A stretch of 64,000 nucleotides of DNA, taken from assembly GCF_022410465.1 (NCBI RefSeq), contig NZ_JAJSON010000027.1, positions 1 to 64,000 of the forward strand, read 5' to 3'. The stretch's first letter is position 1. Every line of letters starts with the position of its first letter. Source of the stretch: Christiangramia crocea. GTDB taxonomy: Bacteria; Bacteroidota; Bacteroidia; Flavobacteriales; Flavobacteriaceae. Shown here in pieces: positions 1-64,000 of the stretch. The position numbers were made by a program, and so were the translations under genes. Under the pieces are notes generated by a model. The model saw only the letters and a list, made by a program, of their open reading frames with translations, did no database searches and was not told the origin of the DNA.

Positions 1-26
1 CCTCACAGGTTCAGAAACCTGTGAGG
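1..26 (+). terminator. Rho-independent terminator of an off-window gene
   Basis: An 11-bp perfect stem (CCTCACAGGTT pairing with AACCTGTGAGG, loop CAGA) is followed on the plus strand by a T-rich tract. It most likely ends a plus-strand gene that lies before the window. The gamma-lyase-family gene on the minus strand converges on it. Confidence 0.7.
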
Positions 27-102
27 TCTTTTTATTTTTTATATTAAGAGTTTTCCATTTAGTCGCGTAATTTTACGACTTTCGGCTTAATCCTGCAAAA
101 TT

Positions 103-1335
103 TTAAACCATTTCGGCGTTTAAGACACCCACTTGTACCATACATTCCTTCATCATTTTGTAGGTTCTTTCAATATCATTATCCAAACCTATAGAGAAAC
201 GTATGAGTCCATCACTTAGTCCCATTTCTTTCTGTTCTTCTTCAGGGATCTCAGAAGAGGTGGAAGTTCCCGGTGCGCTGAAAAGTGTTTTATAAAAACC
301 AAGACTTACGGCAAGATATCCCAGGTTGCGTTTCTGCATTAGTTCCATAAGCTCATTGGCTTTATCAAGAGAACCTACATCGATAGTGAGCATGCCGCCA
401 AAACCATAAGTTTCATTCATCATTTTCTTAAAAACTCCATGGCCGGGATGGGATTTCAATCCGGGATAAACAGTTTTGAATTCGTCTTCCTGGAATTTTT
501 TAGCAAGGAACATCGCATTATGGCTGTGCTGTTTCATGCGAATATGAAGTGTCCTGAGATTTTTCAGGATTGATGCTGCCCTAAGGCTATCCATCGTAGG
601 TCCTAACAACATAGCTGCTCCATCATTCACATTCCTTAGGTCATTGATAAAATCTTTGGTTCCACAAACCACTCCGCCAACGGTGTCGCTGCTGCCATTT
701 ATGAATTTTGTAAGGCTATGGATCACTACATCAGCACCCAGTTTTGCCGGACTTATAGAAAGTGGTGAAAATGTATTATCCACAACCAGTTTGAGATTGT
801 GGGCTACTGATATTTTTGAAAGAATCTCCAGATCGGCGATCTCCAGTAATGGGTTGCTAACACTTTCGCAATACAGCACTTTGGTACTCTTCTGAATTGC
901 TGCCTCAACGGCTTCAGTTTTTGTAATGTCCACAAAAGTGGTTTTGATCCCGAATTTTGGGGCAAAATTCTTTAGAAAGGCATAGGTTCCTCCGTAAACA
1001 GTTCTGCTGCACACAATATGATCTCCGGCATTGCAGAGTTGCATCAGTACCGAAGTGATCGCACCCATTCCGGAAGCAGCCACATTAGCTGTTTCTGTGC
1101 CTTCCATTGCTGCAAGAGCTTCTCCCAGATATAAGTTAGAAGGGGAGGAGTGACGTGAATATAAATAACAACCTTCCGCATTTCCTTCAAATGTATCAAA
1201 CATGGTCTTTGCGGAAAGGAAAGTATAGGTAGAGGAATCAGAAATAGATGGATTTACTCCACCAAATTCCCCAAAATATTGTAGATCCTGAATACGTTCT
1301 GCCGGTTTATATTTCATAATTGTAGTTTTATACAA
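103..1335 (-). CDS. Cys/Met metabolism PLP-dependent enzyme (methionine gamma-lyase / cystathionine gamma-synthase family)
   Basis: The 410-residue protein has full family length. The Schiff-base lysine is K210 in the HSLTK motif, preceded by the VVDNTFS strand whose Asp contacts the PLP pyridine nitrogen. The family makes or breaks C-S bonds of sulfur amino acids in the cytoplasm. Residues 112-119 read TVYGGTYA, so the active-site tyrosine (Y114) is kept, but the cysteine found at the next-but-one position in classical methionine gamma-lyase (C116 of the Pseudomonas enzyme) is glycine here. The exact reaction is therefore open: methionine gamma-lyase, cystathionine gamma-lyase or gamma-synthase. 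The gene is divergent from an Lrp/AsnC regulator 138 bp away, which probably controls it. Translation may start at the first ATG or at the Met six codons later (MKYKPAERIQ). Confidence 0.85.
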   Translation of the reverse strand: MYKTTIMKYKPAERIQDLQYFGEFGGVNPSISDSSTYTFLSAKTMFDTFEGNAEGCYLYSRHSSPSNLYLGEALAAMEGTETANVAASGMGAITSVLMQLCNAGDHIVCSRTVYGGTYAFLKNFAPKFGIKTTFVDITKTEAVEAAIQKSTKVLYCESVSNPLLEIADLEILSKISVAHNLKLVVDNTFSPLSISPAKLGADVVIHSLTKFINGSSDTVGGVVCGTKDFINDLRNVNDGAAMLLGPTMDSLRAASILKNLRTLHIRMKQHSHNAMFLAKKFQEDEFKTVYPGLKSHPGHGVFKKMMNETYGFGGMLTIDVGSLDKANELMELMQKRNLGYLAVSLGFYKTLFSAPGTSTSSEIPEEEQKEMGLSDGLIRFSIGLDNDIERTYKMMKECMVQVGVLNAEMV

Positions 1336-1361
1336 CTAAAATTCCTTAGAATCACTGGTAA

Positions 1362-1384
1362 AAACAATGATTGTCATCATGTTT
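1362..1384. promoter_or_regulatory. Candidate operator (imperfect dyad) between the divergent genes
   Basis: The divergent intergenic region holds an imperfect inverted repeat, AAACA-ATGA-TTG-TCAT-CA-TGTTT. It lies between the gamma-lyase-family gene and the Lrp/AsnC gene. Lrp proteins commonly bind such sites and autoregulate, but binding here is inferred from position and symmetry only. Confidence 0.3.
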
Positions 1385-1473
1385 AGAAAATAAATCTACT
1401 AAAGGTTTATATTTCAGTTTTAAAATCTATTTTTAATTGAGATTTAACCGGCTTACCGAATATTTATAAGAAT

Positions 1474-1932
1474 ATGAAAATTGATGAGATAGATAAAAGG
1501 ATCCTGAGACATCTTCAACAGGACAGCAAAAAGACTAATAAAGAGATCGCAAACGATCTTATGCTTTCGGTAACTGCTGTTTATGAAAGAATCAGAAAAC
1601 TTGAAAGGGAAGGGGTTGTTTCAAAATATGTTGCCTTGTTGGATCCGGAGAAGGTAGAAAAAGGTTTCATGGTGCTTTGCCAGATCAAACTCATTCAACA
1701 TAAAAAAGATTTCCTGACTAAATTCGAAAAGGAAATCACCAGTCTGCCTGAAGTGATCGAATGCCTTCACGTAAGCGGCGATTACGATTATATCCTTAAA
1801 GTGCTGGTAAAGGACATGGATGCCTACCGTGAATTTATGGTCACTAAACTTACCAATCTGGATCATATTGGAAGTACCAAGAGCATCTTTACCATAAATA
1901 AAGTAAAGCAAAGTACTGTGATTAATTTGTAA
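1474..1932 (+). CDS. Lrp/AsnC family transcriptional regulator
   Basis: The 152-residue protein is the normal length for the family. Residues 1-60 form the winged helix-turn-helix (IDEIDKRILRHLQQDSKK, then a second helix with TAVYERIRKLEREGVV). Residues 65-150 form the RAM ligand-binding domain, including HVSGDYDYILKV, the usual amino-acid-sensing turn. Such proteins bind DNA as dimers or octamers and respond to amino acids. It diverges from the gamma-lyase-family gene and sits upstream of the amine/amino-acid catabolic series, so it could regulate either side. The effector cannot be read from the sequence. Confidence 0.93.
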   Translation: MKIDEIDKRILRHLQQDSKKTNKEIANDLMLSVTAVYERIRKLEREGVVSKYVALLDPEKVEKGFMVLCQIKLIQHKKDFLTKFEKEITSLPEVIECLHVSGDYDYILKVLVKDMDAYREFMVTKLTNLDHIGSTKSIFTINKVKQSTVINL

Positions 1933-2387
1933 GATTAGATTTCCACTTTCCGGCTTTTGAGCCTTGAATTCAGAAATTAAATCCCAGATTCCCAAAGCAG
2001 GAAGATTCACTAATGAATTAGGCTTAAGGCCAAGCTTAAATATCAAAATTCAAACTAAGCTTTTTGTGGGCTTTAAGCGGTTTTAAAATTCGTTCTACTC
2101 TTATACAACACACCAGGATATTCATTTGCCTTGAATTTTACAGATATTCAGTGTGAGACAATCATTAAACCTAACGGCATCACACTACTTTTCCCAGATA
2201 GATGCTATTTATCTTTAAAATCGATCCAATCTTAATTAAAAGCAAAAAAAACCGGGAAAACGATAAAAAGCTGTATATTAAGAAAGTTATGAAAAATCAC
2301 CGAAAGGGCGCATAATATGATGTTATGCGACTATCTATCTTTTAATTCCATAAAAAATATTTAAAATTTTAACAATTTGATTTTAAT
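1933..2387. other. 455-bp intergenic region before the catabolic operon
   Basis: I found no convincing ORF or RNA gene in this AT-rich stretch. It separates lrp from the aminotransferase. Its most notable element is the perfect inverted repeat at 2309-2329. The rest presumably contains the operon promoter and leader. Confidence 0.5.
2309..2329. promoter_or_regulatory. Perfect inverted repeat, candidate operator
   Basis: CGCATAA and TTATGCG are separated by 7 nt (TATGATG), 58 bp upstream of the aminotransferase start. There is no T-tract after it, so a protein-binding site is more likely than a terminator. The regulator is unknown; the neighbouring Lrp/AsnC protein is one candidate. Confidence 0.4.
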
Positions 2388-3698
2388 ATGATCGAACAAA
2401 AAAGTCAGTCACAAGAACTTCTGGAGAGAAGAAAAAATATAGTGGCAAACGGGGTTGGCGTTTTTAATACAGCCACAGTGAAACAAGCAAAAGGAGCAAT
2501 TATCACTGATGTAGATGGCCGTGAGCTTATAGATTTCGCAGGAGGTATAGGTGTAGTAAATGCAGGCCATTGTCCTGAGCCGGTGGTGGAAGCTATTCGT
2601 GAACAGGCTGGAAAATATCTGCACACCAGTTTTAATGTAGTGACTTATGAACCCTATATAAAACTCTGTGAGGAGCTGGCCGAGATACTTCCGCATGGTG
2701 AGAAAACCAAAGCCATGCTTATTAGTACCGGGGCAGAAGCCGTTGAGAATGCTATTAAGATAGCGCGCCAGGCTACAAAGAGACCCGCAATATTGTGTTA
2801 TACAGAAGCCTATCATGGTCGTACCCTGATGGCGATGAGTCTTACCAGTAAAGTGAATTATAAATTTTCTTCAGGACCTTTTGCGCCTGAAGTTTACCGT
2901 ATCCCTTTTCCTAATTTCTATAAATACAGCGGAACACAGGATATGGATGATTTTGTAGAAACTGAGCTAAATCGACTCCGGGAAAGTGCCCACAGCATGG
3001 TAGACATTAACAGTGTGGCTGCAATTATCATTGAACCTATCCAGGGAGAGGGTGGTTTTAACCCTGTGCCTCAGAAATACCTGGAAGGATTACGGTCATT
3101 TTGTGATGAACATGGCGTGTTGCTAATAATGGATGAGATCCAGAGTGGCTTTTGCCGAACCGGGCATTGGGCCAGCTGGCAACATTATAATGTACAGCCG
3201 GATATTAGTACCTATGCCAAGTCCCTTGGATCTGGTTTACCAATAGCAGCAGTTCTTGGTAGGGCAGAAATTATGGATGCGGCAGGTCCGGGCACTATAG
3301 GTGGAACCTATATTGGTAGCCCTGTTTGTTGTGCTGCAGCCCTTGCCACCATACAGTATATGAAGGATCTTAATTTAAATGAAAAGGCAATTCATATTGG
3401 TGAAATAGTCACTGATAGAATGAGGAAACTTCAGAAGGAGTTCTCTGATATAGGTGATGTTAGAGGCGTTGGTGCAATGATAGGAATTGAATTCGTGAAA
3501 GATAATGACCCCGGAAAACCAAACGGTGAACTTTGCGATAAAATTGTGAAAGGATGTGCTGAAGATGGTTTAGTTCTATTAAGCGCGGGAACCTTTAAAA
3601 ATGTGATAAGGATACTTTCTCCCCTTGTAATTTCAGACGAGCATCTAAATAAAGGTCTCGATATTCTGGAAGATCAGATCAGAAAAAATATAGGATAG
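2388..3698 (+). CDS. Class III PLP-dependent aminotransferase (4-aminobutyrate / omega-amino acid type)
   Basis: The 436-residue protein has the class III (subgroup II) layout: STGAEAVENAIKIAR phosphate-binding region, IIEPIQGEGG segment, LLIMDEIQSGFCRTG with the Asp that holds the pyridine nitrogen, and the PLP lysine in YAKSLGSGLP near residue 279. Relatives transfer the terminal amino group of GABA, 5-aminovalerate or diamines to 2-oxoglutarate and leave a semialdehyde. It is the first gene of the series that also holds a decarboxylase and a semialdehyde-type dehydrogenase. A GabT/DavT-like step followed by the dehydrogenase at 11110 is the natural reading. The substrate is inferred, not shown. 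Confidence 0.88.
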   Translation: MIEQKSQSQELLERRKNIVANGVGVFNTATVKQAKGAIITDVDGRELIDFAGGIGVVNAGHCPEPVVEAIREQAGKYLHTSFNVVTYEPYIKLCEELAEILPHGEKTKAMLISTGAEAVENAIKIARQATKRPAILCYTEAYHGRTLMAMSLTSKVNYKFSSGPFAPEVYRIPFPNFYKYSGTQDMDDFVETELNRLRESAHSMVDINSVAAIIIEPIQGEGGFNPVPQKYLEGLRSFCDEHGVLLIMDEIQSGFCRTGHWASWQHYNVQPDISTYAKSLGSGLPIAAVLGRAEIMDAAGPGTIGGTYIGSPVCCAAALATIQYMKDLNLNEKAIHIGEIVTDRMRKLQKEFSDIGDVRGVGAMIGIEFVKDNDPGKPNGELCDKIVKGCAEDGLVLLSAGTFKNVIRILSPLVISDEHLNKGLDILEDQIRKNIG

Positions 3699-3802
3699 AT
3701 AAACTGAATTGAGTCAGTTCTGGAAAGAGTGACGAAAAAACCATGGGCAGTAAGCTAATTCAGTTTAAACCTATTAACCATTAAATATAATAATTAAAAG
3801 TA

Positions 3803-4738
3803 ATGAATCCATTCGCAATTGCAGGAATACAAATGAAAGTCTCAGCGGTCGCTCCCAATGTGGAGATGATGAAGCTGAAACTTGATATTACCATGAGCCT
3901 TTATCCATGGGTAGATATGGTGGTATTTAGTGAGTTATGCGGATATGGCCCATTAACCCATACCGCGCAGGAAATACCTGGAGAATTTGAACAGGAGATG
4001 TGCAAAATGGCCAGAAAGCATAATGTCTGGTTGCTACCGGGTTCTATTTTTGAAAAATCTGAAGGTAATATCTATAATACGGCCACGGTAATTAACCCGG
4101 AAGGGGAAGTGGTAACGCGCTACAGAAAAATGTTTCCTTTTTATCCCTATGAAGTAGGGGTAACTCCGGGATCAGAATTTTGTGTATTTGACGTGCCCGG
4201 GGTTGCAAAATTTGGTTTGTCTATCTGCTACGATATGTGGTTTCCTGAAACCGTGCGTACCCTAACAGTTATGGGAGCAGAGGTAATTCTGCATCCAACC
4301 ATGACGGGAACCATAGACAGAGAAATTGAATTATCTATAGTCAGGGCCATGGCAGCGGTTAATCAATGTTACTTTTTTGACGTAAACGGATTGGAATCAG
4401 GTGGAAGCGGTAGATCTATAGTATGCGGCCCAGATGGACGTGTTATCTATCAGGCAGAAGGGAATGAAGAAATCTTTCCGCTGGAATTAAATATAGACAG
4501 AGTAAGAAGAAGCAGGGAGCTTGGAATACTTAGACTGGGCCAGCCCTTAAAGAGTTTCAGGGATCATATAGGCCAGTTTGGAATCTATCAGCATGGTGCA
4601 CAATTACCTTACCTCAATTCACTTGGGCCACTTATAAAACCAACCAAACTCGATACCCTGTCGAAATTAAAAATGCAGGAAAATGAATATGAGCCTCCTG
4701 CGAACCCTACAGGTTATAAGGGCTTTAACGAACTATAA
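3803..4738 (+). CDS. Nitrilase-superfamily amidohydrolase
   Basis: The 311-residue protein carries the catalytic triad of the carbon-nitrogen hydrolase superfamily: E44 (VFSELCGYGP), K109 (YRKMFPFYP) and C142 (SICYDMWFPE). Relatives hydrolyse linear amides, including N-carbamoylputrescine, omega-amidase substrates and 5-aminovaleramide. MWFPE after the catalytic Cys favours an amidase over a true nitrilase. It lies 104 bp after the aminotransferase and 11 bp before the VOC gene, so probably in one operon. In this setting it could release an omega-amino acid or amine from an amide intermediate. The substrate is unknown. Confidence 0.85.
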   Translation: MNPFAIAGIQMKVSAVAPNVEMMKLKLDITMSLYPWVDMVVFSELCGYGPLTHTAQEIPGEFEQEMCKMARKHNVWLLPGSIFEKSEGNIYNTATVINPEGEVVTRYRKMFPFYPYEVGVTPGSEFCVFDVPGVAKFGLSICYDMWFPETVRTLTVMGAEVILHPTMTGTIDREIELSIVRAMAAVNQCYFFDVNGLESGGSGRSIVCGPDGRVIYQAEGNEEIFPLELNIDRVRRSRELGILRLGQPLKSFRDHIGQFGIYQHGAQLPYLNSLGPLIKPTKLDTLSKLKMQENEYEPPANPTGYKGFNEL

Positions 4739-4749
4739 TATAGAAAACC

Positions 4750-5154
4750 ATGGGCGGAACAACATCAAAGAGAAAAAAGAAAGAAACCAATAAAGGCATT
4801 ATAAGCTGGTTTGAGATCCCGGCGATCAATTTTCAGCAATCGGTTGATTTCTACAATGAGATCTTCGGAATTGAGATGGAAAAGAACTTTGATGATAATT
4901 ATGCCATGGCTTTTTTTCCAATTAATAATGGAATAGGAGGGGCCATAGTAAAAGGCCCTGGCTCTACACCAAGTGACACAGGGCCTCTGTTATATCTTAA
5001 TGCAGGCAAAGATTTAAATACTATTCTGGAAAAGGTAGAACCTGCAGGGGGAAGGATCGTAATGACCAAAACCCTTATCAATAAAGAATCAGGCTATTTT
5101 GCAATTTTCATTGATTCTGAAGGAAACAAACTTGCCCTACATTCTAACAAATAA
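4750..5154 (+). CDS. VOC (glyoxalase/bleomycin-resistance) superfamily protein
   Basis: This 134-residue protein has one VOC module: after a basic N-terminus (KRKKKETNK), ISWFEIPAINFQQSVDFYNEIFGIEM gives the typical beta-alpha start, and the C-terminal half ends with FAIFIDSEGNKLALHS. The family covers metal-dependent isomerases, dioxygenases, lyases and binding proteins; this subgroup is usually left unassigned. It sits 11 bp after the nitrilase-type gene and 5 bp before the decarboxylase, so it is almost surely co-transcribed. It may process or bind a pathway intermediate. No specific reaction can be assigned. Confidence 0.8.
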   Translation: MGGTTSKRKKKETNKGIISWFEIPAINFQQSVDFYNEIFGIEMEKNFDDNYAMAFFPINNGIGGAIVKGPGSTPSDTGPLLYLNAGKDLNTILEKVEPAGGRIVMTKTLINKESGYFAIFIDSEGNKLALHSNK

Positions 5155-5159
5155 AATTT

Positions 5160-7907
5160 ATGCAAGAAAATAAATCGAATAGTTCATATCATTATAATGT
5201 TGCTCAACTCCGGCTGGAGTCCTGGAACAATTTAAAGAGTGAGTCTACAAAACTGGAAAAATGTAACCGGGGGTCTTCAGAAGAAAAAAACCTTCAGAAA
5301 AGCCTTCGTGGGTTATTAAAAGACATTGAGGTTATAGAGAGCTATTTCGCGTTTCCGGGGATCTTACGTTTAAGAACTCTCAACGAAATGCTGGACAGGC
5401 AGGAGCATACTGCCCTCACGAATAAAATAGCTGAGATCACCAAACATCTGGTAAGTGACAGGTATAGAAGTAATCCTGATTTAATGGAGGATGATGATCA
5501 GGGTGTAGAAACTTCAGAAAGAGGTGAGCATCCTGAAGGTATTAAGAAGAACTATTTTGAAGTTTTATTTGTAGAGGATATTTCGTTTCACGAGGAATGC
5601 AAACTTCGTAACGATCTTAAAGATCTTAGGGGTTCTAACGAACAATTCAATTACGGGATTGTGGTGCAACGCTCTTTTGAAGATGCATTGATCGCTTTAC
5701 ACTTTAATTATAATATTCAGGCCGTGGTAGTGCGCTATGCGCCGCCTTATCATTCCAAGAAGTTAACTCCAACCTTAAAGCCTTTTATTCAAAAAGTTTT
5801 AAACCTGGATCTTGCCTCAAAGCCTTCATCTGAACTGGGACCCGTTCTGGGAGATCTTGTGAAGAAATTCAGACCAGAACTTGATACTTATTATGTAACA
5901 GATACTGCGCTTGGAAAACTTAAGGATACGACCTTAAAAACTTTCAGGAGGATCTTTTACAGGACTGAAGATCTTCAGGAATTGCACCTGACTATCTTAA
6001 GAGGAATTTGCGAGCGCTATGAAACTCCGTTCTTTTCAGCTTTAAAAGAATATAGTAAAAAACCTACCGGTATATTTCATGCGATGCCTATCTCAAGAGG
6101 TAATTCGGTTTTTAAGTCAAGATGGATCAATGATTTCGGTAATTTCTACGGAAGAAATATGTTCCTTGCTGAGACTTCTTCCACCACGGGCGGTTTGGAT
6201 TCCTTACTGCAGCCAACCGGATCTCTAAAGAAGGCACAAAAGATGGCCAGCGATGCTTATGGTTCGTTGAATACCTTTTTTGTGACCAATGGAACTTCAA
6301 CTGCAAACAAGATCGTAGTTCAGGCCCTGGTAAAACCTGGTGATGTTATCCTGATCGACAGGGACTGCCATAAATCACATCACTACGGATTGGTCCTTTC
6401 CGGAGCATATCCTGTTTATCTCGATTCGTATCCTATAGAAGAATATTCAATGTATGGAGCGGTACCACTGGAGCAGATAAAGGAAAAGCTTCTTCGCTTG
6501 AAAAAGGAAGGAAGACTGGACCTGGTAAAAATGTTATTGCTAACCAACTGTACCTTTGATGGCCTTGTTTACAATGTAGAAAAAGTGATGCAGGAAATTC
6601 TGGCGATTAAGCCAGATATGGTCTTTTTATGGGATGAGGCATGGTTCGCTTTTGCAGGGTTTACCTACAATTATAAGCAAAGAACAGGAATGTTCGTTGC
6701 CAAAAAGCTACATGAAAAATACAATAGCAGTGCTTATAGAGAAGAGTATGAAGAACATGTAACGAACCTGAAGAAAGATGAGATCCCAAGGCTGCCAGAT
6801 CCTGATAAAGTAAGGATTAGGGTTTATTCCACTCAGAGTACACACAAAACTTTGAGTAGCTTCCGTCAGGGTTCCATGATACATATCTGGGACGAAGATT
6901 TCAGAAGAAAGAGTGAAAATACCTTTATGGAAGCTTATATGACGCATACTTCCACCTCCCCTAATTATCAAATGCTGGCTTCATTAGATGTTGGCAGAAG
7001 ACAGGTTCAGTTTGAAGGCTATGAGCTTGTGGAAAAAAGTATTGAAATGGCCATGGTGCTTCGTGCAAAAATAAATGACCACCCAAGGCTTAATAAATAT
7101 TTTGATGTGTTGACCGTGAGTGATTTTATTCCTGCGGAACTCCGTAAATCAGGACTATCTGAATACTATACCTCGAAGGAGGGCTGGAACAGAATGGAAA
7201 CTGCCTGGGAGAAGGATGAATTTGTACTGGATCCTACGAAGATCACGCTTCATATTGGACGTACCGGAGTTGACGGTGATACCTTCAAGAACAAATATTT
7301 GATGGATAAGTTCAATATCCAGATCAATAAAACCTCAAGGAATACGGTGCTGTTTATGACCAATATCGGTACCACCCGTGGAAGTGTTACTTACCTTACT
7401 AATGCGCTGCTAAAGATCGCAGATGAACTGGATAAGGAGTTGCTTTCCCTGAGTTCGAAAGAAAGTAAAATTCGTGAGGAAAGGATCTATTCTTTAACCA
7501 AAGATTTCCCCCCATTACCTGATTTTAGTTATTTCCATAATTCCTTTCAGGCAGTGCCGGGAGTACCTGGAGGAAATATCAGGGAGGCTTTTTTCCTGGC
7601 CTACAATGAGGAAAATTATGAGTATATGCCATTAGAAGAATGTTTGCCTGCTATGGAAAACGACAGGACTTTAGTAGCCTCGTCCTTTATTATTCCTTAT
7701 CCACCCGGATTTCCTGTGCTTGTTCCTGGCCAGGTAGTGAGTAAAGAGATCATTAGATTCCTAACGGCATTAGATGTTTCAGAAATTCACGGTTATCGTG
7801 CTGATCTGGGATTGAGAATTTTTAAGGAAAATGTGCTGAACAGGCAAAAAACCGTAACCTCAATGGGGGCGATGGGAAATGTTAAAAAGAAGAAATTAAT
7901 TAAATAA
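5160..7907 (+). CDS. Large Orn/Lys/Arg decarboxylase-family PLP enzyme
   Basis: The 915-residue protein belongs to the fold-type I prokaryotic ornithine/lysine/arginine decarboxylase group. K563 in QSTHKTLSSFRQGSM is the PLP lysine. FLWDEAWFAF (near residue 490) gives the Asp that binds the pyridine nitrogen, and DRDCHKSHHYG the ring-stacking His. The N-terminal part includes a receiver-like wing domain (around residues 130-220), as in the acid-induced decarboxylases. At 915 residues it is clearly longer than AdiA/CadA types (about 715-760), mostly through N-terminal material. Family members decarboxylate Arg, Lys or Orn, though some related PLP enzymes are oxidases. It is 5 bp after the VOC gene and 9 bp before the ATP-grasp gene. 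Substrate unassigned. Confidence 0.85.
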   Translation: MQENKSNSSYHYNVAQLRLESWNNLKSESTKLEKCNRGSSEEKNLQKSLRGLLKDIEVIESYFAFPGILRLRTLNEMLDRQEHTALTNKIAEITKHLVSDRYRSNPDLMEDDDQGVETSERGEHPEGIKKNYFEVLFVEDISFHEECKLRNDLKDLRGSNEQFNYGIVVQRSFEDALIALHFNYNIQAVVVRYAPPYHSKKLTPTLKPFIQKVLNLDLASKPSSELGPVLGDLVKKFRPELDTYYVTDTALGKLKDTTLKTFRRIFYRTEDLQELHLTILRGICERYETPFFSALKEYSKKPTGIFHAMPISRGNSVFKSRWINDFGNFYGRNMFLAETSSTTGGLDSLLQPTGSLKKAQKMASDAYGSLNTFFVTNGTSTANKIVVQALVKPGDVILIDRDCHKSHHYGLVLSGAYPVYLDSYPIEEYSMYGAVPLEQIKEKLLRLKKEGRLDLVKMLLLTNCTFDGLVYNVEKVMQEILAIKPDMVFLWDEAWFAFAGFTYNYKQRTGMFVAKKLHEKYNSSAYREEYEEHVTNLKKDEIPRLPDPDKVRIRVYSTQSTHKTLSSFRQGSMIHIWDEDFRRKSENTFMEAYMTHTSTSPNYQMLASLDVGRRQVQFEGYELVEKSIEMAMVLRAKINDHPRLNKYFDVLTVSDFIPAELRKSGLSEYYTSKEGWNRMETAWEKDEFVLDPTKITLHIGRTGVDGDTFKNKYLMDKFNIQINKTSRNTVLFMTNIGTTRGSVTYLTNALLKIADELDKELLSLSSKESKIREERIYSLTKDFPPLPDFSYFHNSFQAVPGVPGGNIREAFFLAYNEENYEYMPLEECLPAMENDRTLVASSFIIPYPPGFPVLVPGQVVSKEIIRFLTALDVSEIHGYRADLGLRIFKENVLNRQKTVTSMGAMGNVKKKKLIK

Positions 7908-7916
7908 TAAAGCATT

Positions 7917-9596
7917 ATGGATAATAAGAAACCAAAAACAACTAAAGATAAAAAGACCAAATCTGCAATTAAAACAGGTTCAGACAGGACCAAAATTCCT
8001 ATCCGGGGAAAGTCTGATAATTCTAAAAAGCAAACGCCGAAAGCTAAACCACAACCTGCTGCAAAAAAATCGAGAGCGAAGGCTAAACCTGCAGCTTCCA
8101 AGGCAAAAGGCACTAAACCAGCTGTGAAAAAAGCTGTTTCGAAAAAGTCTGAATTAAATGGAGTTTCAGATATCAGAAGGTCTTTTCATAAAAATGAGGA
8201 ACCTCTTTATTTTATTAGTGCTACCAATTTCAATCTATTAGGAGCTGATGAATGGATCAAAGGTTTCAAATTCATTACTTATATCGAATGTTTTGACGGA
8301 TTGCATCCAAATGTATTTTCTCCAAAACAGGAAATTCCGCATGATGATTTTGAAGGAATAGAAGATATCAACAACTATTTGCTTCAGCATCCTGAAGTGC
8401 AGGATTATCTCAAGACAAGATCTGTAGATGGCAGGCCAGGAAAAGCAATGTTTCTTATGTTCAATGAAGAAACAGAACGACTTGCAGATAAACTTGGGCT
8501 TGAGATAATGTTCCCTAGTGCCGAGATGAGAACCTTCCTTGATAATAAGGTGAATACCAATAGAATTGCTGAGAGAGCAGGAGTTTCTTGCGTTCCTTAT
8601 GTGCTTTCAAAAGTGAATGATTATGAACACCTAAAAGAAGTTTCTAAAGAACTTGGTGAACAACTGGTAATACAAACTCCGTTTGGGGATTCAGGGCATA
8701 CTACTTTCTTTATATCCAATGAGGAAGAATATCAAAAATACGCCGAAGAGATCGAGGCTGAAGATGAAGTAAAGATCATGAAGCGTATTCGTTGCAGAGG
8801 TTCTGCGATTGAAGCTTGTGTAACGCGTCATGGGACTATTGTAGCCCCTTTGATGACAGAGTTGGTTGGCTTTAAAGAACTAACGCCTTATGAAGGTGGT
8901 TGGTGTGGTAACGAGATCTATCCCAATGCATTTACGCCTGAACTAAGACAGAAAGCAATCGAGAATACACAGTTGTTTGGAGATCAGTTACGTGAAGAAG
9001 GCTACAAAGGTTATTTTGAGCTTGATTTTCTAATAGATCAGGATAACGGTGAGATATATCTGGGGGAACTTAATCCTCGAGTAACCGGAGCGAGTTCCAT
9101 TACAAACCATGCGGTTTTTGCACTTGCTGATGCTCCGCTATTCGTTTTTCATATCCTGGAATGGATGGATATTGAATATGAGCTGGACATCGATGCAATC
9201 AACAAGCGTTGGTCTAATCAGGAAAACCTTGATGGCTGGAGCCAGTTAATTGTAAAACATACTGAAGATACTGTAGAGTATGTAACTGGAGCACCAAGAT
9301 CAGGAATATGGAGAATGTATGATACCGGTCATATCCAGTATGATAGAATGGATACACACCGTAGAGCTGTGGAAAATGAAAATGAAGCATTCTTTTTAAG
9401 GATTTCCAAAAAAGGAGATTACCTGTATGAGGGAGCCGATATGGGAATTCTGGTAACCAGAGGACGTATGATGACAGATGATTTTAAACTTAACAACAGG
9501 GCGAAGCACTGGATCAAAGCGATTCGTTCACAGTATACATCTGAAATGGTAGAGGATAAGAAGAAGCCAAACCTGTCTGGAACATTAACGAAATAA
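7917..9596 (+). CDS. ATP-grasp ligase with Lys/Ala/Pro-rich N-terminal tail
   Basis: The 559-residue protein has two parts. Residues 1-80 are a disordered, highly basic Lys/Ala/Pro-rich tail resembling histone H1. Residues about 95-480 form a carbamoyl-phosphate-synthase/biotin-carboxylase-like ATP-grasp enzyme. YFELDFLID and IYLGELNPRVTGAS carry the Glu and Asn that bind magnesium-ATP. There is no biotin-carrier domain, and no carboxyltransferase gene nearby, so biotin carboxylase is a poor fit. An amide-bond-forming ligase acting on an amine or amino acid is more likely. It lies 9 bp after the decarboxylase. Product unknown. Confidence 0.78.
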   Translation: MDNKKPKTTKDKKTKSAIKTGSDRTKIPIRGKSDNSKKQTPKAKPQPAAKKSRAKAKPAASKAKGTKPAVKKAVSKKSELNGVSDIRRSFHKNEEPLYFISATNFNLLGADEWIKGFKFITYIECFDGLHPNVFSPKQEIPHDDFEGIEDINNYLLQHPEVQDYLKTRSVDGRPGKAMFLMFNEETERLADKLGLEIMFPSAEMRTFLDNKVNTNRIAERAGVSCVPYVLSKVNDYEHLKEVSKELGEQLVIQTPFGDSGHTTFFISNEEEYQKYAEEIEAEDEVKIMKRIRCRGSAIEACVTRHGTIVAPLMTELVGFKELTPYEGGWCGNEIYPNAFTPELRQKAIENTQLFGDQLREEGYKGYFELDFLIDQDNGEIYLGELNPRVTGASSITNHAVFALADAPLFVFHILEWMDIEYELDIDAINKRWSNQENLDGWSQLIVKHTEDTVEYVTGAPRSGIWRMYDTGHIQYDRMDTHRRAVENENEAFFLRISKKGDYLYEGADMGILVTRGRMMTDDFKLNNRAKHWIKAIRSQYTSEMVEDKKKPNLSGTLTK

Positions 9597-9704
9597 AATT
9601 TTTATTTTAACAGGCTGTCCTGAAAAATCGAGCTACTTTGTCCAAATGTTTTTCTAATTAGCTGGTGGAAAAATCAGCTAGTAAAAGATCAGCAAAAGAA
9701 ATTT

Positions 9705-10913
9705 ATGCAATTACATTTTAATGCAATTTCTGAACCCGGTTTGCCGGGAAAGAAATGGCGAAAATTATATAATATCCACTGGGCAGCCTACAGGCTCTGG
9801 CTCGATTCTAAAAAAAAGGATTATGAGCCAGACTTAAAAACATCTCAGGCGGCGCTCAAAAAATATATGCCGGAAATGTGGCCCACCTATAAACGCCTAT
9901 GTAAAATTGCAAAGGCAGATGAGGTGGGAGCCAGGTTTTTGACCGGTTTCCAGCCACCGGCCTATTTAAGCGCCTGTTCTAATGCTGTAATCTCAGGAGA
10001 TGAAATCCAGTTGGTGAGGAATTATGATTATCATCCTGATCTTATGGAAGGCACACAGTTACTAAGTGCCTGGAATGGAAAAAAAGTCATCGGGACCAGT
10101 GATTGCCTTATTGGATTATTAGATGGAATGAATGAAGACGGACTGGCCGTATCCCTCACTTTTGGGGGACGAAAAGAAGTTGGTGAAGGTTTTGGGATTC
10201 CATTTATTTTAAGGTATGTGCTTGAATTTTGCAGTAATGTTGAAGAAGCTGTAGCAGCCTTAATTCGTATTCCTTCCCATATGTCATATAATGTAACTGC
10301 TGTGGATAAAACGGGAGCCTTTAAGACCGTTCGTCTTGCACCAGATAGAGAACCTGTTGTTACTAACGCCGCGTTTACCACTAATCATCAGGGTTTTGTT
10401 GACTGGCCGGAGAATGCTGCTTTTAATAAAACACTTGAGCGTTCTTCTTTTTTGGAGAAGATGTTAGCTACAAAAGGGATGGATGCAGCTAAAATCGTAG
10501 ACGCATTTCAAAAAAAACCTTTGTATAATAAGCGTTTTAAAGAAGGATTTGGCACACTGTTCACAGCCGTATATCGCCCTGGAGAAGGTATCGTGGAGAT
10601 GCGCTGGCCTGGTATAAAGGTCAGTCAGACTTTTTATAGTTTCCAGGAGCAATTCAAATTGATCGAGTTTGAACAGACTTCTGAAAGGCCTGTAAAAATA
10701 TTCGAGGATGAGCTTTCAAATCCATATGAATGGAAGAAAACAGTTTCGGGCTACCTCTCAAATTCACTGGCAGAGGGATACCCTTCCGTAGATAAAAAAC
10801 AAGTTGAACAATGGCGTGGAGAATTAATTAACAAAGGAGAGATATCCTGGGAGGTCCTTGCCGATTTCTGGTCAAAAAAAGTAACAAAATACTGGGTGGC
10901 CAGGGATAATTAG
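9705..10913 (+). CDS. C45 family (acyl-CoA:6-APA acyltransferase-like) Ntn hydrolase
   Basis: The 402-residue protein matches peptidase family C45. The expected autocatalytic cut is A90-C91 in YLSACSNAV, making C91 the N-terminal nucleophile. RNYDYHPD follows, as does GLLDGMNEDGLAVSL, and TTNHQGF lies further on, all typical of the fold. Members cleave or transfer acyl groups on amides, and many bacterial ones have no known substrate. No signal peptide is seen, so it should be cytoplasmic. It is 108 bp after the ATP-grasp gene. If that ligase builds an amide, this enzyme is one of two candidates in the series (with the nitrilase-like protein) to hydrolyse it; this is inference. Confidence 0.8.
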   Translation: MQLHFNAISEPGLPGKKWRKLYNIHWAAYRLWLDSKKKDYEPDLKTSQAALKKYMPEMWPTYKRLCKIAKADEVGARFLTGFQPPAYLSACSNAVISGDEIQLVRNYDYHPDLMEGTQLLSAWNGKKVIGTSDCLIGLLDGMNEDGLAVSLTFGGRKEVGEGFGIPFILRYVLEFCSNVEEAVAALIRIPSHMSYNVTAVDKTGAFKTVRLAPDREPVVTNAAFTTNHQGFVDWPENAAFNKTLERSSFLEKMLATKGMDAAKIVDAFQKKPLYNKRFKEGFGTLFTAVYRPGEGIVEMRWPGIKVSQTFYSFQEQFKLIEFEQTSERPVKIFEDELSNPYEWKKTVSGYLSNSLAEGYPSVDKKQVEQWRGELINKGEISWEVLADFWSKKVTKYWVARDN

Positions 10914-11109
10914 ATTTTAATTGATTTGCTTTTTAAGCATTATTATTAATAACAGTCTAATAAGGTTTCAGGTTTTTTAATGATCTAATATCGTATTACT
11001 AGTAAGATAGGTTACTGAAATAAATTCAGCAATACTAATCCTAAAAGATGGCTAAAAGCAAATACCCTAAAACCTTTGCATAGCGAAGCTTTATATATCA
11101 AATAAACAA

Positions 11110-12468
11110 ATGGAATTTAATAGCGTTAACCCATATAATGGAGAGCAGGTAGGTAAATATATTGGTCATACCAGTGATGAACTGGATGAAGCATTGAACA
11201 GATCATCTGGAGCTTTTAAAACCTGGCATAATAAACCAATATCTTATCGTACAGGTTTGATCAAAAAAGCCGGACAGGTACTTCGGGATAATCTTGAAGA
11301 ATATGCTCAGATGATCACATCTGAAATGGGAAAACCAATTTCAGAATCTCGAGCCGAAGTGAATAAATGTGCCTGGGTTTGTGATTACTATGCAGAAAAT
11401 GCCGAAACCTTTCTTTCTCCCGAAGTAATAAAAACTGATGCTAGCCAGAGTTTTGTAAGACATGATCCCATAGGGGCTGTCTTTGCTATTATGCCATGGA
11501 ATTTTCCTTTCTGGCAGGTCTTTAGGTTTGCAGCGCCAACTTTAACCGCCGGGAATACTGGTTTATTGAAACATGCACCGAACGTTTTTGGTTGTGCGGT
11601 GAAAATTGAAGAAGTTTTTACCAGGGCCGGATTTCCGGAAGGCGTATTTCAGAATCTGATAGTTCACCACGATCAAACGGAAAAGATCATAGCACATGAT
11701 GCTGTAAAAGCAATCACCCTAACGGGAAGTGAGATGGCAGGATCTGCTGTTGCTCAAATTGCCGGGAAATATATTAAAAAAAGTTTGCTGGAACTAGGAG
11801 GCAACAACTCCTTTATTGTGTTGGAAGATGCTGATATAGATCTTGCGGTAAAGACCGCGGTTTCTGCCAGAATGCTTAATTGTGGACAGAGTTGTATCGC
11901 GGCAAAACGCTTTATTTTAGTAGAATCTATACACGATGAGTTCGTATCTAAATTTACCGATGCCGTAAAAAACCTGAAAACAGGAGATACAAAAGATGGG
12001 GCTACCCAGGTAGGACCTCTTGCAAGAAAAGATCTGGCAGATCAACTTAACCGTCAGGTAAACGAGTCTGTTTCGCAAGGAGCAAAGTTACTTGTGGGAG
12101 GAAAACAGGATAATTGTTTTCATGAACCTACTATCCTGGGAAATGTGAAACCAGGAATGATCGCTTTTGATGAAGAAACCTTCGGACCTTTAGCTGCGAT
12201 AATTAAAGTTAAAGATGTAGACGAAGCTTTCGCATTATCTGAACAGTCAAAATTTGGACTTGGGGTTAGTGTTTTTACAAAAGACACCGCAAAAGCTGTG
12301 GAATATGCTTCCCGGGTTTCTGACGGAGCCTTTTTTATAAATGAATTGGTGAAGTCGGATCCCAGATTGCCCTTTGGAGGTACGAAACGATCTGGTTACG
12401 GACGTGAATTAGCAAAAGATGGAATGATGGAATTTGTGAATAAAAAGGTGGTTTATGTCAAAGCTTAA
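11110..12468 (+). CDS. Aldehyde dehydrogenase, succinate-semialdehyde type
   Basis: The 452-residue NAD(P)-dependent aldehyde dehydrogenase oxidises a semialdehyde to the acid. IMPWNFPFWQ (near residue 128) and the LTGSEMAG loop bind cofactor. LLELGGNN supplies the general-base Glu, and MLNCGQSCIAAKR holds the catalytic Cys. PFGGTKRSGYGRELA is the usual C-terminal signature of the succinate-semialdehyde (GabD/YneI) subgroup. It lies 196 bp downstream of the C45 gene and may have its own promoter. It would take up the aldehyde made by the aminotransferase at 2388. Chain length of the substrate is unknown. Confidence 0.9.
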   Translation: MEFNSVNPYNGEQVGKYIGHTSDELDEALNRSSGAFKTWHNKPISYRTGLIKKAGQVLRDNLEEYAQMITSEMGKPISESRAEVNKCAWVCDYYAENAETFLSPEVIKTDASQSFVRHDPIGAVFAIMPWNFPFWQVFRFAAPTLTAGNTGLLKHAPNVFGCAVKIEEVFTRAGFPEGVFQNLIVHHDQTEKIIAHDAVKAITLTGSEMAGSAVAQIAGKYIKKSLLELGGNNSFIVLEDADIDLAVKTAVSARMLNCGQSCIAAKRFILVESIHDEFVSKFTDAVKNLKTGDTKDGATQVGPLARKDLADQLNRQVNESVSQGAKLLVGGKQDNCFHEPTILGNVKPGMIAFDEETFGPLAAIIKVKDVDEAFALSEQSKFGLGVSVFTKDTAKAVEYASRVSDGAFFINELVKSDPRLPFGGTKRSGYGRELAKDGMMEFVNKKVVYVKA

Positions 12469-12540
12469 AACCAGGAAGGTTAGTGTTAACTAAATTATTA
12501 TATTAAAAATAATACCTCTTAGGGAACTCAGAACTTAATA

Positions 12541-12571
12541 TTGGTCATTGTAGAGAATAGTCGTATTTTTA
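12541..12571 (+). promoter_or_regulatory. Candidate promoter for lpdA
   Basis: TTG at 12541-12543, a 20-bp spacer and TATTTTTA at 12564-12571 fit the Bacteroidota housekeeping promoter (TTG, 17-23 bp, TA-N2-TTTG) with one mismatch. It ends 38 bp before the lpdA start. Confidence 0.4.
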
Positions 12572-12609
12572 CCGTCAATTTGTAAAAAAAATCAGTAAAA
12601 CAGACAATT

Positions 12610-14013
12610 ATGAGTACATATGATGTTGCAGTTATAGGATCAGGACCCGGTGGATATGTAGCCGCCATTCGTTGCGCCCAACTGGGTATGAAAACTGCAA
12701 TCATAGAAAAATATTCCACGCTTGGTGGAACCTGTCTTAATGTGGGATGTATCCCAAGTAAGGCACTTTTAGATTCTTCTCACCACTATCATGATGCTAT
12801 CGCGCATTTTGAGGAGCACGGAATTGAAATTCCTGGTGAAGTGAAACTAAACCTTGAAAAAATGATGGAACGTAAATCTTCTGTGGTAAGTCAGACATGT
12901 GACGGGGTGAAGTTCCTAATGGATAAGAACAAGATTGATGTTATTCAAGGCGTTGGTTCCTTCAAGGATAAGACTCACATTAACATTGAAAAAGATGGTG
13001 AGACAAAAACGATTGAAGCGAAAAAGATAATTATCGCAACCGGTTCCAAGCCTGCAAATCTTCCGTTCATTGATCTTGATAAGGAGCGAGTAATTACTTC
13101 TACTGAGGCTTTAACGCTGAAGGAAGTTCCAAAACACATGATCGTAATTGGTGGAGGAGTTATTGGTCTTGAGCTTGGTCAGGTATATCGTCGTCTTGGT
13201 GCTGAGGTTACGGTAGTGGAATTCCTTGACAGGATCATCCCAACTATGGATAGCGCTCTTTCTAGAGAACTTCAGAAAGTATTGAAGAAGCAGGGAATCA
13301 AATTCCATGTAAGTACCAAGGTGAAGTCTGTTGAAAGAAACGGAGATGAGATCATTATTAAAGCTGATGATAAGAAGGATAAAGAGATCGAACTTAAAGG
13401 TGATTATTGCCTTGTTTCAGTAGGTCGTCGTCCTTATACTGATGGATTAAATGCTGAAGCCGCCGGAGTAGAACTTGATGATAAAGGAAGAGTAAAAGTG
13501 AACGATCATCTTCAAACGAACGTAGATAACATCTATGCCATCGGGGATGTGGTACGCGGAGCTATGCTAGCTCATAAAGCTGAAGAAGAGGGAACCATGG
13601 TTGCTGAATTAATTGCTGGCCAGAAACCCCATATTGATTATAACCTTATTCCAGGTGTTGTTTATACCTGGCCTGAAGTTGCCGCGGTTGGAAAAACCGA
13701 AGAGCAATTGAAGGAAGAAGGAGTAAAATATAAGGAAGGTAAATTCCCAATGCGTGCGCTTGGACGTTCAAGAGCCAGTGGTGATATTGATGGATTGATC
13801 AAAATTCTTGCCGATGAAAAGACCGATGAGGTTCTTGGAGTTCATATGATAGGAGCCAGAACAGCAGATCTTATTGCTGAAGCGGTGAGTGCGATGGAAT
13901 TCAGAGCGTCTGCCGAGGATATTTCAAGAATGAGTCATGCTCATCCAACATATGCAGAAGCGGTTAAAGAAGCTGCTCTTGCTGCAACAGAGAACAGACC
14001 TTTACATATCTAA
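12610..14013 (+). CDS. lpdA: Dihydrolipoyl dehydrogenase (E3)
   Basis: The 467-residue flavoprotein reoxidises dihydrolipoamide of 2-oxo-acid dehydrogenase and glycine-cleavage complexes with NAD. AVIGSGPGGYVAAI (residues 8-21) is the FAD Rossmann motif, and the redox disulfide is C42/C47 in GGTCLNVGCIPSK. VIGGGVIGLELG binds NAD, and the C-terminal HAHPTYAEAVKEA supplies the His-Glu pair. Length and all motifs are normal. No E1 or E2 gene is nearby, so it is probably the shared general E3. It has a candidate promoter and a strong terminator, so it is likely monocistronic. Confidence 0.97.
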   Translation: MSTYDVAVIGSGPGGYVAAIRCAQLGMKTAIIEKYSTLGGTCLNVGCIPSKALLDSSHHYHDAIAHFEEHGIEIPGEVKLNLEKMMERKSSVVSQTCDGVKFLMDKNKIDVIQGVGSFKDKTHINIEKDGETKTIEAKKIIIATGSKPANLPFIDLDKERVITSTEALTLKEVPKHMIVIGGGVIGLELGQVYRRLGAEVTVVEFLDRIIPTMDSALSRELQKVLKKQGIKFHVSTKVKSVERNGDEIIIKADDKKDKEIELKGDYCLVSVGRRPYTDGLNAEAAGVELDDKGRVKVNDHLQTNVDNIYAIGDVVRGAMLAHKAEEEGTMVAELIAGQKPHIDYNLIPGVVYTWPEVAAVGKTEEQLKEEGVKYKEGKFPMRALGRSRASGDIDGLIKILADEKTDEVLGVHMIGARTADLIAEAVSAMEFRASAEDISRMSHAHPTYAEAVKEAALAATENRPLHI

Positions 14014-14043
14014 TTATATAATATAAGTTAGAAGATAAATTGA

Positions 14044-14069
14044 AGCCTCGCCAAAAGCGGGGCTTTTTT
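14044..14069. terminator. Terminator after lpdA
   Basis: AGCCTCGC pairs with GCGGGGCT (one G-T wobble) around a CAAAA loop, followed by a T-run. It ends lpdA on the plus strand and touches the stop codon of the convergent LytTR gene. Confidence 0.85.
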
Positions 14070-14781
14070 ATTGAAATTTCACCAGGTGATTTATAACATT
14101 CTCTTTATAGGTACGGCTTATGGGAAGAGATTTATTTTGGATGATCACCTCTTCATTTGAATAAGATTCAATTTTATCAATGGCGATAATAAAAGAACGA
14201 TGGATCCTCATGAATTTTGACCCGGGTAATTTTGATTCAATACTGGAAATTGTTTCCCTGGTTACTTTTGTGCCTTCAGTAGTTTCAATTTTAAGATAAT
14301 CGCTTAGACTCTCGATCCACAGGATCTTATCAAAATCCAGTTTGTGCATTTTACGGTCGATCTTTATAAAAATGAAGCTAGCTGCCTTATTTTCATGGCT
14401 CTCTCCATTTTTAGAAGGTGAATGCACCTGTTGAAAATTATTCACTGCATCCAGAATTCTTTCAAAGGAAATAGGTTTTAAAAGGTAGTCTACTGCGTGA
14501 AGATCAAAACCTTCTATGGCGTATTCCCTGTATGCGGTAGTGAAAATAATTTTGATCTTCTTGTTTATAGATTTAGCGAATGAGATCCCCGAAATTCCGG
14601 GCATATTGATATCCAGAAAAATCAGATCAATGGTTTCAGAATTGATCATATTAAAAGCCTCTGTGGCATTTCTGCAACGGCCAATAACTTCAATATGATC
14701 GATCTTAGAAAGGTGATTTTCCAGGATATCCAAAGCCACCGGCTCGTCATCTACTATGATACATTTTATCTTATGTGACAT
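14068..14781 (-). CDS. LytTR-family response regulator
   Basis: The 237-residue protein has a receiver domain (residues 1-120) with acidic residues in IIVDDEP and phospho-acceptor D57 (IFLDINMPG). A LytTR DNA-binding domain follows (about 140-237; FIFIKIDRKMHKLDFDKILWIESLSD type start, then MRIHRSFII). It is the output partner of the kinase whose 3' end overlaps its start by 11 bp. LytTR regulators bind direct-repeat sites and often control cell-envelope or transport genes. Targets are not evident; the divergent ExbB-like gene beyond the kinase is one possibility. Confidence 0.93.
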   Translation of the reverse strand: MSHKIKCIIVDDEPVALDILENHLSKIDHIEVIGRCRNATEAFNMINSETIDLIFLDINMPGISGISFAKSINKKIKIIFTTAYREYAIEGFDLHAVDYLLKPISFERILDAVNNFQQVHSPSKNGESHENKAASFIFIKIDRKMHKLDFDKILWIESLSDYLKIETTEGTKVTRETISSIESKLPGSKFMRIHRSFIIAIDKIESYSNEEVIIQNKSLPISRTYKENVINHLVKFQ

Positions 14782-15847
14782 TCACAGGCTCTTTTAAAAT
14801 ACTTAGCTTAAGGTAAACTTTAAAACTGTATTCAGAATTTCTGATCTTAAGTTCATGATTTTCGGGATATAAAATATCAAGTCGTCTTTTAATATTCTGC
14901 AGGCCAATACCATCGGATCCTTCTTCAATTTCGGAAAATTTTGAATTCGATATCTCAAATTCCAGGTTGCCATAATGAATTTTAAGTTTTATGTGAATTT
15001 GAAGTTCACCCCGGCTATCTCTGCCATGTTTAAAACTGTTTTCAACAAATGGAAGTAAAAGCATTGGTGCGATCTCCATGTCCGGAGGAATAGGGTCACA
15101 TTCAAAATCTATTTTTAAAGTATCCCGAAAGCGTTTCTTCTCAAGATCAATATAATTCTTAATATGATTGATCTCATCCTCAAGCTTAACCAGTGGTTTT
15201 TTGGTCTGATATAGTATATAATCCAGTAGTTCTGAAAGCTGTAGTATCATTTCAGAAGTTTGAATATGATTGGAAAGGCTAAGTCCATAAATAGTGTTAA
15301 GCGTATTAAAGAGAAAGTGCGGATGTATCTGCATTTTCAAATACTGAAGTTCCTGATCTTTCAGTTTGAGCTGAGCTTCCAGGATCCGGTTTTTCAGTTC
15401 TTCATTTTTTGCTGAAGCGGAATAATTGTATTTCAAAAGGCTAAAAGCAGAAGCGATCGCGACTACCAGGTAGACACTGATCAAGATATAAATAAGACTT
15501 TTGGTTAGCGGAAAGTTTTCCTGATAACCATAACCTATGGTCAGAAATATTCCGTAGAACGCCGAAATGGTGATATAGGAGGCTGAAATTAAGAAAGCAG
15601 CCAGTGTGTATAGTGTAAATGGCAGGTATTTTTTCGGAATAAGATAATCGGGTATCAATTTATAAATAAACACATAGGTGGTCCCAATCGTTACCGGAAG
15701 AAAGAATGCAGAGAATGTAATAATGGTCTTAAAACTCGCTCCTTCAAAGCCGAAGAAAAAAGTAAAAAACAGAAGAACCACAAGCCAGAACAGGCTATGT
15801 AGTAGTATTCTCTTTCCTAGTTCTAAAAATGCTCCTGCGATTTTCAT
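14771..15847 (-). CDS. LytS/YehU-type sensor histidine kinase
   Basis: The 358-residue inner-membrane kinase has about four hydrophobic segments (residues roughly 16-35, 45-62, 78-105 and 118-140). A short coiled region follows, then the His_kinase domain with HPHFLFNTLNTIYGL (phospho-acceptor probably H177) and an ATPase domain with PFVENSFKHG and DGIGLQNIKRRL. It has no periplasmic sensor domain, so it probably senses within the membrane. The stop overlaps the response regulator start by 11 bp, so the two are translationally coupled. Confidence 0.93.
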   Translation of the reverse strand: MKIAGAFLELGKRILLHSLFWLVVLLFFTFFFGFEGASFKTIITFSAFFLPVTIGTTYVFIYKLIPDYLIPKKYLPFTLYTLAAFLISASYITISAFYGIFLTIGYGYQENFPLTKSLIYILISVYLVVAIASAFSLLKYNYSASAKNEELKNRILEAQLKLKDQELQYLKMQIHPHFLFNTLNTIYGLSLSNHIQTSEMILQLSELLDYILYQTKKPLVKLEDEINHIKNYIDLEKKRFRDTLKIDFECDPIPPDMEIAPMLLLPFVENSFKHGRDSRGELQIHIKLKIHYGNLEFEISNSKFSEIEEGSDGIGLQNIKRRLDILYPENHELKIRNSEYSFKVYLKLSILKEPVNVT

Positions 15848-16059
15848 TAATAGATAAAAATGTGACTAAAATATTTAAGAAGAAAATATTTGCGACAAAT
15901 TACCATTTTAAAAGGCTGGATAACGTTGAAAAGTAATTTGAATAGCTTTACACCAATTATTAGGTTATAAAGCAAATAAAACCAGCAGTTCATCTCATTA
16001 ATTTATAATCAGAGGACTTCTTATATAATTTTGAAACTGCAAACCAATAAAACTAAGCA

Positions 16060-16500
16060 ATGATCACATTCACATTAAGTATAATATTACTCCAGGAGAA
16101 AGGTTTTTTTGATCAGTTATTTGCGAGAATCCATGAAGGTGGACCTCTTGCGATGAGTTTGATTCTAATTTCATTTCTGCTAATCCTTTTTTTGGTCGTA
16201 CGTTCAGCGATGAAACTTAAATCACCTGCCCATGTATTTCAAAAATCAATTAGCCTGATTAATCAGCTGTCATTACTTGCTTTAGTGATAGGTTTATTTG
16301 CACAGTTCATCGGACTAATTCAAATCTTTGATGCTTTTGAAGCTCTTGGGGATATAAGTCCTGCATTATTTGCCGGAGGCTTAAAAGTAACGCTACTGGC
16401 TCCTTTATTTGGAGGTTTTACCTTTTTAATTGGCAGAATGGCCACTTTTATTTTAAACTGGATAAGAAATTCAGAATTAGATAAAGTTTCATCAATCTAA
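16060..16500 (+). CDS. MotA/TolQ/ExbB-like membrane protein
   Basis: The 146-residue protein has three hydrophobic segments (about 30-48, 65-90 and 108-135). GLFAQFIGLIQIFDAF and the SPALFAGGLKVTLLAPLFG segment resemble the second and third membrane helices of proton-channel subunits ExbB/TolQ/MotA. It is shorter than ExbB (about 220-240) and has no ExbD/TolR partner gene beside it. It is divergent from the LytTR kinase gene across 212 bp. Role uncertain: a small orphan channel-like protein, possibly under control of that two-component system. Confidence 0.65.
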   Translation: MITFTLSIILLQEKGFFDQLFARIHEGGPLAMSLILISFLLILFLVVRSAMKLKSPAHVFQKSISLINQLSLLALVIGLFAQFIGLIQIFDAFEALGDISPALFAGGLKVTLLAPLFGGFTFLIGRMATFILNWIRNSELDKVSSI

Positions 16501-16517
16501 AATTGATCAGTTGAGAA

Positions 16518-16540
16518 GAGGCTTTTCTAAAGCCTCCTTC
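16518..16540 (+). terminator. Terminator after the ExbB-like gene
   Basis: GAGGCTTT pairs with AAAGCCTC around a TCT loop, followed by a pyrimidine-rich tract (CTTCTTTATTT). It separates two convergent genes. Confidence 0.6.
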
Positions 16541-16541
16541 T

Positions 16542-18263
16542 TTATTTAATTCTCGATGAATTTATCTCTATATCAGCGCCTTTCCAGCTTTTAGCTATTT
16601 GCTGGTCCATTCTGTTTACATTTTGCTGATCATTAAGATTTTCATAGGCTAATCTCAAACCATGCTGAGCCCAGCCATTCTTTGGGAGCCTTCTCAGGTC
16701 TTCTTCATAAGTAGCAATCGCATCCCGATATTTTCCGGCTTCAATTTGTACCGCACCTAAATGATGCCTGACAGAAAAGAACCAGTCTGGCGGCTCATCA
16801 TAATTGAGAGAATCTTCAATTTCCACGGCTTCCTTCAGTAAAGCTATGCTCTCATCATATTTTTTCTCATTAGCCAGTATTTCAGCTTTAAGAACTCTCC
16901 TGGCTATATGCATTAATGTAGATACTGAATTAATTTCCCAGATGCTTACTTCCTCAAGGCTTTTATTTTCTGACAGTTTTTCGAGCTTTTCCAGCATTTC
17001 ATTAGCGTTATCCAGGTCATTATTTGCCATATAAGCCATTCCCTGGGCATAACTCTTGACCGCTTCCAGGTAGGGCAGGTCATAGGTCTTAAATTCTGAA
17101 TTGATCAATTCATTCCAGCGCCCCAGTTTAACCTGTACATATAATGGAATCGAATAATAATGCTGCAGGGTCCCCCAGCCAGGTTCTTTCATAAGACCCG
17201 GGTGTACATGTTCAGACAGCTTATTGGCGCCGATCATCGCCCATTCACTATTGCCTTCCAGGGTGGCTGTAGCCGCCAGAAAATGATAATTATGCGGGTA
17301 ATATGCCAACGGATAGGCTCCCTGTGCATGGCAGGCGCTTACATAAATACTGTCTACCTCCACAGCCCGGATATTCGCAATGGTTCCCTTATGATATTCT
17401 CCGGTCCTGATATAAACATGAGAAGGCATATGAACCAAATGTCCGGAACCCGGTACGAGTCCGTCGTCAAATGCCTTAGCGGAAGCGTTTGCTCTTTCTG
17501 GTGTATTAGAGGCTTCCACGGCATGTATGTAAAAGTGATTGGCTCCGGGGTGACTTGGATTCTTCTTTAAAATGTCTTCTAATAACCCCACAATTTCAGG
17601 AGTCCACTCCTTGGGATGGCCCTGCTTGTCAAAAAGTTGCCATGGATGTAAATTCATTAAAGATTCAGCATAGATGGCAGCGATATTCTCATCACCCGGA
17701 TATTGTTGATGGACTTTTTTCATAGCCTGGCTGTAAGCAATATCGAGATCACCGCGGTCTTCCACAGGATCCTTTACATAGCGTTGGGCCATGGCATTGA
17801 TTAGAGCGGCTTCTCTTTCAGATTCTGAACCCAGTTCTTTTGCTTTTTGTATCGCCTCATAGGCACGTTGATAGTTATCATCTTCCATACCCGCATTGTA
17901 ATTCGGACCTAAGACATAGGCATAACCCCAATAGCACATCGCACATTCAGGGTCGAGTTTCGTCGCGTAATAAAATGATCGCGCTGCTTCGGCATGATTG
18001 AATCCGTAGGCCAGCACCAGCCCCTGATTGAAATATTGCTGAGCTTCCGCACTCTTTGTCTGGATAGGGTATTTAACAGCATCCAGCCCATCAAATAATG
18101 GAGCTTTGTTATCAGAATTATACCAATCTGCATCGGAGACTTGTGGAGCGCAACCGTATTTACTTTCCGGAGGTTCCTTTATACTGATCTTTTCCTGTTT
18201 ATTTTCAGAGTTTTTACAGGCAAAGACCAAAAAAAGAAGAACCATGAATACTTTGATCTTCAT
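16542..18263 (-). CDS. TPR-repeat lipoprotein
   Basis: The 573-residue protein starts with a lipoprotein signal (MKIKVFMVLLFLVFACKN; lipid Cys at 16). TPR-like helices follow: AQQYFNQGLVLAYGFNHAEAARSFYYATKLDPECAMCYWGYA near residue 75, and repeats near the C-terminus (YRDAIATYEEDLRRLPKNGWAQHGLRLAYENL). The middle has conserved HFYIHAVEAS and HMPSHVYIRTGEYH stretches with many His residues, seen in a common family of unknown function. It is probably anchored in the outer membrane facing the periplasm. It stands alone between convergent and same-strand neighbours. The role is unknown; protein-protein interaction or metal binding are possible. Confidence 0.8.
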   Translation of the reverse strand: MKIKVFMVLLFLVFACKNSENKQEKISIKEPPESKYGCAPQVSDADWYNSDNKAPLFDGLDAVKYPIQTKSAEAQQYFNQGLVLAYGFNHAEAARSFYYATKLDPECAMCYWGYAYVLGPNYNAGMEDDNYQRAYEAIQKAKELGSESEREAALINAMAQRYVKDPVEDRGDLDIAYSQAMKKVHQQYPGDENIAAIYAESLMNLHPWQLFDKQGHPKEWTPEIVGLLEDILKKNPSHPGANHFYIHAVEASNTPERANASAKAFDDGLVPGSGHLVHMPSHVYIRTGEYHKGTIANIRAVEVDSIYVSACHAQGAYPLAYYPHNYHFLAATATLEGNSEWAMIGANKLSEHVHPGLMKEPGWGTLQHYYSIPLYVQVKLGRWNELINSEFKTYDLPYLEAVKSYAQGMAYMANNDLDNANEMLEKLEKLSENKSLEEVSIWEINSVSTLMHIARRVLKAEILANEKKYDESIALLKEAVEIEDSLNYDEPPDWFFSVRHHLGAVQIEAGKYRDAIATYEEDLRRLPKNGWAQHGLRLAYENLNDQQNVNRMDQQIAKSWKGADIEINSSRIK

Positions 18264-18392
18264 GATTGAATGTTTTGGTTAGAAAAAATCCGGGGAGAGT
18301 CTTATAAAATTACAAAAACAGTACGAAAATTTATGATTTTCGTATAAGAACATTCACTACATTTAGTAGGTTAATTCTAAATTTTAGAAATC

Positions 18393-18500
18393 ATGGGAAA
18401 AGAAAAATCACCGTCAAAGAATTCGGCTAAAAAAGAGCCGGTATTAAGCCTGAAAGAGAAGAGAGCTGCAAAAGCTGCGAAGAGAAAAAATAGAAGTTAG
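18393..18500 (+). CDS. Small basic protein, 35 residues
   Basis: An ATG-initiated ORF encodes MGKEKSPSKNSAKKEPVLSL, then KEKRAAKAAKRKNRS. It is strongly basic and Lys/Ala-rich at the C-terminus. It stands alone in a 375-bp gap, starting 129 bp after the divergent TPR gene and ahead of the convergent helicase. Its composition suggests a nucleic-acid-binding or ribosome-associated peptide. Small basic proteins of this look occur in Flavobacteriia, but I cannot name a family. Evidence is composition and the clean ORF only. Confidence 0.6.
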   Translation: MGKEKSPSKNSAKKEPVLSLKEKRAAKAAKRKNRS

Positions 18501-18610
18501 GGATTGGATAATTTTATTCTTTCGTCAAGCTGAACTTTTTTCAGCCTCTCATGAGATCCTGAATAAATTCAGGAAGACGACCATCGAGTAATTCGGAAGA
18601 TCAAAAACAA

Positions 18611-18634
18611 AAAGGAGCGCTTTGGCGCTCCTTT
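18611..18634 (-). terminator. Terminator of the DEAD-box helicase gene
   Basis: AAAGGAGCGC pairs perfectly with GCGCTCCTTT around a TTTG loop. Read on the minus strand it is followed by TTTTTGTTTTTGA, directly after the helicase stop codon. Confidence 0.85.
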
Positions 18635-18638
18635 ATTA

Positions 18639-20003
18639 TTATTTTCTTTTACGGTTGGCGTTCTTATCTCCCCGGGTCTTGGGTTTCTTATATTTCTTAG
18701 CGATCTCCCTTCGGTAGGATCCACCAAGATTTACCTTTTTGTTCTTATCCGTTTTCTCATGAAAAGCAGGTCCCGCTTCCTCACCCCCTTTATTAGGATT
18801 GTTGATCTCGATCGCCCTTGGTTTTTCTTCAGGAATTAATTCTGTTGCAATCTTTACTTCTTCTGGAAGTTCTACTCTGGGAATTTCCATTTTCATTAAT
18901 TCCTCGATTGCATCTAAATATTCCAGTTCATTTTCAGTAGTAAATAATAAAGAATGGCCTTTTTTCTCAGCACGTCCCGTTCTACCAATCCTGTGCAGGT
19001 AATTTTCAGGATATCGGGGAGTGTCAAAATTTATTACATGCGAAATATTTTTAATATCAAGACCACGAGCCATTACATCGGTAGCGATCAGGATTCGGGA
19101 TAAACCTCCATCAAAATCACTAACACTTTTCAATCTGTAATTCTGACTTTTACCTGTATGTACCAGGCTGGTTTCGCCCGGAAATTCTTCTGCTAAATTT
19201 TCATATAACCGGTCTGCGATACGTTTGTCTCCAATAAAAATGAGCACCTTTTGATAGGTTTCTTCATCCGCCAGTAATTGCTTTAAAAGATTAGCTTTTG
19301 TATAGAAATTCGGGATCAGATATCCCTGCTGATCAATGTTTTCTAGTGGTGTGCCACTTACGGCAACAGAGATCTTTTCCGGTGCTTTGAAATCGGCGTT
19401 AATCATTTCCTCTACAGTTTCAGTCATCGTAGCCGAAAACATGATGCTCTGCCTGTTAGACGGAAGTAATTCAATGATATTATTAACCTGGAATTTAAAT
19501 CCCAGATCCAGCATTACATCAACTTCATCAATCACGAACTTCTGGATTGATTTCAGCTGGACCGCCCTTCTCAGAACCAGGTCGTATAGCCTCCTTGGAG
19601 TCGCCACAATTATATCCAGACCCCGCATTAGGTCCTGATGCTGAGTGTTTATGTTTACACCTCCGTAAACTCCTGCAACTCTCAGGTTGATATACTTTGC
19701 CAGCTTTTCAATTTCTTCTACCACCTGAACAACCAGTTCCCGGGTAGGAACCATAATAAGAATGCGCGGATTCTTCTGCTCCGAATATTTCAGCATTCTT
19801 AAAAGAGGTAAAAGGTAAGCAAAGGTCTTGCCTGTTCCCGTTTGTGCGATCCCAACCACATCCCTTCCAGCCATGATAGAGGAGAAAGCCTGTTCCTGGA
19901 TGGGAGTGGGAGTCTGAAAATTCAGATCTTCCAGGGCATTGCGTAACGGAGTATTTAAATTTAAATCCTGAAAACTCAAAGTGCGTGGTTTAATTTCGTG
20001 CAA
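18639..20003 (-). CDS. DEAD-box ATP-dependent RNA helicase
   Basis: The 454-residue RNA helicase has the Q motif (LSFQDLNL and PTPIQEQAF), motif I AQTGTGKT, motif II as DEVD instead of DEAD, motif III SAT, then the C-terminal RecA domain with ATDVMARGLDI and HRIGRTGRA. The tail after residue about 375 is basic and ends in KKPKTRGDKNANRKRK, typical of RhlE-like helicases that act in ribosome assembly or RNA decay. It has its own terminator. The 48-bp gap to the upstream epimerase-like gene on the same strand leaves co-transcription possible. Confidence 0.93.
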   Translation of the reverse strand: MHEIKPRTLSFQDLNLNTPLRNALEDLNFQTPTPIQEQAFSSIMAGRDVVGIAQTGTGKTFAYLLPLLRMLKYSEQKNPRILIMVPTRELVVQVVEEIEKLAKYINLRVAGVYGGVNINTQHQDLMRGLDIIVATPRRLYDLVLRRAVQLKSIQKFVIDEVDVMLDLGFKFQVNNIIELLPSNRQSIMFSATMTETVEEMINADFKAPEKISVAVSGTPLENIDQQGYLIPNFYTKANLLKQLLADEETYQKVLIFIGDKRIADRLYENLAEEFPGETSLVHTGKSQNYRLKSVSDFDGGLSRILIATDVMARGLDIKNISHVINFDTPRYPENYLHRIGRTGRAEKKGHSLLFTTENELEYLDAIEELMKMEIPRVELPEEVKIATELIPEEKPRAIEINNPNKGGEEAGPAFHEKTDKNKKVNLGGSYRREIAKKYKKPKTRGDKNANRKRK

Positions 20004-20051
20004 AGGTACGTCATGATACCCAATATTTTACCTGCTTTTCTGAAGTAAAAC

Positions 20052-20930
20052 TCAGGCGATGCTTATTGTGTAGTCTGCATTGAATTCATTTGCAGCAGCC
20101 AGTTTTATAATTCCTTCCTTATTTTTCAGATTTTGATCTGTTCCTTCAACATCTGCAATCCCCAGCCATGGCTCAATACAAACATAAGGGGCACCGGGTT
20201 TTGCCCAGATCCCCAGGTTCTTAAAATCCTTATATTCTATAGAAAGTATCTTTCCATTTTTCCGGCTTACCAGATTAGCTTTTTTTGAGGCGATATCCTT
20301 GAAAATTAATGCATCATTTTCAAATATTTTTTTAGTTAGCCTGATTTTTCTCTCGTTATCCAGCACTGGTTCGGTTTTGTGACTTACAAGTCCCTCCTCA
20401 TTCAGGATGAATCTGCTCAAATCCATATTCTGATCAAATTCTATGGAATAATCACTGATCTCTTCCTCTTCAAAAAGACAAATATTGAAAGCCGGATGAC
20501 CTCCAAGGGAAAAATACATCGGTTCAGAATCCAGATTTATAATTTGATGTTTTAGCGTCAAAGATCTTCCGGTCAATTGGAAAGTAATTCTGAAATCAAA
20601 TTTAAAAGGATACATTTTTAAGCTTTCTTCAGAATAAATGAGTTCAAAAACGAGCTGGTCTTTTGCTTTCTCTTTTAGCCTTACATTTTTATTATAACGT
20701 ATAAACCCGTGTTTGGGTATTCTATATTCTGTGCCTTCATGGTAGAACTTGCTCTCTTTCAGAACTCCAATTATTGGAAAAAGATTGGGAGCATGGCTGG
20801 GCCATATCTCAGGGTTTGCCTGCCAGATATGCTCTTTCCCGGTTTCTTTATTAATAAGACTGCATAATTCGGCTCCGGTTTCCTGTACGGAGACCTTGAT
20901 GAATTCATTTTCTACGGAATGCTTTTTCAA
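20052..20930 (-). CDS. Aldose 1-epimerase family protein (LacX-like)
   Basis: The 292-residue protein has the galactose-mutarotase-like beta-sandwich pattern: ETGAELCSLINKETGKEHIWQANPEIWPSHAPNLFPIIG at the N-terminus, FSLGGHPAFN in the middle and VCIEPWLGIAD near the C-terminus (general-base Glu). The subgroup is the LacX/YeaD-like branch rather than GalM. It probably interconverts sugar or sugar-phosphate anomers in the cytoplasm. No signal peptide is seen. It is one of three epimerase-fold proteins in this window. Confidence 0.85.
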   Translation of the reverse strand: MKKHSVENEFIKVSVQETGAELCSLINKETGKEHIWQANPEIWPSHAPNLFPIIGVLKESKFYHEGTEYRIPKHGFIRYNKNVRLKEKAKDQLVFELIYSEESLKMYPFKFDFRITFQLTGRSLTLKHQIINLDSEPMYFSLGGHPAFNICLFEEEEISDYSIEFDQNMDLSRFILNEEGLVSHKTEPVLDNERKIRLTKKIFENDALIFKDIASKKANLVSRKNGKILSIEYKDFKNLGIWAKPGAPYVCIEPWLGIADVEGTDQNLKNKEGIIKLAAANEFNADYTISIA

Positions 20931-21033
20931 AACAAATTAATTTTTCCGAAAGTTACGATTCTATTAGCGGGCTTAAAACGCAAATAAACCGAACTTCTAT
21001 TTTTTAGGTATTTTAGTCAAAAATTCTGTGAAA

Positions 21034-21570
21034 ATGAAAAATATCCTTGCTTTTGCCGGTTCCAATAGTAGCGTATCTATCAACCAGCAACTTCTTGAAA
21101 ATATTACAGGCCGTATTCAGGGGCATAATATTGAAATGATTAAGCTTACCGATTACCCTCTTCCTATTTACAGTAGGGATATTGAAGTGAATGAAGGTAT
21201 TCCCGAAAATGTAAAGAAGATAAAGGAACTGATCGATTCCCATGATGCACTGGTAATTGCCGTGAATGAGCATAATGGGGCTTCTTCAGCATTCTTTAAA
21301 AACAATATAGACTGGCTTTCAAGGCTGAAACGGAATTTTCTTGAAGGCAAACAGATCTTGCTTTTTAGTACTTCCCCGGGTAAAAGAGGGGCTAAATCTT
21401 CACTGGAGTATTCCCGAGGGATATTTGTTCGTTTTGGAGGTAGGGTTGTAGAGAGTTTCAGCTTTCCTTCATTCAGGGACAATTTTCAGGAGGGAAAGGT
21501 AATTAACGAGGTGCTGGATATGGGAATTGATGATGTGCTTACTACCTTTGCCCATCAAATTGAGATTTAA
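21034..21570 (+). CDS. NADPH-dependent FMN reductase family protein
   Basis: The protein (178 residues from ATG at 21034; a GTG two codons earlier is an alternative) has a flavodoxin-like fold. ILAFAGSNSSVSINQQLLENI is the phosphate-binding loop, and EHNGASSAFFKNNIDWLSR resembles the flavin-binding region of NAD(P)H:quinone/FMN reductases (ArsH/ChrR/SsuE-like). It should reduce quinones or other electrophiles in the cytoplasm. The stop codon is directly followed by the GTG of pabB, so the two genes are coupled. A functional link with folate synthesis is not evident. Confidence 0.85.
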   Translation: MKNILAFAGSNSSVSINQQLLENITGRIQGHNIEMIKLTDYPLPIYSRDIEVNEGIPENVKKIKELIDSHDALVIAVNEHNGASSAFFKNNIDWLSRLKRNFLEGKQILLFSTSPGKRGAKSSLEYSRGIFVRFGGRVVESFSFPSFRDNFQEGKVINEVLDMGIDDVLTTFAHQIEI

Positions 21571-22860
21571 GTGCGCACATCCAGAACATTTGCACAAGAT
21601 GCTTTAAAATTCAAAGAAAAGTTACTCGCCTGGGGTAGTCGGTTTAATGAAATAGCCTGGCTGGACAGCAATGAATACGAACTGGAAACAGGCGAATTTG
21701 AGGCTATTCTGGCGGTAGAGGCTTTTACCGCTATTAAAACCGATCATATTAACGCCTTTGATAAACTCAAAGAATATCAGGAAACTACGGCCGACTGGAT
21801 ATTTGGTTATTTAAGCTATGACCTTAAAAATGACGTGGAAGATCTTACTTCTTCAAATTTTGACGGGCTTCATTTCCCCGATCTTTATTTTTTCCAGCCT
21901 CAAAAGCTGATTTTTATTAAGAATGATAAGATTGAATTTCATTACCTGCGAATGGTAGATGATGAGATTGAACAGGATTTTAAGGAAATATGTGATATGG
22001 AAGATGAGCTTGCTACTGAAAGAAAGGTAGTAAGCGTAACTCCACGCATCTCAAAAGAAGAATATAAAAACAAGGTGGAGTCTATGCTAAGGCATATTCA
22101 TCGTGGAGATATATACGAAGCTAATTTCTGCCAGGAGTTTTATGCTGAGGATGCAGAAATTGATGCCCTTGATATTTATAAGGCGCTTAATAAAATATCA
22201 GCGCCTCCTTTTGCTGTTTATCTGAAGCTTGAAAATTTCAATCTTATTTCGGCCTCACCTGAACGTTATTTGAAGAAAAAAGCTAAAAATCTATTATCGC
22301 AGCCTATTAAAGGAACTGCCAGGCGTGCACCAGATGTGGAAGAAGATCTGAGAATTGCGGCTGAACTGGCGAGCGATCCCAAAGAACAATCTGAGAACGT
22401 TATGATCGTGGACCTGGTAAGGAACGATCTTTCGAGAATTGCCGAAAAAGGCAGTGTACAGGTAGATGAATTATGTAAGGTCTATACCTTCAGGCAGGTA
22501 CATCAACTAATTTCCAGCGTTACAGCCAGACTGGCCGAAGGAATCCCTCCCGTTGAAGCCCTACGGAATAGTTTTCCTATGGGAAGCATGACCGGGGCCC
22601 CAAAGATCTCGGCTATGAAGATCATTGAGAAGCTAGAAGAATCCAAACGTGGACTTTATAGCGGGGCAGTGGGCTATTTCACTCCCGGGGGTGATTTTGA
22701 TTTTAATGTAGTTATTAGAAGTATCCTTTATAATTCTGACAACAGATATTTATCGTTTTCGGTAGGGGGGGCGATCACCGCTAAATCTGATCCTGAAAAG
22801 GAATATGAAGAATGCCTTCTTAAAGCAAAAGCGATGCGTGAAGTGCTGAGCAATCTTTAA
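21571..22860 (+). CDS. pabB: Aminodeoxychorismate synthase component I
   Basis: The 429-residue chorismate-binding enzyme makes 4-amino-4-deoxychorismate for folate. Motifs in order are SASPERYL, PIKGTARR, NVMIVDLVRNDLSRI, FRQVHQLISSVTARL, SMTGAPKISAMKIIE and GLYSGAVGYF. PIKGTARR carries the catalytic Lys that distinguishes PabB and isochorismate-type enzymes from anthranilate synthase, which has Thr-containing PIAGT there. The start is GTG at 21571, immediately after the previous stop. No glutaminase gene (pabA) is adjacent. Confidence 0.88.
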   Translation: MRTSRTFAQDALKFKEKLLAWGSRFNEIAWLDSNEYELETGEFEAILAVEAFTAIKTDHINAFDKLKEYQETTADWIFGYLSYDLKNDVEDLTSSNFDGLHFPDLYFFQPQKLIFIKNDKIEFHYLRMVDDEIEQDFKEICDMEDELATERKVVSVTPRISKEEYKNKVESMLRHIHRGDIYEANFCQEFYAEDAEIDALDIYKALNKISAPPFAVYLKLENFNLISASPERYLKKKAKNLLSQPIKGTARRAPDVEEDLRIAAELASDPKEQSENVMIVDLVRNDLSRIAEKGSVQVDELCKVYTFRQVHQLISSVTARLAEGIPPVEALRNSFPMGSMTGAPKISAMKIIEKLEESKRGLYSGAVGYFTPGGDFDFNVVIRSILYNSDNRYLSFSVGGAITAKSDPEKEYEECLLKAKAMREVLSNL

Positions 22861-22905
22861 CTCGAAAAAGTTGCGACCGCTGTAAAGGAATACACAAGCG
22901 CTTTG

Positions 22906-22913
22906 TATATTTG
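22906..22913 (+). promoter_or_regulatory. Candidate -7 element of tilS
   Basis: TATATTTG matches the Bacteroidota -7 consensus TA-N2-TTTG exactly and ends 8 bp before the tilS ATG. No good TTG lies at the right spacing, so support is partial. If used, the transcript would have almost no leader. Confidence 0.3.
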
Positions 22914-22920
22914 GTAAGCG

Positions 22921-24234
22921 ATGGAAAAAGCCTTTAAGCATCTTGTAAAGACCGAATTCCCCTTTCTCTGTGGAAGTAAACTATTACTGGCGGTTAGTGG
23001 AGGAGTGGATAGCGTGGTACTCGCCCATCTATGTCATGAGTCAAAACTTGATTTTTCCATTGCCCACTGTAACTTCAATTTACGGGGAGATGAGAGTGAT
23101 GCTGATGAGAGTTTTGTAGTTGATCTTGCAGATTCTCTTGATGTTGAGGTGTATATCCAAAGTTTCGATACTCAGAAATATGCAGAATCCAATGGCGTAT
23201 CCATCCAAATGGCGGCCCGTGATCTGCGTTATGAATGGTTCGAAGAACTTAGCGGTTCTGTTCATTTTGATTACACCCTTACGGCACATCACGCCAACGA
23301 TAACCTGGAGACCTTTCTTATTAACCTAATCCGCGGAACAGGTCCCGAGGGTCTTATCGGGATCAAGAGGGAAAATAATGAGGTGATAAGGCCATTGCTG
23401 AATTTCAGCCGGGAAGAAATTGAGGCTTATGCAAGGAAAAAACATTTTAAATGGCGGGAAGACAGCAGCAATGCTTCAGATAAATATATGCGGAATAAGA
23501 TAAGGCATCAAATAGTTCCCGTGATGCAGGAGATCAATCCGCAGTTGCTGGATGGGTTTGCCAAAACCCAGGATCATCTTCGGGAAAGCCTGGACCTTGT
23601 TGAAGACTATATAAGTCTGCTTTATCCAAAAATCGTAGAAAAGGATACCTACGGATATTCTCTTGATGTGGAATTCCTTAAAAAAGTTCCCAATCCAAAA
23701 CAGATCCTGTACCAGCTATTAAAATCCTTTGGTTTTACAGAATGGAACGACGTCTATGCTTTATTAACTGCCCAAACCGGAAAAGTGGTCTATTCAGATT
23801 CTCACCGGCTGATAAAGGATCGCAGAAAACTTCTTTTAACCGAAAGAAAAGAAAAACCTCTAAATAAGGATTATAGCCTGGCGGAAGATGAGAACTTCGT
23901 AATGATCCCAAACCTGGGTACTTTTCATATTAGTGAAGTAGAGAAAATGGGACGGGTTTCAAAAAGTTGTATATATGTCCCAAAAAGGAAACTGGAGTAT
24001 CCTCTGGTGATACGGAAATGGAAGAAAGGTGATTTCTTTTATCCTTTCGGAATGAATGGTAAGAAAAAATTAAGTGATTTCTTCAAGGATGAAAAGTTCT
24101 CTCTTCCTGAAAAGGAGAATACCTGGCTCCTGTTCTCAGGAAAAGATCTGGTCTGGATCATAAATCATCGGGCAGATAACCGCTTCGCGGTGGAAAAATC
24201 AGATTCAGAAATCCTCAAAATATGTATTACCTGA
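22921..24234 (+). CDS. tilS: tRNA(Ile)-lysidine synthase
   Basis: The 437-residue enzyme uses ATP to attach lysine to C34 of the CAU-anticodon tRNA-Ile, allowing AUA decoding. The PP-loop SGGVDS is at residues 26-31. FSIAHCNFNLRGDESDADE, TAHHANDNLETFLINLIRGTG and WREDSSNAS with MRNKIRH are the standard TilS signatures. A C-terminal domain of the TilS type follows (IRKWKKGDFFYPFGMNGKKK). Length is normal. It is likely essential and seems to be transcribed from just upstream. Confidence 0.96.
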   Translation: MEKAFKHLVKTEFPFLCGSKLLLAVSGGVDSVVLAHLCHESKLDFSIAHCNFNLRGDESDADESFVVDLADSLDVEVYIQSFDTQKYAESNGVSIQMAARDLRYEWFEELSGSVHFDYTLTAHHANDNLETFLINLIRGTGPEGLIGIKRENNEVIRPLLNFSREEIEAYARKKHFKWREDSSNASDKYMRNKIRHQIVPVMQEINPQLLDGFAKTQDHLRESLDLVEDYISLLYPKIVEKDTYGYSLDVEFLKKVPNPKQILYQLLKSFGFTEWNDVYALLTAQTGKVVYSDSHRLIKDRRKLLLTERKEKPLNKDYSLAEDENFVMIPNLGTFHISEVEKMGRVSKSCIYVPKRKLEYPLVIRKWKKGDFFYPFGMNGKKKLSDFFKDEKFSLPEKENTWLLFSGKDLVWIINHRADNRFAVEKSDSEILKICIT

Positions 24235-24341
24235 TTGAGAATCTTTCTTCCTGAACGAGATAAGAAGCTTAAAACCCCATTTTTCTTTAGGTTTAAAAGG
24301 CTAATTTCTATCTTTAGGAACTTTTAATAAAATAGCCCTTA

Positions 24342-24695
24342 ATGAAAGTATTCAAGATCCCCCTGATTACCATATTTGTCTTTTTAGTTTTTGCACCGGC
24401 AATTGCTCAGAAAAATACAGAATATGATGTAAGGGAACATTACAATAAAATGGGAGTGGATATCACTATGAAAGACAGTATACAGCTTCATACTACCATA
24501 TACTCACCAAAAGATACTTTCAAAAAGGGACATAAACTGCAGATCCGGATCCAAAGCACATGGTTTCCTTTGATAGATCTAAATCCCCAGACCTTTGTAG
24601 ATAATATTTTTGAGGCTGAAGAGGAAGATTTTCAGAAGCAGACCCATACGGTCTATGGGGATTCCACAATAAAATTTTCAATATTAGAAGGATAG
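24342..24695 (+). CDS. Internally deleted CocE/NonD-type hydrolase remnant (exported, 117 aa)
   Basis: The intact ORF starts with a signal peptide (cleavage after AIAQ, residue 22). Residues 27-60 (YDVREHYNKM then ITMKDSIQLHTTIYSPKDT) look like the N-terminus of secreted X-Pro dipeptidyl-peptidase/CocE/NonD acyl hydrolases. Residues 61-117 (FKKGHKLQIRIQSTWFPLID, NPQTFV, FQKQTHTVYGDS) look like the extreme C-terminal beta domain of the same family. These enzymes are about 600 residues, so the whole alpha/beta-hydrolase core with Ser-Asp-His is missing, joined in frame. It cannot be a hydrolase. It is 4 bp before the DUF885 gene. The family match is recalled, not computed. Confidence 0.7.
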   Translation: MKVFKIPLITIFVFLVFAPAIAQKNTEYDVREHYNKMGVDITMKDSIQLHTTIYSPKDTFKKGHKLQIRIQSTWFPLIDLNPQTFVDNIFEAEEEDFQKQTHTVYGDSTIKFSILEG

Positions 24696-24699
24696 AATT

Positions 24700-26523
24700 A
24701 TGAGAATTAGCTATAAACTCTTAATTACATTTCTGGCACTAACCATATTTTCGTGTGGTCAGGAAAAAGGTAAAACCACCTATACTCAGGCTGAACGTGA
24801 AAAAGCTTCAGCCGATCTCAATGAATTCTTTGAAACCGAGTTTCAGAAAGAGATAGAAGAATCGCCAATGACACAGACCCGGAGGGGAATGAAAACCGAT
24901 TATGGTAAATGGGATGATTTTTCCAACCTCAAATATGCCGAAGACCTTGACCAGGCTAAAAAGCGTATTGAATTTCTGGAAAAAGTGGATACTGCGGCTC
25001 TCAATGAGGAAACCAAATTGAGCTACAGGCTTTATCGCAGGCAGATTCAGAATGAGATTGACGATTATAAGTACCGCTTCTATAATTATCCCATAAACCA
25101 GATGCATGGCTATCATGCGGAGTTACCTGCCTTTTTGATCAACATGCATAGGATAGACTCCGTTCCGGATGCAGAAGCTTATATCTCCAGGCTGGTGGGA
25201 ATGGAAATGGCCATGAATGATATTATTGAACAGCTTAAACTGCGAGAACAAAATGGCATAGTGCCTCCAAAGTTTGTATATGACCGTACCCTGGATGCTT
25301 CCAGGAACATTATAAAAGGTAAGCCATTTACAAAATCTACTGATCCCAGTACATTAATGGGAGATTTTAAATCCAAGATCGAAAAACTGGAGATCTCAGA
25401 AGAGGAGGAAACCCGACTGATAAGTGAGGCTGAAAATGCGCTGGTAGATCATGTGCAGCCTGCCTATGAAAGCCTTATTGAGTTCCTAGAAAATCAACAA
25501 CAAAGGGCCACCGAAGAGGCGGGGGTATGGAAATTTCCTAAAGGCGGAGAATTTTATGACAATGCCTTAAAACGTGTTACAACTACCGGTCTAACAGCCG
25601 ATGAAATTCATGAGATAGGATTAAGTGAAGTGGCCAGAATCCATGGTGAAATGGAAAAGATCATGGAAGAAGTTGGCTTTGAAGGATCATTGCAGGATTT
25701 CTTTGAATTCATGAAGACCGATGAACAGTTCTACTACGAAAATTCAGATGAAGGCAAAGAGGCCTATTTAAAGAAGGCGAAGGATATAATCAATACTATG
25801 AAGGGCAGACTTCCTGAATTATTCAATACAATGCCAGAAGCGGATATCATAGTAAAAGCTGTCGAACCTTTCAGGGAGAAGAGTGCCGGAAAGGCTTTTT
25901 ATCAGCAGCCGGCCATAGACGGCTCGCGTCCCGGAACTTATTATGCCAATTTATACGATATGGAAGCCATGCCTAAATATGAAATGGAGGCACTGGCTTA
26001 TCACGAAGGTATCCCAGGACATCATATGCAGATCGCTATTGCCCAGGAACTGGATAGTATTCCTGAATTCAGGAAATTCAGCTTTTTTACGGCGTATGTT
26101 GAAGGATGGGGGCTTTACAGTGAGTATATTCCGAAGGAGATAGGTTTTTATAAGGATCCTTATTCCGATTTTGGCAGACTTGCAATGGAATTATGGCGTT
26201 CCTGCAGACTAGTAGTAGATACCGGTATTCATGCTAAAAAATGGACCAGGCAGGAAGGCATAGATTATTATAAGGAAAACACTCCTGCAGCAGAGAGTGC
26301 CTGTGTAAAGATGGTTGAGCGACATATTGTGATGCCTGGCCAGGCAACAGCGTATAAAATAGGAATGAATAGAATTCTGGAATTAAGAGAACATGCCAGG
26401 GAACAGTTGGGTGATAAGTTTGATATAAAGGAATTTCACGATGTGGTACTCACTAATGGAGCTCTTCCTCTTAATATTTTAGAATCCCAGGTGGAATCCT
26501 GGATCACATCAAAATCTGAATAA
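24700..26523 (+). CDS. DUF885 family lipoprotein (putative metallopeptidase-like)
   Basis: The 607-residue protein starts with a lipoprotein signal (lipobox FSCG, lipid Cys at 19). It matches the DUF885 family. The hallmark is HEGIPGHHMQ from H435, a HExxH-like zinc-binding site variant, with a further Glu (EGWGLYSEY) about 30 residues on. Members are predicted zinc-dependent hydrolases of the M32/M3-like fold. It is probably periplasmic or on the outer membrane. The gene starts 4 bp after the CocE-like remnant and ends 2 bp before galM. Confidence 0.88.
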   Translation: MRISYKLLITFLALTIFSCGQEKGKTTYTQAEREKASADLNEFFETEFQKEIEESPMTQTRRGMKTDYGKWDDFSNLKYAEDLDQAKKRIEFLEKVDTAALNEETKLSYRLYRRQIQNEIDDYKYRFYNYPINQMHGYHAELPAFLINMHRIDSVPDAEAYISRLVGMEMAMNDIIEQLKLREQNGIVPPKFVYDRTLDASRNIIKGKPFTKSTDPSTLMGDFKSKIEKLEISEEEETRLISEAENALVDHVQPAYESLIEFLENQQQRATEEAGVWKFPKGGEFYDNALKRVTTTGLTADEIHEIGLSEVARIHGEMEKIMEEVGFEGSLQDFFEFMKTDEQFYYENSDEGKEAYLKKAKDIINTMKGRLPELFNTMPEADIIVKAVEPFREKSAGKAFYQQPAIDGSRPGTYYANLYDMEAMPKYEMEALAYHEGIPGHHMQIAIAQELDSIPEFRKFSFFTAYVEGWGLYSEYIPKEIGFYKDPYSDFGRLAMELWRSCRLVVDTGIHAKKWTRQEGIDYYKENTPAAESACVKMVERHIVMPGQATAYKIGMNRILELREHAREQLGDKFDIKEFHDVVLTNGALPLNILESQVESWITSKSE

Positions 26524-26525
26524 AA

Positions 26526-27530
26526 TTGAACGATATCCAAGCATCCGATCTTAAGCTCACAGAGCTTGTAAATGGACAAAAGAGCCGTTTGCAGATACTT
26601 AATTACGGCGCAAGCATCTTCAGTTTCAAAATGTTTAATAATAAGGAGGAGCTCATAGATATAGTGGTTGGCCCGCAGAATCCTGAAGCTTATATTAGCG
26701 GCGACTACCGGGATGAAAATAAATGTTTTGGAGCTACTATAGGCAGGTACGCTGGCCGTATCTCTAATGGGAAATTCCAGATAGGTGAGGAAAATTACCA
26801 GCTTTTTGAAAAAGACGGAGTACATCTTCATGGAGGAAAGTATGGTTTTCAGTATAAGGTGTGGGATATAGAGAAAGTTGAGCAAGGGGAAAACCCGTCA
26901 GTTACACTTTCTTATATAAGTGAACACCTGGAAGAGGGATATCCTGGACGCCTGAAAGTCACAGCCAAATTCACACTTAGTGAGGAAAATGAGATCAGGA
27001 TCTCTTATTCTGCAAAAACTGATAAGGAAACCATTGTAAATATCACCAATCATTCATATTTCAATCTTAATGGGGGTGGGAGTGTGAGTGATCATTTTAT
27101 GCAGATAAATGCATCCAAGATACTAGAGCTGGACGAAAAGAATCTGCCTACTGGCAACCTGATAAAGTTGAAGAAAAATCTTAAAGATTACCGGGAGAAT
27201 AGATTAGTGGGAAACAGGGAACTGGACGATGTATATGTGCTGGATGTAATGGAAAATGAAGTTCAGGCACAGTTATTTGCCCCTTTGAGTGGTATTAAAT
27301 TAAGAGTGAGTAGTAATCAGCCCGTGCTCGTTGTCTATTCACCTGAGAAGCTCCCGGATAAATGGACCTATCTGAGTGATATGGACAGAAAGTATCCGGC
27401 AGTAGCCCTGGAAGCTCAAAATTATCCGGATGCACCTAACTTTAGGAATTTCCCCTCTAGTTTACTGAAACCTGGAGAGTTATATGAGAATACTGTTGTG
27501 TTTGATTTCTCTGTTAATAAAAGTGAATAA
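26526..27530 (+). CDS. galM: Galactose mutarotase (cytoplasmic)
   Basis: The 334-residue aldose 1-epimerase interconverts alpha and beta galactose before GalK. FGATIGRYAGRISNGKF (Arg for substrate), HLHGGKYGFQYKVWD, NITNHSYFNLNG (catalytic His) and VALEAQNYPDAPN (catalytic Glu) are all present. There is no signal peptide. The only usable start is TTG at 26526: the frame is closed by a stop just upstream and the next Met lies inside the conserved fold. It is 2 bp after the DUF885 stop and 193 bp before the symporter, and faces the galK-galT operon. Confidence 0.88.
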   Translation: MNDIQASDLKLTELVNGQKSRLQILNYGASIFSFKMFNNKEELIDIVVGPQNPEAYISGDYRDENKCFGATIGRYAGRISNGKFQIGEENYQLFEKDGVHLHGGKYGFQYKVWDIEKVEQGENPSVTLSYISEHLEEGYPGRLKVTAKFTLSEENEIRISYSAKTDKETIVNITNHSYFNLNGGGSVSDHFMQINASKILELDEKNLPTGNLIKLKKNLKDYRENRLVGNRELDDVYVLDVMENEVQAQLFAPLSGIKLRVSSNQPVLVVYSPEKLPDKWTYLSDMDRKYPAVALEAQNYPDAPNFRNFPSSLLKPGELYENTVVFDFSVNKSE

Positions 27531-27535
27531 ATTCT

Positions 27536-27554
27536 AAAGGTAACTTTTACCTTT
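27536..27554. promoter_or_regulatory. Inverted repeat upstream of the sugar symporter
   Basis: AAAGGTAA and TTACCTTT are separated by CTT. It lies just after the galM stop and 170 bp before the symporter start. A second GGTAA/TTACC pair follows at 27635-27650. It could be a LacI-family operator or a weak hairpin; it lacks a proper T-tract. Confidence 0.35.
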
Positions 27555-27634
27555 TAGGATTATAATTCTATATTTAACCCGAATTTTAAGAAAATCTTAT
27601 GATTGGATATTGCCTCAGGTTTACTGAAACAAAT

Positions 27635-27650
27635 TTACCAGATAAGGTAA
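27635..27650. promoter_or_regulatory. Second GGTAA/TTACC inverted repeat
   Basis: TTACC-AGATAA-GGTAA has the same half-site as the repeat at 27536 in opposite arrangement, 74 bp before the symporter start. Recurrence of the half-site supports a regulatory role, possibly for the LacI-type protein encoded at 29488. Confidence 0.3.
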
Positions 27651-27723
27651 TTAATAAGAAGTTGAGAAAATAAATTAGAGTTTTACTAAATAAATATTTA
27701 ACAATTTTAAACTAATCAATAAT

Positions 27724-29403
27724 ATGGAATTTGAATTACTGGATCTGATAGTTTTTATAGCCTACGCCCTGGTTATTATTAGTGTTGGGCTCTGGGTGTC
27801 CCGCGGAAAGGGAAATACTTCAGAAGATTATTTCCTTGCTAGTAAATCACTGCCCTGGTGGGCTATTGGAGCTTCGCTTATAGCTGCAAACATTTCAGCG
27901 GAACAGTTCATAGGAATGTCCGGTTCCGGATTTGCATTGGGTCTGGCGATTGCTTCTTACGAATGGATGGCTGCTTTAACGCTTATTATAGTCGGTAAAT
28001 ATTTCCTACCCATCTTTATCGAGAAGAAGCTCTATACGATTCCAGAATTTATTGAGGTGCGCTATAGTGAAAATCTGAAAACTATTCTTGCGGTTTTCTG
28101 GATCTGCCTTTTCATTTTCGTAAACCTTACTTCAGTACTTTATTTAGGAGCAACTGCCCTGGATACGATTATTGGTACTGGTGACGGATCCATATTTATG
28201 GAAAGTATAATAGGTCTTGCTCTTTTTGCCGCGGCTTACTCGCTGTATGGTGGTCTTTCTGCAGTTGCCTGGACAGATGTGGTACAGGTGGTGCTCCTCG
28301 TAGCCGGTGGTTTAATTACTACGGTGATTGCTCTGGGGCATGTTTCAGATGATGGGAATATCCTGCATGGAATGGTAAAGATCTATGAAGAAGTTCCTGA
28401 AAAATTCTCAATGATACTTGATAAAGGAGAGATCATTACTCCTAATGGGAAGGATGCCTGGTGGGATCTTCCCGGTCTAGCCGTATTAATAGGTGGTATG
28501 TGGGTTGCGAACCTGTATTACTGGGGTTTTAACCAGTATATTATCCAACGTACTCTTGCCGCTAAAAGTTTGAGAGAGTCCCAGAAAGGTATTGTGCTGG
28601 CAGGTTTTCTAAAACTTCTTATTCCATTGATCACCGTTGTTCCTGGTATTATCGCATTTGTGATGAATACGGATGCTGGTGGGAATATTGTTGCCGGAGT
28701 GACAGACGCATCTTTCTTTGGTGGTAACGGAACTATTATTAATGATAATGCTGCACCATGGCTTATTAAAGAATTTGTACCTGCCGGATTAAAAGGTCTG
28801 GTGCTTGCTGCGCTGGCTGCTGCTATTGTTTCTTCTCTGGCTTCTATGCTTAACTCCACGGCTACCATCTTTACCATGGATATTTATAAACCTTTCTTCT
28901 TTAAAAAAGGACAGTCGGAAAGAAGACTGGTAAATGTAGGTAGGATAACTGCCAGTATCGCATTGATAATTGGAATTATCCTTGCGCCGCAGTTGAAGAA
29001 TCTGGGTCAGGTATTCCAGTATATCCAGGAATATACCGGGGTGGTTAGTCCGGGTATTTTAGCGGTATTCATGCTCGGATTGTTCTGGAGAAAAACAACA
29101 AATAAGGCTGCTATCTGGGGTGTACTTGTTTCTATCCCAATCGCGCTTTACTTTAAAATAGCGCCTAATGGCTGGAGCGATTCTGTTTTCTTCATCAACT
29201 GGCCGTTTATGCATCAGATGATGGCCACATGGATATTAACGATGTTGGTTATGGTAATTATCAGTTATCTTGAAACGGGAGGAAAGATCCAGGAAAAATC
29301 GATCAAGCTCACAAAAGGTCTGTTCAAAACAGGACCGGTATTCAATATTTGCAGTTTTGCAATCATATTGATTCTGGTTATGCTTTATGCTATGTTCTGG
29401 TAA
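27724..29403 (+). CDS. Sodium:sugar symporter (SSS/SGLT family)
   Basis: The 559-residue inner-membrane protein has about 14 hydrophobic helices. SEDYFLASKSLPWWAIGASLIAANISAEQFIGMSGSGFA is the family's N-terminal signature (described in parts: SEDYFLA, IGASLIAANIS, EQFIGMSG). AYSLYGGLSAVAWTDVVQ is the central SSS motif. It imports a monosaccharide with sodium. Flanked by galM and the galK-galT-lacI operon, galactose is the likely substrate, as in vibrio vSGLT-type transporters. It is preceded by two inverted repeats and followed by a strong terminator. Confidence 0.92.
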   Translation: MEFELLDLIVFIAYALVIISVGLWVSRGKGNTSEDYFLASKSLPWWAIGASLIAANISAEQFIGMSGSGFALGLAIASYEWMAALTLIIVGKYFLPIFIEKKLYTIPEFIEVRYSENLKTILAVFWICLFIFVNLTSVLYLGATALDTIIGTGDGSIFMESIIGLALFAAAYSLYGGLSAVAWTDVVQVVLLVAGGLITTVIALGHVSDDGNILHGMVKIYEEVPEKFSMILDKGEIITPNGKDAWWDLPGLAVLIGGMWVANLYYWGFNQYIIQRTLAAKSLRESQKGIVLAGFLKLLIPLITVVPGIIAFVMNTDAGGNIVAGVTDASFFGGNGTIINDNAAPWLIKEFVPAGLKGLVLAALAAAIVSSLASMLNSTATIFTMDIYKPFFFKKGQSERRLVNVGRITASIALIIGIILAPQLKNLGQVFQYIQEYTGVVSPGILAVFMLGLFWRKTTNKAAIWGVLVSIPIALYFKIAPNGWSDSVFFINWPFMHQMMATWILTMLVMVIISYLETGGKIQEKSIKLTKGLFKTGPVFNICSFAIILILVMLYAMFW

Positions 29404-29430
29404 AAATCAGTGATCATAAAAACTAAAAAA

Positions 29431-29453
29431 AGCCCGAAGTTATTCTTCGGGCT
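29431..29453. terminator. Bidirectional terminator between symporter and lacI-type gene
   Basis: AGCCCGAAG pairs with CTTCGGGCT around TTATT, with an A-run before and a T-run after. It can end both convergent transcripts. Confidence 0.9.
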
Positions 29454-29487
29454 TTTTTTGTCTGTTTTTTTACTAAAAACTCAGAGT

Positions 29488-30516
29488 TCAATCTGTAAGC
29501 TGAGGTACTTTTCCTCTGGTCGATTTCCTGTGAATAATTGAAGTTTCCAGTTTGTATTCTACGTATTCTTCCGGGAGTTTTCCTTCTATCCGGTCTACCA
29601 TGGTCTCCAGGGCCAATTTTCCCTGCTGTTCGGCATGCTGGTCTACAGTACTTAAGGAAGGCCTAAAGTGTTCGCTCATAATCCCGTTCGTAAAGCCTAT
29701 TACCGATAGATCTTCCGGGATTTCAAATCCGGAATTTAAAGCGCTTTTCATCACCAGAATCGCACTTAGTTCATCGGAAGCCAGGATCCCGTCTATTTTC
29801 CTGGTTTCAATGAGCTTTTTAAGTTTTTCATCGGGAAAGTCCCGCGGGTCGAACTTAACGACCTTTCTGGATCCTCCCAGGTTTTTGACAGCCTCCAGAT
29901 AACCTTTTTTTCTTTCATCATCTACACTGGTATCAGAAATCCCCGAAAAATAGGCTATTTTTTTACATCCGGAATTGAAGAGAGCCATGGTGGCCTGTTC
30001 AGCCTGCAAAGAATCATTGATATGAACTTTATCACATTCAATCTGGTTTAGAACGCGGTCAAAAAGCACCAACGGTACCTTATGACTGAAGATAGGCTGT
30101 AAATGGCCTATTTCTGTTTTAGCCTGCGTTTCCTGAGACAGTGACATGATGAGCCCGTCCACCTGGCCTTTGATAAGGGTTTGAACACTTTCTGCTTCTT
30201 TTTGGATGGACTCGTTGGAAATGCAGATAATAATACGGTATCCAAGTTCGCTGGCCTTGGTTTCAATTCCATGCAGGGCTTCAGCAAAAAAGTGCGGAAG
30301 GATCGCAGGAATAATAACGCCAATTGTCCTGGTGTGCTTTGTTTTCAGGTTCTGTGCCAGCATATTCGGGACGTAGTGGTTTAGGGCAGCCAGCTCTTTC
30401 ACCCTTTTCCGGGTTTGCGGACTGATCTCCGGACTGTCATTCAATGCTTTTGAAACAGTGCTGATAGAAACATTCAGCAGTCTGGCCAGTTCTTTTAGCG
30501 TTACTCTTTGATCCAT
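29488..30516 (-). CDS. LacI-family transcriptional regulator
   Basis: The 342-residue protein has an N-terminal LacI helix-turn-helix (VTLKELARLLNVSISTVSKALN), the hinge helix region NHYVPNMLAQNLKT and a periplasmic-binding-like effector domain (TIGVIIPAIL, LVLFDRVLN, LSVIGFTNG). It is the last gene of the galK-galT-lacI operon, 9 bp after galT, and faces the symporter. It probably senses galactose or a phosphorylated form and controls these genes and perhaps the symporter. The operators are not proven. Confidence 0.93.
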   Translation of the reverse strand: MDQRVTLKELARLLNVSISTVSKALNDSPEISPQTRKRVKELAALNHYVPNMLAQNLKTKHTRTIGVIIPAILPHFFAEALHGIETKASELGYRIIICISNESIQKEAESVQTLIKGQVDGLIMSLSQETQAKTEIGHLQPIFSHKVPLVLFDRVLNQIECDKVHINDSLQAEQATMALFNSGCKKIAYFSGISDTSVDDERKKGYLEAVKNLGGSRKVVKFDPRDFPDEKLKKLIETRKIDGILASDELSAILVMKSALNSGFEIPEDLSVIGFTNGIMSEHFRPSLSTVDQHAEQQGKLALETMVDRIEGKLPEEYVEYKLETSIIHRKSTRGKVPQLTD

Positions 30517-30525
30517 AATTCTTCA

Positions 30526-31566
30526 TTATTGTTTCAGATAATGCGTATCTGAAAGTTCATTCAATCTTTTGGCGGCCTGTTCGGCGGTAATATCTCTTTG
30601 AGGTCCCGCAAACATCTCATAACCCACCATAAATTTTTTAACCGTGGCCGATCTTAATAAAGGCGGGTAAAAACTCATATGAAAATGCCATTCCGGGTAA
30701 AGCTTCCCATCTGTAGGGATCTGATGTATTCCTGATGAATATGGAAAACTAGTCTCAAATAAATTATCATATTTAATGGTCAGTTTTTTCAGAATTTGAG
30801 CATATGCCTTTTCTTCTTCGGTATTTAACTGCCCAATATGTTGCAAATGTCTCCTGGGTATGATCATGGCTTCAAATGGCCATACCGCCCAGTAGGGGAC
30901 AAGCGCTACAAAATACTCATTTTCTTCCAGGATCCTTTCATCGGCTTTGAGTTCCTGCTCAAGGTAGTCCCCTAAAAGACTACTCCGGTTTTCTTCCCAG
31001 TATTCCTTAAATTTAATAGATTTTTTTAATATCTCGGTTGGGATTGAAGATTGTGACCAGATCTGCCCGTGTGGATGCGGATTGCTGCATCCCATGATTG
31101 CTCCCTTATTCTCAAAGATCTGTACATAATTGATCCCTTCTTTAGCTCCCAATTCTTCATATTCCTTCTTCCACATTTGGATTACCTTGGTGATATCTTC
31201 CTCTTCCATTAATGGTAAGGTGAGGGAGTGATCAGGTGAAAAGCATACCACTTTGCAGATTCCTTTTTCACTTTCAGCCTTAAGCAAGCCTTCTTCAAAA
31301 TCGATCTCCGGAGAATCTGGCAGCAGGGATGAAAAATCATTTACAAAGCTAAAGGGTTCCTTATAATCGGGATTGGTATCTCCGCTTGCCCGGGTATTGC
31401 CAGGACAGAGATAACAGGAGGGATCATAGGTTTCCTTTTTTTCTTTTTTACTTTCTTCAGTTTTTCCCTGCCATGGTCGCTTGGTACGGTGAGGAGATAC
31501 AAGTATCCATTCTCCGGTTAGGATATTATAACGTCTGTGGGGAGTATTATTTAGTTCGGTATTCAT
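30526..31566 (-). CDS. galT: Galactose-1-phosphate uridylyltransferase
   Basis: The 346-residue HIT-superfamily enzyme swaps UMP between UDP-glucose and galactose-1-phosphate in the Leloir pathway. RRYNILTGEWILVSPHRTKRPWQG begins the fold and SNPHPHGQIW carries the catalytic His-Pro-His. CYLCPGN with a later His is the metal site. EWHFHMSFYPPLLRS near the C-terminus is a second family signature. The start overlaps the galK stop by 1 bp, so the two are coupled. galE is not in the window. Confidence 0.95.
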   Translation of the reverse strand: MNTELNNTPHRRYNILTGEWILVSPHRTKRPWQGKTEESKKEKKETYDPSCYLCPGNTRASGDTNPDYKEPFSFVNDFSSLLPDSPEIDFEEGLLKAESEKGICKVVCFSPDHSLTLPLMEEEDITKVIQMWKKEYEELGAKEGINYVQIFENKGAIMGCSNPHPHGQIWSQSSIPTEILKKSIKFKEYWEENRSSLLGDYLEQELKADERILEENEYFVALVPYWAVWPFEAMIIPRRHLQHIGQLNTEEEKAYAQILKKLTIKYDNLFETSFPYSSGIHQIPTDGKLYPEWHFHMSFYPPLLRSATVKKFMVGYEMFAGPQRDITAEQAAKRLNELSDTHYLKQ

Positions 31567-32756
31567 TATTTTATTGTTTTTGCAATTTGAGTACCTGCGT
31601 GAGGGGAAACACTTATCGCGTCTAATTTAATATCGAACTTTTCAAAGTAGGCCGCAGACACCTCCTCGACATAAGAATCTATTTTATCCTGTTCAATGAG
31701 GTTTAAAGTGCAACCTCCAAAGCCACCACCCATCATTCGAGAGCCATAGATGAAATCCTTATCCCGGGAAAAGTCCACCAGGAAATCAAGCTCGGGGCAA
31801 CTCACCTCATATTTATGCTGCAGGCCTTCATGCGAGGCATACATCAATTTTCCAAATTCTTTTAGTTTGCCTGCTTTTAAGGTTCTGGCAGCATTAAGAA
31901 CCCGGTCATTTTCCTCCAGTACATAGATACACCTTTGATAAATGGTAGGTGTAAGTTTATCTTCGTATTGCTGCAGGGTTTTAAGATCAATGTCTCTTAG
32001 GGAACTTACACCGGGATGATCCTGCTGGATTATTTTTACCCCAGTCTCGCATTCCTTACGACGGGTGTTGTATTCACTGTCGGCTAGGTTATGAGAAACA
32101 TTCGTATTCAGTAATAACAATTTGCAATCATCAAAATCGGCAGGGATATATTCAGCATCCAGGCTTTGGCAATCCAGCAGGATGAGATGATCTTTTTTGC
32201 TCATCACCGAGGAATACTGATCCATGATCCCGCAATTGGAGCCTACAAATTCATTTTCGGCCTTCTGAGATAATTTTACGATTTCGATAGCACTTAACCC
32301 CAGATCAAAAAGCTCGTTCAGGCCACTAGCTATACCACACTCAAGTGCCGCAGAAGAACTGATACCTGCTCCAACCGGAAGTCTACTATCAATTATACAT
32401 TCAAAACCCTCAATTTTTTTACCCATTTTCTGGATCTGATCTATGACTCCAAGTACATAGTTTTCCCAGCCTTCGGTTTTGGAAAACTCCATATCCAGCT
32501 GGAATTCAAATCCGGTCTTAAATGTTTCACTATAAAGACGGCAGAAATTTTCGGTGTCATTTTTACGAAATTCCATATTGATGTACTTATCAATAGCACT
32601 TGGAAGTACAAAACCGTTATTATAATCGGTATGCTCACCAATAAGATTTATTCTTCCAGGGGATTGAATGGAGACGTCAGATTCGAAATTTTCGTAAAGA
32701 TCGGGTCGGTTTTTAAAGCTTCTAATATTCGTCAATTTTATCTTTTTAGTTTTCAA
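31566..32756 (-). CDS. galK: Galactokinase
   Basis: The 396-residue GHMP kinase phosphorylates alpha-galactose. SPGRINLIGEHTDYNNGFVLP (galactose signature; given here as RINLIGEHTDYNNG), LPVGAGISSSAALECG (ATP loop) and RMMGGGFGGCTL are all clear. It is the first gene of galK-galT-lacI. It diverges from the GH43-like gene across a 348-bp region, which ties sugar catabolism to the polysaccharide locus. Confidence 0.96.
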   Translation of the reverse strand: MKTKKIKLTNIRSFKNRPDLYENFESDVSIQSPGRINLIGEHTDYNNGFVLPSAIDKYINMEFRKNDTENFCRLYSETFKTGFEFQLDMEFSKTEGWENYVLGVIDQIQKMGKKIEGFECIIDSRLPVGAGISSSAALECGIASGLNELFDLGLSAIEIVKLSQKAENEFVGSNCGIMDQYSSVMSKKDHLILLDCQSLDAEYIPADFDDCKLLLLNTNVSHNLADSEYNTRRKECETGVKIIQQDHPGVSSLRDIDLKTLQQYEDKLTPTIYQRCIYVLEENDRVLNAARTLKAGKLKEFGKLMYASHEGLQHKYEVSCPELDFLVDFSRDKDFIYGSRMMGGGFGGCTLNLIEQDKIDSYVEEVSAAYFEKFDIKLDAISVSPHAGTQIAKTIK

Positions 32757-33104
32757 ATATAATAAATGTAAAAATTACGTTCATTTTTAATTTCATAAAA
32801 TTATATAAAAGAGGAAGGATTGTTAGAAAATCACTCCGTTTAATGTTGTATGTCTTTTGGCTTCCATTTCTTTACATCTCCATGTATGTACGGCAGTTTT
32901 GAATCCTTAATTTATGTTTAATACAGAGTTAAGATTTTATTAGACTATAGATTAGTAGTTAAGTAGAATTCCTTAGTAGTATTAGTTTAAATGTGAGACA
33001 GGAGAAAATTTTTAAACAATAATGCTACTTATTTGTGTATATATACAGACTTTCAGTAGATATCAGGACATATTTTTAGGCAAATAAGTTCAATTAAATT
33101 AAAT
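32757..33104. other. Divergent intergenic region galK / GH43-like gene
   Basis: This AT-rich 348-bp stretch has no credible ORF. It should hold the promoters and operators of the gal operon (leftward) and the GH43-like lipoprotein gene (rightward). A TATTTTTAGGC box at 33071 is shared with the mutarotase promoter at 36161. Confidence 0.5.
33051..33081 (+). promoter_or_regulatory. Candidate promoter of the GH43-like gene
   Basis: TTT at 33051-33053 (imperfect TTG), a 17-bp spacer and TATTTTTA at 33071-33078, continuing as GGC. The 12-nt string ATATTTTTAGGC recurs upstream of the lipoprotein mutarotase. Confidence 0.35.
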
Positions 33105-34286
33105 ATGTCCATGAGATCAATTTTGAAACTGTTTGTTTTTATATTTCTTTTTGCTTCCTGTAAAGAGAAAAAAGAAAGTGATGCAAATCGGGAACTGCCA
33201 GATACCTCAAAGACCCAATACGGAACAGTAGATGTTGAGGATCCTGAAACTCAGATTCCAGAAGATGTAAAACCCCTTTTTGATCACTGGTTAAGAGATA
33301 CCTACATAAACCTTGGAAATGATGGTTATTATTATATGACCGGAACTACCGGTTTGGAGGGGAGGGAAACTGCCCGTGATCTTAGTCCGGGTATTCGTTT
33401 ATGGAGATCCAAGAACCTTAAAGATTGGGAAGATATGGGTTATGTATGGGCCTTCGAGGAAGATGGTACCTGGCAAAAGGATTTTGAAATAATCAAAGAT
33501 GGTCCAAAGGAAGACCTCAACCATAATAAGATAGGGGAAAAGAGACGGACATTATGGGCTCCGGAAATTCATTATATAGAAAGTAAGGATAATTACTTTA
33601 TTGTAGGTTGTACGCCTGAAAACCCACACGGAAGAGGATCTTATATATTGAGAAGTACATCTGGAAAGGCAACCGGGCCTTATGAGAATATAGAAGGAAA
33701 TAGTGATGGCCCTATCTTCCCGCAAATAGACGGTAGTTTGTTTGAAGATGAAGATGGGACAGTTTATTTTATAGGACATAGCCATCAGATTGCAAGAATG
33801 AAGGATGACATGAGTGGTTTTGCAGAACCTCTGAGGGAGTTTAAAGAACAGTCTTATGATAATGAACCATATATAGAAGGAGCTTATGTGGTGAAGGAAG
33901 GTGGGAAGTATCACCTTATGCAGGCTATATGGAGTATAAGACAACCAGACGGATCTTATTCTTATTCAGGAAAGAATCCCTATGATTCTAATGAAGAGCG
34001 TGAGGCTAATCTCTATTCTTACGACGTGGTGATCGCTACAGCTGATAATATCTATGGACCTTATTCAGATAGATATACAGCCGTTACCGGTGGTGGTCAT
34101 AATAATTTCTTTAAAGATAAAAAAGGGCAGTGGTGGAGTACAATGTTCGGAAATCCAAGAGGTGACCTGCTGGAAAGATCATTTCTTGCCAGACCTGCCA
34201 TAGTGCCAATCAAGTATGAGAATGGAAAATTTAAAGTAGATCAGGAAAGAGACCTTGAATTCTTGTATGAAGATGTAGCCGAATAA
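33105..34286 (+). CDS. GH43-like five-bladed beta-propeller glycosidase (lipoprotein)
   Basis: The 393-residue lipoprotein (lipobox FASC, lipid Cys at 19) has the GH43/clan-F propeller pattern. Candidate base is D65 in WLRDTYINLG, candidate pKa modulator is D209 in PQIDGSLFEDEDG and candidate acid is E258 in YIEGAYVVKEGGKYH. TLWAPEIHYIESKDNYF and GGHNNFFKDKKGQWWSTMFG are further blade signatures. Members remove terminal arabinose, xylose or galactose; GH117-like 3,6-anhydrogalactosidases share the fold and are a real alternative. It diverges from galK and belongs to the sulfatase-rich locus. Confidence 0.82.
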   Translation: MSMRSILKLFVFIFLFASCKEKKESDANRELPDTSKTQYGTVDVEDPETQIPEDVKPLFDHWLRDTYINLGNDGYYYMTGTTGLEGRETARDLSPGIRLWRSKNLKDWEDMGYVWAFEEDGTWQKDFEIIKDGPKEDLNHNKIGEKRRTLWAPEIHYIESKDNYFIVGCTPENPHGRGSYILRSTSGKATGPYENIEGNSDGPIFPQIDGSLFEDEDGTVYFIGHSHQIARMKDDMSGFAEPLREFKEQSYDNEPYIEGAYVVKEGGKYHLMQAIWSIRQPDGSYSYSGKNPYDSNEEREANLYSYDVVIATADNIYGPYSDRYTAVTGGGHNNFFKDKKGQWWSTMFGNPRGDLLERSFLARPAIVPIKYENGKFKVDQERDLEFLYEDVAE

Positions 34287-34314
34287 TCTTTTAGGTTAGT
34301 TTTAGTTGGAATAT

Positions 34315-34346
34315 GCTCCGGTCCCAGGATCGGGGCTTATTTTTTT
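34315..34346 (+). terminator. Terminator after the GH43-like gene
   Basis: GCTCCG pairs with CGGGGC (one wobble) across a 10-nt loop, followed by TTATTTTTTT. Confidence 0.6.
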
Positions 34347-34436
34347 GTGCAGCGTAAAGATCTTACAGTAGCAATTCTTTAAAGCAAAAAGCATATCTGA
34401 ATAATGCTTCTTCATTAAAATGGAGGACATAAAAAA

Positions 34437-34458
34437 AGCAGCGTTTTAGAACGCTGCT
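34437..34458 (-). terminator. Terminator of the minus-strand sulfatase gene
   Basis: AGCAGCGTT pairs with AACGCTGCT around TTAG. Read on the minus strand a T-run follows (TTTTTTTATG), 26 bp after the sulfatase stop codon. Confidence 0.8.
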
Positions 34459-34484
34459 TTTTACTGTTTAACCTGTTTCCAGGC

Positions 34485-36029
34485 TTACTCAGTCTTGGTT
34501 ATGATTTCCTGTGTTCTTTCTTCATATTGGTTTACAAGATCGGGATTTTCCTCGGCCAGATTGTTCTGTTCTGCTTTGTCTTCTTCCAGATTATATAGTT
34601 GAGGCTTATCAGAAAGACCAGATTCGATATCTTTGTTTGCCATCCAGTCCGGAATACTTCCGTTAAAAGGTTGAATATATTTCCATTTTCCGTCTCTCAG
34701 TGCAAGGGTGAAACCTTCCTCCAGCATCTCTTCCCTTCCGTTTTTAGTTTCTCCAAGCCAGGCATCCATATGATCCTCACTGTCTATTACATCTTCCGGT
34801 AAGGGTTGGTTTACCAGCGATGCAAAAGAAGCATACAGGTCCAGCTGGTTCATTAGGGCGTCAGATTCAGTAGGCTTTACCTTTCCTGGCCAGTAAACTA
34901 TAGTAGGCACTCTGGTTCCGGCTTCATAAATACTATATTTTCCACCTCTGAACGGTCCGGAAGGATTATGCTCGCCAACCATTTCTTCAGCTTTATCGTC
35001 ATAGCCATCATCCAGAACAGGACCATTATCACTTGTGAATACAATGATAGTGTTATCTGCAATATTCAGTTCCTCAAGCTCTTTCATTATTTCCCCGACT
35101 ACGAAATCCACCTGGGCAATAGCATCTCCTCTGGCTCCCATACTGCTTTTCCCCTGGAATCTGGCATTAGGGACCCTTGGAACATGAATGTCATGAAATG
35201 AGTAGTATAAAAAGAATGGATTCTCCTTATTTCTCTTCATAAATTCTTTTGCCTTTTTGTTGAAATCGAACGGGAAGTTCTCATCCACCCATTCTGCTTC
35301 TTTACCTCCTGCCATGTATCCGATGCGACTAACACCATTTACAATCGTATTGCTATGCTGCAGATCTGCTTTGAATTTCAATTGATCCGGGTTTTCAGTA
35401 CCGGTTGGTCTGTCGCCTACTTTTTCATCATAGCTTACTGTAATTGGATCGTTTTCGTCAAGATTAACTACTTTACCGTCTTCCACAAAGACTGTCGGTA
35501 CGCGGTCTCCTGTTGCTGGTAGAAGAAAGCTATAGTCGAATCCTACTTCATTGGCTCCAGGGGAGATCTCTTCATTCCAGTTTACTTTTCCAATTCCAAG
35601 GCCTAAATGCCATTTTCCAACAACGCCGGTAGTATAGCCGGCCTTTTTGAGCATTTTAGGTAAAGTTACCTGGCTGGTATCGATTAAAAGAGGTGCATCA
35701 CCAGGCAGAATTGCAGCTTTATTTCTAAAGGCATAATTACCTGTTAAAAGAGAATACCTTGAAGGTGTGCAGGTTGCCGCTGAACTATGGGCATCCGTAA
35801 ATTTCACTCCGTTTGCGGCCATCCTGTCAATATTTGGAGTTTCAACACCTTTGGCTCCATAAGAGCCCACATCGGCGTAACCCAAATCATCAACATACAG
35901 GATTACAATGTTCGGTTTTTCGGAGTTTTGGTCCTTAATTTCTGTATTGTCTTTTTGAGCCTGTTGATGGTCCTTGCAGGAGAATAACAGGCAAATAACG
36001 AAGGGGATAATTAATTTTCTCATACTCAA
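34485..36029 (-). CDS. Sulfatase (family S1), lipoprotein
   Basis: The 514-residue lipoprotein (lipobox LFSC, lipid Cys at 18) is a formylglycine-dependent sulfatase. VDDLGYADVG gives the calcium-binding Asp pair (D47, D48), and C87 in CTPSR is the residue converted to formylglycine. VGKWHLGLG, HDIHVPRVP and IIVFTSDNGP complete the active site. It removes sulfate esters from sugars, probably on the cell surface or in the periplasm. It is transcribed alone, opposite to the mutarotase gene. A maturase must be encoded elsewhere. The S1 subfamily and substrate position cannot be read by eye. Confidence 0.93.
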   Translation of the reverse strand: MSMRKLIIPFVICLLFSCKDHQQAQKDNTEIKDQNSEKPNIVILYVDDLGYADVGSYGAKGVETPNIDRMAANGVKFTDAHSSAATCTPSRYSLLTGNYAFRNKAAILPGDAPLLIDTSQVTLPKMLKKAGYTTGVVGKWHLGLGIGKVNWNEEISPGANEVGFDYSFLLPATGDRVPTVFVEDGKVVNLDENDPITVSYDEKVGDRPTGTENPDQLKFKADLQHSNTIVNGVSRIGYMAGGKEAEWVDENFPFDFNKKAKEFMKRNKENPFFLYYSFHDIHVPRVPNARFQGKSSMGARGDAIAQVDFVVGEIMKELEELNIADNTIIVFTSDNGPVLDDGYDDKAEEMVGEHNPSGPFRGGKYSIYEAGTRVPTIVYWPGKVKPTESDALMNQLDLYASFASLVNQPLPEDVIDSEDHMDAWLGETKNGREEMLEEGFTLALRDGKWKYIQPFNGSIPDWMANKDIESGLSDKPQLYNLEEDKAEQNNLAEENPDLVNQYEERTQEIITKTE

Positions 36030-36139
36030 ATATAAAATGGCCAGGACTTCAAAAGATGGAAAATTGTTTAATATAGGTGTAAAAATGTTGAATTTATTCT
36101 CACTTATCTTAAGATGCTAGTATTTAAACAATCTGCCTG

Positions 36140-36171
36140 TTGGAGGGGGATGGATAATTATATTTTTAGGC
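36140..36171 (+). promoter_or_regulatory. Candidate promoter of the lipoprotein mutarotase
   Basis: TTG at 36140-36142, an 18-bp spacer and TATTTTTA at 36161-36168, continuing GGC, fit the Bacteroidota promoter. The start codon follows 19 bp later, so the leader is very short. Confidence 0.45.
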
Positions 36172-36187
36172 TAAACACTATAAATAA

Positions 36188-37375
36188 ATGAAATTATTAA
36201 ATCTATTTATTACGGGAATTATGATACTATGCATCCTGTCCTGCAAGGATAATAAAGAGGACCAGAAGACTGAAGACCATTCAGAAGATACGGTGGTTAG
36301 CTATATTCAGATCGATAAAGAAAAATTCAAATCTGAAATTGATGGCAAGAAGACCAGTTTCTATACTATTTCCAACGAAGATGGTATTGAGGCTAGTTTT
36401 ACTAATTATGGACAGAGGCTTATTTCGCTTTGGGTGCCTGATAGAAACGGAAAATTTGAAGATATAGTCCTTGGGTTTTCGAGTTTGGAAGAATATACAA
36501 ATGCTAAGGAAAAATACTTCGGCGCTACCATTGGCCGATATGGGAACCGTATTTCTAAAGGAAAATTTGATATAGACGGAAAGGAATATGAGCTTGTTAC
36601 CAACAATGGAGAGAATCATTTGCATGGAGGGGTTAAAGGCTTTCATAATGTGGTTTGGGATGCTGAACAGCCAGCCAGGAATAAACTTGTATTCACCAGA
36701 ACCTCCCCACATATGGAGGAAGGTTATCCCGGAGCCCTGGAAGTGAAGGTAGAATATACCCTGACTGATGAAAATGAACTTAAAATCGAGTATTTCGCCA
36801 CCACCGATAAAAAAACCGTAGTTAACCTTACCCATCATTCTTTTTTCAACCTTGATGGGGCCGGGAGCGGAAGCATAAATGATCATTTACTAATGATAAA
36901 TGCTGACAGGTTCACTCCTGTTGAGCGGGGGCTTATTCCTTCCGGGGAATTGAGAAGCGTTGATAAAACACCTTTTGACTTTACTTCAATGAAGCCAATT
37001 GGCCGTGATATCGAGACGGAAAATGAACAATTGGAATTTGGCCAGGGTTACGACCATAATTTTGTTTTAAATGAGAAACCAACAAATGATGAAGGTCTTA
37101 CTCTTGCTGCAAAAGTTATTGAGCCGGATAGTGGGCGTAAAATGGAAGTGTACACCAACGAACCGGGGCTGCAGTTCTATGGAGGGAACTTTTTGGACGG
37201 TAAAACTAAGGGCAAAGGAGGAGAAGCATATGATTACAGGGGTGCATTTTGTTTAGAGACCCAGCATTTTCCCGATTCCCCAAACCAATCCAAATTTCCA
37301 GAGACCTTGCTTGTACCTGGAGAACAGTATCACTCGGTTTGTGTATACAAATTTGGAATTGAAGAGCAGGGCTAA
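36188..37375 (+). CDS. Aldose 1-epimerase, lipoprotein form
   Basis: The 395-residue protein is GalM-like with an added lipoprotein signal (LILSC-type lipobox, lipid Cys near 19) and a charged linker of about 25 residues. FGATIGRYGNRISKGKF, NHLHGGVKGFHNVVWD, VNLTHHSFFNLDG and CLETQHFPDSPNQ are the mutarotase signatures with catalytic His and Glu. It should equilibrate anomers of sugars released outside the inner membrane. It lies between the divergent sulfatase and the convergent hybrid regulator, so it is a single-gene unit. It shares its promoter motif with the GH43-like gene. Confidence 0.9.
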   Translation: MKLLNLFITGIMILCILSCKDNKEDQKTEDHSEDTVVSYIQIDKEKFKSEIDGKKTSFYTISNEDGIEASFTNYGQRLISLWVPDRNGKFEDIVLGFSSLEEYTNAKEKYFGATIGRYGNRISKGKFDIDGKEYELVTNNGENHLHGGVKGFHNVVWDAEQPARNKLVFTRTSPHMEEGYPGALEVKVEYTLTDENELKIEYFATTDKKTVVNLTHHSFFNLDGAGSGSINDHLLMINADRFTPVERGLIPSGELRSVDKTPFDFTSMKPIGRDIETENEQLEFGQGYDHNFVLNEKPTNDEGLTLAAKVIEPDSGRKMEVYTNEPGLQFYGGNFLDGKTKGKGGEAYDYRGAFCLETQHFPDSPNQSKFPETLLVPGEQYHSVCVYKFGIEEQG

Positions 37376-37384
37376 AGCATTTTT

Positions 37385-40300
37385 CTATTTATAATTACTG
37401 GGGGAAACCTTATACTCTTTTTTAAATACCCTACTGAAATAATTTGGATCGCTATACCCTACATTATAAGCGACTTCAGAGATGGTTTTCCCCTGTTTTA
37501 TAAGCTCTTCAGCCTTTTTTAACCTTATTTTTTTAAGATAATCTGAAGCACTGGTTCCAGTTGCTTTTTTCATTTTTATATGTAACAGGGACCTGCTTAT
37601 ACCCATTAAGGAAGCCAGGTTCTCGATTGTGAATTTTGGGTCATTATAATTCTCTATCACGATATCATTTATCTTTTTAAGGAATTCGCGATTCTGGTTC
37701 GTTTCAGGAATTTTCTCAATGGTTTCCATATCCCCGCCCGAGAAACGCTTAGCCCTATTCTGGTTGGTTTCCAATAGATTTTTAACCAATAGATCAAGTT
37801 CATTAATACTGAAAGGTTTATTTATAAAGGCATTCGCACCAACTCTGAGTCCCTCCATTTTATAGGATTTATCTGTCTTACCGGTTAACAATAAGAAGGG
37901 GATATGATTGGTTTCAGGATTGCTTTTCACCTTTTTACATAAACTAATCCCATCCATTTCAGGCATGATAAGATCTGATATTATAATATCAGGAATGTAA
38001 TTATTTAGTTTTTCCAGAGCGTGAACTCCATTCTTAGCGGTAATTACCTTAAATCTTGTAGAGAAGTGTTCTTTTAGGAATTTTATGATCTGCCTGTTGT
38101 CTTCTACTATCAATAATGTCATGCCCTTAGGCAGATCCTCAATGATTACTTCTTCAAGTTTTGATTGCTCATCCATGAAGATATGGGGATCAATATTGAG
38201 GGTTTTATTCCCTTCAATAAAGTTGATCTCTTTCTCCTCTTCTTCAATTTTTAACCTTAGGGGCAGATCTATCCTGATTTTTGTTCCTTCATCCTTTTTA
38301 GAATCTACACGAATATGTCCGTCCAGTAGGTCTGTTAGATTCTTCACAAGAGCAAGACCGATGCCTGAACCCGGCCGCCATTGATTAGAATTATTCTCAC
38401 CGGCTTTGAAAAAAGGATTGAATACCTTGGAAACCTCTTCAGAATTCATACCCACTCCGGAGTCTTCTACCTCCAGGCTTAGTTTACTACGATGTTGCTC
38501 ATCCAGCTTATTACTTATGGCTAAGTTAAGTTTGATCTCTCCCTGTTCCGGAGTGTTCTTTATAGCATTTGAGAGAAGGTTTGTTGCGATCATTTCCAGT
38601 TTATCGGGATCGAAGTAACAAACATATTCAGATATATTACTCTTTAATTTATAAGTGAGCTCTTTTTCTTCCATCAGTAATGCAAAGGCATTGAAGGTGT
38701 CTTTAAGAAACAAGATCACATCACCTTTCTTTAAATCCAGCTCAACGTGGGAGGTTTCAATTTTCCTGAATTCCATCAGTTGCTGGATAAGATGCTGGAG
38801 TTTACCAGCGCTCTTTTTAATAGAGGCCAATTCTTCAGACTGGTTTAAGTTAACCGCATGTCCCTTTATATACTTATCTATAGAAGCAATAATTAAAGTA
38901 AGAGGGGTTTTAAATTCATGAGATATGAAGGTGAAGAAATTTAGTTTATGCTGATTAACTTCTTTGATCTTTTCCTTTTCTACCTTTTCTACCTTCACAG
39001 CAAGCTTTTGATTGTGAATAAATCTTACAAACCTCCAGTATGCATAAATCCCCGCCAGAAGTAAAATAAAATATAGCGCATAAGCCCAGTTGGTTTGCCA
39101 GAAAGGAGGTAGTATGGTTAGATGTATCTTTTTTTCCTGAGAATTATTGAGAGGCAGCGTTTGTACTCTGAAAGTGTATTCACCCGGTGACAGGTTTGTA
39201 TATGTAGCCGTACGTTTATCCCCAACCATGTTCCAGTTATCCTCAAAACCTTCCAGAAAGTATGCATATTTATTTCCGGGTTGGTAATTGAGAGCAGCGA
39301 ATTCAAACGTAATTACATTTTGATGGTGTTTGAGGCTTATGGAATCAGTGTATGTGATATTTTTCTTTAAAATGCTGTTCTGGCCTACGGGTACTTCTTC
39401 ATTAAAAAGTTGAAAGCCGGTGATCTGCATTTCAGAAGGAGGAAGTTTTGTTTTAAGGGTGTCAGGATGAAAATAGGTCAGTCCGTTTATGGTACCAAAA
39501 TATAGCCAGCCGTCATCATCTTTATATCCCGATTTGAAGTTGAACTGATTGGAAGTTAAACCATCGTTTGTAGTGTAGGTGATTACTGTATCTGATTCGG
39601 TTTTATACCTTACCAGTCCCTTGTTGGTAGTTAACCACAGGTCTTTATTAGGTCCTTCAACAATTTCATAAACATTATTATTGGGCAGAATATCGTATTG
39701 AGTATAGTTTTTAAAGGAACCACTGGATTCTTCCCATTTAAGTAGGCCTCCGTTAAGAGTCCCAAACCATATCTCTCCCGTGCTCGTCTCGGTAGCACTT
39801 ATTATCTGATCACTGCTAAGGTCTTCGCCGGAAAAATGCTGAATTTCATCTTCAGAAGGTCTATACCTGAAAATTCCATTAAATCTGGTGCAAATCCACA
39901 GGTTGCCTTTTTCATCCTGAAGCATGTCATAAATAAATTTATTTCCAAATGTTTCAGGTTTGAAGAGGATAAAGTTACCTGAAGCAGGGTCATAGATATT
40001 CAGTCCATATTGGGTTCCTACCCAGAGCCGGTCTTCACGATCCTCCATAATTGAATATACATAGTTGTTGGAGATGGAGGTAGGGTCGTTGTTACGATGC
40101 TTAAAATGCTTTATGTTTCCAGTCGCTTTATCATACCGGTCCAATCCACCTAAAAAAGTTCCTATCCAGATGTGCCCTTTGTCATCTTCATATAGAGAAT
40201 GTATATTATTGCTGCTAAGACCATTTGCGGTATTCAAATAGGAGAAGTTGTTTTTTTTTCTGTTAAGGATGCTTATTCCACCATCCTCCGTTGCAATCCA

Positions 40301-41422
40301 TATTTTATCATCATTGTCTGCTATGATCTGGCTAACGGCTTTTCCATGAAGCGAGGAATTATTATTTCCGGGAAGGAGTTTTTGGAAACCTTTATTTTGA
40401 GGGGCAGTGAAATTGACTCCCCCAAAATAGGTTCCTATCCAGGTAATGCCTTCATCACTTAGATAAAGGGAATAGATGGATTTATCAGAGAGGGATCCCG
40501 GTTCTTTATCAAATGACTGCTTATAATGCTCTGAGGTGCCGGTTTTAAGATCATGTACAAATATCCCGGATTCGGTCCCTATCCATAAACGGCCGTCGTT
40601 CCCCTCAGAAATTGTTCTAATAACATTTGCCTCTATTTCATGGTTCTGGTCTATTTCATAAAATTCGAAGCTATCTTCATTTTCGTTGAAGAGATATAAG
40701 CCTTTGGAAGTACCTAACCAAGTATTTCCCTTTGTGTCTTTAAATAATAAATTAATGTTGAAACTGGTGCCACTATCGGTTATTTCAGGAGTTATAGTGT
40801 ATTTTTTTATCACCTCGCCAGAATCATTGATCATCCAGACCTGAGTGTTTAAACCCATCCAGTGAACATTTGTCTTATAATTACACAGGGCCCTAACAGT
40901 TACATTATTTACCAGCTTTTCAATTTGATCATTATCTTTTAGGGTATATAAACCGTTCGCAGTTCCTATGAAAATCTTGTTATTAACTGTTTCAAAAAGT
41001 ACTCTAACAGATTCACTGATTCGGCTACCTGAAAACTCACTTGTAAATTTGTCTAATTTGGGCTGATATCTGTTTAATCCTTTACGGGTCCCAATTAAAA
41101 TTCCTTTGGAAGAATTCAGTAAATAATTAATCTGGTTGTCTAAAAGTCCGGTACCTGAAGTGTCATTCTTCTTGCTATAATAGGTATATACCTTATAACC
41201 GTCATACCGGTTAAGTCCTTCTCTTGTTCCAAACCACATAAAACCATTACTATCCTCGGTAATTGAATATACCGTGCTGTGCGATAACCCCTGGACAGAA
41301 TTTATATTCCTGAATTCCTGTTTCTGGGCAACCAGATAGTTAGAAATTGAAGAGAAAATAAGAAAACAGGATAGAACCCATTTATTTATCAAGAATGATT
41401 TGTTACAAACAAAAAAAATCAT
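37385..41422 (-). CDS. Hybrid two-component system sensor/regulator (HTCS)
   Basis: One 1,345-residue polypeptide holds a whole signalling pathway. After a signal/anchor segment, residues about 40-690 are repeated W-x-G-T propeller blades (periplasmic sensor), then a Y_Y_Y domain (about 700-765) and a membrane helix at about 779-798. Next come the histidine kinase (H835 in FISHEFKTPLT; ATPase around 940-1050), a receiver (D1150 in IISDLIMPEMDG) and a C-terminal AraC-type DNA-binding domain (about 1245-1345). Such proteins bind oligosaccharides of the target glycan and induce the locus. It is the only PUL-type regulator in the window, so it very probably controls the sulfatase-SusCD operon starting at 41696. 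Confidence 0.96.
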   Translation of the reverse strand: MIFFVCNKSFLINKWVLSCFLIFSSISNYLVAQKQEFRNINSVQGLSHSTVYSITEDSNGFMWFGTREGLNRYDGYKVYTYYSKKNDTSGTGLLDNQINYLLNSSKGILIGTRKGLNRYQPKLDKFTSEFSGSRISESVRVLFETVNNKIFIGTANGLYTLKDNDQIEKLVNNVTVRALCNYKTNVHWMGLNTQVWMINDSGEVIKKYTITPEITDSGTSFNINLLFKDTKGNTWLGTSKGLYLFNENEDSFEFYEIDQNHEIEANVIRTISEGNDGRLWIGTESGIFVHDLKTGTSEHYKQSFDKEPGSLSDKSIYSLYLSDEGITWIGTYFGGVNFTAPQNKGFQKLLPGNNNSSLHGKAVSQIIADNDDKIWIATEDGGISILNRKKNNFSYLNTANGLSSNNIHSLYEDDKGHIWIGTFLGGLDRYDKATGNIKHFKHRNNDPTSISNNYVYSIMEDREDRLWVGTQYGLNIYDPASGNFILFKPETFGNKFIYDMLQDEKGNLWICTRFNGIFRYRPSEDEIQHFSGEDLSSDQIISATETSTGEIWFGTLNGGLLKWEESSGSFKNYTQYDILPNNNVYEIVEGPNKDLWLTTNKGLVRYKTESDTVITYTTNDGLTSNQFNFKSGYKDDDGWLYFGTINGLTYFHPDTLKTKLPPSEMQITGFQLFNEEVPVGQNSILKKNITYTDSISLKHHQNVITFEFAALNYQPGNKYAYFLEGFEDNWNMVGDKRTATYTNLSPGEYTFRVQTLPLNNSQEKKIHLTILPPFWQTNWAYALYFILLLAGIYAYWRFVRFIHNQKLAVKVEKVEKEKIKEVNQHKLNFFTFISHEFKTPLTLIIASIDKYIKGHAVNLNQSEELASIKKSAGKLQHLIQQLMEFRKIETSHVELDLKKGDVILFLKDTFNAFALLMEEKELTYKLKSNISEYVCYFDPDKLEMIATNLLSNAIKNTPEQGEIKLNLAISNKLDEQHRSKLSLEVEDSGVGMNSEEVSKVFNPFFKAGENNSNQWRPGSGIGLALVKNLTDLLDGHIRVDSKKDEGTKIRIDLPLRLKIEEEEKEINFIEGNKTLNIDPHIFMDEQSKLEEVIIEDLPKGMTLLIVEDNRQIIKFLKEHFSTRFKVITAKNGVHALEKLNNYIPDIIISDLIMPEMDGISLCKKVKSNPETNHIPFLLLTGKTDKSYKMEGLRVGANAFINKPFSINELDLLVKNLLETNQNRAKRFSGGDMETIEKIPETNQNREFLKKINDIVIENYNDPKFTIENLASLMGISRSLLHIKMKKATGTSASDYLKKIRLKKAEELIKQGKTISEVAYNVGYSDPNYFSRVFKKEYKVSPSNYK

Positions 41423-41695
41423 TTAAAATCAGTTAGGTAGGAGATCTGTCAGCACATTCAGCTTTTAAATCTCTATAATTTTTAAAATTTGCGCAATATA
41501 AACAAAAGTGCTACCAAATTAAACAAAAATATAGGTATGGGCCTTAGTATTGTTTTAACATTACAATGAATTATTTGATGATAATGCATTTTTAGCCTAA
41601 GTAAAATAGGATTTATATAAAAATTAAGATTAAAAATTGCACAAACATTTCATAAGAAAAAAGTAAGATCAAAATAGCCGTTCAAATCATATAAA

Positions 41696-43432
41696 ATGAC
41701 AATAAATACTGATAAGACATATTTCCCTGTATTTAAAGGTGGTTTTTTAGCCCTTTTAGGTCTTCTGATATTATTATTGGGTGGCTGTAAGGAAAGAGGA
41801 ACTTCAGGAAAGAATAATTCAGAAGATGAGCGTCCTAATATCGTGATAATTATGGCAGACGATATGGGGTTCTCAGACCTTGGTTGTTATGGAGGAGAGA
41901 TTAATACTCCAAATATTGATAGGCTGGCCGGAAATGGCTTAAGATTCAACTCTTTCTATAATACTGCGAGATGTTGTCCTTCAAGAGCATCTTTATTAAC
42001 TGGTTTATATCCTCATCAGGCAGGAATAGGCCGTATGACAAGAGATGCGGGTTTGCCTGGTTATCAGGGTACTCTGGATTCAGCTACGGTAACTATTGCT
42101 GAGGTTCTAAAAGGTGCGGGCTACCAAACAGGAATGACTGGTAAATGGCATGTGTCACCAACCAATCCGCTGGAAAAGGAAAAACAGCTGAAATGGTTAT
42201 CCCATCAGGAAGATTACGGACATTTTTCGGATACTACAACTTATCCTACTTCCAGGGGATTCGATAGATATTATGGGAATATTTGGGGGGTGGTTGATTA
42301 TTTCGATCCATTCAGTCTTGTTAATAATATGGAAATAGTGCCTGATGTTCCAGACGAATTTTACTACACCGATGCTATCGGGGATACCGCTGTTGCGTAC
42401 GTAGAAGATTTTTCTAAAAAGAAAGAACCTTTCTTTCTTTATGTTGCTCACTGTGCGCCTCACTGGCCGCTCCAGGCTCCAGAGGAGGAAATAGCAAAAT
42501 ATGAAGCTACCTACAATAGTGGCTGGAGATCTATTCGTGAAAAGAGATATAAAGAATTAATCGATAAAGGGGTCCTACAAGGAGATGTTGCAAGTCTTTC
42601 AGAATTCATGTTTCCAAATAAACACTGGGAGAATAATCCACATAAGGAATGGGATGCGCGGGCCATGGCCGTTCATGCAGCAATGATAGACCGTATGGAT
42701 CAAACCATTGGAAACCTGATCGATAAACTCGAAGAAACCGGAGAACTTGATAATACGATAATATTCTTTTTATCTGATAATGGAGCCAGTTCTGAACGAC
42801 CTTCCCGCTATGGTCCTGGCTTTGACAGGGCAGGATCTACGAGAGATGGACGTGAAGTGGTATTTCCCGTGGAAAAAGATTCTCTGCCCGGTTCTCAAAC
42901 CGTGGTCTCGGGAATTGGTCCGGTATGGGCAAATGTTTCAAATACACCTTTTAGATACTGGAAATCCAGGGTTTATGAGGGAGGAATAACTACTCCTTTT
43001 ATAGTGCATTGGCCAGAAAGGGTCAAGGATAGAGGAATTGTAAAGAGTGAAGCAGCTCATATAATAGACTTAATGGCTACCTGTATTGATGTGGCTGGTG
43101 CAAGTTATCCGGAAAACTTTAATGGAAATAAGATTACTCCAATTCAGGGGAACTCTATGCTGCCACTTCTTACAGGTGAGTCTAATGAAAACACACATGA
43201 TGCTTATTTCTGGGAGCATTTTGGGTCTGCAGCATTAAGAGAGGGTGACTGGAAGCTTGTTCAATTAAAACCAGAGGCGGAGTGGGAACTATATAATCTG
43301 GCTGAAGATCGTACGGAGACCAATAATCTTGCGAAAGATTACCCTGAAAAATTAGAAGAATTAAAAAGTAAATGGAATGAAATGGCGCATGAACTGGATG
43401 TTTTTCCATCGCCAACTCCAATAAAAAAATAA
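41696..43432 (+). CDS. Sulfatase (family S1), lipoprotein
   Basis: The 578-residue sulfatase is the first gene of the long operon. The N-terminus has a hydrophobic segment ending LLLGGC (lipid Cys at 31). MADDMGFSDLG provides metal-binding Asp residues, and CCPSR (C93 is the predicted formylglycine) is the family signature. GKWHVSP, YVAHCAPHWPLQAP and IFFLSDNGASS follow. It differs clearly from the sulfatase at 34485 in length and motif details, so the two likely remove sulfates from different positions. The stop is 2 bp before the GH2 start. Confidence 0.93.
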   Translation: MTINTDKTYFPVFKGGFLALLGLLILLLGGCKERGTSGKNNSEDERPNIVIIMADDMGFSDLGCYGGEINTPNIDRLAGNGLRFNSFYNTARCCPSRASLLTGLYPHQAGIGRMTRDAGLPGYQGTLDSATVTIAEVLKGAGYQTGMTGKWHVSPTNPLEKEKQLKWLSHQEDYGHFSDTTTYPTSRGFDRYYGNIWGVVDYFDPFSLVNNMEIVPDVPDEFYYTDAIGDTAVAYVEDFSKKKEPFFLYVAHCAPHWPLQAPEEEIAKYEATYNSGWRSIREKRYKELIDKGVLQGDVASLSEFMFPNKHWENNPHKEWDARAMAVHAAMIDRMDQTIGNLIDKLEETGELDNTIIFFLSDNGASSERPSRYGPGFDRAGSTRDGREVVFPVEKDSLPGSQTVVSGIGPVWANVSNTPFRYWKSRVYEGGITTPFIVHWPERVKDRGIVKSEAAHIIDLMATCIDVAGASYPENFNGNKITPIQGNSMLPLLTGESNENTHDAYFWEHFGSAALREGDWKLVQLKPEAEWELYNLAEDRTETNNLAKDYPEKLEELKSKWNEMAHELDVFPSPTPIKK

Positions 43433-43434
43433 GA

Positions 43435-45777
43435 ATGAAGATGAGAATAAATTTACTTACGCTAGTATTTGTTTTTTGCTCCTTTAGCCTTTCTTCACAG
43501 GAAAATGCTGAGGATGTTTTGAGGTTTTCAATGGATACCAAATGGACAGATCAGGTAGATGAGGAAAGTCCCTGGAATAATTATCCCCGCCCTCAAATGA
43601 AACGTGAAGACTGGACCAATTTGAATGGTTTGTGGGAATATGCTATAAGACCGGTAAGACAAGAACAACCTGCAGAATTTGATGGAGAAATTCTGGTGCC
43701 TTTTCCGGTTGAATCAGCACTGAGTAAGGTTAAAAAGCTGGTAAATGAAGATAACTACCTGTGGTATCGCACCACTTTTGAGACTGAAGATTTAAACCAA
43801 GAAGAAAAATTACATCTAAATTTTGGTGCCGTTGACTGGGAAGCTGTGGTATATCTTAATGGAAAGGTTGTTGGCGGTCATAAAGGAGGGTACACTCCTT
43901 TTAGTCTTGATCTTACCCCTTTTCTAAAAAAAGGTAAACAGGAATTAATAGTTAGGGTATGGGATCCTACAGATCTAGGAACACAGGCCAGGGGTAAGCA
44001 GGTAAAGGATCCAAAAGGTATCTGGTATACTCCTGTAACTGGAATATGGCAAACCGTCTGGCTGGAAAAGACATCAAAAGATTATATAAGCCTGGTTAAG
44101 AATACACCTGATATTGATAATAATAACCTTGATGTTGAAGTAAGTACTTCCTCCTTATCTGAGGATATGAAATTGAAGGTGGAAGTATTAAAGGATGGTG
44201 AGAAAATAGCCCTGAACGAACAAAACCTCTCTCCTGCATCAAAGTCTGCCGGGTTCGAAATTGCCATACCTGATCCTGTACTCTGGACACCAGAGAATCC
44301 TTTCTTATATGATCTGGTGATCTCACTTGAAACATTAGAGGGCAAAACAGTAGATAAGGTTGAAAGCTATTTCGGGATGCGAAAGATTTCCCTTGGGATA
44401 GGCCCTACTGGATATACCAGGATAATGCTGAACAATAAACCTCTGTTTCAGTTTGGGCTTCTTGACCAGGGTTGGTGGCCAGATGGGCTTTATACCGCTC
44501 CTACCGAGGAAGCCATGATGTATGATGTGGAAATGACCAAAAAAATGGGCTTCAATATGCTTAGAAAGCATGTAAAAGTTGAGCCGGCCAGATTCTATTA
44601 TAACTGTGATAAGATGGGAATGCTGGTTTGGCAGGATATGCCTAATGGAAATTATTTCCGTGACCTGCGTATCCAGGCCTGGGAAGAGAAAGATGCCGTA
44701 CGTCCTTTTGATTCCTCCATTCAGTTCGAAACTGAATTGAAAGAAATGATGGATCAGTTTCATTCATTCCCATCTATAGTAGTGTGGGTTCCGTTTAATG
44801 AAGGCTGGGGCCAGTATGATACAGAAAGAGTAACCAAATGGGTATCAGCCTACGATACGAGCAGACTTATTGATTCTCCAAGTGGCTGGACAGACCGTGG
44901 GGTAGGAGACCTTATAGATACTCACTTATACCCGGGGCCTGGAATGGAGATGCCTGAGGAAGACAGGGCCTCTGTATTAGGAGAATTTGGCGGACTGGGC
45001 CTTACGGTGGATGGTCATATGTGGTGGGATAAAAAGAACTGGGGCTATCTTACTTATAGTGATAAAGAGGAGTATCTGGACAGGTTTGAATCTCTGATTA
45101 AGGACCTGATTGGATTAAAGAGTTTCGGATTATCGGGAGCCATCTACACTCAGACAACAGATGTAGAAGGCGAGGTTAATGGTCTGATCACTTATGATAG
45201 AGAGGTCGTAAAGATAAAACCAGAAAAAACCAGGGAATTATTTGCTCCTCTTTACAAAGAACCGGAAAAGTACAAGACAGTTGTAGCAGATTCTGAACAA
45301 GATTCTAACAACTGGATGATTGCATACAATGTTAATGAGGATTGGTATAAAGGTGATGGTAATACAAATTCTTGGAAGACAGCCAGGGCACCTTTCAGTA
45401 CCTATGATAATTATTTCCTGCCAGAAGGGACTTCCTGGGATAAAAATGAAGACCTCTATTTAATAAAAGAATTTACGATTGATGAAATTCCGGAAAGTAT
45501 GATATTAAGATACTATCTGGATAAATCCAGTATGGAGGTTTATCTGAATGGAAAACTATTAACTAAAGAGAAGCATGAAGGAGGAAGAAAGCGTCACTAT
45601 AGAAATCAGTTAATAGAGAATGCTTCCGATTACCTGAAAAAAGGAAAGAACACTATCGCTATTTCAGTAAAGGGCGAACCAGAAGAACGATCATTCGATC
45701 TGGGTATTTATACCGGCGGTGTTAAAGAGAATATGGAATTTCTTAATACTTCCATTTCAAAAAATAATGAAAAGTAA
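43435..45777 (+). CDS. GH2 family glycosidase (beta-galactosidase/beta-glucuronidase type)
   Basis: The 780-residue enzyme has a signal peptide (cleavage near SLSSQ), then the jelly-roll (residues about 50-215), Ig-like (215-320) and TIM-barrel (320-610) domains of GH2. The acid/base is E456 in FNEGWGQYDT and the nucleophile E517 in VLGEFGGLG. About 160 further residues form another jelly-roll-like domain (YLDKSSMEVYLNGKLL, KGKNTIAISVKG). It should cleave terminal beta-linked galactose or a related sugar in the periplasm. It is 2 bp after the sulfatase and 7 bp before the next gene. The galactose genes nearby favour beta-galactosidase. Confidence 0.92.
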   Translation: MKMRINLLTLVFVFCSFSLSSQENAEDVLRFSMDTKWTDQVDEESPWNNYPRPQMKREDWTNLNGLWEYAIRPVRQEQPAEFDGEILVPFPVESALSKVKKLVNEDNYLWYRTTFETEDLNQEEKLHLNFGAVDWEAVVYLNGKVVGGHKGGYTPFSLDLTPFLKKGKQELIVRVWDPTDLGTQARGKQVKDPKGIWYTPVTGIWQTVWLEKTSKDYISLVKNTPDIDNNNLDVEVSTSSLSEDMKLKVEVLKDGEKIALNEQNLSPASKSAGFEIAIPDPVLWTPENPFLYDLVISLETLEGKTVDKVESYFGMRKISLGIGPTGYTRIMLNNKPLFQFGLLDQGWWPDGLYTAPTEEAMMYDVEMTKKMGFNMLRKHVKVEPARFYYNCDKMGMLVWQDMPNGNYFRDLRIQAWEEKDAVRPFDSSIQFETELKEMMDQFHSFPSIVVWVPFNEGWGQYDTERVTKWVSAYDTSRLIDSPSGWTDRGVGDLIDTHLYPGPGMEMPEEDRASVLGEFGGLGLTVDGHMWWDKKNWGYLTYSDKEEYLDRFESLIKDLIGLKSFGLSGAIYTQTTDVEGEVNGLITYDREVVKIKPEKTRELFAPLYKEPEKYKTVVADSEQDSNNWMIAYNVNEDWYKGDGNTNSWKTARAPFSTYDNYFLPEGTSWDKNEDLYLIKEFTIDEIPESMILRYYLDKSSMEVYLNGKLLTKEKHEGGRKRHYRNQLIENASDYLKKGKNTIAISVKGEPEERSFDLGIYTGGVKENMEFLNTSISKNNEK

Positions 45778-45784
45778 TAATGAT

Positions 45785-47029
45785 ATGAAATTGATGAAGA
45801 GAAATTTAACTATAAACATTTTAGCCGCATTCATTTTTTTGCTGCTAGGGACGTCCTGCTCTTCAGATGGTGGGGTAGATCCAACGGATGATGTTACTCA
45901 AACAGATGACGGGCCAATAGATAATCCTGATGATGGCTCTTCTGATATTCTGGATGATTCCAAGAACCTTGGGGTAAACTTCAATGAACAGCTTAATTAT
46001 ATAGATAATGACAGGCTGTTGGCACTGGAAACCACATGGGTACGGGGATTTGTTGATTACTTCAGGTACTATGAGGATCCTTCGTTACTAAATACGGATG
46101 AGAAGATAACCAAGTATCTGACTCTGCATACCTATGGTTTCAAGACGGTCCTTAATATCAAATTCCTTTACAGAAATAAAGATTATCCAGACCAGAATTC
46201 TGCAGAGATGCAGGATCAGATGGATTTCCTGGAAGATCTTCTAGACAGGGTTTGGGATAAGACGGATATTATAGTAGTTGGGAATGAGCCTATTATTGAA
46301 ACAGATCCTGAAGACAGAAATGATTCAATGTTCAATTATTATGTTGAGGCCTCCAACACAGTAAAGGACTATGCTGATGAACATGGTGATAAACCAATCT
46401 TTTTTGGAGCCTTTGATAATATGTATCAGTCTAACAGGCAGGATTTACAGGTTGTTAACGATCTGCTTACTTTTTCAAGCACCACTCCGTGGATAGCAGG
46501 TGTTGATATGCATATTCATCATTCCTCCACAAACCAGATGGAAGAGGCACTTGATTATGTGAGCTCTAGAATAAGAAGCGATCAGAAGATTATGGTAACT
46601 GAATTCTCTTTAAAAAAACATTTTAAGAATCAGCTAACGGGAATTATTCCTGAATCATTTGCAGCAGAATATGGATTCTCGGCAGACCTTCAGAATTATC
46701 AGTATATAGATTATGCTTTAAAGAACCAGGTGGAGAGAGAACAGTGGGTGGATTTCTTAAGCCAGAGTCCGTGGTTTGAAAACCGAAAGAATTACCTGAG
46801 CAATAGCTTTTATGACGTGTTCTCGGCCTACGATAAATTCTTTATGGCTGCCTATGCCTTTAGGCAAAGCTATCCCTTTAATGCTGATTTTACGGCAAAC
46901 ACAGATCCATGGATCCTCAATGGTATGTATGCCAACCGAACAGTGGAACCAGATCCTGACACAGGCCAGTTTCAGTTTAATTATGCCTGGCCAGAGGATT
47001 TTATTTCCATACAGAACAATGCTAATTAA
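45785..47029 (+). CDS. Glycosidase-like TIM-barrel lipoprotein (paralogue A)
   Basis: The 414-residue lipoprotein (lipobox GTSC, lipid Cys at 25; ATG at 45785 chosen because an earlier in-frame start would overlap GH2 and bury the signal) has a 35-residue Asp-rich linker. The fold that follows resembles clan GH-A: strand-4 motif VVGNEP (E168, proposed acid/base), HIHH around 243-246, and strand-7 motif VTEFSL (E273, proposed nucleophile). It resembles the protein at 51693 along its length. I recognise no named GH family (GH39, GH5, GH53 and GH30 differ). It is probably surface-exposed, cleaving the glycan for the adjacent SusC. Function inferred. Confidence 0.72.
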   Translation: MKLMKRNLTINILAAFIFLLLGTSCSSDGGVDPTDDVTQTDDGPIDNPDDGSSDILDDSKNLGVNFNEQLNYIDNDRLLALETTWVRGFVDYFRYYEDPSLLNTDEKITKYLTLHTYGFKTVLNIKFLYRNKDYPDQNSAEMQDQMDFLEDLLDRVWDKTDIIVVGNEPIIETDPEDRNDSMFNYYVEASNTVKDYADEHGDKPIFFGAFDNMYQSNRQDLQVVNDLLTFSSTTPWIAGVDMHIHHSSTNQMEEALDYVSSRIRSDQKIMVTEFSLKKHFKNQLTGIIPESFAAEYGFSADLQNYQYIDYALKNQVEREQWVDFLSQSPWFENRKNYLSNSFYDVFSAYDKFFMAAYAFRQSYPFNADFTANTDPWILNGMYANRTVEPDPDTGQFQFNYAWPEDFISIQNNAN

Positions 47030-47063
47030 AACCAGAACTTAATAAATCTAAAAACATTTAATT

Positions 47064-50000
47064 ATGACAAAAGATAAATACAGGCAACGTGCTTTAAGGC
47101 ACCTATTTCTGCTCTCCTTCCTGGTGGTAGGTATCACTGCAATGGGACAGAACATAAGTGTATCGGGGACTGTCACAACTTTTGAAGACGGCCAGCCTCT
47201 TCCCGGGGTTAATGTAATTGTAAAGGGAACTAACAACGGTGCACAAACCGATTTCGATGGTAATTATACTCTAAACAGTGTTTCCGGAGATGCAACCCTG
47301 GTATTCAGTTATGTTGGATTTATAACTCAGGAAGTACCTATAGATAATCGAACAACCATAAATCTTGCCTTAAAGACAGATCAGGAAGCTCTTGATGAGG
47401 TTGTTGTAATTGGATATGGAACCGTTAAGAAAAGTGACCTTACAGGTGCAGTTTCTTCCATCAAGGCAGAGGATATGAACCCGGGGGCGAATGCCTCTGT
47501 GGAGCAGGCTTTGCAGGGTCGTATTGCAGGTGTTCAAATCAGCCAGAAAAGTAATGAGCCCGGTGGTGGACTCAGCGTAAATATTCGTGGTGCCGGTTCC
47601 ATCAATGCAGGAACCGAGCCTTTATATGTAATTGATGGTGTTATTGTGAACAATGGTTCAATAGCCGCAACAGGAGGTCAGGGTTTTACCGGAAATTCCA
47701 ATCCCAGAAACCCTCTTAATACTCTTAACCCGGATGACATCCAGTCTATAGAGGTACTGAAAGATGCCTCCAGTACAGCAATCTATGGTTCCAGGGGGTC
47801 TAACGGTGTTGTTTTGATAACAACCAAGAAAGGAAAGACTGGAAAGTTACGAATTAATTATGATGCCTATTACGGGATTCAGGAAGCTGCAGAGACTTTG
47901 GATCTATTATCTCCAACCGAATATCGTGATGTGCTGAATGCTATTATTGAAGACGGCGGGGGAGATCCGGGACAAACAATAAATGAGATTGCAGGTGACG
48001 GGACAGACTGGATGGACCTGATACTTCAAACTGCTCCAACACAAAACCATAATATTTCATTTTCGGGTGCTACAGATAACCTGAACTACTATTCTTCATT
48101 AAACTATTATAACCAGGAAGGTTTGGTAAAAGGTTCCGGAATGGAGAGATACAATGTGAGGCTGAACCTTGGTTCTAATTCTGAAGAGAATTATAACTAT
48201 GGTATTAACATGAATGCTTCCTATATTAAAGATGATTTTGCCTCTACCGGTACCGGGATCAATGAAAATGGAGGAGCTATCTATTCTGCGATAAATTATG
48301 ATCCTACTATCCAGCCATATAATGAAGATGGTAGTTATAGGTTATCCCAGTTCATTACAATAGATAATCCACTTTCTATTCTTAACGGGGAGAAAGCCAA
48401 AGGTGAAACCTTCAGATTTTATGGTAACACTTTCTTTGAATATTTCGTAATGCCTTCATTATCTGCTAAGGTGCAGATAGGTGGAGATATTCAGGAAGTA
48501 AGAAGGGATATTTTTGTTCAGCCATATACACTGGCCGGAGCAGGAACCGGAGGAATCGCAACGATCCAGACAGGTAGAAAAGATTATGTTTCGGTGGAAG
48601 GAACCCTGAATTACAATAAAAGTTTTGGAGATGATAATCTTACAGCCCTGCTTGGTTCTACTTACGAATACTTTCAGACTAAATCGTTTTCAGGAAATGC
48701 AAGAGGATTTGCATTACCAGATCTGGGAACAAATGCTATAGGTTCTGGAGATCCTGAATTGAACAATATTGGAAGTGGACGTAATCAGGCGAGATTTATA
48801 TCGTATCTGGCGAGAGTGAATTACTCTCTTAACAATAAGTATCTTTTTACCGGATCTATCAGGGCCGATGGTTCTTCAAGATTCGGTGACAATAATAAAT
48901 TTGGATATTTTCCTTCAGGAGCTGTGGCCTGGAAGATGCATGAAGAAGATTTTCTTCAGGATAATTCGTGGATCAATCAGTTAAAACTTAGAGCAAGTAT
49001 TGGTAGCACGGGAAATGCGAATATCGGCAACTCCCTTACTTTTCAAACATTCTCTGCAGGCCAGGATCTTTTATTCGGAGATAGCTTTTATAATACGATC
49101 TATCCAACCAGAATTGCGAATCCAGACCTTACATGGGAAAAAGCAGTACAATACGACTTTGGGGTAGACTTTGGATTCTTCAAAAACAGAATAAGCGGTT
49201 CTTTGGATTACTTCAACAAAGAGACAACAGATCTTTTACTGGTTGTACCTCAGGCTTTGAATACCGGTTTCGGAGGTCAAACCCAGAATCTGGGAGGTGT
49301 TCGTAATCAGGGTGTTGAATTAGCCTTAAACCTTGATGTAATAAGAGGAGATGATTTTACCTGGGATGTTTCTGCCAATCTTGCCACCCTTGATAATGAG
49401 GTGTTGGATATTGGAGAAAGAGGTGATATCATTCGAGGAGGACAATCTCAGATTCCGGACTTCTCAATCGTTACTCCAGGGCAGACTCTTGATTCATACT
49501 ATGGATTCATAGTTGATGGTGTATGGCAGGAAGAGGATAACTTCAGCATTACTGAACCTCAGGTTCAACCGGGAGATCTTAAGTATCGTGATGTTAATGG
49601 TGATGGAGCTATCAATGCAGATGACCGCGTAATCCTTGGAAACACAATTCCCGACTTAACCTGGGGACTTACCAATAACCTAAGATTTAAAGATCTAACC
49701 CTGGATATTCTTCTGCAGGGAGTTGAGGGTGTAGAGAGGTTGAATGGTAACCTGATAAATACTTACTCGCCAAATAACTTCAGAAGAAACAGGATTGCAG
49801 AGCCATTATTGAATAGATGGACTCCGGAAAACCCTACTAATGAATATCCTTCATTTGTTAACCCAACATCACAGGGAGGAGCCAATGCGCTTATAAATAG
49901 TAAGACAGTAGAGGACGCATCATACGTAAGACTTCAATCAGTTAGACTTGGATACGACCTGCCAGTAGATAATATTGACCTTTTTAATAAGTTTTCGGTT

Positions 50001-50150
50001 TATGTAACAGGTCAGAATCTATACACCTTTACAGATTATAGTGGTGTGGATCCTGCGGCCAATGCAAGTGGAAGAAATACTACCGGACTAGACTTCAATG
50101 CGTATCCGTTGCCAAGAACCTTTTTGGTAGGACTTAATGTAGAATTTTAA
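47064..50150 (+). CDS. susC: SusC-type TonB-dependent outer-membrane transporter
   Basis: The 1,028-residue protein imports oligosaccharides using TonB energy. A signal peptide (to about 28) precedes a carboxypeptidase-regulatory-like domain (VSGTVTTFEDGQPLPGVNVI, residues about 31-105). DEVVVIGYGTVKKSDLTGAV and SIEVLKDASSTAIYGSRGSNGV belong to the TonB box/plug, and the remainder is the 22-strand barrel ending in an aromatic residue (VEF). It is directly followed by susD (14 bp gap). Length and architecture are standard for the SusC/RagA class. Confidence 0.97.
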   Translation: MTKDKYRQRALRHLFLLSFLVVGITAMGQNISVSGTVTTFEDGQPLPGVNVIVKGTNNGAQTDFDGNYTLNSVSGDATLVFSYVGFITQEVPIDNRTTINLALKTDQEALDEVVVIGYGTVKKSDLTGAVSSIKAEDMNPGANASVEQALQGRIAGVQISQKSNEPGGGLSVNIRGAGSINAGTEPLYVIDGVIVNNGSIAATGGQGFTGNSNPRNPLNTLNPDDIQSIEVLKDASSTAIYGSRGSNGVVLITTKKGKTGKLRINYDAYYGIQEAAETLDLLSPTEYRDVLNAIIEDGGGDPGQTINEIAGDGTDWMDLILQTAPTQNHNISFSGATDNLNYYSSLNYYNQEGLVKGSGMERYNVRLNLGSNSEENYNYGINMNASYIKDDFASTGTGINENGGAIYSAINYDPTIQPYNEDGSYRLSQFITIDNPLSILNGEKAKGETFRFYGNTFFEYFVMPSLSAKVQIGGDIQEVRRDIFVQPYTLAGAGTGGIATIQTGRKDYVSVEGTLNYNKSFGDDNLTALLGSTYEYFQTKSFSGNARGFALPDLGTNAIGSGDPELNNIGSGRNQARFISYLARVNYSLNNKYLFTGSIRADGSSRFGDNNKFGYFPSGAVAWKMHEEDFLQDNSWINQLKLRASIGSTGNANIGNSLTFQTFSAGQDLLFGDSFYNTIYPTRIANPDLTWEKAVQYDFGVDFGFFKNRISGSLDYFNKETTDLLLVVPQALNTGFGGQTQNLGGVRNQGVELALNLDVIRGDDFTWDVSANLATLDNEVLDIGERGDIIRGGQSQIPDFSIVTPGQTLDSYYGFIVDGVWQEEDNFSITEPQVQPGDLKYRDVNGDGAINADDRVILGNTIPDLTWGLTNNLRFKDLTLDILLQGVEGVERLNGNLINTYSPNNFRRNRIAEPLLNRWTPENPTNEYPSFVNPTSQGGANALINSKTVEDASYVRLQSVRLGYDLPVDNIDLFNKFSVYVTGQNLYTFTDYSGVDPAANASGRNTTGLDFNAYPLPRTFLVGLNVEF

Positions 50151-50164
50151 AAAAAGTAATTAAT

Positions 50165-51637
50165 ATGAAAACTATAAATATTAAACACATTTCTAGACTG
50201 CTGGTGCTTTGCTTCATTTTTACGTCTTGTGAAGCGGAACTTGACCTGCCTCCGGTTGATGAGTTCTCACCGCAGAATGTTTTGCAATCGCGTGAAGGAC
50301 TGGAAGCATTACTCTTTTCTGCTTATCAATATGATAATATTGAGCAGAGTGTGAAAGATGAGATTCTGATTAATGAAGTTACTACAGATGTAGGTTTTGT
50401 TAGGATTGGAGCGGTTGAACGTGAGATGAAACCTTATCTTAACTTTAACTGGGATCCTTCCGATCCTAAATTTCAAGGTGTATTTTGGGCTCCCCGATAC
50501 AGGGCTATTAGGGATGCCAATACTGTGTTGGAAAATATAGGATCCTCTTCCGTAGATGAGGAAACCAAGGCATTGATCACAGCAGAAGCAAGATATCTAC
50601 GTGCCGCGCAGTATGTTTATATGTACAGGTACTTCGGGGTGGTTCCGTTAAGAACTACCACCAATCTGGATGAACAGCCTCAGGAATTACCTTTACCTTC
50701 TGAGGAAGAATTTTCCACATTTGTTGAAACAGAATTAAGGGAAGCAGCGACCAATTTACTTCACCCTTCAGAGCAAACTCAGAGAGGACGTGCTACTAAA
50801 GGTCATGCGCTTGCCGTTTTGACAAAATTCTTAATGCAAACAAAGCAATGGGCAAAAGTAGTTGAGGTGACTCAGCAAATAATGGATCTAAACTATTATG
50901 AACTTTTCCCTGATTACAGAGCTACGTTCTTTGTGGAAAATGAAGGGAATAAGGAGATTATAGTTACATGGTCTTTAACTAACGAACAGGGATTCGGAAA
51001 TAACTATCAAAACGGTGCCTTTCCTCCTGGTTTTATGCATTCCGAAAGTGTTCCTGAATTCACCTGGACGACAGAAATGGCTAACTGGGCAACCCAGTTT
51101 AGCATGAGAGATGGTTTTTATGATTCATTTGAAGAGGAAGACGATCGTAAACAGACCATTATCGAGACATATACCAACCTGGGAGGTAATACGGTTAACC
51201 TTAGAGGAACTGCTGATAATACCCGAAGCCTTAAGTTCTTTGATAATAACCAGATAGGAAACTTCTCTGGAGCTGATCATCCTTACATAAGATACGCTGA
51301 TATCCTATTAAGCCGTGCAGAAGCCTTGAATGAGATCAATGGCCCTACCCAGGAATCTGTTGATCTGGTTAACCAGGTAAGAACAAGATCTATAGATGAT
51401 CCATATACCCTTGCCGAAGTTGGCGGAAAGGATAGCTTTAATGATATCATACTCCAGGAGAGAGGATGGGAATTCTTCTCAGAAGGAAAGAGGAGGGAAG
51501 ATCTCATTCGTCATGACAAGTTCATCGAATATGCCCAGGACAGAGGTCTCAATGCTCAGCCTTATCAGATATATTTTCCATATCCACAGGCTGAGATCAA
51601 TGCGAATCCGGCCCTTGAACAGAGAAGTGGATATTAA
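50165..51637 (+). CDS. susD: SusD-type surface glycan-binding lipoprotein
   Basis: The 490-residue lipoprotein (lipobox FTSC, lipid Cys at 20) forms the lid over SusC. The N-terminal SusD-like part contains FWAPRYRAIRDANTVLENI and AEARYLRAAQYVYMYRYFGVVPL. The C-terminal RagB/SusD part contains HPYIRYADILLSRAEALNEIN and ILQERGWEFFSEGKRREDLIRH. Both are hallmarks of the family. It binds the glycan and delivers it to SusC. A strong hairpin follows its stop codon by 9 bp. Confidence 0.96.
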   Translation: MKTINIKHISRLLVLCFIFTSCEAELDLPPVDEFSPQNVLQSREGLEALLFSAYQYDNIEQSVKDEILINEVTTDVGFVRIGAVEREMKPYLNFNWDPSDPKFQGVFWAPRYRAIRDANTVLENIGSSSVDEETKALITAEARYLRAAQYVYMYRYFGVVPLRTTTNLDEQPQELPLPSEEEFSTFVETELREAATNLLHPSEQTQRGRATKGHALAVLTKFLMQTKQWAKVVEVTQQIMDLNYYELFPDYRATFFVENEGNKEIIVTWSLTNEQGFGNNYQNGAFPPGFMHSESVPEFTWTTEMANWATQFSMRDGFYDSFEEEDDRKQTIIETYTNLGGNTVNLRGTADNTRSLKFFDNNQIGNFSGADHPYIRYADILLSRAEALNEINGPTQESVDLVNQVRTRSIDDPYTLAEVGGKDSFNDIILQERGWEFFSEGKRREDLIRHDKFIEYAQDRGLNAQPYQIYFPYPQAEINANPALEQRSGY

Positions 51638-51646
51638 AAAAAAATC

Positions 51647-51675
51647 TGCAGGCTTTACAAGGTGTAAAGCCTGCA
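51647..51675 (+). terminator. Intra-operon hairpin after susD
   Basis: A perfect 12-bp stem (TGCAGGCTTTAC with GTAAAGCCTGCA, loop AAGGT) lies between susD and the next gene of the same operon. No T-run follows (TTAACCCTTT), so it is better read as an mRNA 3'-end stabiliser or partial terminator that keeps susCD expression above the downstream genes. Confidence 0.6.
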
Positions 51676-51692
51676 TTAACCCTTTATGAATT

Positions 51693-52865
51693 TTGAGAAA
51701 ATCAATTCTACGTATAGTTCTGGGAACATTTCTCTTTTCCAATGTTCTGGTAGGACAGGAACTGGGGTCTAACTTCAATCATAATCCTGAAATCATGGAT
51801 TTTGATTACCTCGAGAAGGCCCAGGTGGACTGGGTAAGAACTACCCCAAGGATTATGGAGTATACAGACGGAACATTGAGTATTGAAAATGATCCCGGGC
51901 TTTCCAAAATAGTGGAGGCGGGAAAGCGAGGTTATAAAATCGCATTTGGATTCCGGTGGGATTTTGCTAAAAACGACCGGCGAATTCCTGAAGCAGACTC
52001 CGAGGAAGAAAAGGAGCTTTTTAATACCGCCACACAGATTCTTGAAAAAGTGGGACCCTGGGTAGAAATTTTCAAACTGGGGAATGAGCCTAATCTTGAA
52101 ACCCTTCCTATTGATATGGTGAAGGATGATAACGGAGGAATTCCTTTATTGGAATTTACTGATAGATTGCTCTATAAAGTGGTTTTGCCATTTTTCAGAA
52201 ACCAGGATCCGGAGAATATTCCTGATATCTATATAGGATCTTTTCCAGCCCTGTTTGAAAAACGATTTCAGGAGAACCCCGGGGTAAATGCTCTCTTGGA
52301 GTATACGAACGATAATGCAGATATTACCGGGCTTTCTCTTCATTTGCATATTGAAGATACCCTTGAGATAGACCAGTCTTTTAAGTATGCCCGTAGTATA
52401 GTAAAGGAGAAGCCTATTATTGTTCCTGAATTTTCCTTACACAGGTTATATAGAGGAAAAATAACCGAACCTCTCAATATAAATGAAGCAGGAGAGGCCT
52501 TTGCCAGGAAGTATGGTCGTAATCCGGAATGGAAATTATACCAGTGGTATGGATATGTAAACACCAATAGGGTAAGTCCTGAAGAATGGGATGCTATGTT
52601 CGCCACCAGGGAATGGTTTCCGCAGCATTATCTGCAGATATACTTTGACAGGTTTGAAAAATACGGAGTAGTCCTGGCTACATATCCACTTTTTCAGCAA
52701 AGCTGTCCGGAAAATATGACTCCAAATTCTCCTGCGTGGTTTATCAATCCGATATTTTGTCAAAAATCACTGGAATTGCAACCTGACGGATCTTTTTCGC
52801 CAAATCCGTTGTGTTTTAGAGACTTTGTAAGTCTGGTGAATGAAAACAGAAATACAGAAAACTAA
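51693..52865 (+). CDS. Glycosidase-like TIM-barrel protein (paralogue B)
   Basis: The 390-residue protein starts at TTG (the only sensible start: a stop lies two codons upstream, and the TTG gives a clean signal peptide ending LVGQ). Its core resembles paralogue A at 45785: VDWVRT, KLGNEPNLET (E132, proposed acid/base), LHLHI around 216-220, VPEFSL (E246, proposed nucleophile), FARKYG, EEWDAMF, and a C-terminal NSPAWFINPIF segment. It has a type I signal instead of a lipoprotein one, so it may work in the periplasm while paralogue A works on the surface. No named GH family is recognised. It follows the susD hairpin by 17 bp. Confidence 0.72.
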   Translation: MRKSILRIVLGTFLFSNVLVGQELGSNFNHNPEIMDFDYLEKAQVDWVRTTPRIMEYTDGTLSIENDPGLSKIVEAGKRGYKIAFGFRWDFAKNDRRIPEADSEEEKELFNTATQILEKVGPWVEIFKLGNEPNLETLPIDMVKDDNGGIPLLEFTDRLLYKVVLPFFRNQDPENIPDIYIGSFPALFEKRFQENPGVNALLEYTNDNADITGLSLHLHIEDTLEIDQSFKYARSIVKEKPIIVPEFSLHRLYRGKITEPLNINEAGEAFARKYGRNPEWKLYQWYGYVNTNRVSPEEWDAMFATREWFPQHYLQIYFDRFEKYGVVLATYPLFQQSCPENMTPNSPAWFINPIFCQKSLELQPDGSFSPNPLCFRDFVSLVNENRNTEN

Positions 52866-52877
52866 ATATTTTATTTT

Positions 52878-54722
52878 ATGAAAACAATTTATACTAAATT
52901 GGGTGTCGTCATGTTACTTTTTATAGCTGTTCTGGCATGTACTGAAGATGACGCCATTCCCAGAAATCCAATAATAAAGATAACCGGAACATCGCTGAGT
53001 TTCGGTGACATTGATGTTACTGAAACCTCACAGGTTAGGTCTTATACCATAGCCGCTGAAGATCTTACTTCAGAAGTTACGGCAAGTGTGGAAGCGCCTT
53101 TTTATTTATCCCTGACTGCAAACGGGGAATTCACTAATTCAGTAAGCCTTTCACCTGATGATTTTGGTAATGATGCAATTCCTGTATTTGTTCAGTTTCA
53201 GCCAGGAGCTTCCGATGAAGGTATGTATGAAGATAAGATTGTTCATACCAGTGCCGACCGCGAAGATATAGCCACGATAAAAGTTTCCGGGATTGCTACC
53301 GTTCCTGGTGAACCAACACTGGTATCCAGCGAAAGCAGTCTTGATTTTGGAAATGTGGTAGTAGATCAAACCTCTGAAGTAAAAAGTTATACCCTCTCTG
53401 GTTCAGATCTTGAGGCCGACATTAACCTTGAGGTTACCGGACCATTCGGTATTTCTTTGACCCAGGATGGTGAGTTTAGTGGTTCTTTGACCATAGACGC
53501 TAATGATGCTATGGACGACCAGACTGTGTATGCACGTTTTGCTCCTACTGCAGAAGGAGATGCTACAGGAACTATCGTTCATAGTTCTTCTGATCTTGAA
53601 ACAGACATGGAGGTTTCCTTAACTGGTGCCGGAGATCCGATTCCTGATGTATCGGTAATTGTTGATCCTACAACACTTGATCTTGGTTCTGTACCATTAA
53701 GTGAAGTTTCTGGAGCTGCTTCTTATACTCTAACAGGAAGTGGACTTACCTCTGATGTTACCGTAACTGGTTCGGCCTTGTTCAAGGTTTCCAGATCTTC
53801 AGACGGTGAATTCACCGAAAGCCTTACTATCCCTGCAGCTGATTTTGAAATCGGCGATGTAGAGGTGTTCGTTCAGTTTAACTCCACCGGAGAGATTGGA
53901 GAGAAAACCGGTGAGATCACCCATAATTCAGGTGAAGTTCAAATAGAAAGTGTGATAGTTACAGCGAGTTCAATCTCGACTACAACCAAGTTGTTCCTTG
54001 ATAATTTCGAATATACCGCTGGGGAAGCCATTCCTTCAACAGATAGAACCGGAAGTGGTGCAGATAATGAAGTGATGGACGGATGGCTTAAAGTAAGAAC
54101 CGGAAATGCCGATATTCTTGTTGCGGATCAGAACCTGTCTTATAACGGATATCCTGAATCTACCGGAAATGCTGCCCTGTTAGACCTGGAAGGATCAAGT
54201 AATGTGTATGCTCATAATCTTTCTGAGCAACAGGATGTGAATTTTGTAGGTGCATACTACAGCTCATTCCTTTTAAAGATCGAAGAACTTCCAACAGGAG
54301 GATTTAGCCGTCCGGTGATGTTTGTTGACTGGAATCCAAATGGGACTGTTAAGTTCTTAACTTCTATAAGTATAGAGTCCAATGGAGGAGATCCAAAATT
54401 CGGAATTCGTATGGAAGGAAATGTTGAGAATTCGAATATCACTCCTGAAACAGGAAAGACTTATCTAATTGTGATCAAGCATACTGTACCTGATGCCGAT
54501 CAGGGAAATAACAACAATTCAGGTCAGTTATTTGTTTTTGATGCTGAAGATATTCCGGCAACAGAACCAGTGACTCCGGATGCGAGCATCACAACCGGTA
54601 CAAGTCCTGGTGATGGACGTCTGGTAAAAGCAATCACTTTGGTAAATGATAATAATCCTGATGCCAGATATATAGTTGATGGATTAAAGGTTACTACTCA
54701 ATGGAGTGATTTGTTTGAGTAA
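52878..54722 (+). CDS. Repeat-containing surface lipoprotein, putative glycan-binding protein
   Basis: The 614-residue lipoprotein (lipobox LAC, lipid Cys at 21) has three tandem repeats of about 110 residues (near 36-145, 146-255 and 258-360). Each has a LDFGNV-type start, a SYTLSG core and a DGEF strand, resembling Ig-like choice-of-anchor/DUF1573-type domains. Residues about 365-614 form a separate domain (LFLDNFEYTAGEAIP start; YIVDGLKV near the end) that looks like a concanavalin-type jelly roll. Position after susCD and architecture fit a SusE/F-like surface glycan-binding protein, with the repeats acting as a stalk. It is the last gene of the operon, closed by a terminator. Confidence 0.75.
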   Translation: MKTIYTKLGVVMLLFIAVLACTEDDAIPRNPIIKITGTSLSFGDIDVTETSQVRSYTIAAEDLTSEVTASVEAPFYLSLTANGEFTNSVSLSPDDFGNDAIPVFVQFQPGASDEGMYEDKIVHTSADREDIATIKVSGIATVPGEPTLVSSESSLDFGNVVVDQTSEVKSYTLSGSDLEADINLEVTGPFGISLTQDGEFSGSLTIDANDAMDDQTVYARFAPTAEGDATGTIVHSSSDLETDMEVSLTGAGDPIPDVSVIVDPTTLDLGSVPLSEVSGAASYTLTGSGLTSDVTVTGSALFKVSRSSDGEFTESLTIPAADFEIGDVEVFVQFNSTGEIGEKTGEITHNSGEVQIESVIVTASSISTTTKLFLDNFEYTAGEAIPSTDRTGSGADNEVMDGWLKVRTGNADILVADQNLSYNGYPESTGNAALLDLEGSSNVYAHNLSEQQDVNFVGAYYSSFLLKIEELPTGGFSRPVMFVDWNPNGTVKFLTSISIESNGGDPKFGIRMEGNVENSNITPETGKTYLIVIKHTVPDADQGNNNNSGQLFVFDAEDIPATEPVTPDASITTGTSPGDGRLVKAITLVNDNNPDARYIVDGLKVTTQWSDLFE

Positions 54723-54747
54723 AAGACTTTGTTAATGACTAAAATGG

Positions 54748-54776
54748 CCTCACGTTCAAGCGTGGGGCTTTTTCTT
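54748..54776 (+). terminator. Terminator of the sulfatase-to-SGBP operon
   Basis: GCCTCACG pairs with CGTGGGGC (one wobble) around TTCAAG, followed by TTTTTCTTTTT. It starts 26 bp after the operon's last stop codon. Confidence 0.85.
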
Positions 54777-54885
54777 TTTCATATGTTCATAATTTTCCTG
54801 GGGGTGGAAGTTTTAACGCCTACATTAATAGTATTAATTACATTTATTACTATTTTTAAGGAAATTATATCACAAATTGTTTAAG

Positions 54886-55770
54886 ATGAATAGACGAAAT
54901 TTACTGAAGAATCTTGGGCTTGGTGCCGGAATTGTTAGCCTCGCCGGGGTTCCAAAAATATTTGCTTCAGAAATTAGGGAAAATGAATACAGCACTAATT
55001 CATCCCATAAATCGAAAATAAATCATTCGGTTTGCAGATGGTGCTACCAGGATATTCCATTGGATAAATTTGCCAAAGCCTGCACAGAAATAGGCATAAA
55101 GGCAATAGACCTACTAAAGCCGGAAGAATGGGAAGTGGTGGAGAAGGAAGGTTTAGTTTGTTCAATGGCTACCGATACATTTGCTAATATAACTGAAGGC
55201 TTCAATGATCCTGCTAATCATGAAAAATTACAGGAAGCTTACAAAGGTTTGATAAAGAAAGCTTCAGAACATAAAATCAAAAATGTGATCTGTTTTTCCG
55301 GAAACCGGAATGGAATGGATGATGAAACAGGGATTAAGAATTGTGTGACCGGCCTAAGTCCGTTACTCGATTATGCAAACGACCTAAATGTAAATCTGGT
55401 AATGGAACTTCTTAATAGTAAGGTGGATCATGCCGATTATATGTGCGACCATACCGAATGGGGAGTGGCCCTGGCAAAAGCCTTGAATAGACCTAACTTT
55501 AAACTTCTTTATGATATATACCATATGCAGATCATGGAAGGAGATGTGATAAGGACGATTCGTGATAGCCATCCATATATTAATCACTATCATACTGGGG
55601 GGGTGCCCGGAAGAAATGAGATAAATGATTCCCAGGAACTTAATTATCCCGCTGTCATGGAGGCAATTTATGAAACCGGATTCGATGGTTTTGTAGCCCA
55701 GGAATTTATTCCAACCTATGATGATAAGCTTTCTGCCCTGCGCGAGGGGATAGAGATCTGTGACATATAA
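54886..55770 (+). CDS. Tat-exported hydroxypyruvate-isomerase-like sugar isomerase
   Basis: From ATG at 54886 (an in-frame TTG at 54877 would add 3 residues) the 294-residue protein begins MNRRNLLKNLGLGAG, a twin-arginine signal. The rest is a xylose-isomerase-like TIM barrel of the hydroxypyruvate isomerase group: VMELLNSKVDH (metal Glu), LLYDIYHMQIMEGD (metal Asp and His), HYHTGGVPGRNEI and VAQEFIPTYDD (second Glu). Such enzymes isomerise or epimerise small sugars or acids with a divalent metal. Export suggests action on a periplasmic sugar. It follows the PUL terminator with its own leader; its role in the PUL is only inferred. Confidence 0.83.
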   Translation: MNRRNLLKNLGLGAGIVSLAGVPKIFASEIRENEYSTNSSHKSKINHSVCRWCYQDIPLDKFAKACTEIGIKAIDLLKPEEWEVVEKEGLVCSMATDTFANITEGFNDPANHEKLQEAYKGLIKKASEHKIKNVICFSGNRNGMDDETGIKNCVTGLSPLLDYANDLNVNLVMELLNSKVDHADYMCDHTEWGVALAKALNRPNFKLLYDIYHMQIMEGDVIRTIRDSHPYINHYHTGGVPGRNEINDSQELNYPAVMEAIYETGFDGFVAQEFIPTYDDKLSALREGIEICDI

Positions 55771-55814
55771 TTCTGGAAAGAATATAAAAAATTTGTTTTA
55801 ATAGAATCAAAAAA

Positions 55815-55841
55815 GGTCCCGCTACTGGCGGGACCTTTTTT
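55815..55841. terminator. Bidirectional terminator
   Basis: GGTCCCGC pairs perfectly with GCGGGACC around TACTG, with an A-run before and a T-run after. It serves the isomerase-like gene and the convergent nrdJ. Confidence 0.92.
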
Positions 55842-55857
55842 GCAGTTATAACAGAAA

Positions 55858-58413
55858 TTAACCACATTTAGAAGAACCGCAGTCCTTACAGGTTAAGCAT
55901 CCTTCCTGGTATATCAGATTTGAGGAGTTACAATTATTACATTTTTCCTTTTTCGCCACCGTACCATCAGCGATAAATCGCTTAAGGGCTCTTACAACAC
56001 CATTCTTCCAGGTGTTGATAGATTCGTTGTCTAGCTGAAGACTATTGATAAGATCAACCACTTTATCGATAGACATTCCATGTCGAAGCGTACTGGAAAT
56101 CAGTTTTGCATAATTCCAGTATTCCGGGTTGAACTTATGAGAAAGACCTTCTATGGTAGTCTTGTATCCACGCTTGTTTTCATACTGAAAATCGTAGCGC
56201 GAAGTCCCGTCTTCATTTCTATTTTTGATAATCAGTCCTTCATTCACCCAGCGTGGAAGTAAGATACCTTCTTCATCATCGGCAAAACCGGTAAAGATCT
56301 CATAAGGTCTTCCATCTACAAGGCCTATAAAGGCGATCCACTTATCCTTGTTGTTTTGGAAGCGAACCACATCTGCAGTAAGCGTTTGAGGACGTTTTAG
56401 AGGAAAGGCACCCTGTGTTTCTCCAGCATCTTCCTCTTTTTTCTCTTCATTAGAAATAAGTACTCCAGACCTGGATCCGTCACGGTAAACAGTCACACCT
56501 TTACATCCGGCTTCCCAGGCTTCCAGGTAAAGCTTACCCACAAGATCTTCATCCACATCATTTGGAAGGTTGATGGTCACACTAATGGAGTGGTCGATCC
56601 ACTTTTGAACGGCTCCTTGCATTTTTACCTTGCTCAGCCAGTCCACATCGTTTGAGGTTGCCTGGTAATACGGTGACATTTTTACCAGTTTATCAAGCTC
56701 TTCCTGAGAATAGTTCTTTTCAGTATCATGCCCATTAGCTCTCATCCATTCCTTGAATCTATGGTGGAAGACTACGTATTCTTCCCAGGAATCTCCAACT
56801 TCATCTACAAAGTCTACTCTTGCATTTTTGTCATTAGGATTTACCTTTCTTCTTCTTTTATATACTGGCAGAAATACAGGTTCAATACCAGAAGTTGTCT
56901 GCGTCATTAAACTTGTGGTTCCCGTAGGTGCTATGGTGAGTAGCGCGATATTACGTCTGCCATACTCAAGCATATCGTAATAAAGCTTTTCATCAGCATC
57001 TTTTAGTCTTAAAATGAATGGATTCTCTTTTTCTCTTTCTGAATCAAAGATTGAAAAAGCTCCTCTTTCTTTAGCAGTGTCCACAGAAGCTCTATAAGCT
57101 GCAAGAGCTATATTTTTGTGAATATCCACTGAAAAATCGATACCTTCCTTACTTCCATATCTGATGCCAAGTCCTGCAAGCATATCGCCTTCAGCGGTGA
57201 TACCAATTCCAGTTCTGCGACCTTCGTATGCTTTTTTACGTATGTTCAGCCATAGATTCTTTTCTACAGACTTGATCTCTTCATTTTCGGGGTCGGCATC
57301 AATCTTGCCAATTATATTATCGATCTTTTCTAATTCCAGGTCGATAATATCATCCATGATCCTTTGTGCTGCGCCAATATGCTTTTTGAAAAGATCGTAG
57401 TTAAACTTCGCGTTTTCGGTGAAAGGCTCTTCAACATAGGAATAAAGATTGATTGCGAGTAAACGACACGAATCGTAAGGACATAGCGGGATCTCACCAC
57501 ACGGATTGGTGGAAACCGTCTTATAGCCAAGATCGGCATAACAATCTGGTACAGATTCATTAATTACCGTATCCCAGAATAAGATTCCCGGTTCTGCAGA
57601 TTTCCATGCGTTATGTACAATTTTTTTCCAAAGCTTTTCAGCCTGGATATCTTTTGAAAATTTAGGATTCTGACTGAAGACCGGGTATTTTTGAGTATAG
57701 GTGCTGTTATTTTTAACAGCTTTCATAAAGTTATCGTCTATTCTAACCGAAACATTGGCGCCTGTAACCTTGCCCTGTTCCATTTTTGCATCGATGAAAT
57801 CCTCTGCATCTGGATGGTTGATTGAAACGGAAAGCATAAGAGCTCCACGACGACCATCCTGTGCCACTTCTCTGGTAGAGTTTGAATAGCGCTCCATAAA
57901 AGGAACGATTCCGGTAGAAGTAAGCGCAGAGTTCTTAACCGCTGACCCTTTTGGGCGAATGTGGGAAAGATCGTGACCCACACCACCACGGCGCTTCATC
58001 AATTGTACCTGCTCCTGGTCGATCTTCATTATTCCTCCATACGAATCTGAATTACCTTCATTACCAATCACAAAGCAGTTAGAAAGAGAGCCTACCTGGT
58101 ATGGATTTCCAATTCCAGCCATAGGGCTACCCTGAGGTACTATATATTTAAAGTTTTTGATAAGGTCGAAAACTTCATCCTCGCTCATAGGATTAGGATA
58201 TTTCTTTTCGATCCTGGCAATTTCTTTCGCGATACGTCGGTGCATATCATCCGGGGTAAGTTCATAAATATTCCCTTTGGAATCTTTAAGGGCATATTTA
58301 TTTACCCAAACCCTTGCAGCGAGATCATCTCCTTTAAAATATTTAAGTGATGCTTCATAAGCCTGCTCCTGGGTATAAGTTTTTGGAACGACTGGTTTTT
58401 CTTGTACAGGCAT
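55858..58413 (-). CDS. nrdJ: Adenosylcobalamin-dependent (class II) ribonucleotide reductase
   Basis: The 851-residue enzyme reduces ribonucleotides to deoxyribonucleotides using B12. TNPCGEIPLCPYDSCRL carries active-site Cys and Glu, IAPTGTTSLMTQTTSGIEPVF the dATP/substrate region, and CKGVTVYRDGSRSGVL the barrel end. The C-terminus has a zinc-ribbon-like tail (CNNCNSS and CLTCKDCGSSKCG) whose last Cys pair can regenerate the active site. It is the NrdJ-type long form seen in many Bacteroidota. It stands alone with a candidate promoter upstream; no class I genes are in the window. Confidence 0.96.
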   Translation of the reverse strand: MPVQEKPVVPKTYTQEQAYEASLKYFKGDDLAARVWVNKYALKDSKGNIYELTPDDMHRRIAKEIARIEKKYPNPMSEDEVFDLIKNFKYIVPQGSPMAGIGNPYQVGSLSNCFVIGNEGNSDSYGGIMKIDQEQVQLMKRRGGVGHDLSHIRPKGSAVKNSALTSTGIVPFMERYSNSTREVAQDGRRGALMLSVSINHPDAEDFIDAKMEQGKVTGANVSVRIDDNFMKAVKNNSTYTQKYPVFSQNPKFSKDIQAEKLWKKIVHNAWKSAEPGILFWDTVINESVPDCYADLGYKTVSTNPCGEIPLCPYDSCRLLAINLYSYVEEPFTENAKFNYDLFKKHIGAAQRIMDDIIDLELEKIDNIIGKIDADPENEEIKSVEKNLWLNIRKKAYEGRRTGIGITAEGDMLAGLGIRYGSKEGIDFSVDIHKNIALAAYRASVDTAKERGAFSIFDSEREKENPFILRLKDADEKLYYDMLEYGRRNIALLTIAPTGTTSLMTQTTSGIEPVFLPVYKRRRKVNPNDKNARVDFVDEVGDSWEEYVVFHHRFKEWMRANGHDTEKNYSQEELDKLVKMSPYYQATSNDVDWLSKVKMQGAVQKWIDHSISVTINLPNDVDEDLVGKLYLEAWEAGCKGVTVYRDGSRSGVLISNEEKKEEDAGETQGAFPLKRPQTLTADVVRFQNNKDKWIAFIGLVDGRPYEIFTGFADDEEGILLPRWVNEGLIIKNRNEDGTSRYDFQYENKRGYKTTIEGLSHKFNPEYWNYAKLISSTLRHGMSIDKVVDLINSLQLDNESINTWKNGVVRALKRFIADGTVAKKEKCNNCNSSNLIYQEGCLTCKDCGSSKCG

Positions 58414-58456
58414 ATAAATGAGATTTTTAGGTTAGAAATTCGTTATTAGAGTAGTG

Positions 58457-58489
58457 TAAATCTAAACAAAGAAATGAGACGATTAACAA
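58457..58489 (-). promoter_or_regulatory. Candidate promoter of nrdJ
   Basis: On the minus strand TTG (plus 58487-58489), a 22-bp spacer and TAGATTTA (plus 58457-58464) fit the Bacteroidota promoter. It lies 44 bp before the nrdJ start. No cobalamin riboswitch pattern is visible upstream. Confidence 0.35.
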
Positions 58490-58714
58490 TTTCTTCAAAA
58501 AAAGTTATCAAGAAAAAATTGTTAATTAATTGATAATCAGATAAATAAAAAATTACTAACAATAAAAAGTTGACAAATAATAAAAACTAATGTATTTAGA
58601 TTTGATTTGAAGTCTTTGAGATTGTAATGGGAATTTAAAAGTGGAAAAACAAACCTAAACCGTAGAATCTATGAAGAATGTACAGAAAATATGCAGAGAT
58701 GTATGAAAAAAAGA

Positions 58715-58735
58715 GGCCCCGCAGTTGGCGGGGCC
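58715..58735 (-). terminator. Orphan terminator of the decayed alpha-amylase gene
   Basis: GGCCCCGC pairs perfectly with GCGGGGCC around AGTTG. On the minus strand it is followed by TCTTTTTTT. It lies 41 bp after the stop codon of the alpha-amylase remnant, as expected if it once ended that gene. Confidence 0.8.
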
Positions 58736-58776
58736 TTCTTGAATTAACACCTATGAAAATTCAAAATAAAAAGCGC

Positions 58777-59230
58777 TTATTCTGTTACTGACCATATTAC
58801 ATATCCGGTTGCCGGCATTTTAATGGTCACAGCCCCATTTTCATCGGAGGTAGGGTTATATGTTGAGTTACCACTATAATCCATCAGGGTAACATTATTT
58901 CAGTTTGAACTTACAGTCCTTCCTTTGTGGACTGTTTCTGTTGCTAATATATATAATTAATCCGGTATTTGTACTTGTGCCTGATCTTTTCATAACATAT
59001 TCATCATCATCCACATATTGGATTTCGGTGCCTCCTGGACGTAATATTGTTGTGAATTTTGATCAGTTTTTTTATTTCGTATTGTAAACCAGTGTGTTCC
59101 TAGTCTGAATAAAAAATTGTAGGATATTCTGAAAGTGTAAGAATGTAAGGGTCGGCTTTCAATTTATTTGAAGGTTTTATGTGATTATCATCATAGGGAA
59201 TCTTCTTCAGATTGTAACTTAACATTGAAA
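58777..59230 (-). pseudogene. Decayed 3' fragment of an alpha-amylase (GH13) gene
   Basis: Reading the minus strand in three frames gives pieces of one protein: KIPYDDNHIKPSNKL, then ADPYILTLSEYPTIFYSD (the end of a GH13 barrel, following the NHD-type motif IV), then ILRPGGTEIQYVDDDEYVMK, and at the end NNVTLMDYSGNSTYNPT and PATGYVIWSVTE before a TAA (the C-terminal beta domain). The frame is broken by a TAG near 59100, a frameshift near 58915 and a TGA at 58900 where Trp is expected. Only about the last 150 codons remain; the N-terminal part is gone. The adjacent maltose operon supports the identity. Family assignment is from recalled motifs. Confidence 0.75.
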
Positions 59231-59305
59231 TAATCTTATATTTTTACTACTCCTTTATTAAGTTTTGATAAGTCATAGTGCTTATTATATTTAAAAATTT
59301 ACGAT

Positions 59306-60655
59306 ATGCGTAAAAGAACCTTAAGTTTCTGGGAGATCTGGAACATGAGCTTTGGATTTCTTGGAATCCAGATGGGATTTGCTCTTCAGAATGCTAATGC
59401 AAGCCGAATTTTACAAATTTTTGGTGCCGATGTTCACGAACTTTCCTGGTTCTGGCTTGTTGCTCCATTAACCGGTTTAATAGTTCAACCGATTATTGGA
59501 TACTACAGTGATCGTACCTGGACGATATTAGGTCGGAGGAGGCCTTTCTTCCTGACTGGTGCTGTTCTTGCTGCTTTAGGTCTTGTCCTTATGCCGAATG
59601 CAGATCTATTTACTGCGATTCTCCCATCTTTATGGATTGGCGCGGGAATGTTGTTTGTGATGGATGCTTCCTTTAATATAGCTATGGAGCCTTTTCGTGC
59701 GCTGGTAGCCGATAATCTTCCGTCAGACCAGAGGACTCTGGGATTCAGTATTCAAACGGTCCTTATTGGAATTGGTGCTGTAATAGGTTCCTGGCTGCCC
59801 TACGTACTTGCAAACTGGTTTGGGGTTGCAAATAAGGCGGCCATAGGAGAGGTGCCATTGAACCTTCTGCTTTCATTCATTATAGGGGCGGTAATTTTGG
59901 TGGGGAGTATTCTTATTACTGTATTTACCACGAGGGAATATTCTCCCGAGGAGCTTGATGAAATGGAAGAACCGGAAACCGTGGAGGTTCTGGAAAAAGA
60001 GAAATCCAGCTTAATGGATATTTTTTCCGATTTCAGGAAAATGCCGGAAACAATGCGACAGCTTAGCTGGGTACAGTTTTTCTCCTGGTTTGGCCTGTTT
60101 GGAATGTGGGTTTTTTCCACCCCGGCTATTGCCCATCATATATACGGCCTTCCCGTAACAGATAGCAGTAGTGAAACTTACCAGAACGCTGGAGACTGGG
60201 TTGGGGTCTTATTTGGGATATATAATGGGGTGTCAGCCATTTTCGCTTTTTTTCTTCCGGCAATTGCATTGAAATTTGGCAGAAAGAGAACCCATATGAT
60301 TTCTTTAATAATAGGGTCAATTGGTTTGTTGTCTATTTATATAATGCCGGATGAGAATTGGTTAATTCTTTCAATGGTAGGTGTTGGTATAGCATGGGCA
60401 AGTATACTTGCCATGCCATATGCTATACTCGCCGGTTCTATTCCGCCAAAGAAAATGGGAGTATATATGGGGATTTTCAACTTTTTTATAGTTATACCAC
60501 AAATTATCAATGCACTGATTGGAGGGCCCATGGTAAAATATTTATATGGGGGAGATCCTATTTATGCACTTATTACCAGCGGAATCTCATTTCTTATCGC
60601 GGGAATTCTCGCTTTACGTATACATGATATTGATGAACCTTTAGAAACAACTTAA
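59306..60655 (+). CDS. MFS sugar (maltose/maltodextrin-type) transporter
   Basis: The 449-residue inner-membrane protein has about 12 hydrophobic helices and the MFS loop signature YYSDRTWTILGRRRPF between helices 2 and 3, as in the SLC45/sucrose-maltose MFS group. A charged central loop (residues about 215-240, rich in Glu) separates the two halves. Its stop overlaps the pgmB start by 1 bp, and a GH65 gene follows, so maltose or another alpha-glucobiose is the probable substrate. A TATTTTTA box at 59239 could be its promoter. Confidence 0.9.
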   Translation: MRKRTLSFWEIWNMSFGFLGIQMGFALQNANASRILQIFGADVHELSWFWLVAPLTGLIVQPIIGYYSDRTWTILGRRRPFFLTGAVLAALGLVLMPNADLFTAILPSLWIGAGMLFVMDASFNIAMEPFRALVADNLPSDQRTLGFSIQTVLIGIGAVIGSWLPYVLANWFGVANKAAIGEVPLNLLLSFIIGAVILVGSILITVFTTREYSPEELDEMEEPETVEVLEKEKSSLMDIFSDFRKMPETMRQLSWVQFFSWFGLFGMWVFSTPAIAHHIYGLPVTDSSSETYQNAGDWVGVLFGIYNGVSAIFAFFLPAIALKFGRKRTHMISLIIGSIGLLSIYIMPDENWLILSMVGVGIAWASILAMPYAILAGSIPPKKMGVYMGIFNFFIVIPQIINALIGGPMVKYLYGGDPIYALITSGISFLIAGILALRIHDIDEPLETT

Positions 60656-61323
60656 TGGGAATGCAAAAAGCAATAATATTCGATCTTGACGGAGTTATAG
60701 TAGATACAGCTAAATTTCACTTTCTGGCCTGGCGTAAACTTGCCAATGACCTCGGATTCGACTTTACTAAAGAACAAAACGAACAGTTAAAAGGAGTAAG
60801 TAGGGTGGAATCCTTAAAGAAAATACTGAACTGGGGAAATATGGAGCTTTCTGAAGAGGAATTCAACAGGCAGATGGGGCTTAAAAATGAGAATTATCTC
60901 TCTTATGTAAACAAAATGGATAAAAGTGAGATACTTCCTGGAGTGCCCGGAGTCTTAGACTATCTCATAGAGCATGATATTCCCATTGCTGTGGGTTCTG
61001 CCAGTAAGAATGCGCGAACCATTCTGAAGAAAATAGATCTGCATGATAAATTTAATGTGATTGTTGATGGTAATGATGTTACCAAAGCAAAACCCAATCC
61101 TGAGGTCTTTTTGATTGCCGCTGAAAAATTGAAAACGAGTCCGGAAAACTGCGTGGTCTTTGAGGACTCTGTAGCAGGCATCCAGGCCGCAAATATAGCA
61201 GAAATGACAAGTATAGGAATTGGTGAAAAGAACGTTTTGAATGAAGCCGATCATGTTTTTGCTGATTTTACCGAAATAGATATAGATTTTATTGAAAAAT
61301 TATTGAGAAAAGAAGGAAAATGA
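60655..61323 (+). CDS. pgmB: Beta-phosphoglucomutase
   Basis: The 222-residue HAD-superfamily enzyme converts beta-glucose-1-phosphate to glucose-6-phosphate. IIFDLDGVIVDTAKFHFLAW holds the nucleophilic and acid/base Asp residues, and the cap contains LKGVSRVESL, typical of PGMs. VGSASKNA supplies the motif II Ser, KPNPEVFL the Lys and VVFEDSVAGIQAA the metal-binding Asp. It is coupled by overlaps to the transporter (1 bp) and the GH65 gene (4 bp), and uses the phosphorylase product. Confidence 0.95.
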   Translation: MGMQKAIIFDLDGVIVDTAKFHFLAWRKLANDLGFDFTKEQNEQLKGVSRVESLKKILNWGNMELSEEEFNRQMGLKNENYLSYVNKMDKSEILPGVPGVLDYLIEHDIPIAVGSASKNARTILKKIDLHDKFNVIVDGNDVTKAKPNPEVFLIAAEKLKTSPENCVVFEDSVAGIQAANIAEMTSIGIGEKNVLNEADHVFADFTEIDIDFIEKLLRKEGK

Positions 61324-63626
61324 ATCAAGATTATATAAAACCAGATGAATGGTCTATCATAGAAGAGGGATTTGATCCGGGTAGAGTAAAGTCTTCTGAA
61401 AGCCTTTTCAGTATAGGGAATGGAGCGATGGGGCAACGCGCGAATTTCGAGGAGCAGTATTCCGGTCCCAGTTTTCAGGGAAGCTATATAGGAGGCGTTT
61501 ATTACCCGGATAAGACAAAAGTAGGCTGGTGGAAGAATGGCTATCCGGAATATTTTGCAAAAGTACTGAATGCCCCCAACTGGATAGGAATCAATGTTTT
61601 TGTCAACGATGAGGCTCTTGATCTGGCTACCTGTAGGGAGGTAAAAAACTTCCGAAGGGAACTCAATATGAAGGAGGGCTGGCTTGCCCGTAGTTTCGAA
61701 GCTGTTTTATCTAATGAAATTGAGGTTGAAGTAAAGGCTCTGCGTTTTCTGTCAATTGAAGATGATGAGCTGGGTGCAATACGATTTGAGGTGTCGCCAA
61801 TTAATTCGGATGCCAGAATCAGGTTTGATCCATACCTTGATGGAAGTATCACCAATACCGATGCCAACTGGGAAGAACGATTCTGGGAAACGCTTGAGGT
61901 AAAAGCCGAAGCCGACAGAGCTTATGTGGTTTCCAGGACTCTTAAGACCGGGTTTCATGTTGGCACCTATATGCAGTCTGAATTTCAGCTTAACGGGCGT
62001 GTTATTTCCCAAATACCGGAAGTAAAAACAAGGGAAGACCAGGTTTATTTTTCATATTCTGTGGATACCAGAAAGGGCGAAACGGCCTGCATTATTAAAT
62101 ATGCCGGATACGTTACCGATATGAACCATAAAAGATCTGAACTTATTGAAGCTGCTTCAACAGTACTTGACAAGGCAGTAAATAAAGGATTCGGAAAACT
62201 GAAAAAGGAGCAGAAGGAAGCCTGGACGAAAATATGGGAAATGGCCGATATCACAATTAGCGGTGATGTAAAGGCCCAGCAGGGAATCCGTTTTAATATT
62301 TTCCAGCTTAACCAGACCTACCTTGGTAAAGATGCCAGGTTAAATATAGGCCCGAAAGGCTTCACCGGTGAAAAATACGGCGGCAGCACTTACTGGGATA
62401 CAGAAGCCTATTGTATCCCTTTTTATATGGCAACCAAGGATCACCAGGTAGCACGAAACCTGCTTAAATACAGGTATAACCAATTGGAAAAAGCCAAAGA
62501 AAATGCCACCAAACTTGGATTTTCAAATGGGGCGGCACTATATCCTATGGTAACGATGAATGGAGAGGAAAGTCATAATGAATGGGAGATCACCTTTGAG
62601 GAAATTCACCGTAACGGGGCTATGGTGTTTGCTATTCATAATTATGTTCGGTTTACAGGTGATTTTGATTACATACCTGAAAAAGGTCTTGAAGTGATGA
62701 TCGCTATTGCAAGGTTCTGGCACCAGCGGGCAAACTTCAGTAAAGAGAAAAACAAGTATGTCATTCTTGGCGTGACCGGCCCGAATGAATATGAGAATAA
62801 CGTGAATAATAACTGGTACACCAATTATATTGGGAAATGGTGTATTAAGTATTGCCTTGAAATGATAGACAAGGTTAAGGATGGTTACGAAGATGATTAT
62901 CATAGAATCATGGGGCTTACCCACCTTAATGAAGGGGAACTTGCTAAATGGAAGGAAGTGGCGGAAGAAATGTATTTTCCTTATTCCGAAGAACACGGAG
63001 TATTCCTTCAGCAGGATGGCTTCCTGGATAAGGAGCTCATTCCTGTGGTTAACCTTGATAAAACCCAAATGCCTATCAATCAGAAATGGAGCTGGGACCG
63101 TATCCTTAGGTCATGTTATATTAAACAGGCCGATGTACTACAGGGTTTTTACTTTTTTGAGGATCAATTCAGTGAGGAAGACCTTGAAAAACATTTTGAT
63201 TTCTACGAACCTTTAACGGTTCATGAATCATCGCTATCGCCCTGTGTGCATAGTATTCTGGCAGCTTTTCTGGGACGGACGAAACAGGCATATGAGTTCT
63301 ATTTGAGAACATCAAGACTGGATTTGGACGATTATAATAAAGAAGTAGAACAAGGGTGTCATATAACAAGTATGGCGGGAACCTGGATGAGTATCGTTGA
63401 AGGCTTTGGAGGAATGAGAGTGATAGATGATACGCTTTCATTCAAGCCCCGAATTCCTGAAGAATGGAAGGCATATTCCTTTAAGGTGAATTTCAGAGGA
63501 AGGATTTTGAAAGTAGAAGTAACCGGGCACAAGACCAGTTTCTCAATGGAAGGTGAGGCTTCGTTGGAGATACTTGTTAATGGTAAGTTAGTTGAGATCC
63601 AGCCAAATGTTCCTTTTAGTGTATAA
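61320..63626 (+). CDS. GH65 disaccharide phosphorylase (maltose phosphorylase type)
   Basis: The 768-residue enzyme cleaves an alpha-glucobiose with phosphate, giving beta-glucose-1-phosphate and glucose. The N-terminal beta-sandwich begins SLFSIGNGAMGQRANFEEQY, and the (alpha/alpha)6 barrel has STYWDTEAYCIPFY and the catalytic Glu in GVTGPNEYENNVNNNWYTN. A C-terminal beta layer completes the fold. Maltose phosphorylase is most likely, given MFS transporter and pgmB; trehalose or kojibiose phosphorylase remain possible. The start overlaps the pgmB stop by 4 bp (ATGA). Confidence 0.93.
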   Translation: MNQDYIKPDEWSIIEEGFDPGRVKSSESLFSIGNGAMGQRANFEEQYSGPSFQGSYIGGVYYPDKTKVGWWKNGYPEYFAKVLNAPNWIGINVFVNDEALDLATCREVKNFRRELNMKEGWLARSFEAVLSNEIEVEVKALRFLSIEDDELGAIRFEVSPINSDARIRFDPYLDGSITNTDANWEERFWETLEVKAEADRAYVVSRTLKTGFHVGTYMQSEFQLNGRVISQIPEVKTREDQVYFSYSVDTRKGETACIIKYAGYVTDMNHKRSELIEAASTVLDKAVNKGFGKLKKEQKEAWTKIWEMADITISGDVKAQQGIRFNIFQLNQTYLGKDARLNIGPKGFTGEKYGGSTYWDTEAYCIPFYMATKDHQVARNLLKYRYNQLEKAKENATKLGFSNGAALYPMVTMNGEESHNEWEITFEEIHRNGAMVFAIHNYVRFTGDFDYIPEKGLEVMIAIARFWHQRANFSKEKNKYVILGVTGPNEYENNVNNNWYTNYIGKWCIKYCLEMIDKVKDGYEDDYHRIMGLTHLNEGELAKWKEVAEEMYFPYSEEHGVFLQQDGFLDKELIPVVNLDKTQMPINQKWSWDRILRSCYIKQADVLQGFYFFEDQFSEEDLEKHFDFYEPLTVHESSLSPCVHSILAAFLGRTKQAYEFYLRTSRLDLDDYNKEVEQGCHITSMAGTWMSIVEGFGGMRVIDDTLSFKPRIPEEWKAYSFKVNFRGRILKVEVTGHKTSFSMEGEASLEILVNGKLVEIQPNVPFSV

Positions 63627-63675
63627 GGATTTGGCGGATCTCAAAACTTAGGAAAAGTCAAAATAACTGAATAAG

Positions 63676-63698
63676 AAAAGCCATTGAAAATGGCTTTT
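63676..63698 (+). terminator. Terminator of the maltose operon
   Basis: AAAAGCCATT pairs perfectly with AATGGCTTTT around GAA, followed by CTTTATTTCATTTTTT. It ends the MFS-pgmB-GH65 operon. Confidence 0.8.
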
Positions 63699-63888
63699 CT
63701 TTATTTCATTTTTTAAAGGTTCTTTGAATAGAATTTTATGGTTGAAATATTTGAAGAATTATTTTCATTGTATGCGGACATATGAGTGATTGATAATCAA
63801 TATATTAAACTGTAAATGTTAAATTCCGGGAATTACTGTAACTATTAAGAATTAGGATCGTCCTTTAAATAGAACCTGTTATCAAACT

Positions 63889-64000
63889 ATGATGAAAAGA
63901 ATTCACTTATTCTTATTATGTTTAATTTTCCTTTCCATCGCGGCGAAGGTTTCAGTAGCCCCTGGCGGAATGGAATATCCTGCTTTAACAGCTGATTATA
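63889..64000 (+). CDS. Exported protein, 5' end only
   Basis: An ATG-ATG start opens an ORF that runs off the window. The first 37 residues are a signal peptide (MMKRIHLFLLCLIFLSIAAK) followed by SVAPGGMEYPALTADY. It has its own leader after the maltose operon terminator. By location it may be a secreted enzyme of alpha-glucan use, but the visible part is too short to identify. Confidence 0.6.
   Translation, partial: MMKRIHLFLLCLIFLSIAAKVSVAPGGMEYPALTADY

Follow-up and report, generated by a model that had tools for sequence, protein, structure and literature searches.

A rare family of predicted clan GH-A glycoside hydrolases encoded beside susCD in a Gramella relative

Glycoside hydrolases of clan GH-A cleave equatorial bonds. 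Enzymes that cleave galactofuranose (Galf) are few, and interest in them stems from the presence of Galf in microbial cell walls. One of them is BACFIN_04787 of Bacteroides finegoldii, an exo-β-D-galactofuranosidase that is the founder of family GH182 and was combined with a GH43_31 enzyme, as described in the part of PMC10115798 available to us. Others belong to the GH2 furanosidase group III, which includes 9J6M and 7XYR and is credited with α-L-arabinofuranosidase and β-D-galactofuranosidase activities in the accessible portion of PMC12243196, a portion in which 7sf2 goes unmentioned.

Here we analyse a gene cluster from a genome that, by its sequence, is that of a Gramella relative. The whole stretch of DNA under analysis (the window, 64 kb) encodes two proteins of interest, P1 and P2, on either side of the genes for a SusC/SusD pair, and the cluster around them comprises the following features:

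26526..32756, no strand assigned: galactose gene cluster upstream (epimerase, SGLT-type symporter, LacI regulator, galT, galK; sequence reading)
33105..34286, + strand: GH43 family protein (Pfam, 2.8e-25)
34485..36029, - strand: S1 sulfatase (best PDB match 9bas, "S1_15A sulfatase")
37385..41422, - strand: hybrid two-component regulator, HTCS (Pfam Reg_prop, HATPase, Response_reg, HTH_18)
41696..43432, + strand: S1 sulfatase (Pfam; best PDB match 7all)
43435..45777, + strand: GH2 enzyme (closest PDB entry 7sf2, next the β-D-galactofuranosidase 9j6n/9j6m; group III, GH2_18-like)
45785..47029, + strand: P1, 414 aa, lipoprotein by eye, (β/α)8 barrel in the model
46286-46288 and 46601-46603: codons of the proposed acid/base E168 and nucleophile E273 of P1
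47064..50150, + strand: SusC-like TonB-dependent transporter (sequence reading)
50165..51637, + strand: SusD-like glycan-binding lipoprotein (Pfam SusD_RagB, 1.5e-29)
51693..52865, + strand: P2, 390 aa, type I signal by eye, (β/α)8 barrel in the model
52086-52088 and 52428-52430: codons of the proposed acid/base E132 and nucleophile E246 of P2
52878..54722, + strand: lipoprotein with weak choice-of-anchor-D-like repeats (NCBIfam, 40.5 bits against a cut-off of 45)
54877..55770, + strand: xylose-isomerase-like TIM-barrel protein (AP_endonuc_2; Pfam, 6.9e-23)

The sulfatase at 41696..43432, with its match to 7all, is presumably S1_4-like. The P1 reading frame has a further opening at an upstream GTG at 45719, and P2 and its Gramella jeungdoensis ortholog both start at a TTG.

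The initial annotation had placed P1 and P2 in these two open reading frames and had read them as related proteins, and the comparison bears it out on both counts. BLASTP aligns P1 with P2 over 370 aa at 25% identity (120 bits, E 5e-35), against a top score of 26.6 bits from 1000 shuffles of P2; the two sequences are thus homologous, far above chance. All the shared motifs it had named are found, in identical order in both proteins: GNEP, an HxH segment (MHIHH in P1, LHLHI in P2), (T/P)EFSL, FAAEYG or FARKYG, EREQW or SPEEW, and W(I/F)xN. The two glutamates lie 105 residues apart in P1 (E168/E273) and 114 in P2 (E132/E246), as had been said, and the pair, described there as conserved, is unchanged through a 14-sequence alignment with 20 invariant columns, both Glu among them. 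GNEP and EFS are present in all 16 distinct full-length members, that is, the 14 aligned plus two of a Sinomicrobium genome (G1397), the window's two being counted. Reading by eye also agrees with a lipoprotein signal on P1, where a lipobox-like LLGTSC is followed by an acidic stretch, and a type I signal on P2, which begins with a plain signal peptide. Strong purifying selection acts on both genes: comparing the window with G. jeungdoensis gives dN/dS values of 0.047 (P1) and 0.070 (P2), with six neighbours at 0.020-0.082.

AlphaFold models of P1 (pLDDT 82.7, pTM 0.78) and P2 (pLDDT 86.3, pTM 0.84) both show a (β/α)8 barrel, with the following strands:

P1: 61-65, 85-91, 120-126, 162-165, 205-211, 237-245, 268-275, 352-358
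P2: 23-27, 47-50, 82-86, 124-129, 178-185, 213-219, 242-248, 326-331

In the models an arginine (R87 in P1, R49 in P2) lies on β2, Asn-Glu of GNEP (N167-E168, N131-E132) directly after β4, the two histidines of HxH (H243 and H245, H217 and H219) on β6, and the glutamate of EFS (E273, E246) on β7. The Arg, the Asn, both Glu and both His never vary among the 14 aligned members, and we take this set to be that of clan GH-A, as known from GH5. Both models therefore agree with the TIM barrel proposed earlier, with GNEP at strand 4 and EFSL at strand 7, and place the Glu pair after β4 and on β7 as in that clan, whose barrel, Asn-Glu and β7 Glu they all display.

A Foldseek search of the PDB (E<=0.001) gave 241 matches for P1 and 65 for P2. 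By title, the best 50 of each are all glycosidases except one designed enzyme (6fhe), at 7-18% identity, TM-scores of 0.34-0.50 by query length and rmsd of 5.6-13 Å. The top titles are PslG, GH1, GH10, GH158 and GH53 for P1 and GH10, GH164, PslG, GH5 and GH30 for P2. Because the TM-scores are low and the rmsd high, the fold match reaches the level of the clan and no single family.

The sequence libraries give a consistent picture. At E<=1, P1 had two weak matches in Pfam (0.039) and one in NCBIfam (0.074), and P2 had none. When ten members were searched at E<=10, Pfam returned eight scattered families, of which only Phage_capsid recurs (in two members) and the lowest E value (0.0012, PF22058 X25_BaPul_like) belongs to one member, and NCBIfam returned two (PRK14905 in two members, pgm in one). 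Single queries and a 10-row profile against PDB sequences (E<=10) found nothing better than E 0.24. The initial annotation had recognised no assigned family and had named a strong match to a described GH or non-enzymatic family as what would overturn it; in Pfam, NCBIfam and PDB sequences the matches are weak and scattered only. Our literature searches turned up no description that we recognised as this family, and both annotated relatives carry the label "hypothetical protein". Judged by these comparisons, P1 and P2 form a separate sequence family, unnamed in Pfam, NCBIfam and PDB sequences, GH182 having been compared by description only.

Profile-profile (hhalign-type) tests used 21 of 30 GH5-type loci, split into four sets (a-d). 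Set c reached 49.8% probability across 188 columns, set a 3.2% across 131; in both, E132 and E246 are aligned, falling on the NEP and E-W-G motifs of GH5, and HxH falls on HxY. Only the β7 Glu is in register with set d (5.9%), and set b is misaligned (0.4%). A GH39 profile set, in which the β4 Glu alone aligned, gave 15.7% when the query had 11 rows and 6.2% when it had 14, and eight GH39-type proteins taken one by one gave at most 1.2%; negative controls (a non-GH-A TIM barrel and a reversed GH39) stood at 0.1%. The GH5 profile PF00150 matched none of ten members at E<=10 and neither P1 nor P2 in their own genome; with PF01229 (GH39) both stay below match level and are missed in the own-genome search. 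To GH158, GH164 and GH10 there is fold likeness only, with no PDB sequence match at E<=10. The GH2 barrel of the same cluster was set aside as a relative (hhalign probability 0.2%).

The family is rare and occurs in Bacteroidota and Proteobacteria. Members were found in 2 of 397 whole genomes of the same family, searched with P2 as the sole query, and in 2 of 24 of the genus (own genome counted in both), and the phylum and class draws returned the own genome only (1 of 395 each). The order of genome G778 gave 2 of 241 (G778 counted), the family of G998 only G998 itself (1 of 18), and the genus of the Sinomicrobium genome G774 four of six, including one whose sole copy is broken; these phylum, class, order, family and genus draws overlap. 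A contig scan yielded six relatives out of 15 pattern matches, and in a plasmid collection members are carried by Rhizobium (two records), B. finegoldii and Catenovulum. Viral contigs gave no relative with either the P2 query or the 14-row alignment. G. jeungdoensis (L003) encodes orthologs of both P1 and P2 at 92-93% identity, and searching the genus leads to the same places. The tree has three groups: a P1-like group (window, G. jeungdoensis, G998, Catenovulum and Rhizobium) whose internal order is unsettled, a P2-like group of seven rows, and one more that unites B. finegoldii with an orphan copy of S. pectinilyticum; the branches leading to Catenovulum, Rhizobium and B. finegoldii are long. 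Since P1 and P2 fall in separate groups, they are old paralogs rather than a recent duplication.

We compared the neighbourhoods of 14 loci (G000, G773, G1397, the PUL of G774, G775, G776, G777, G778, G998, G1400, B. finegoldii, Catenovulum, Rhizobium and the G774 orphan) over stretches of about 17 to 60 kb beside the 64 kb of the window. SusC with SusD is present in 11 of the 14, as is an HTCS, an S1 sulfatase in 12 and a GH2 of the window's type in 10, the SusD of the B. finegoldii locus being counted from its annotation. GH43 is confirmed in at least seven loci, and a GH127 pair occurs at the L007 locus. The SusC-like transporter has close homologs (1233-2257 bits) in nine related loci, and the galactose gene cluster is kept in G. 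jeungdoensis. The gene order sulfatase, GH2, P1, SusC, SusD, P2 is common to the window, G. jeungdoensis (G773) and one Sinomicrobium (G1397), and in all three a lipoprotein of the 52878..54722 type adjoins P2. The description of the two proteins as flanking susCD holds in these three and fails in the other seven examined SusCD loci of this type (G774, G775, G776, G777, G778, G998 and G1400), which have at most one intact copy each.

In G998, which encodes an α-L-arabinofuranosidase-domain protein (29.3 bits), P1 sits between SusC and SusD and P2 was not found. The Catenovulum locus has TonB receptors, with SusD absent from its annotation. No PUL genes were found in the stretches read around the Rhizobium members and the S. 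pectinilyticum orphan; as these lie outside any PUL, a PUL role is not true of all members. Remnants of P1 mark other loci. In Sinomicrobium G775, a 92-aa open reading frame between GH2 and SusC fuses the beginning of P1 to its final portion, the barrel being absent, and in Sinomicrobium G774 an end fragment is left (profile match E 0.48). No P1 turned up in the locus of Sinomicrobium G1400, where P2 is spread across three frames, possibly by an assembly fault. With a P1 scar in two genomes that keep the cluster and P1 not found in a third, P1 is dispensable there.

What might the substrate be? The GH2 enzyme next to P1 scores 587 bits against 7sf2, 508 against the β-D-galactofuranosidase 9j6n and 278 against 7xyr before dropping to 93, and would thus point to furanosides (β-D-Galf or α-L-Araf). 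The PDB relatives of the two S1 sulfatases presumably act on galactose/GalNAc-type substrates. The initial annotation had guessed at a sulfated galactan, which fits the two S1 sulfatases and the adjacent galactose gene cluster; it did not include the furanosides to which the GH2 points. Taken together, these three clues suggest a sulfated polymer with Galf or Araf plus galactose, a hypothesis that fits the cluster. Such polymers occur in green algae: according to the parts of the sources available to us, Cladophorales and one Codium contain sulfated β-L-arabinopyranans with β-D-Galf side chains, with a 6-sulfated galactan as a minor component in Cladophora (PMC5694217, PMC7550628, PMC9695659), and Cladophorales and Codium contain a sulfated 3-linked β-D-galactan with some units 6-sulfated (PMC7550628). 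The β-L-arabinopyranan backbone was set aside as a direct target of P1 and P2, since its sugar has the configuration of α-D-Galp (available part of PMC7550628), at odds with an equatorial-bond GH-A enzyme. L-arabinose catabolism was likewise dropped as a substrate clue because araA lies on another contig (C17), away from the cluster. A literature search on Cladophora with PUL and sulfatase returned, by title, marine fungi only.

We consider P1 and P2 likely to be retaining glycoside hydrolases of clan GH-A that work at the surface and in the periplasm on a sulfated galactose- and arabinose-containing polysaccharide, perhaps a Galf-bearing one. That they are hydrolases is very probable; the division into a surface P1 and a periplasmic P2 is reasonably probable, and a furanoside as the substrate is a plausible guess with somewhat less than even chances. 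The substrate would lie across the C-terminal face of the barrel. The β7 Glu (E273/E246, in TEFS/PEFS) would attack the anomeric carbon as nucleophile, oriented by the β2 Arg (R87/R49) and the β6 His-x-His, and the Glu after β4 (E168/E132, in GNEP) would protonate the leaving group and then activate water. The first cuts would fall to P1, a lipoprotein that probably sits on the outside of the cell; SusCD would import the oligosaccharides, and P2, probably periplasmic, would complete the cleavage of related linkages alongside the GH2, the GH43 and the S1 sulfatases. Within a sulfated polysaccharide from algae, the likeliest bonds to be cut would have an equatorial galacto configuration or be 1,2-trans furanosidic (β-D-Galf, α-L-Araf, β-D-Galp). 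If this reading is right, it gives a rare enzyme family its two named Glu residues and a conserved cluster, and would offer a way into the bacterial digestion of sulfated polysaccharides of green algae, possibly Galf-bearing ones. More speculatively, P1 and P2 may be the founders of a new GH-A family whose furanosidases, at the surface and in the periplasm, open sulfated Galf-bearing green-algal polysaccharides, namely Cladophora/Codium-type xylogalactoarabinans. If so, such a xylogalactoarabinan would thereby gain its first assigned polysaccharide utilization locus.

Could P1 and P2 instead be β-galactanases, endo or exo, that cut the pyranosidic backbone of a sulfated β-D-galactan whose side chains are trimmed by the GH2 and GH43? 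Both sulfatases are similar to S1 enzymes of the galactose/GalNAc type, galK, galT and an epimerase lie upstream, and a sulfated 3-linked β-D-galactan occurs in Cladophorales and Codium (available part of PMC7550628). Sequences do not tell furanoside from pyranoside, and the lack of a known galactanase family in the Pfam scan of ten proteins from the window is neutral at best; we regard this alternative as unlikely, if a serious one.

Somewhat less probable still is that P1 and P2 are distant members of GH182, with P0003, their B. finegoldii relative, being or lying close to BACFIN_04787. Among named families, GH182 alone has a tangible tie to P1 and P2, through B. finegoldii and exo-Galf activity. 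The P0003 locus is a PUL with GH43, BACFIN_04787 was used alongside GH43_31 (PMC10115798, in the part available), and the GH2 enzyme adjacent to P1 has galactofuranosidases among its near relatives. That identity is a supposition, however: the same part of PMC10115798 places the B. finegoldii enzymes in PULs 39 and 47. The P0003 PUL encodes a sulfatase like the S1_15-type one of the window (517.9 bits), which would be odd for an unsulfated mycobacterial galactan, and P0003 and P2 share just 22% identity. The GH43 of that PUL has 3kst as its best PDB match, with no galactofuranosidase named, and a term match for GH182 in the accessible part of PMC11653859 proved to be "GH18_2".

The slot after susD is the usual place of surface glycan-binding proteins. 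P2 directly follows susD, and P1 is a lipoprotein that in G998 sits between susC and susD, so a non-catalytic glycan-binding role for descendants of a GH-A enzyme was considered. Both Glu and the R, N, H, H set are, however, fully conserved in 14 of 14 aligned members, the Rhizobium members lack SusCD in the stretch read, the S. pectinilyticum orphan also argues against it, and most P2-type proteins have no lipobox by eye (L008 has one), which makes this role improbable. Very improbable, finally, is a highly divergent member of a known family (GH39, GH5, GH158 or GH164): PslG, GH158 and GH164 rank high in the fold comparison, but at 11-14% identity in those rows, with no GH match in Pfam, NCBIfam or PDB sequences and with PF00150 and PF01229 picking up neither P1 nor P2 in their own genome.

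As likely members of clan GH-A, P1 and P2 can be set beside its described enzymes. PslG (5bx9, 9g17, 4zn2), which we take to be a GH39-type endoglycosidase, is the best Foldseek match of P1 (E 4.2e-8) and within the top 12 of P2. It shares the barrel fold, works by retaining chemistry and presumably has an NEP-type acid/base motif as P1 and P2 do, but its identity to P1 is just 13-14%, and when eight PF01229-type proteins of relatives are set against the P1/P2 profile the NEP stretch alone aligns. With GH5 (PF00150) both Glu are in register in two of the four GH5-type sets, yet there is no Pfam GH5 match, and the recent GH-A families GH158 and GH164 stand near the head of the fold matches at 11-14% identity. 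The β-D-galactofuranosidases of GH159 are five-bladed β-propellers (PMC9278983, in the part available), and membership in that family is ruled out by the barrel fold of the P1 and P2 models. GH182, known from the exo-β-D-galactofuranosidase BACFIN_04787 and compared by description only, may share a Galf theme with P1 and P2, and B. finegoldii, the home of its founder, also encodes a member of the P1/P2 family.

Traces of P1, which together with its homolog P2 makes up the pair of predicted (β/α)8-barrel proteins flanking susCD in the window, are left in the GH2-SusC interval of two Sinomicrobium genomes. In G775 the scar is a 92-residue open reading frame without the barrel (stretch L005, 3828-4106), and in G774 it is an end fragment with a weak match (L004, about 4970-5100). 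The P1 ortholog of genome G998 is itself flanked by susC and susD (L029, 13890-15125). In a Salegentibacter MAG an extra, more distant susCD pair (L006, 4040-9037) separates the closely related susCD from P2.

Within the stretches read, two members were found outside a PUL. A Rhizobium plasmid encodes a P1-like protein (L062, 7977-9080), with neither SusCD nor a sulfatase in the 17 kb read, and the third-group lipoprotein of S. pectinilyticum (L022, 10453-11733) is an orphan, with no PUL genes around it within the stretch read. The B. finegoldii record NZ_OY725927.1 (L060) is named “plasmid 25”; it carries mutS, ychF and lgt, and therefore looks like chromosomal DNA.

The 1141-residue product of a P2 locus (L008, 1698-5123) gave no Pfam match at E ≤ 0.001, and judged by eye it looks like an additional barrel enzyme. 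In the window, the gene 3′ of P2 (52878-54722) encodes a lipoprotein with weak choice-of-anchor-D-like repeats, possibly a glycan-binding protein belonging to the P1/P2 cluster.
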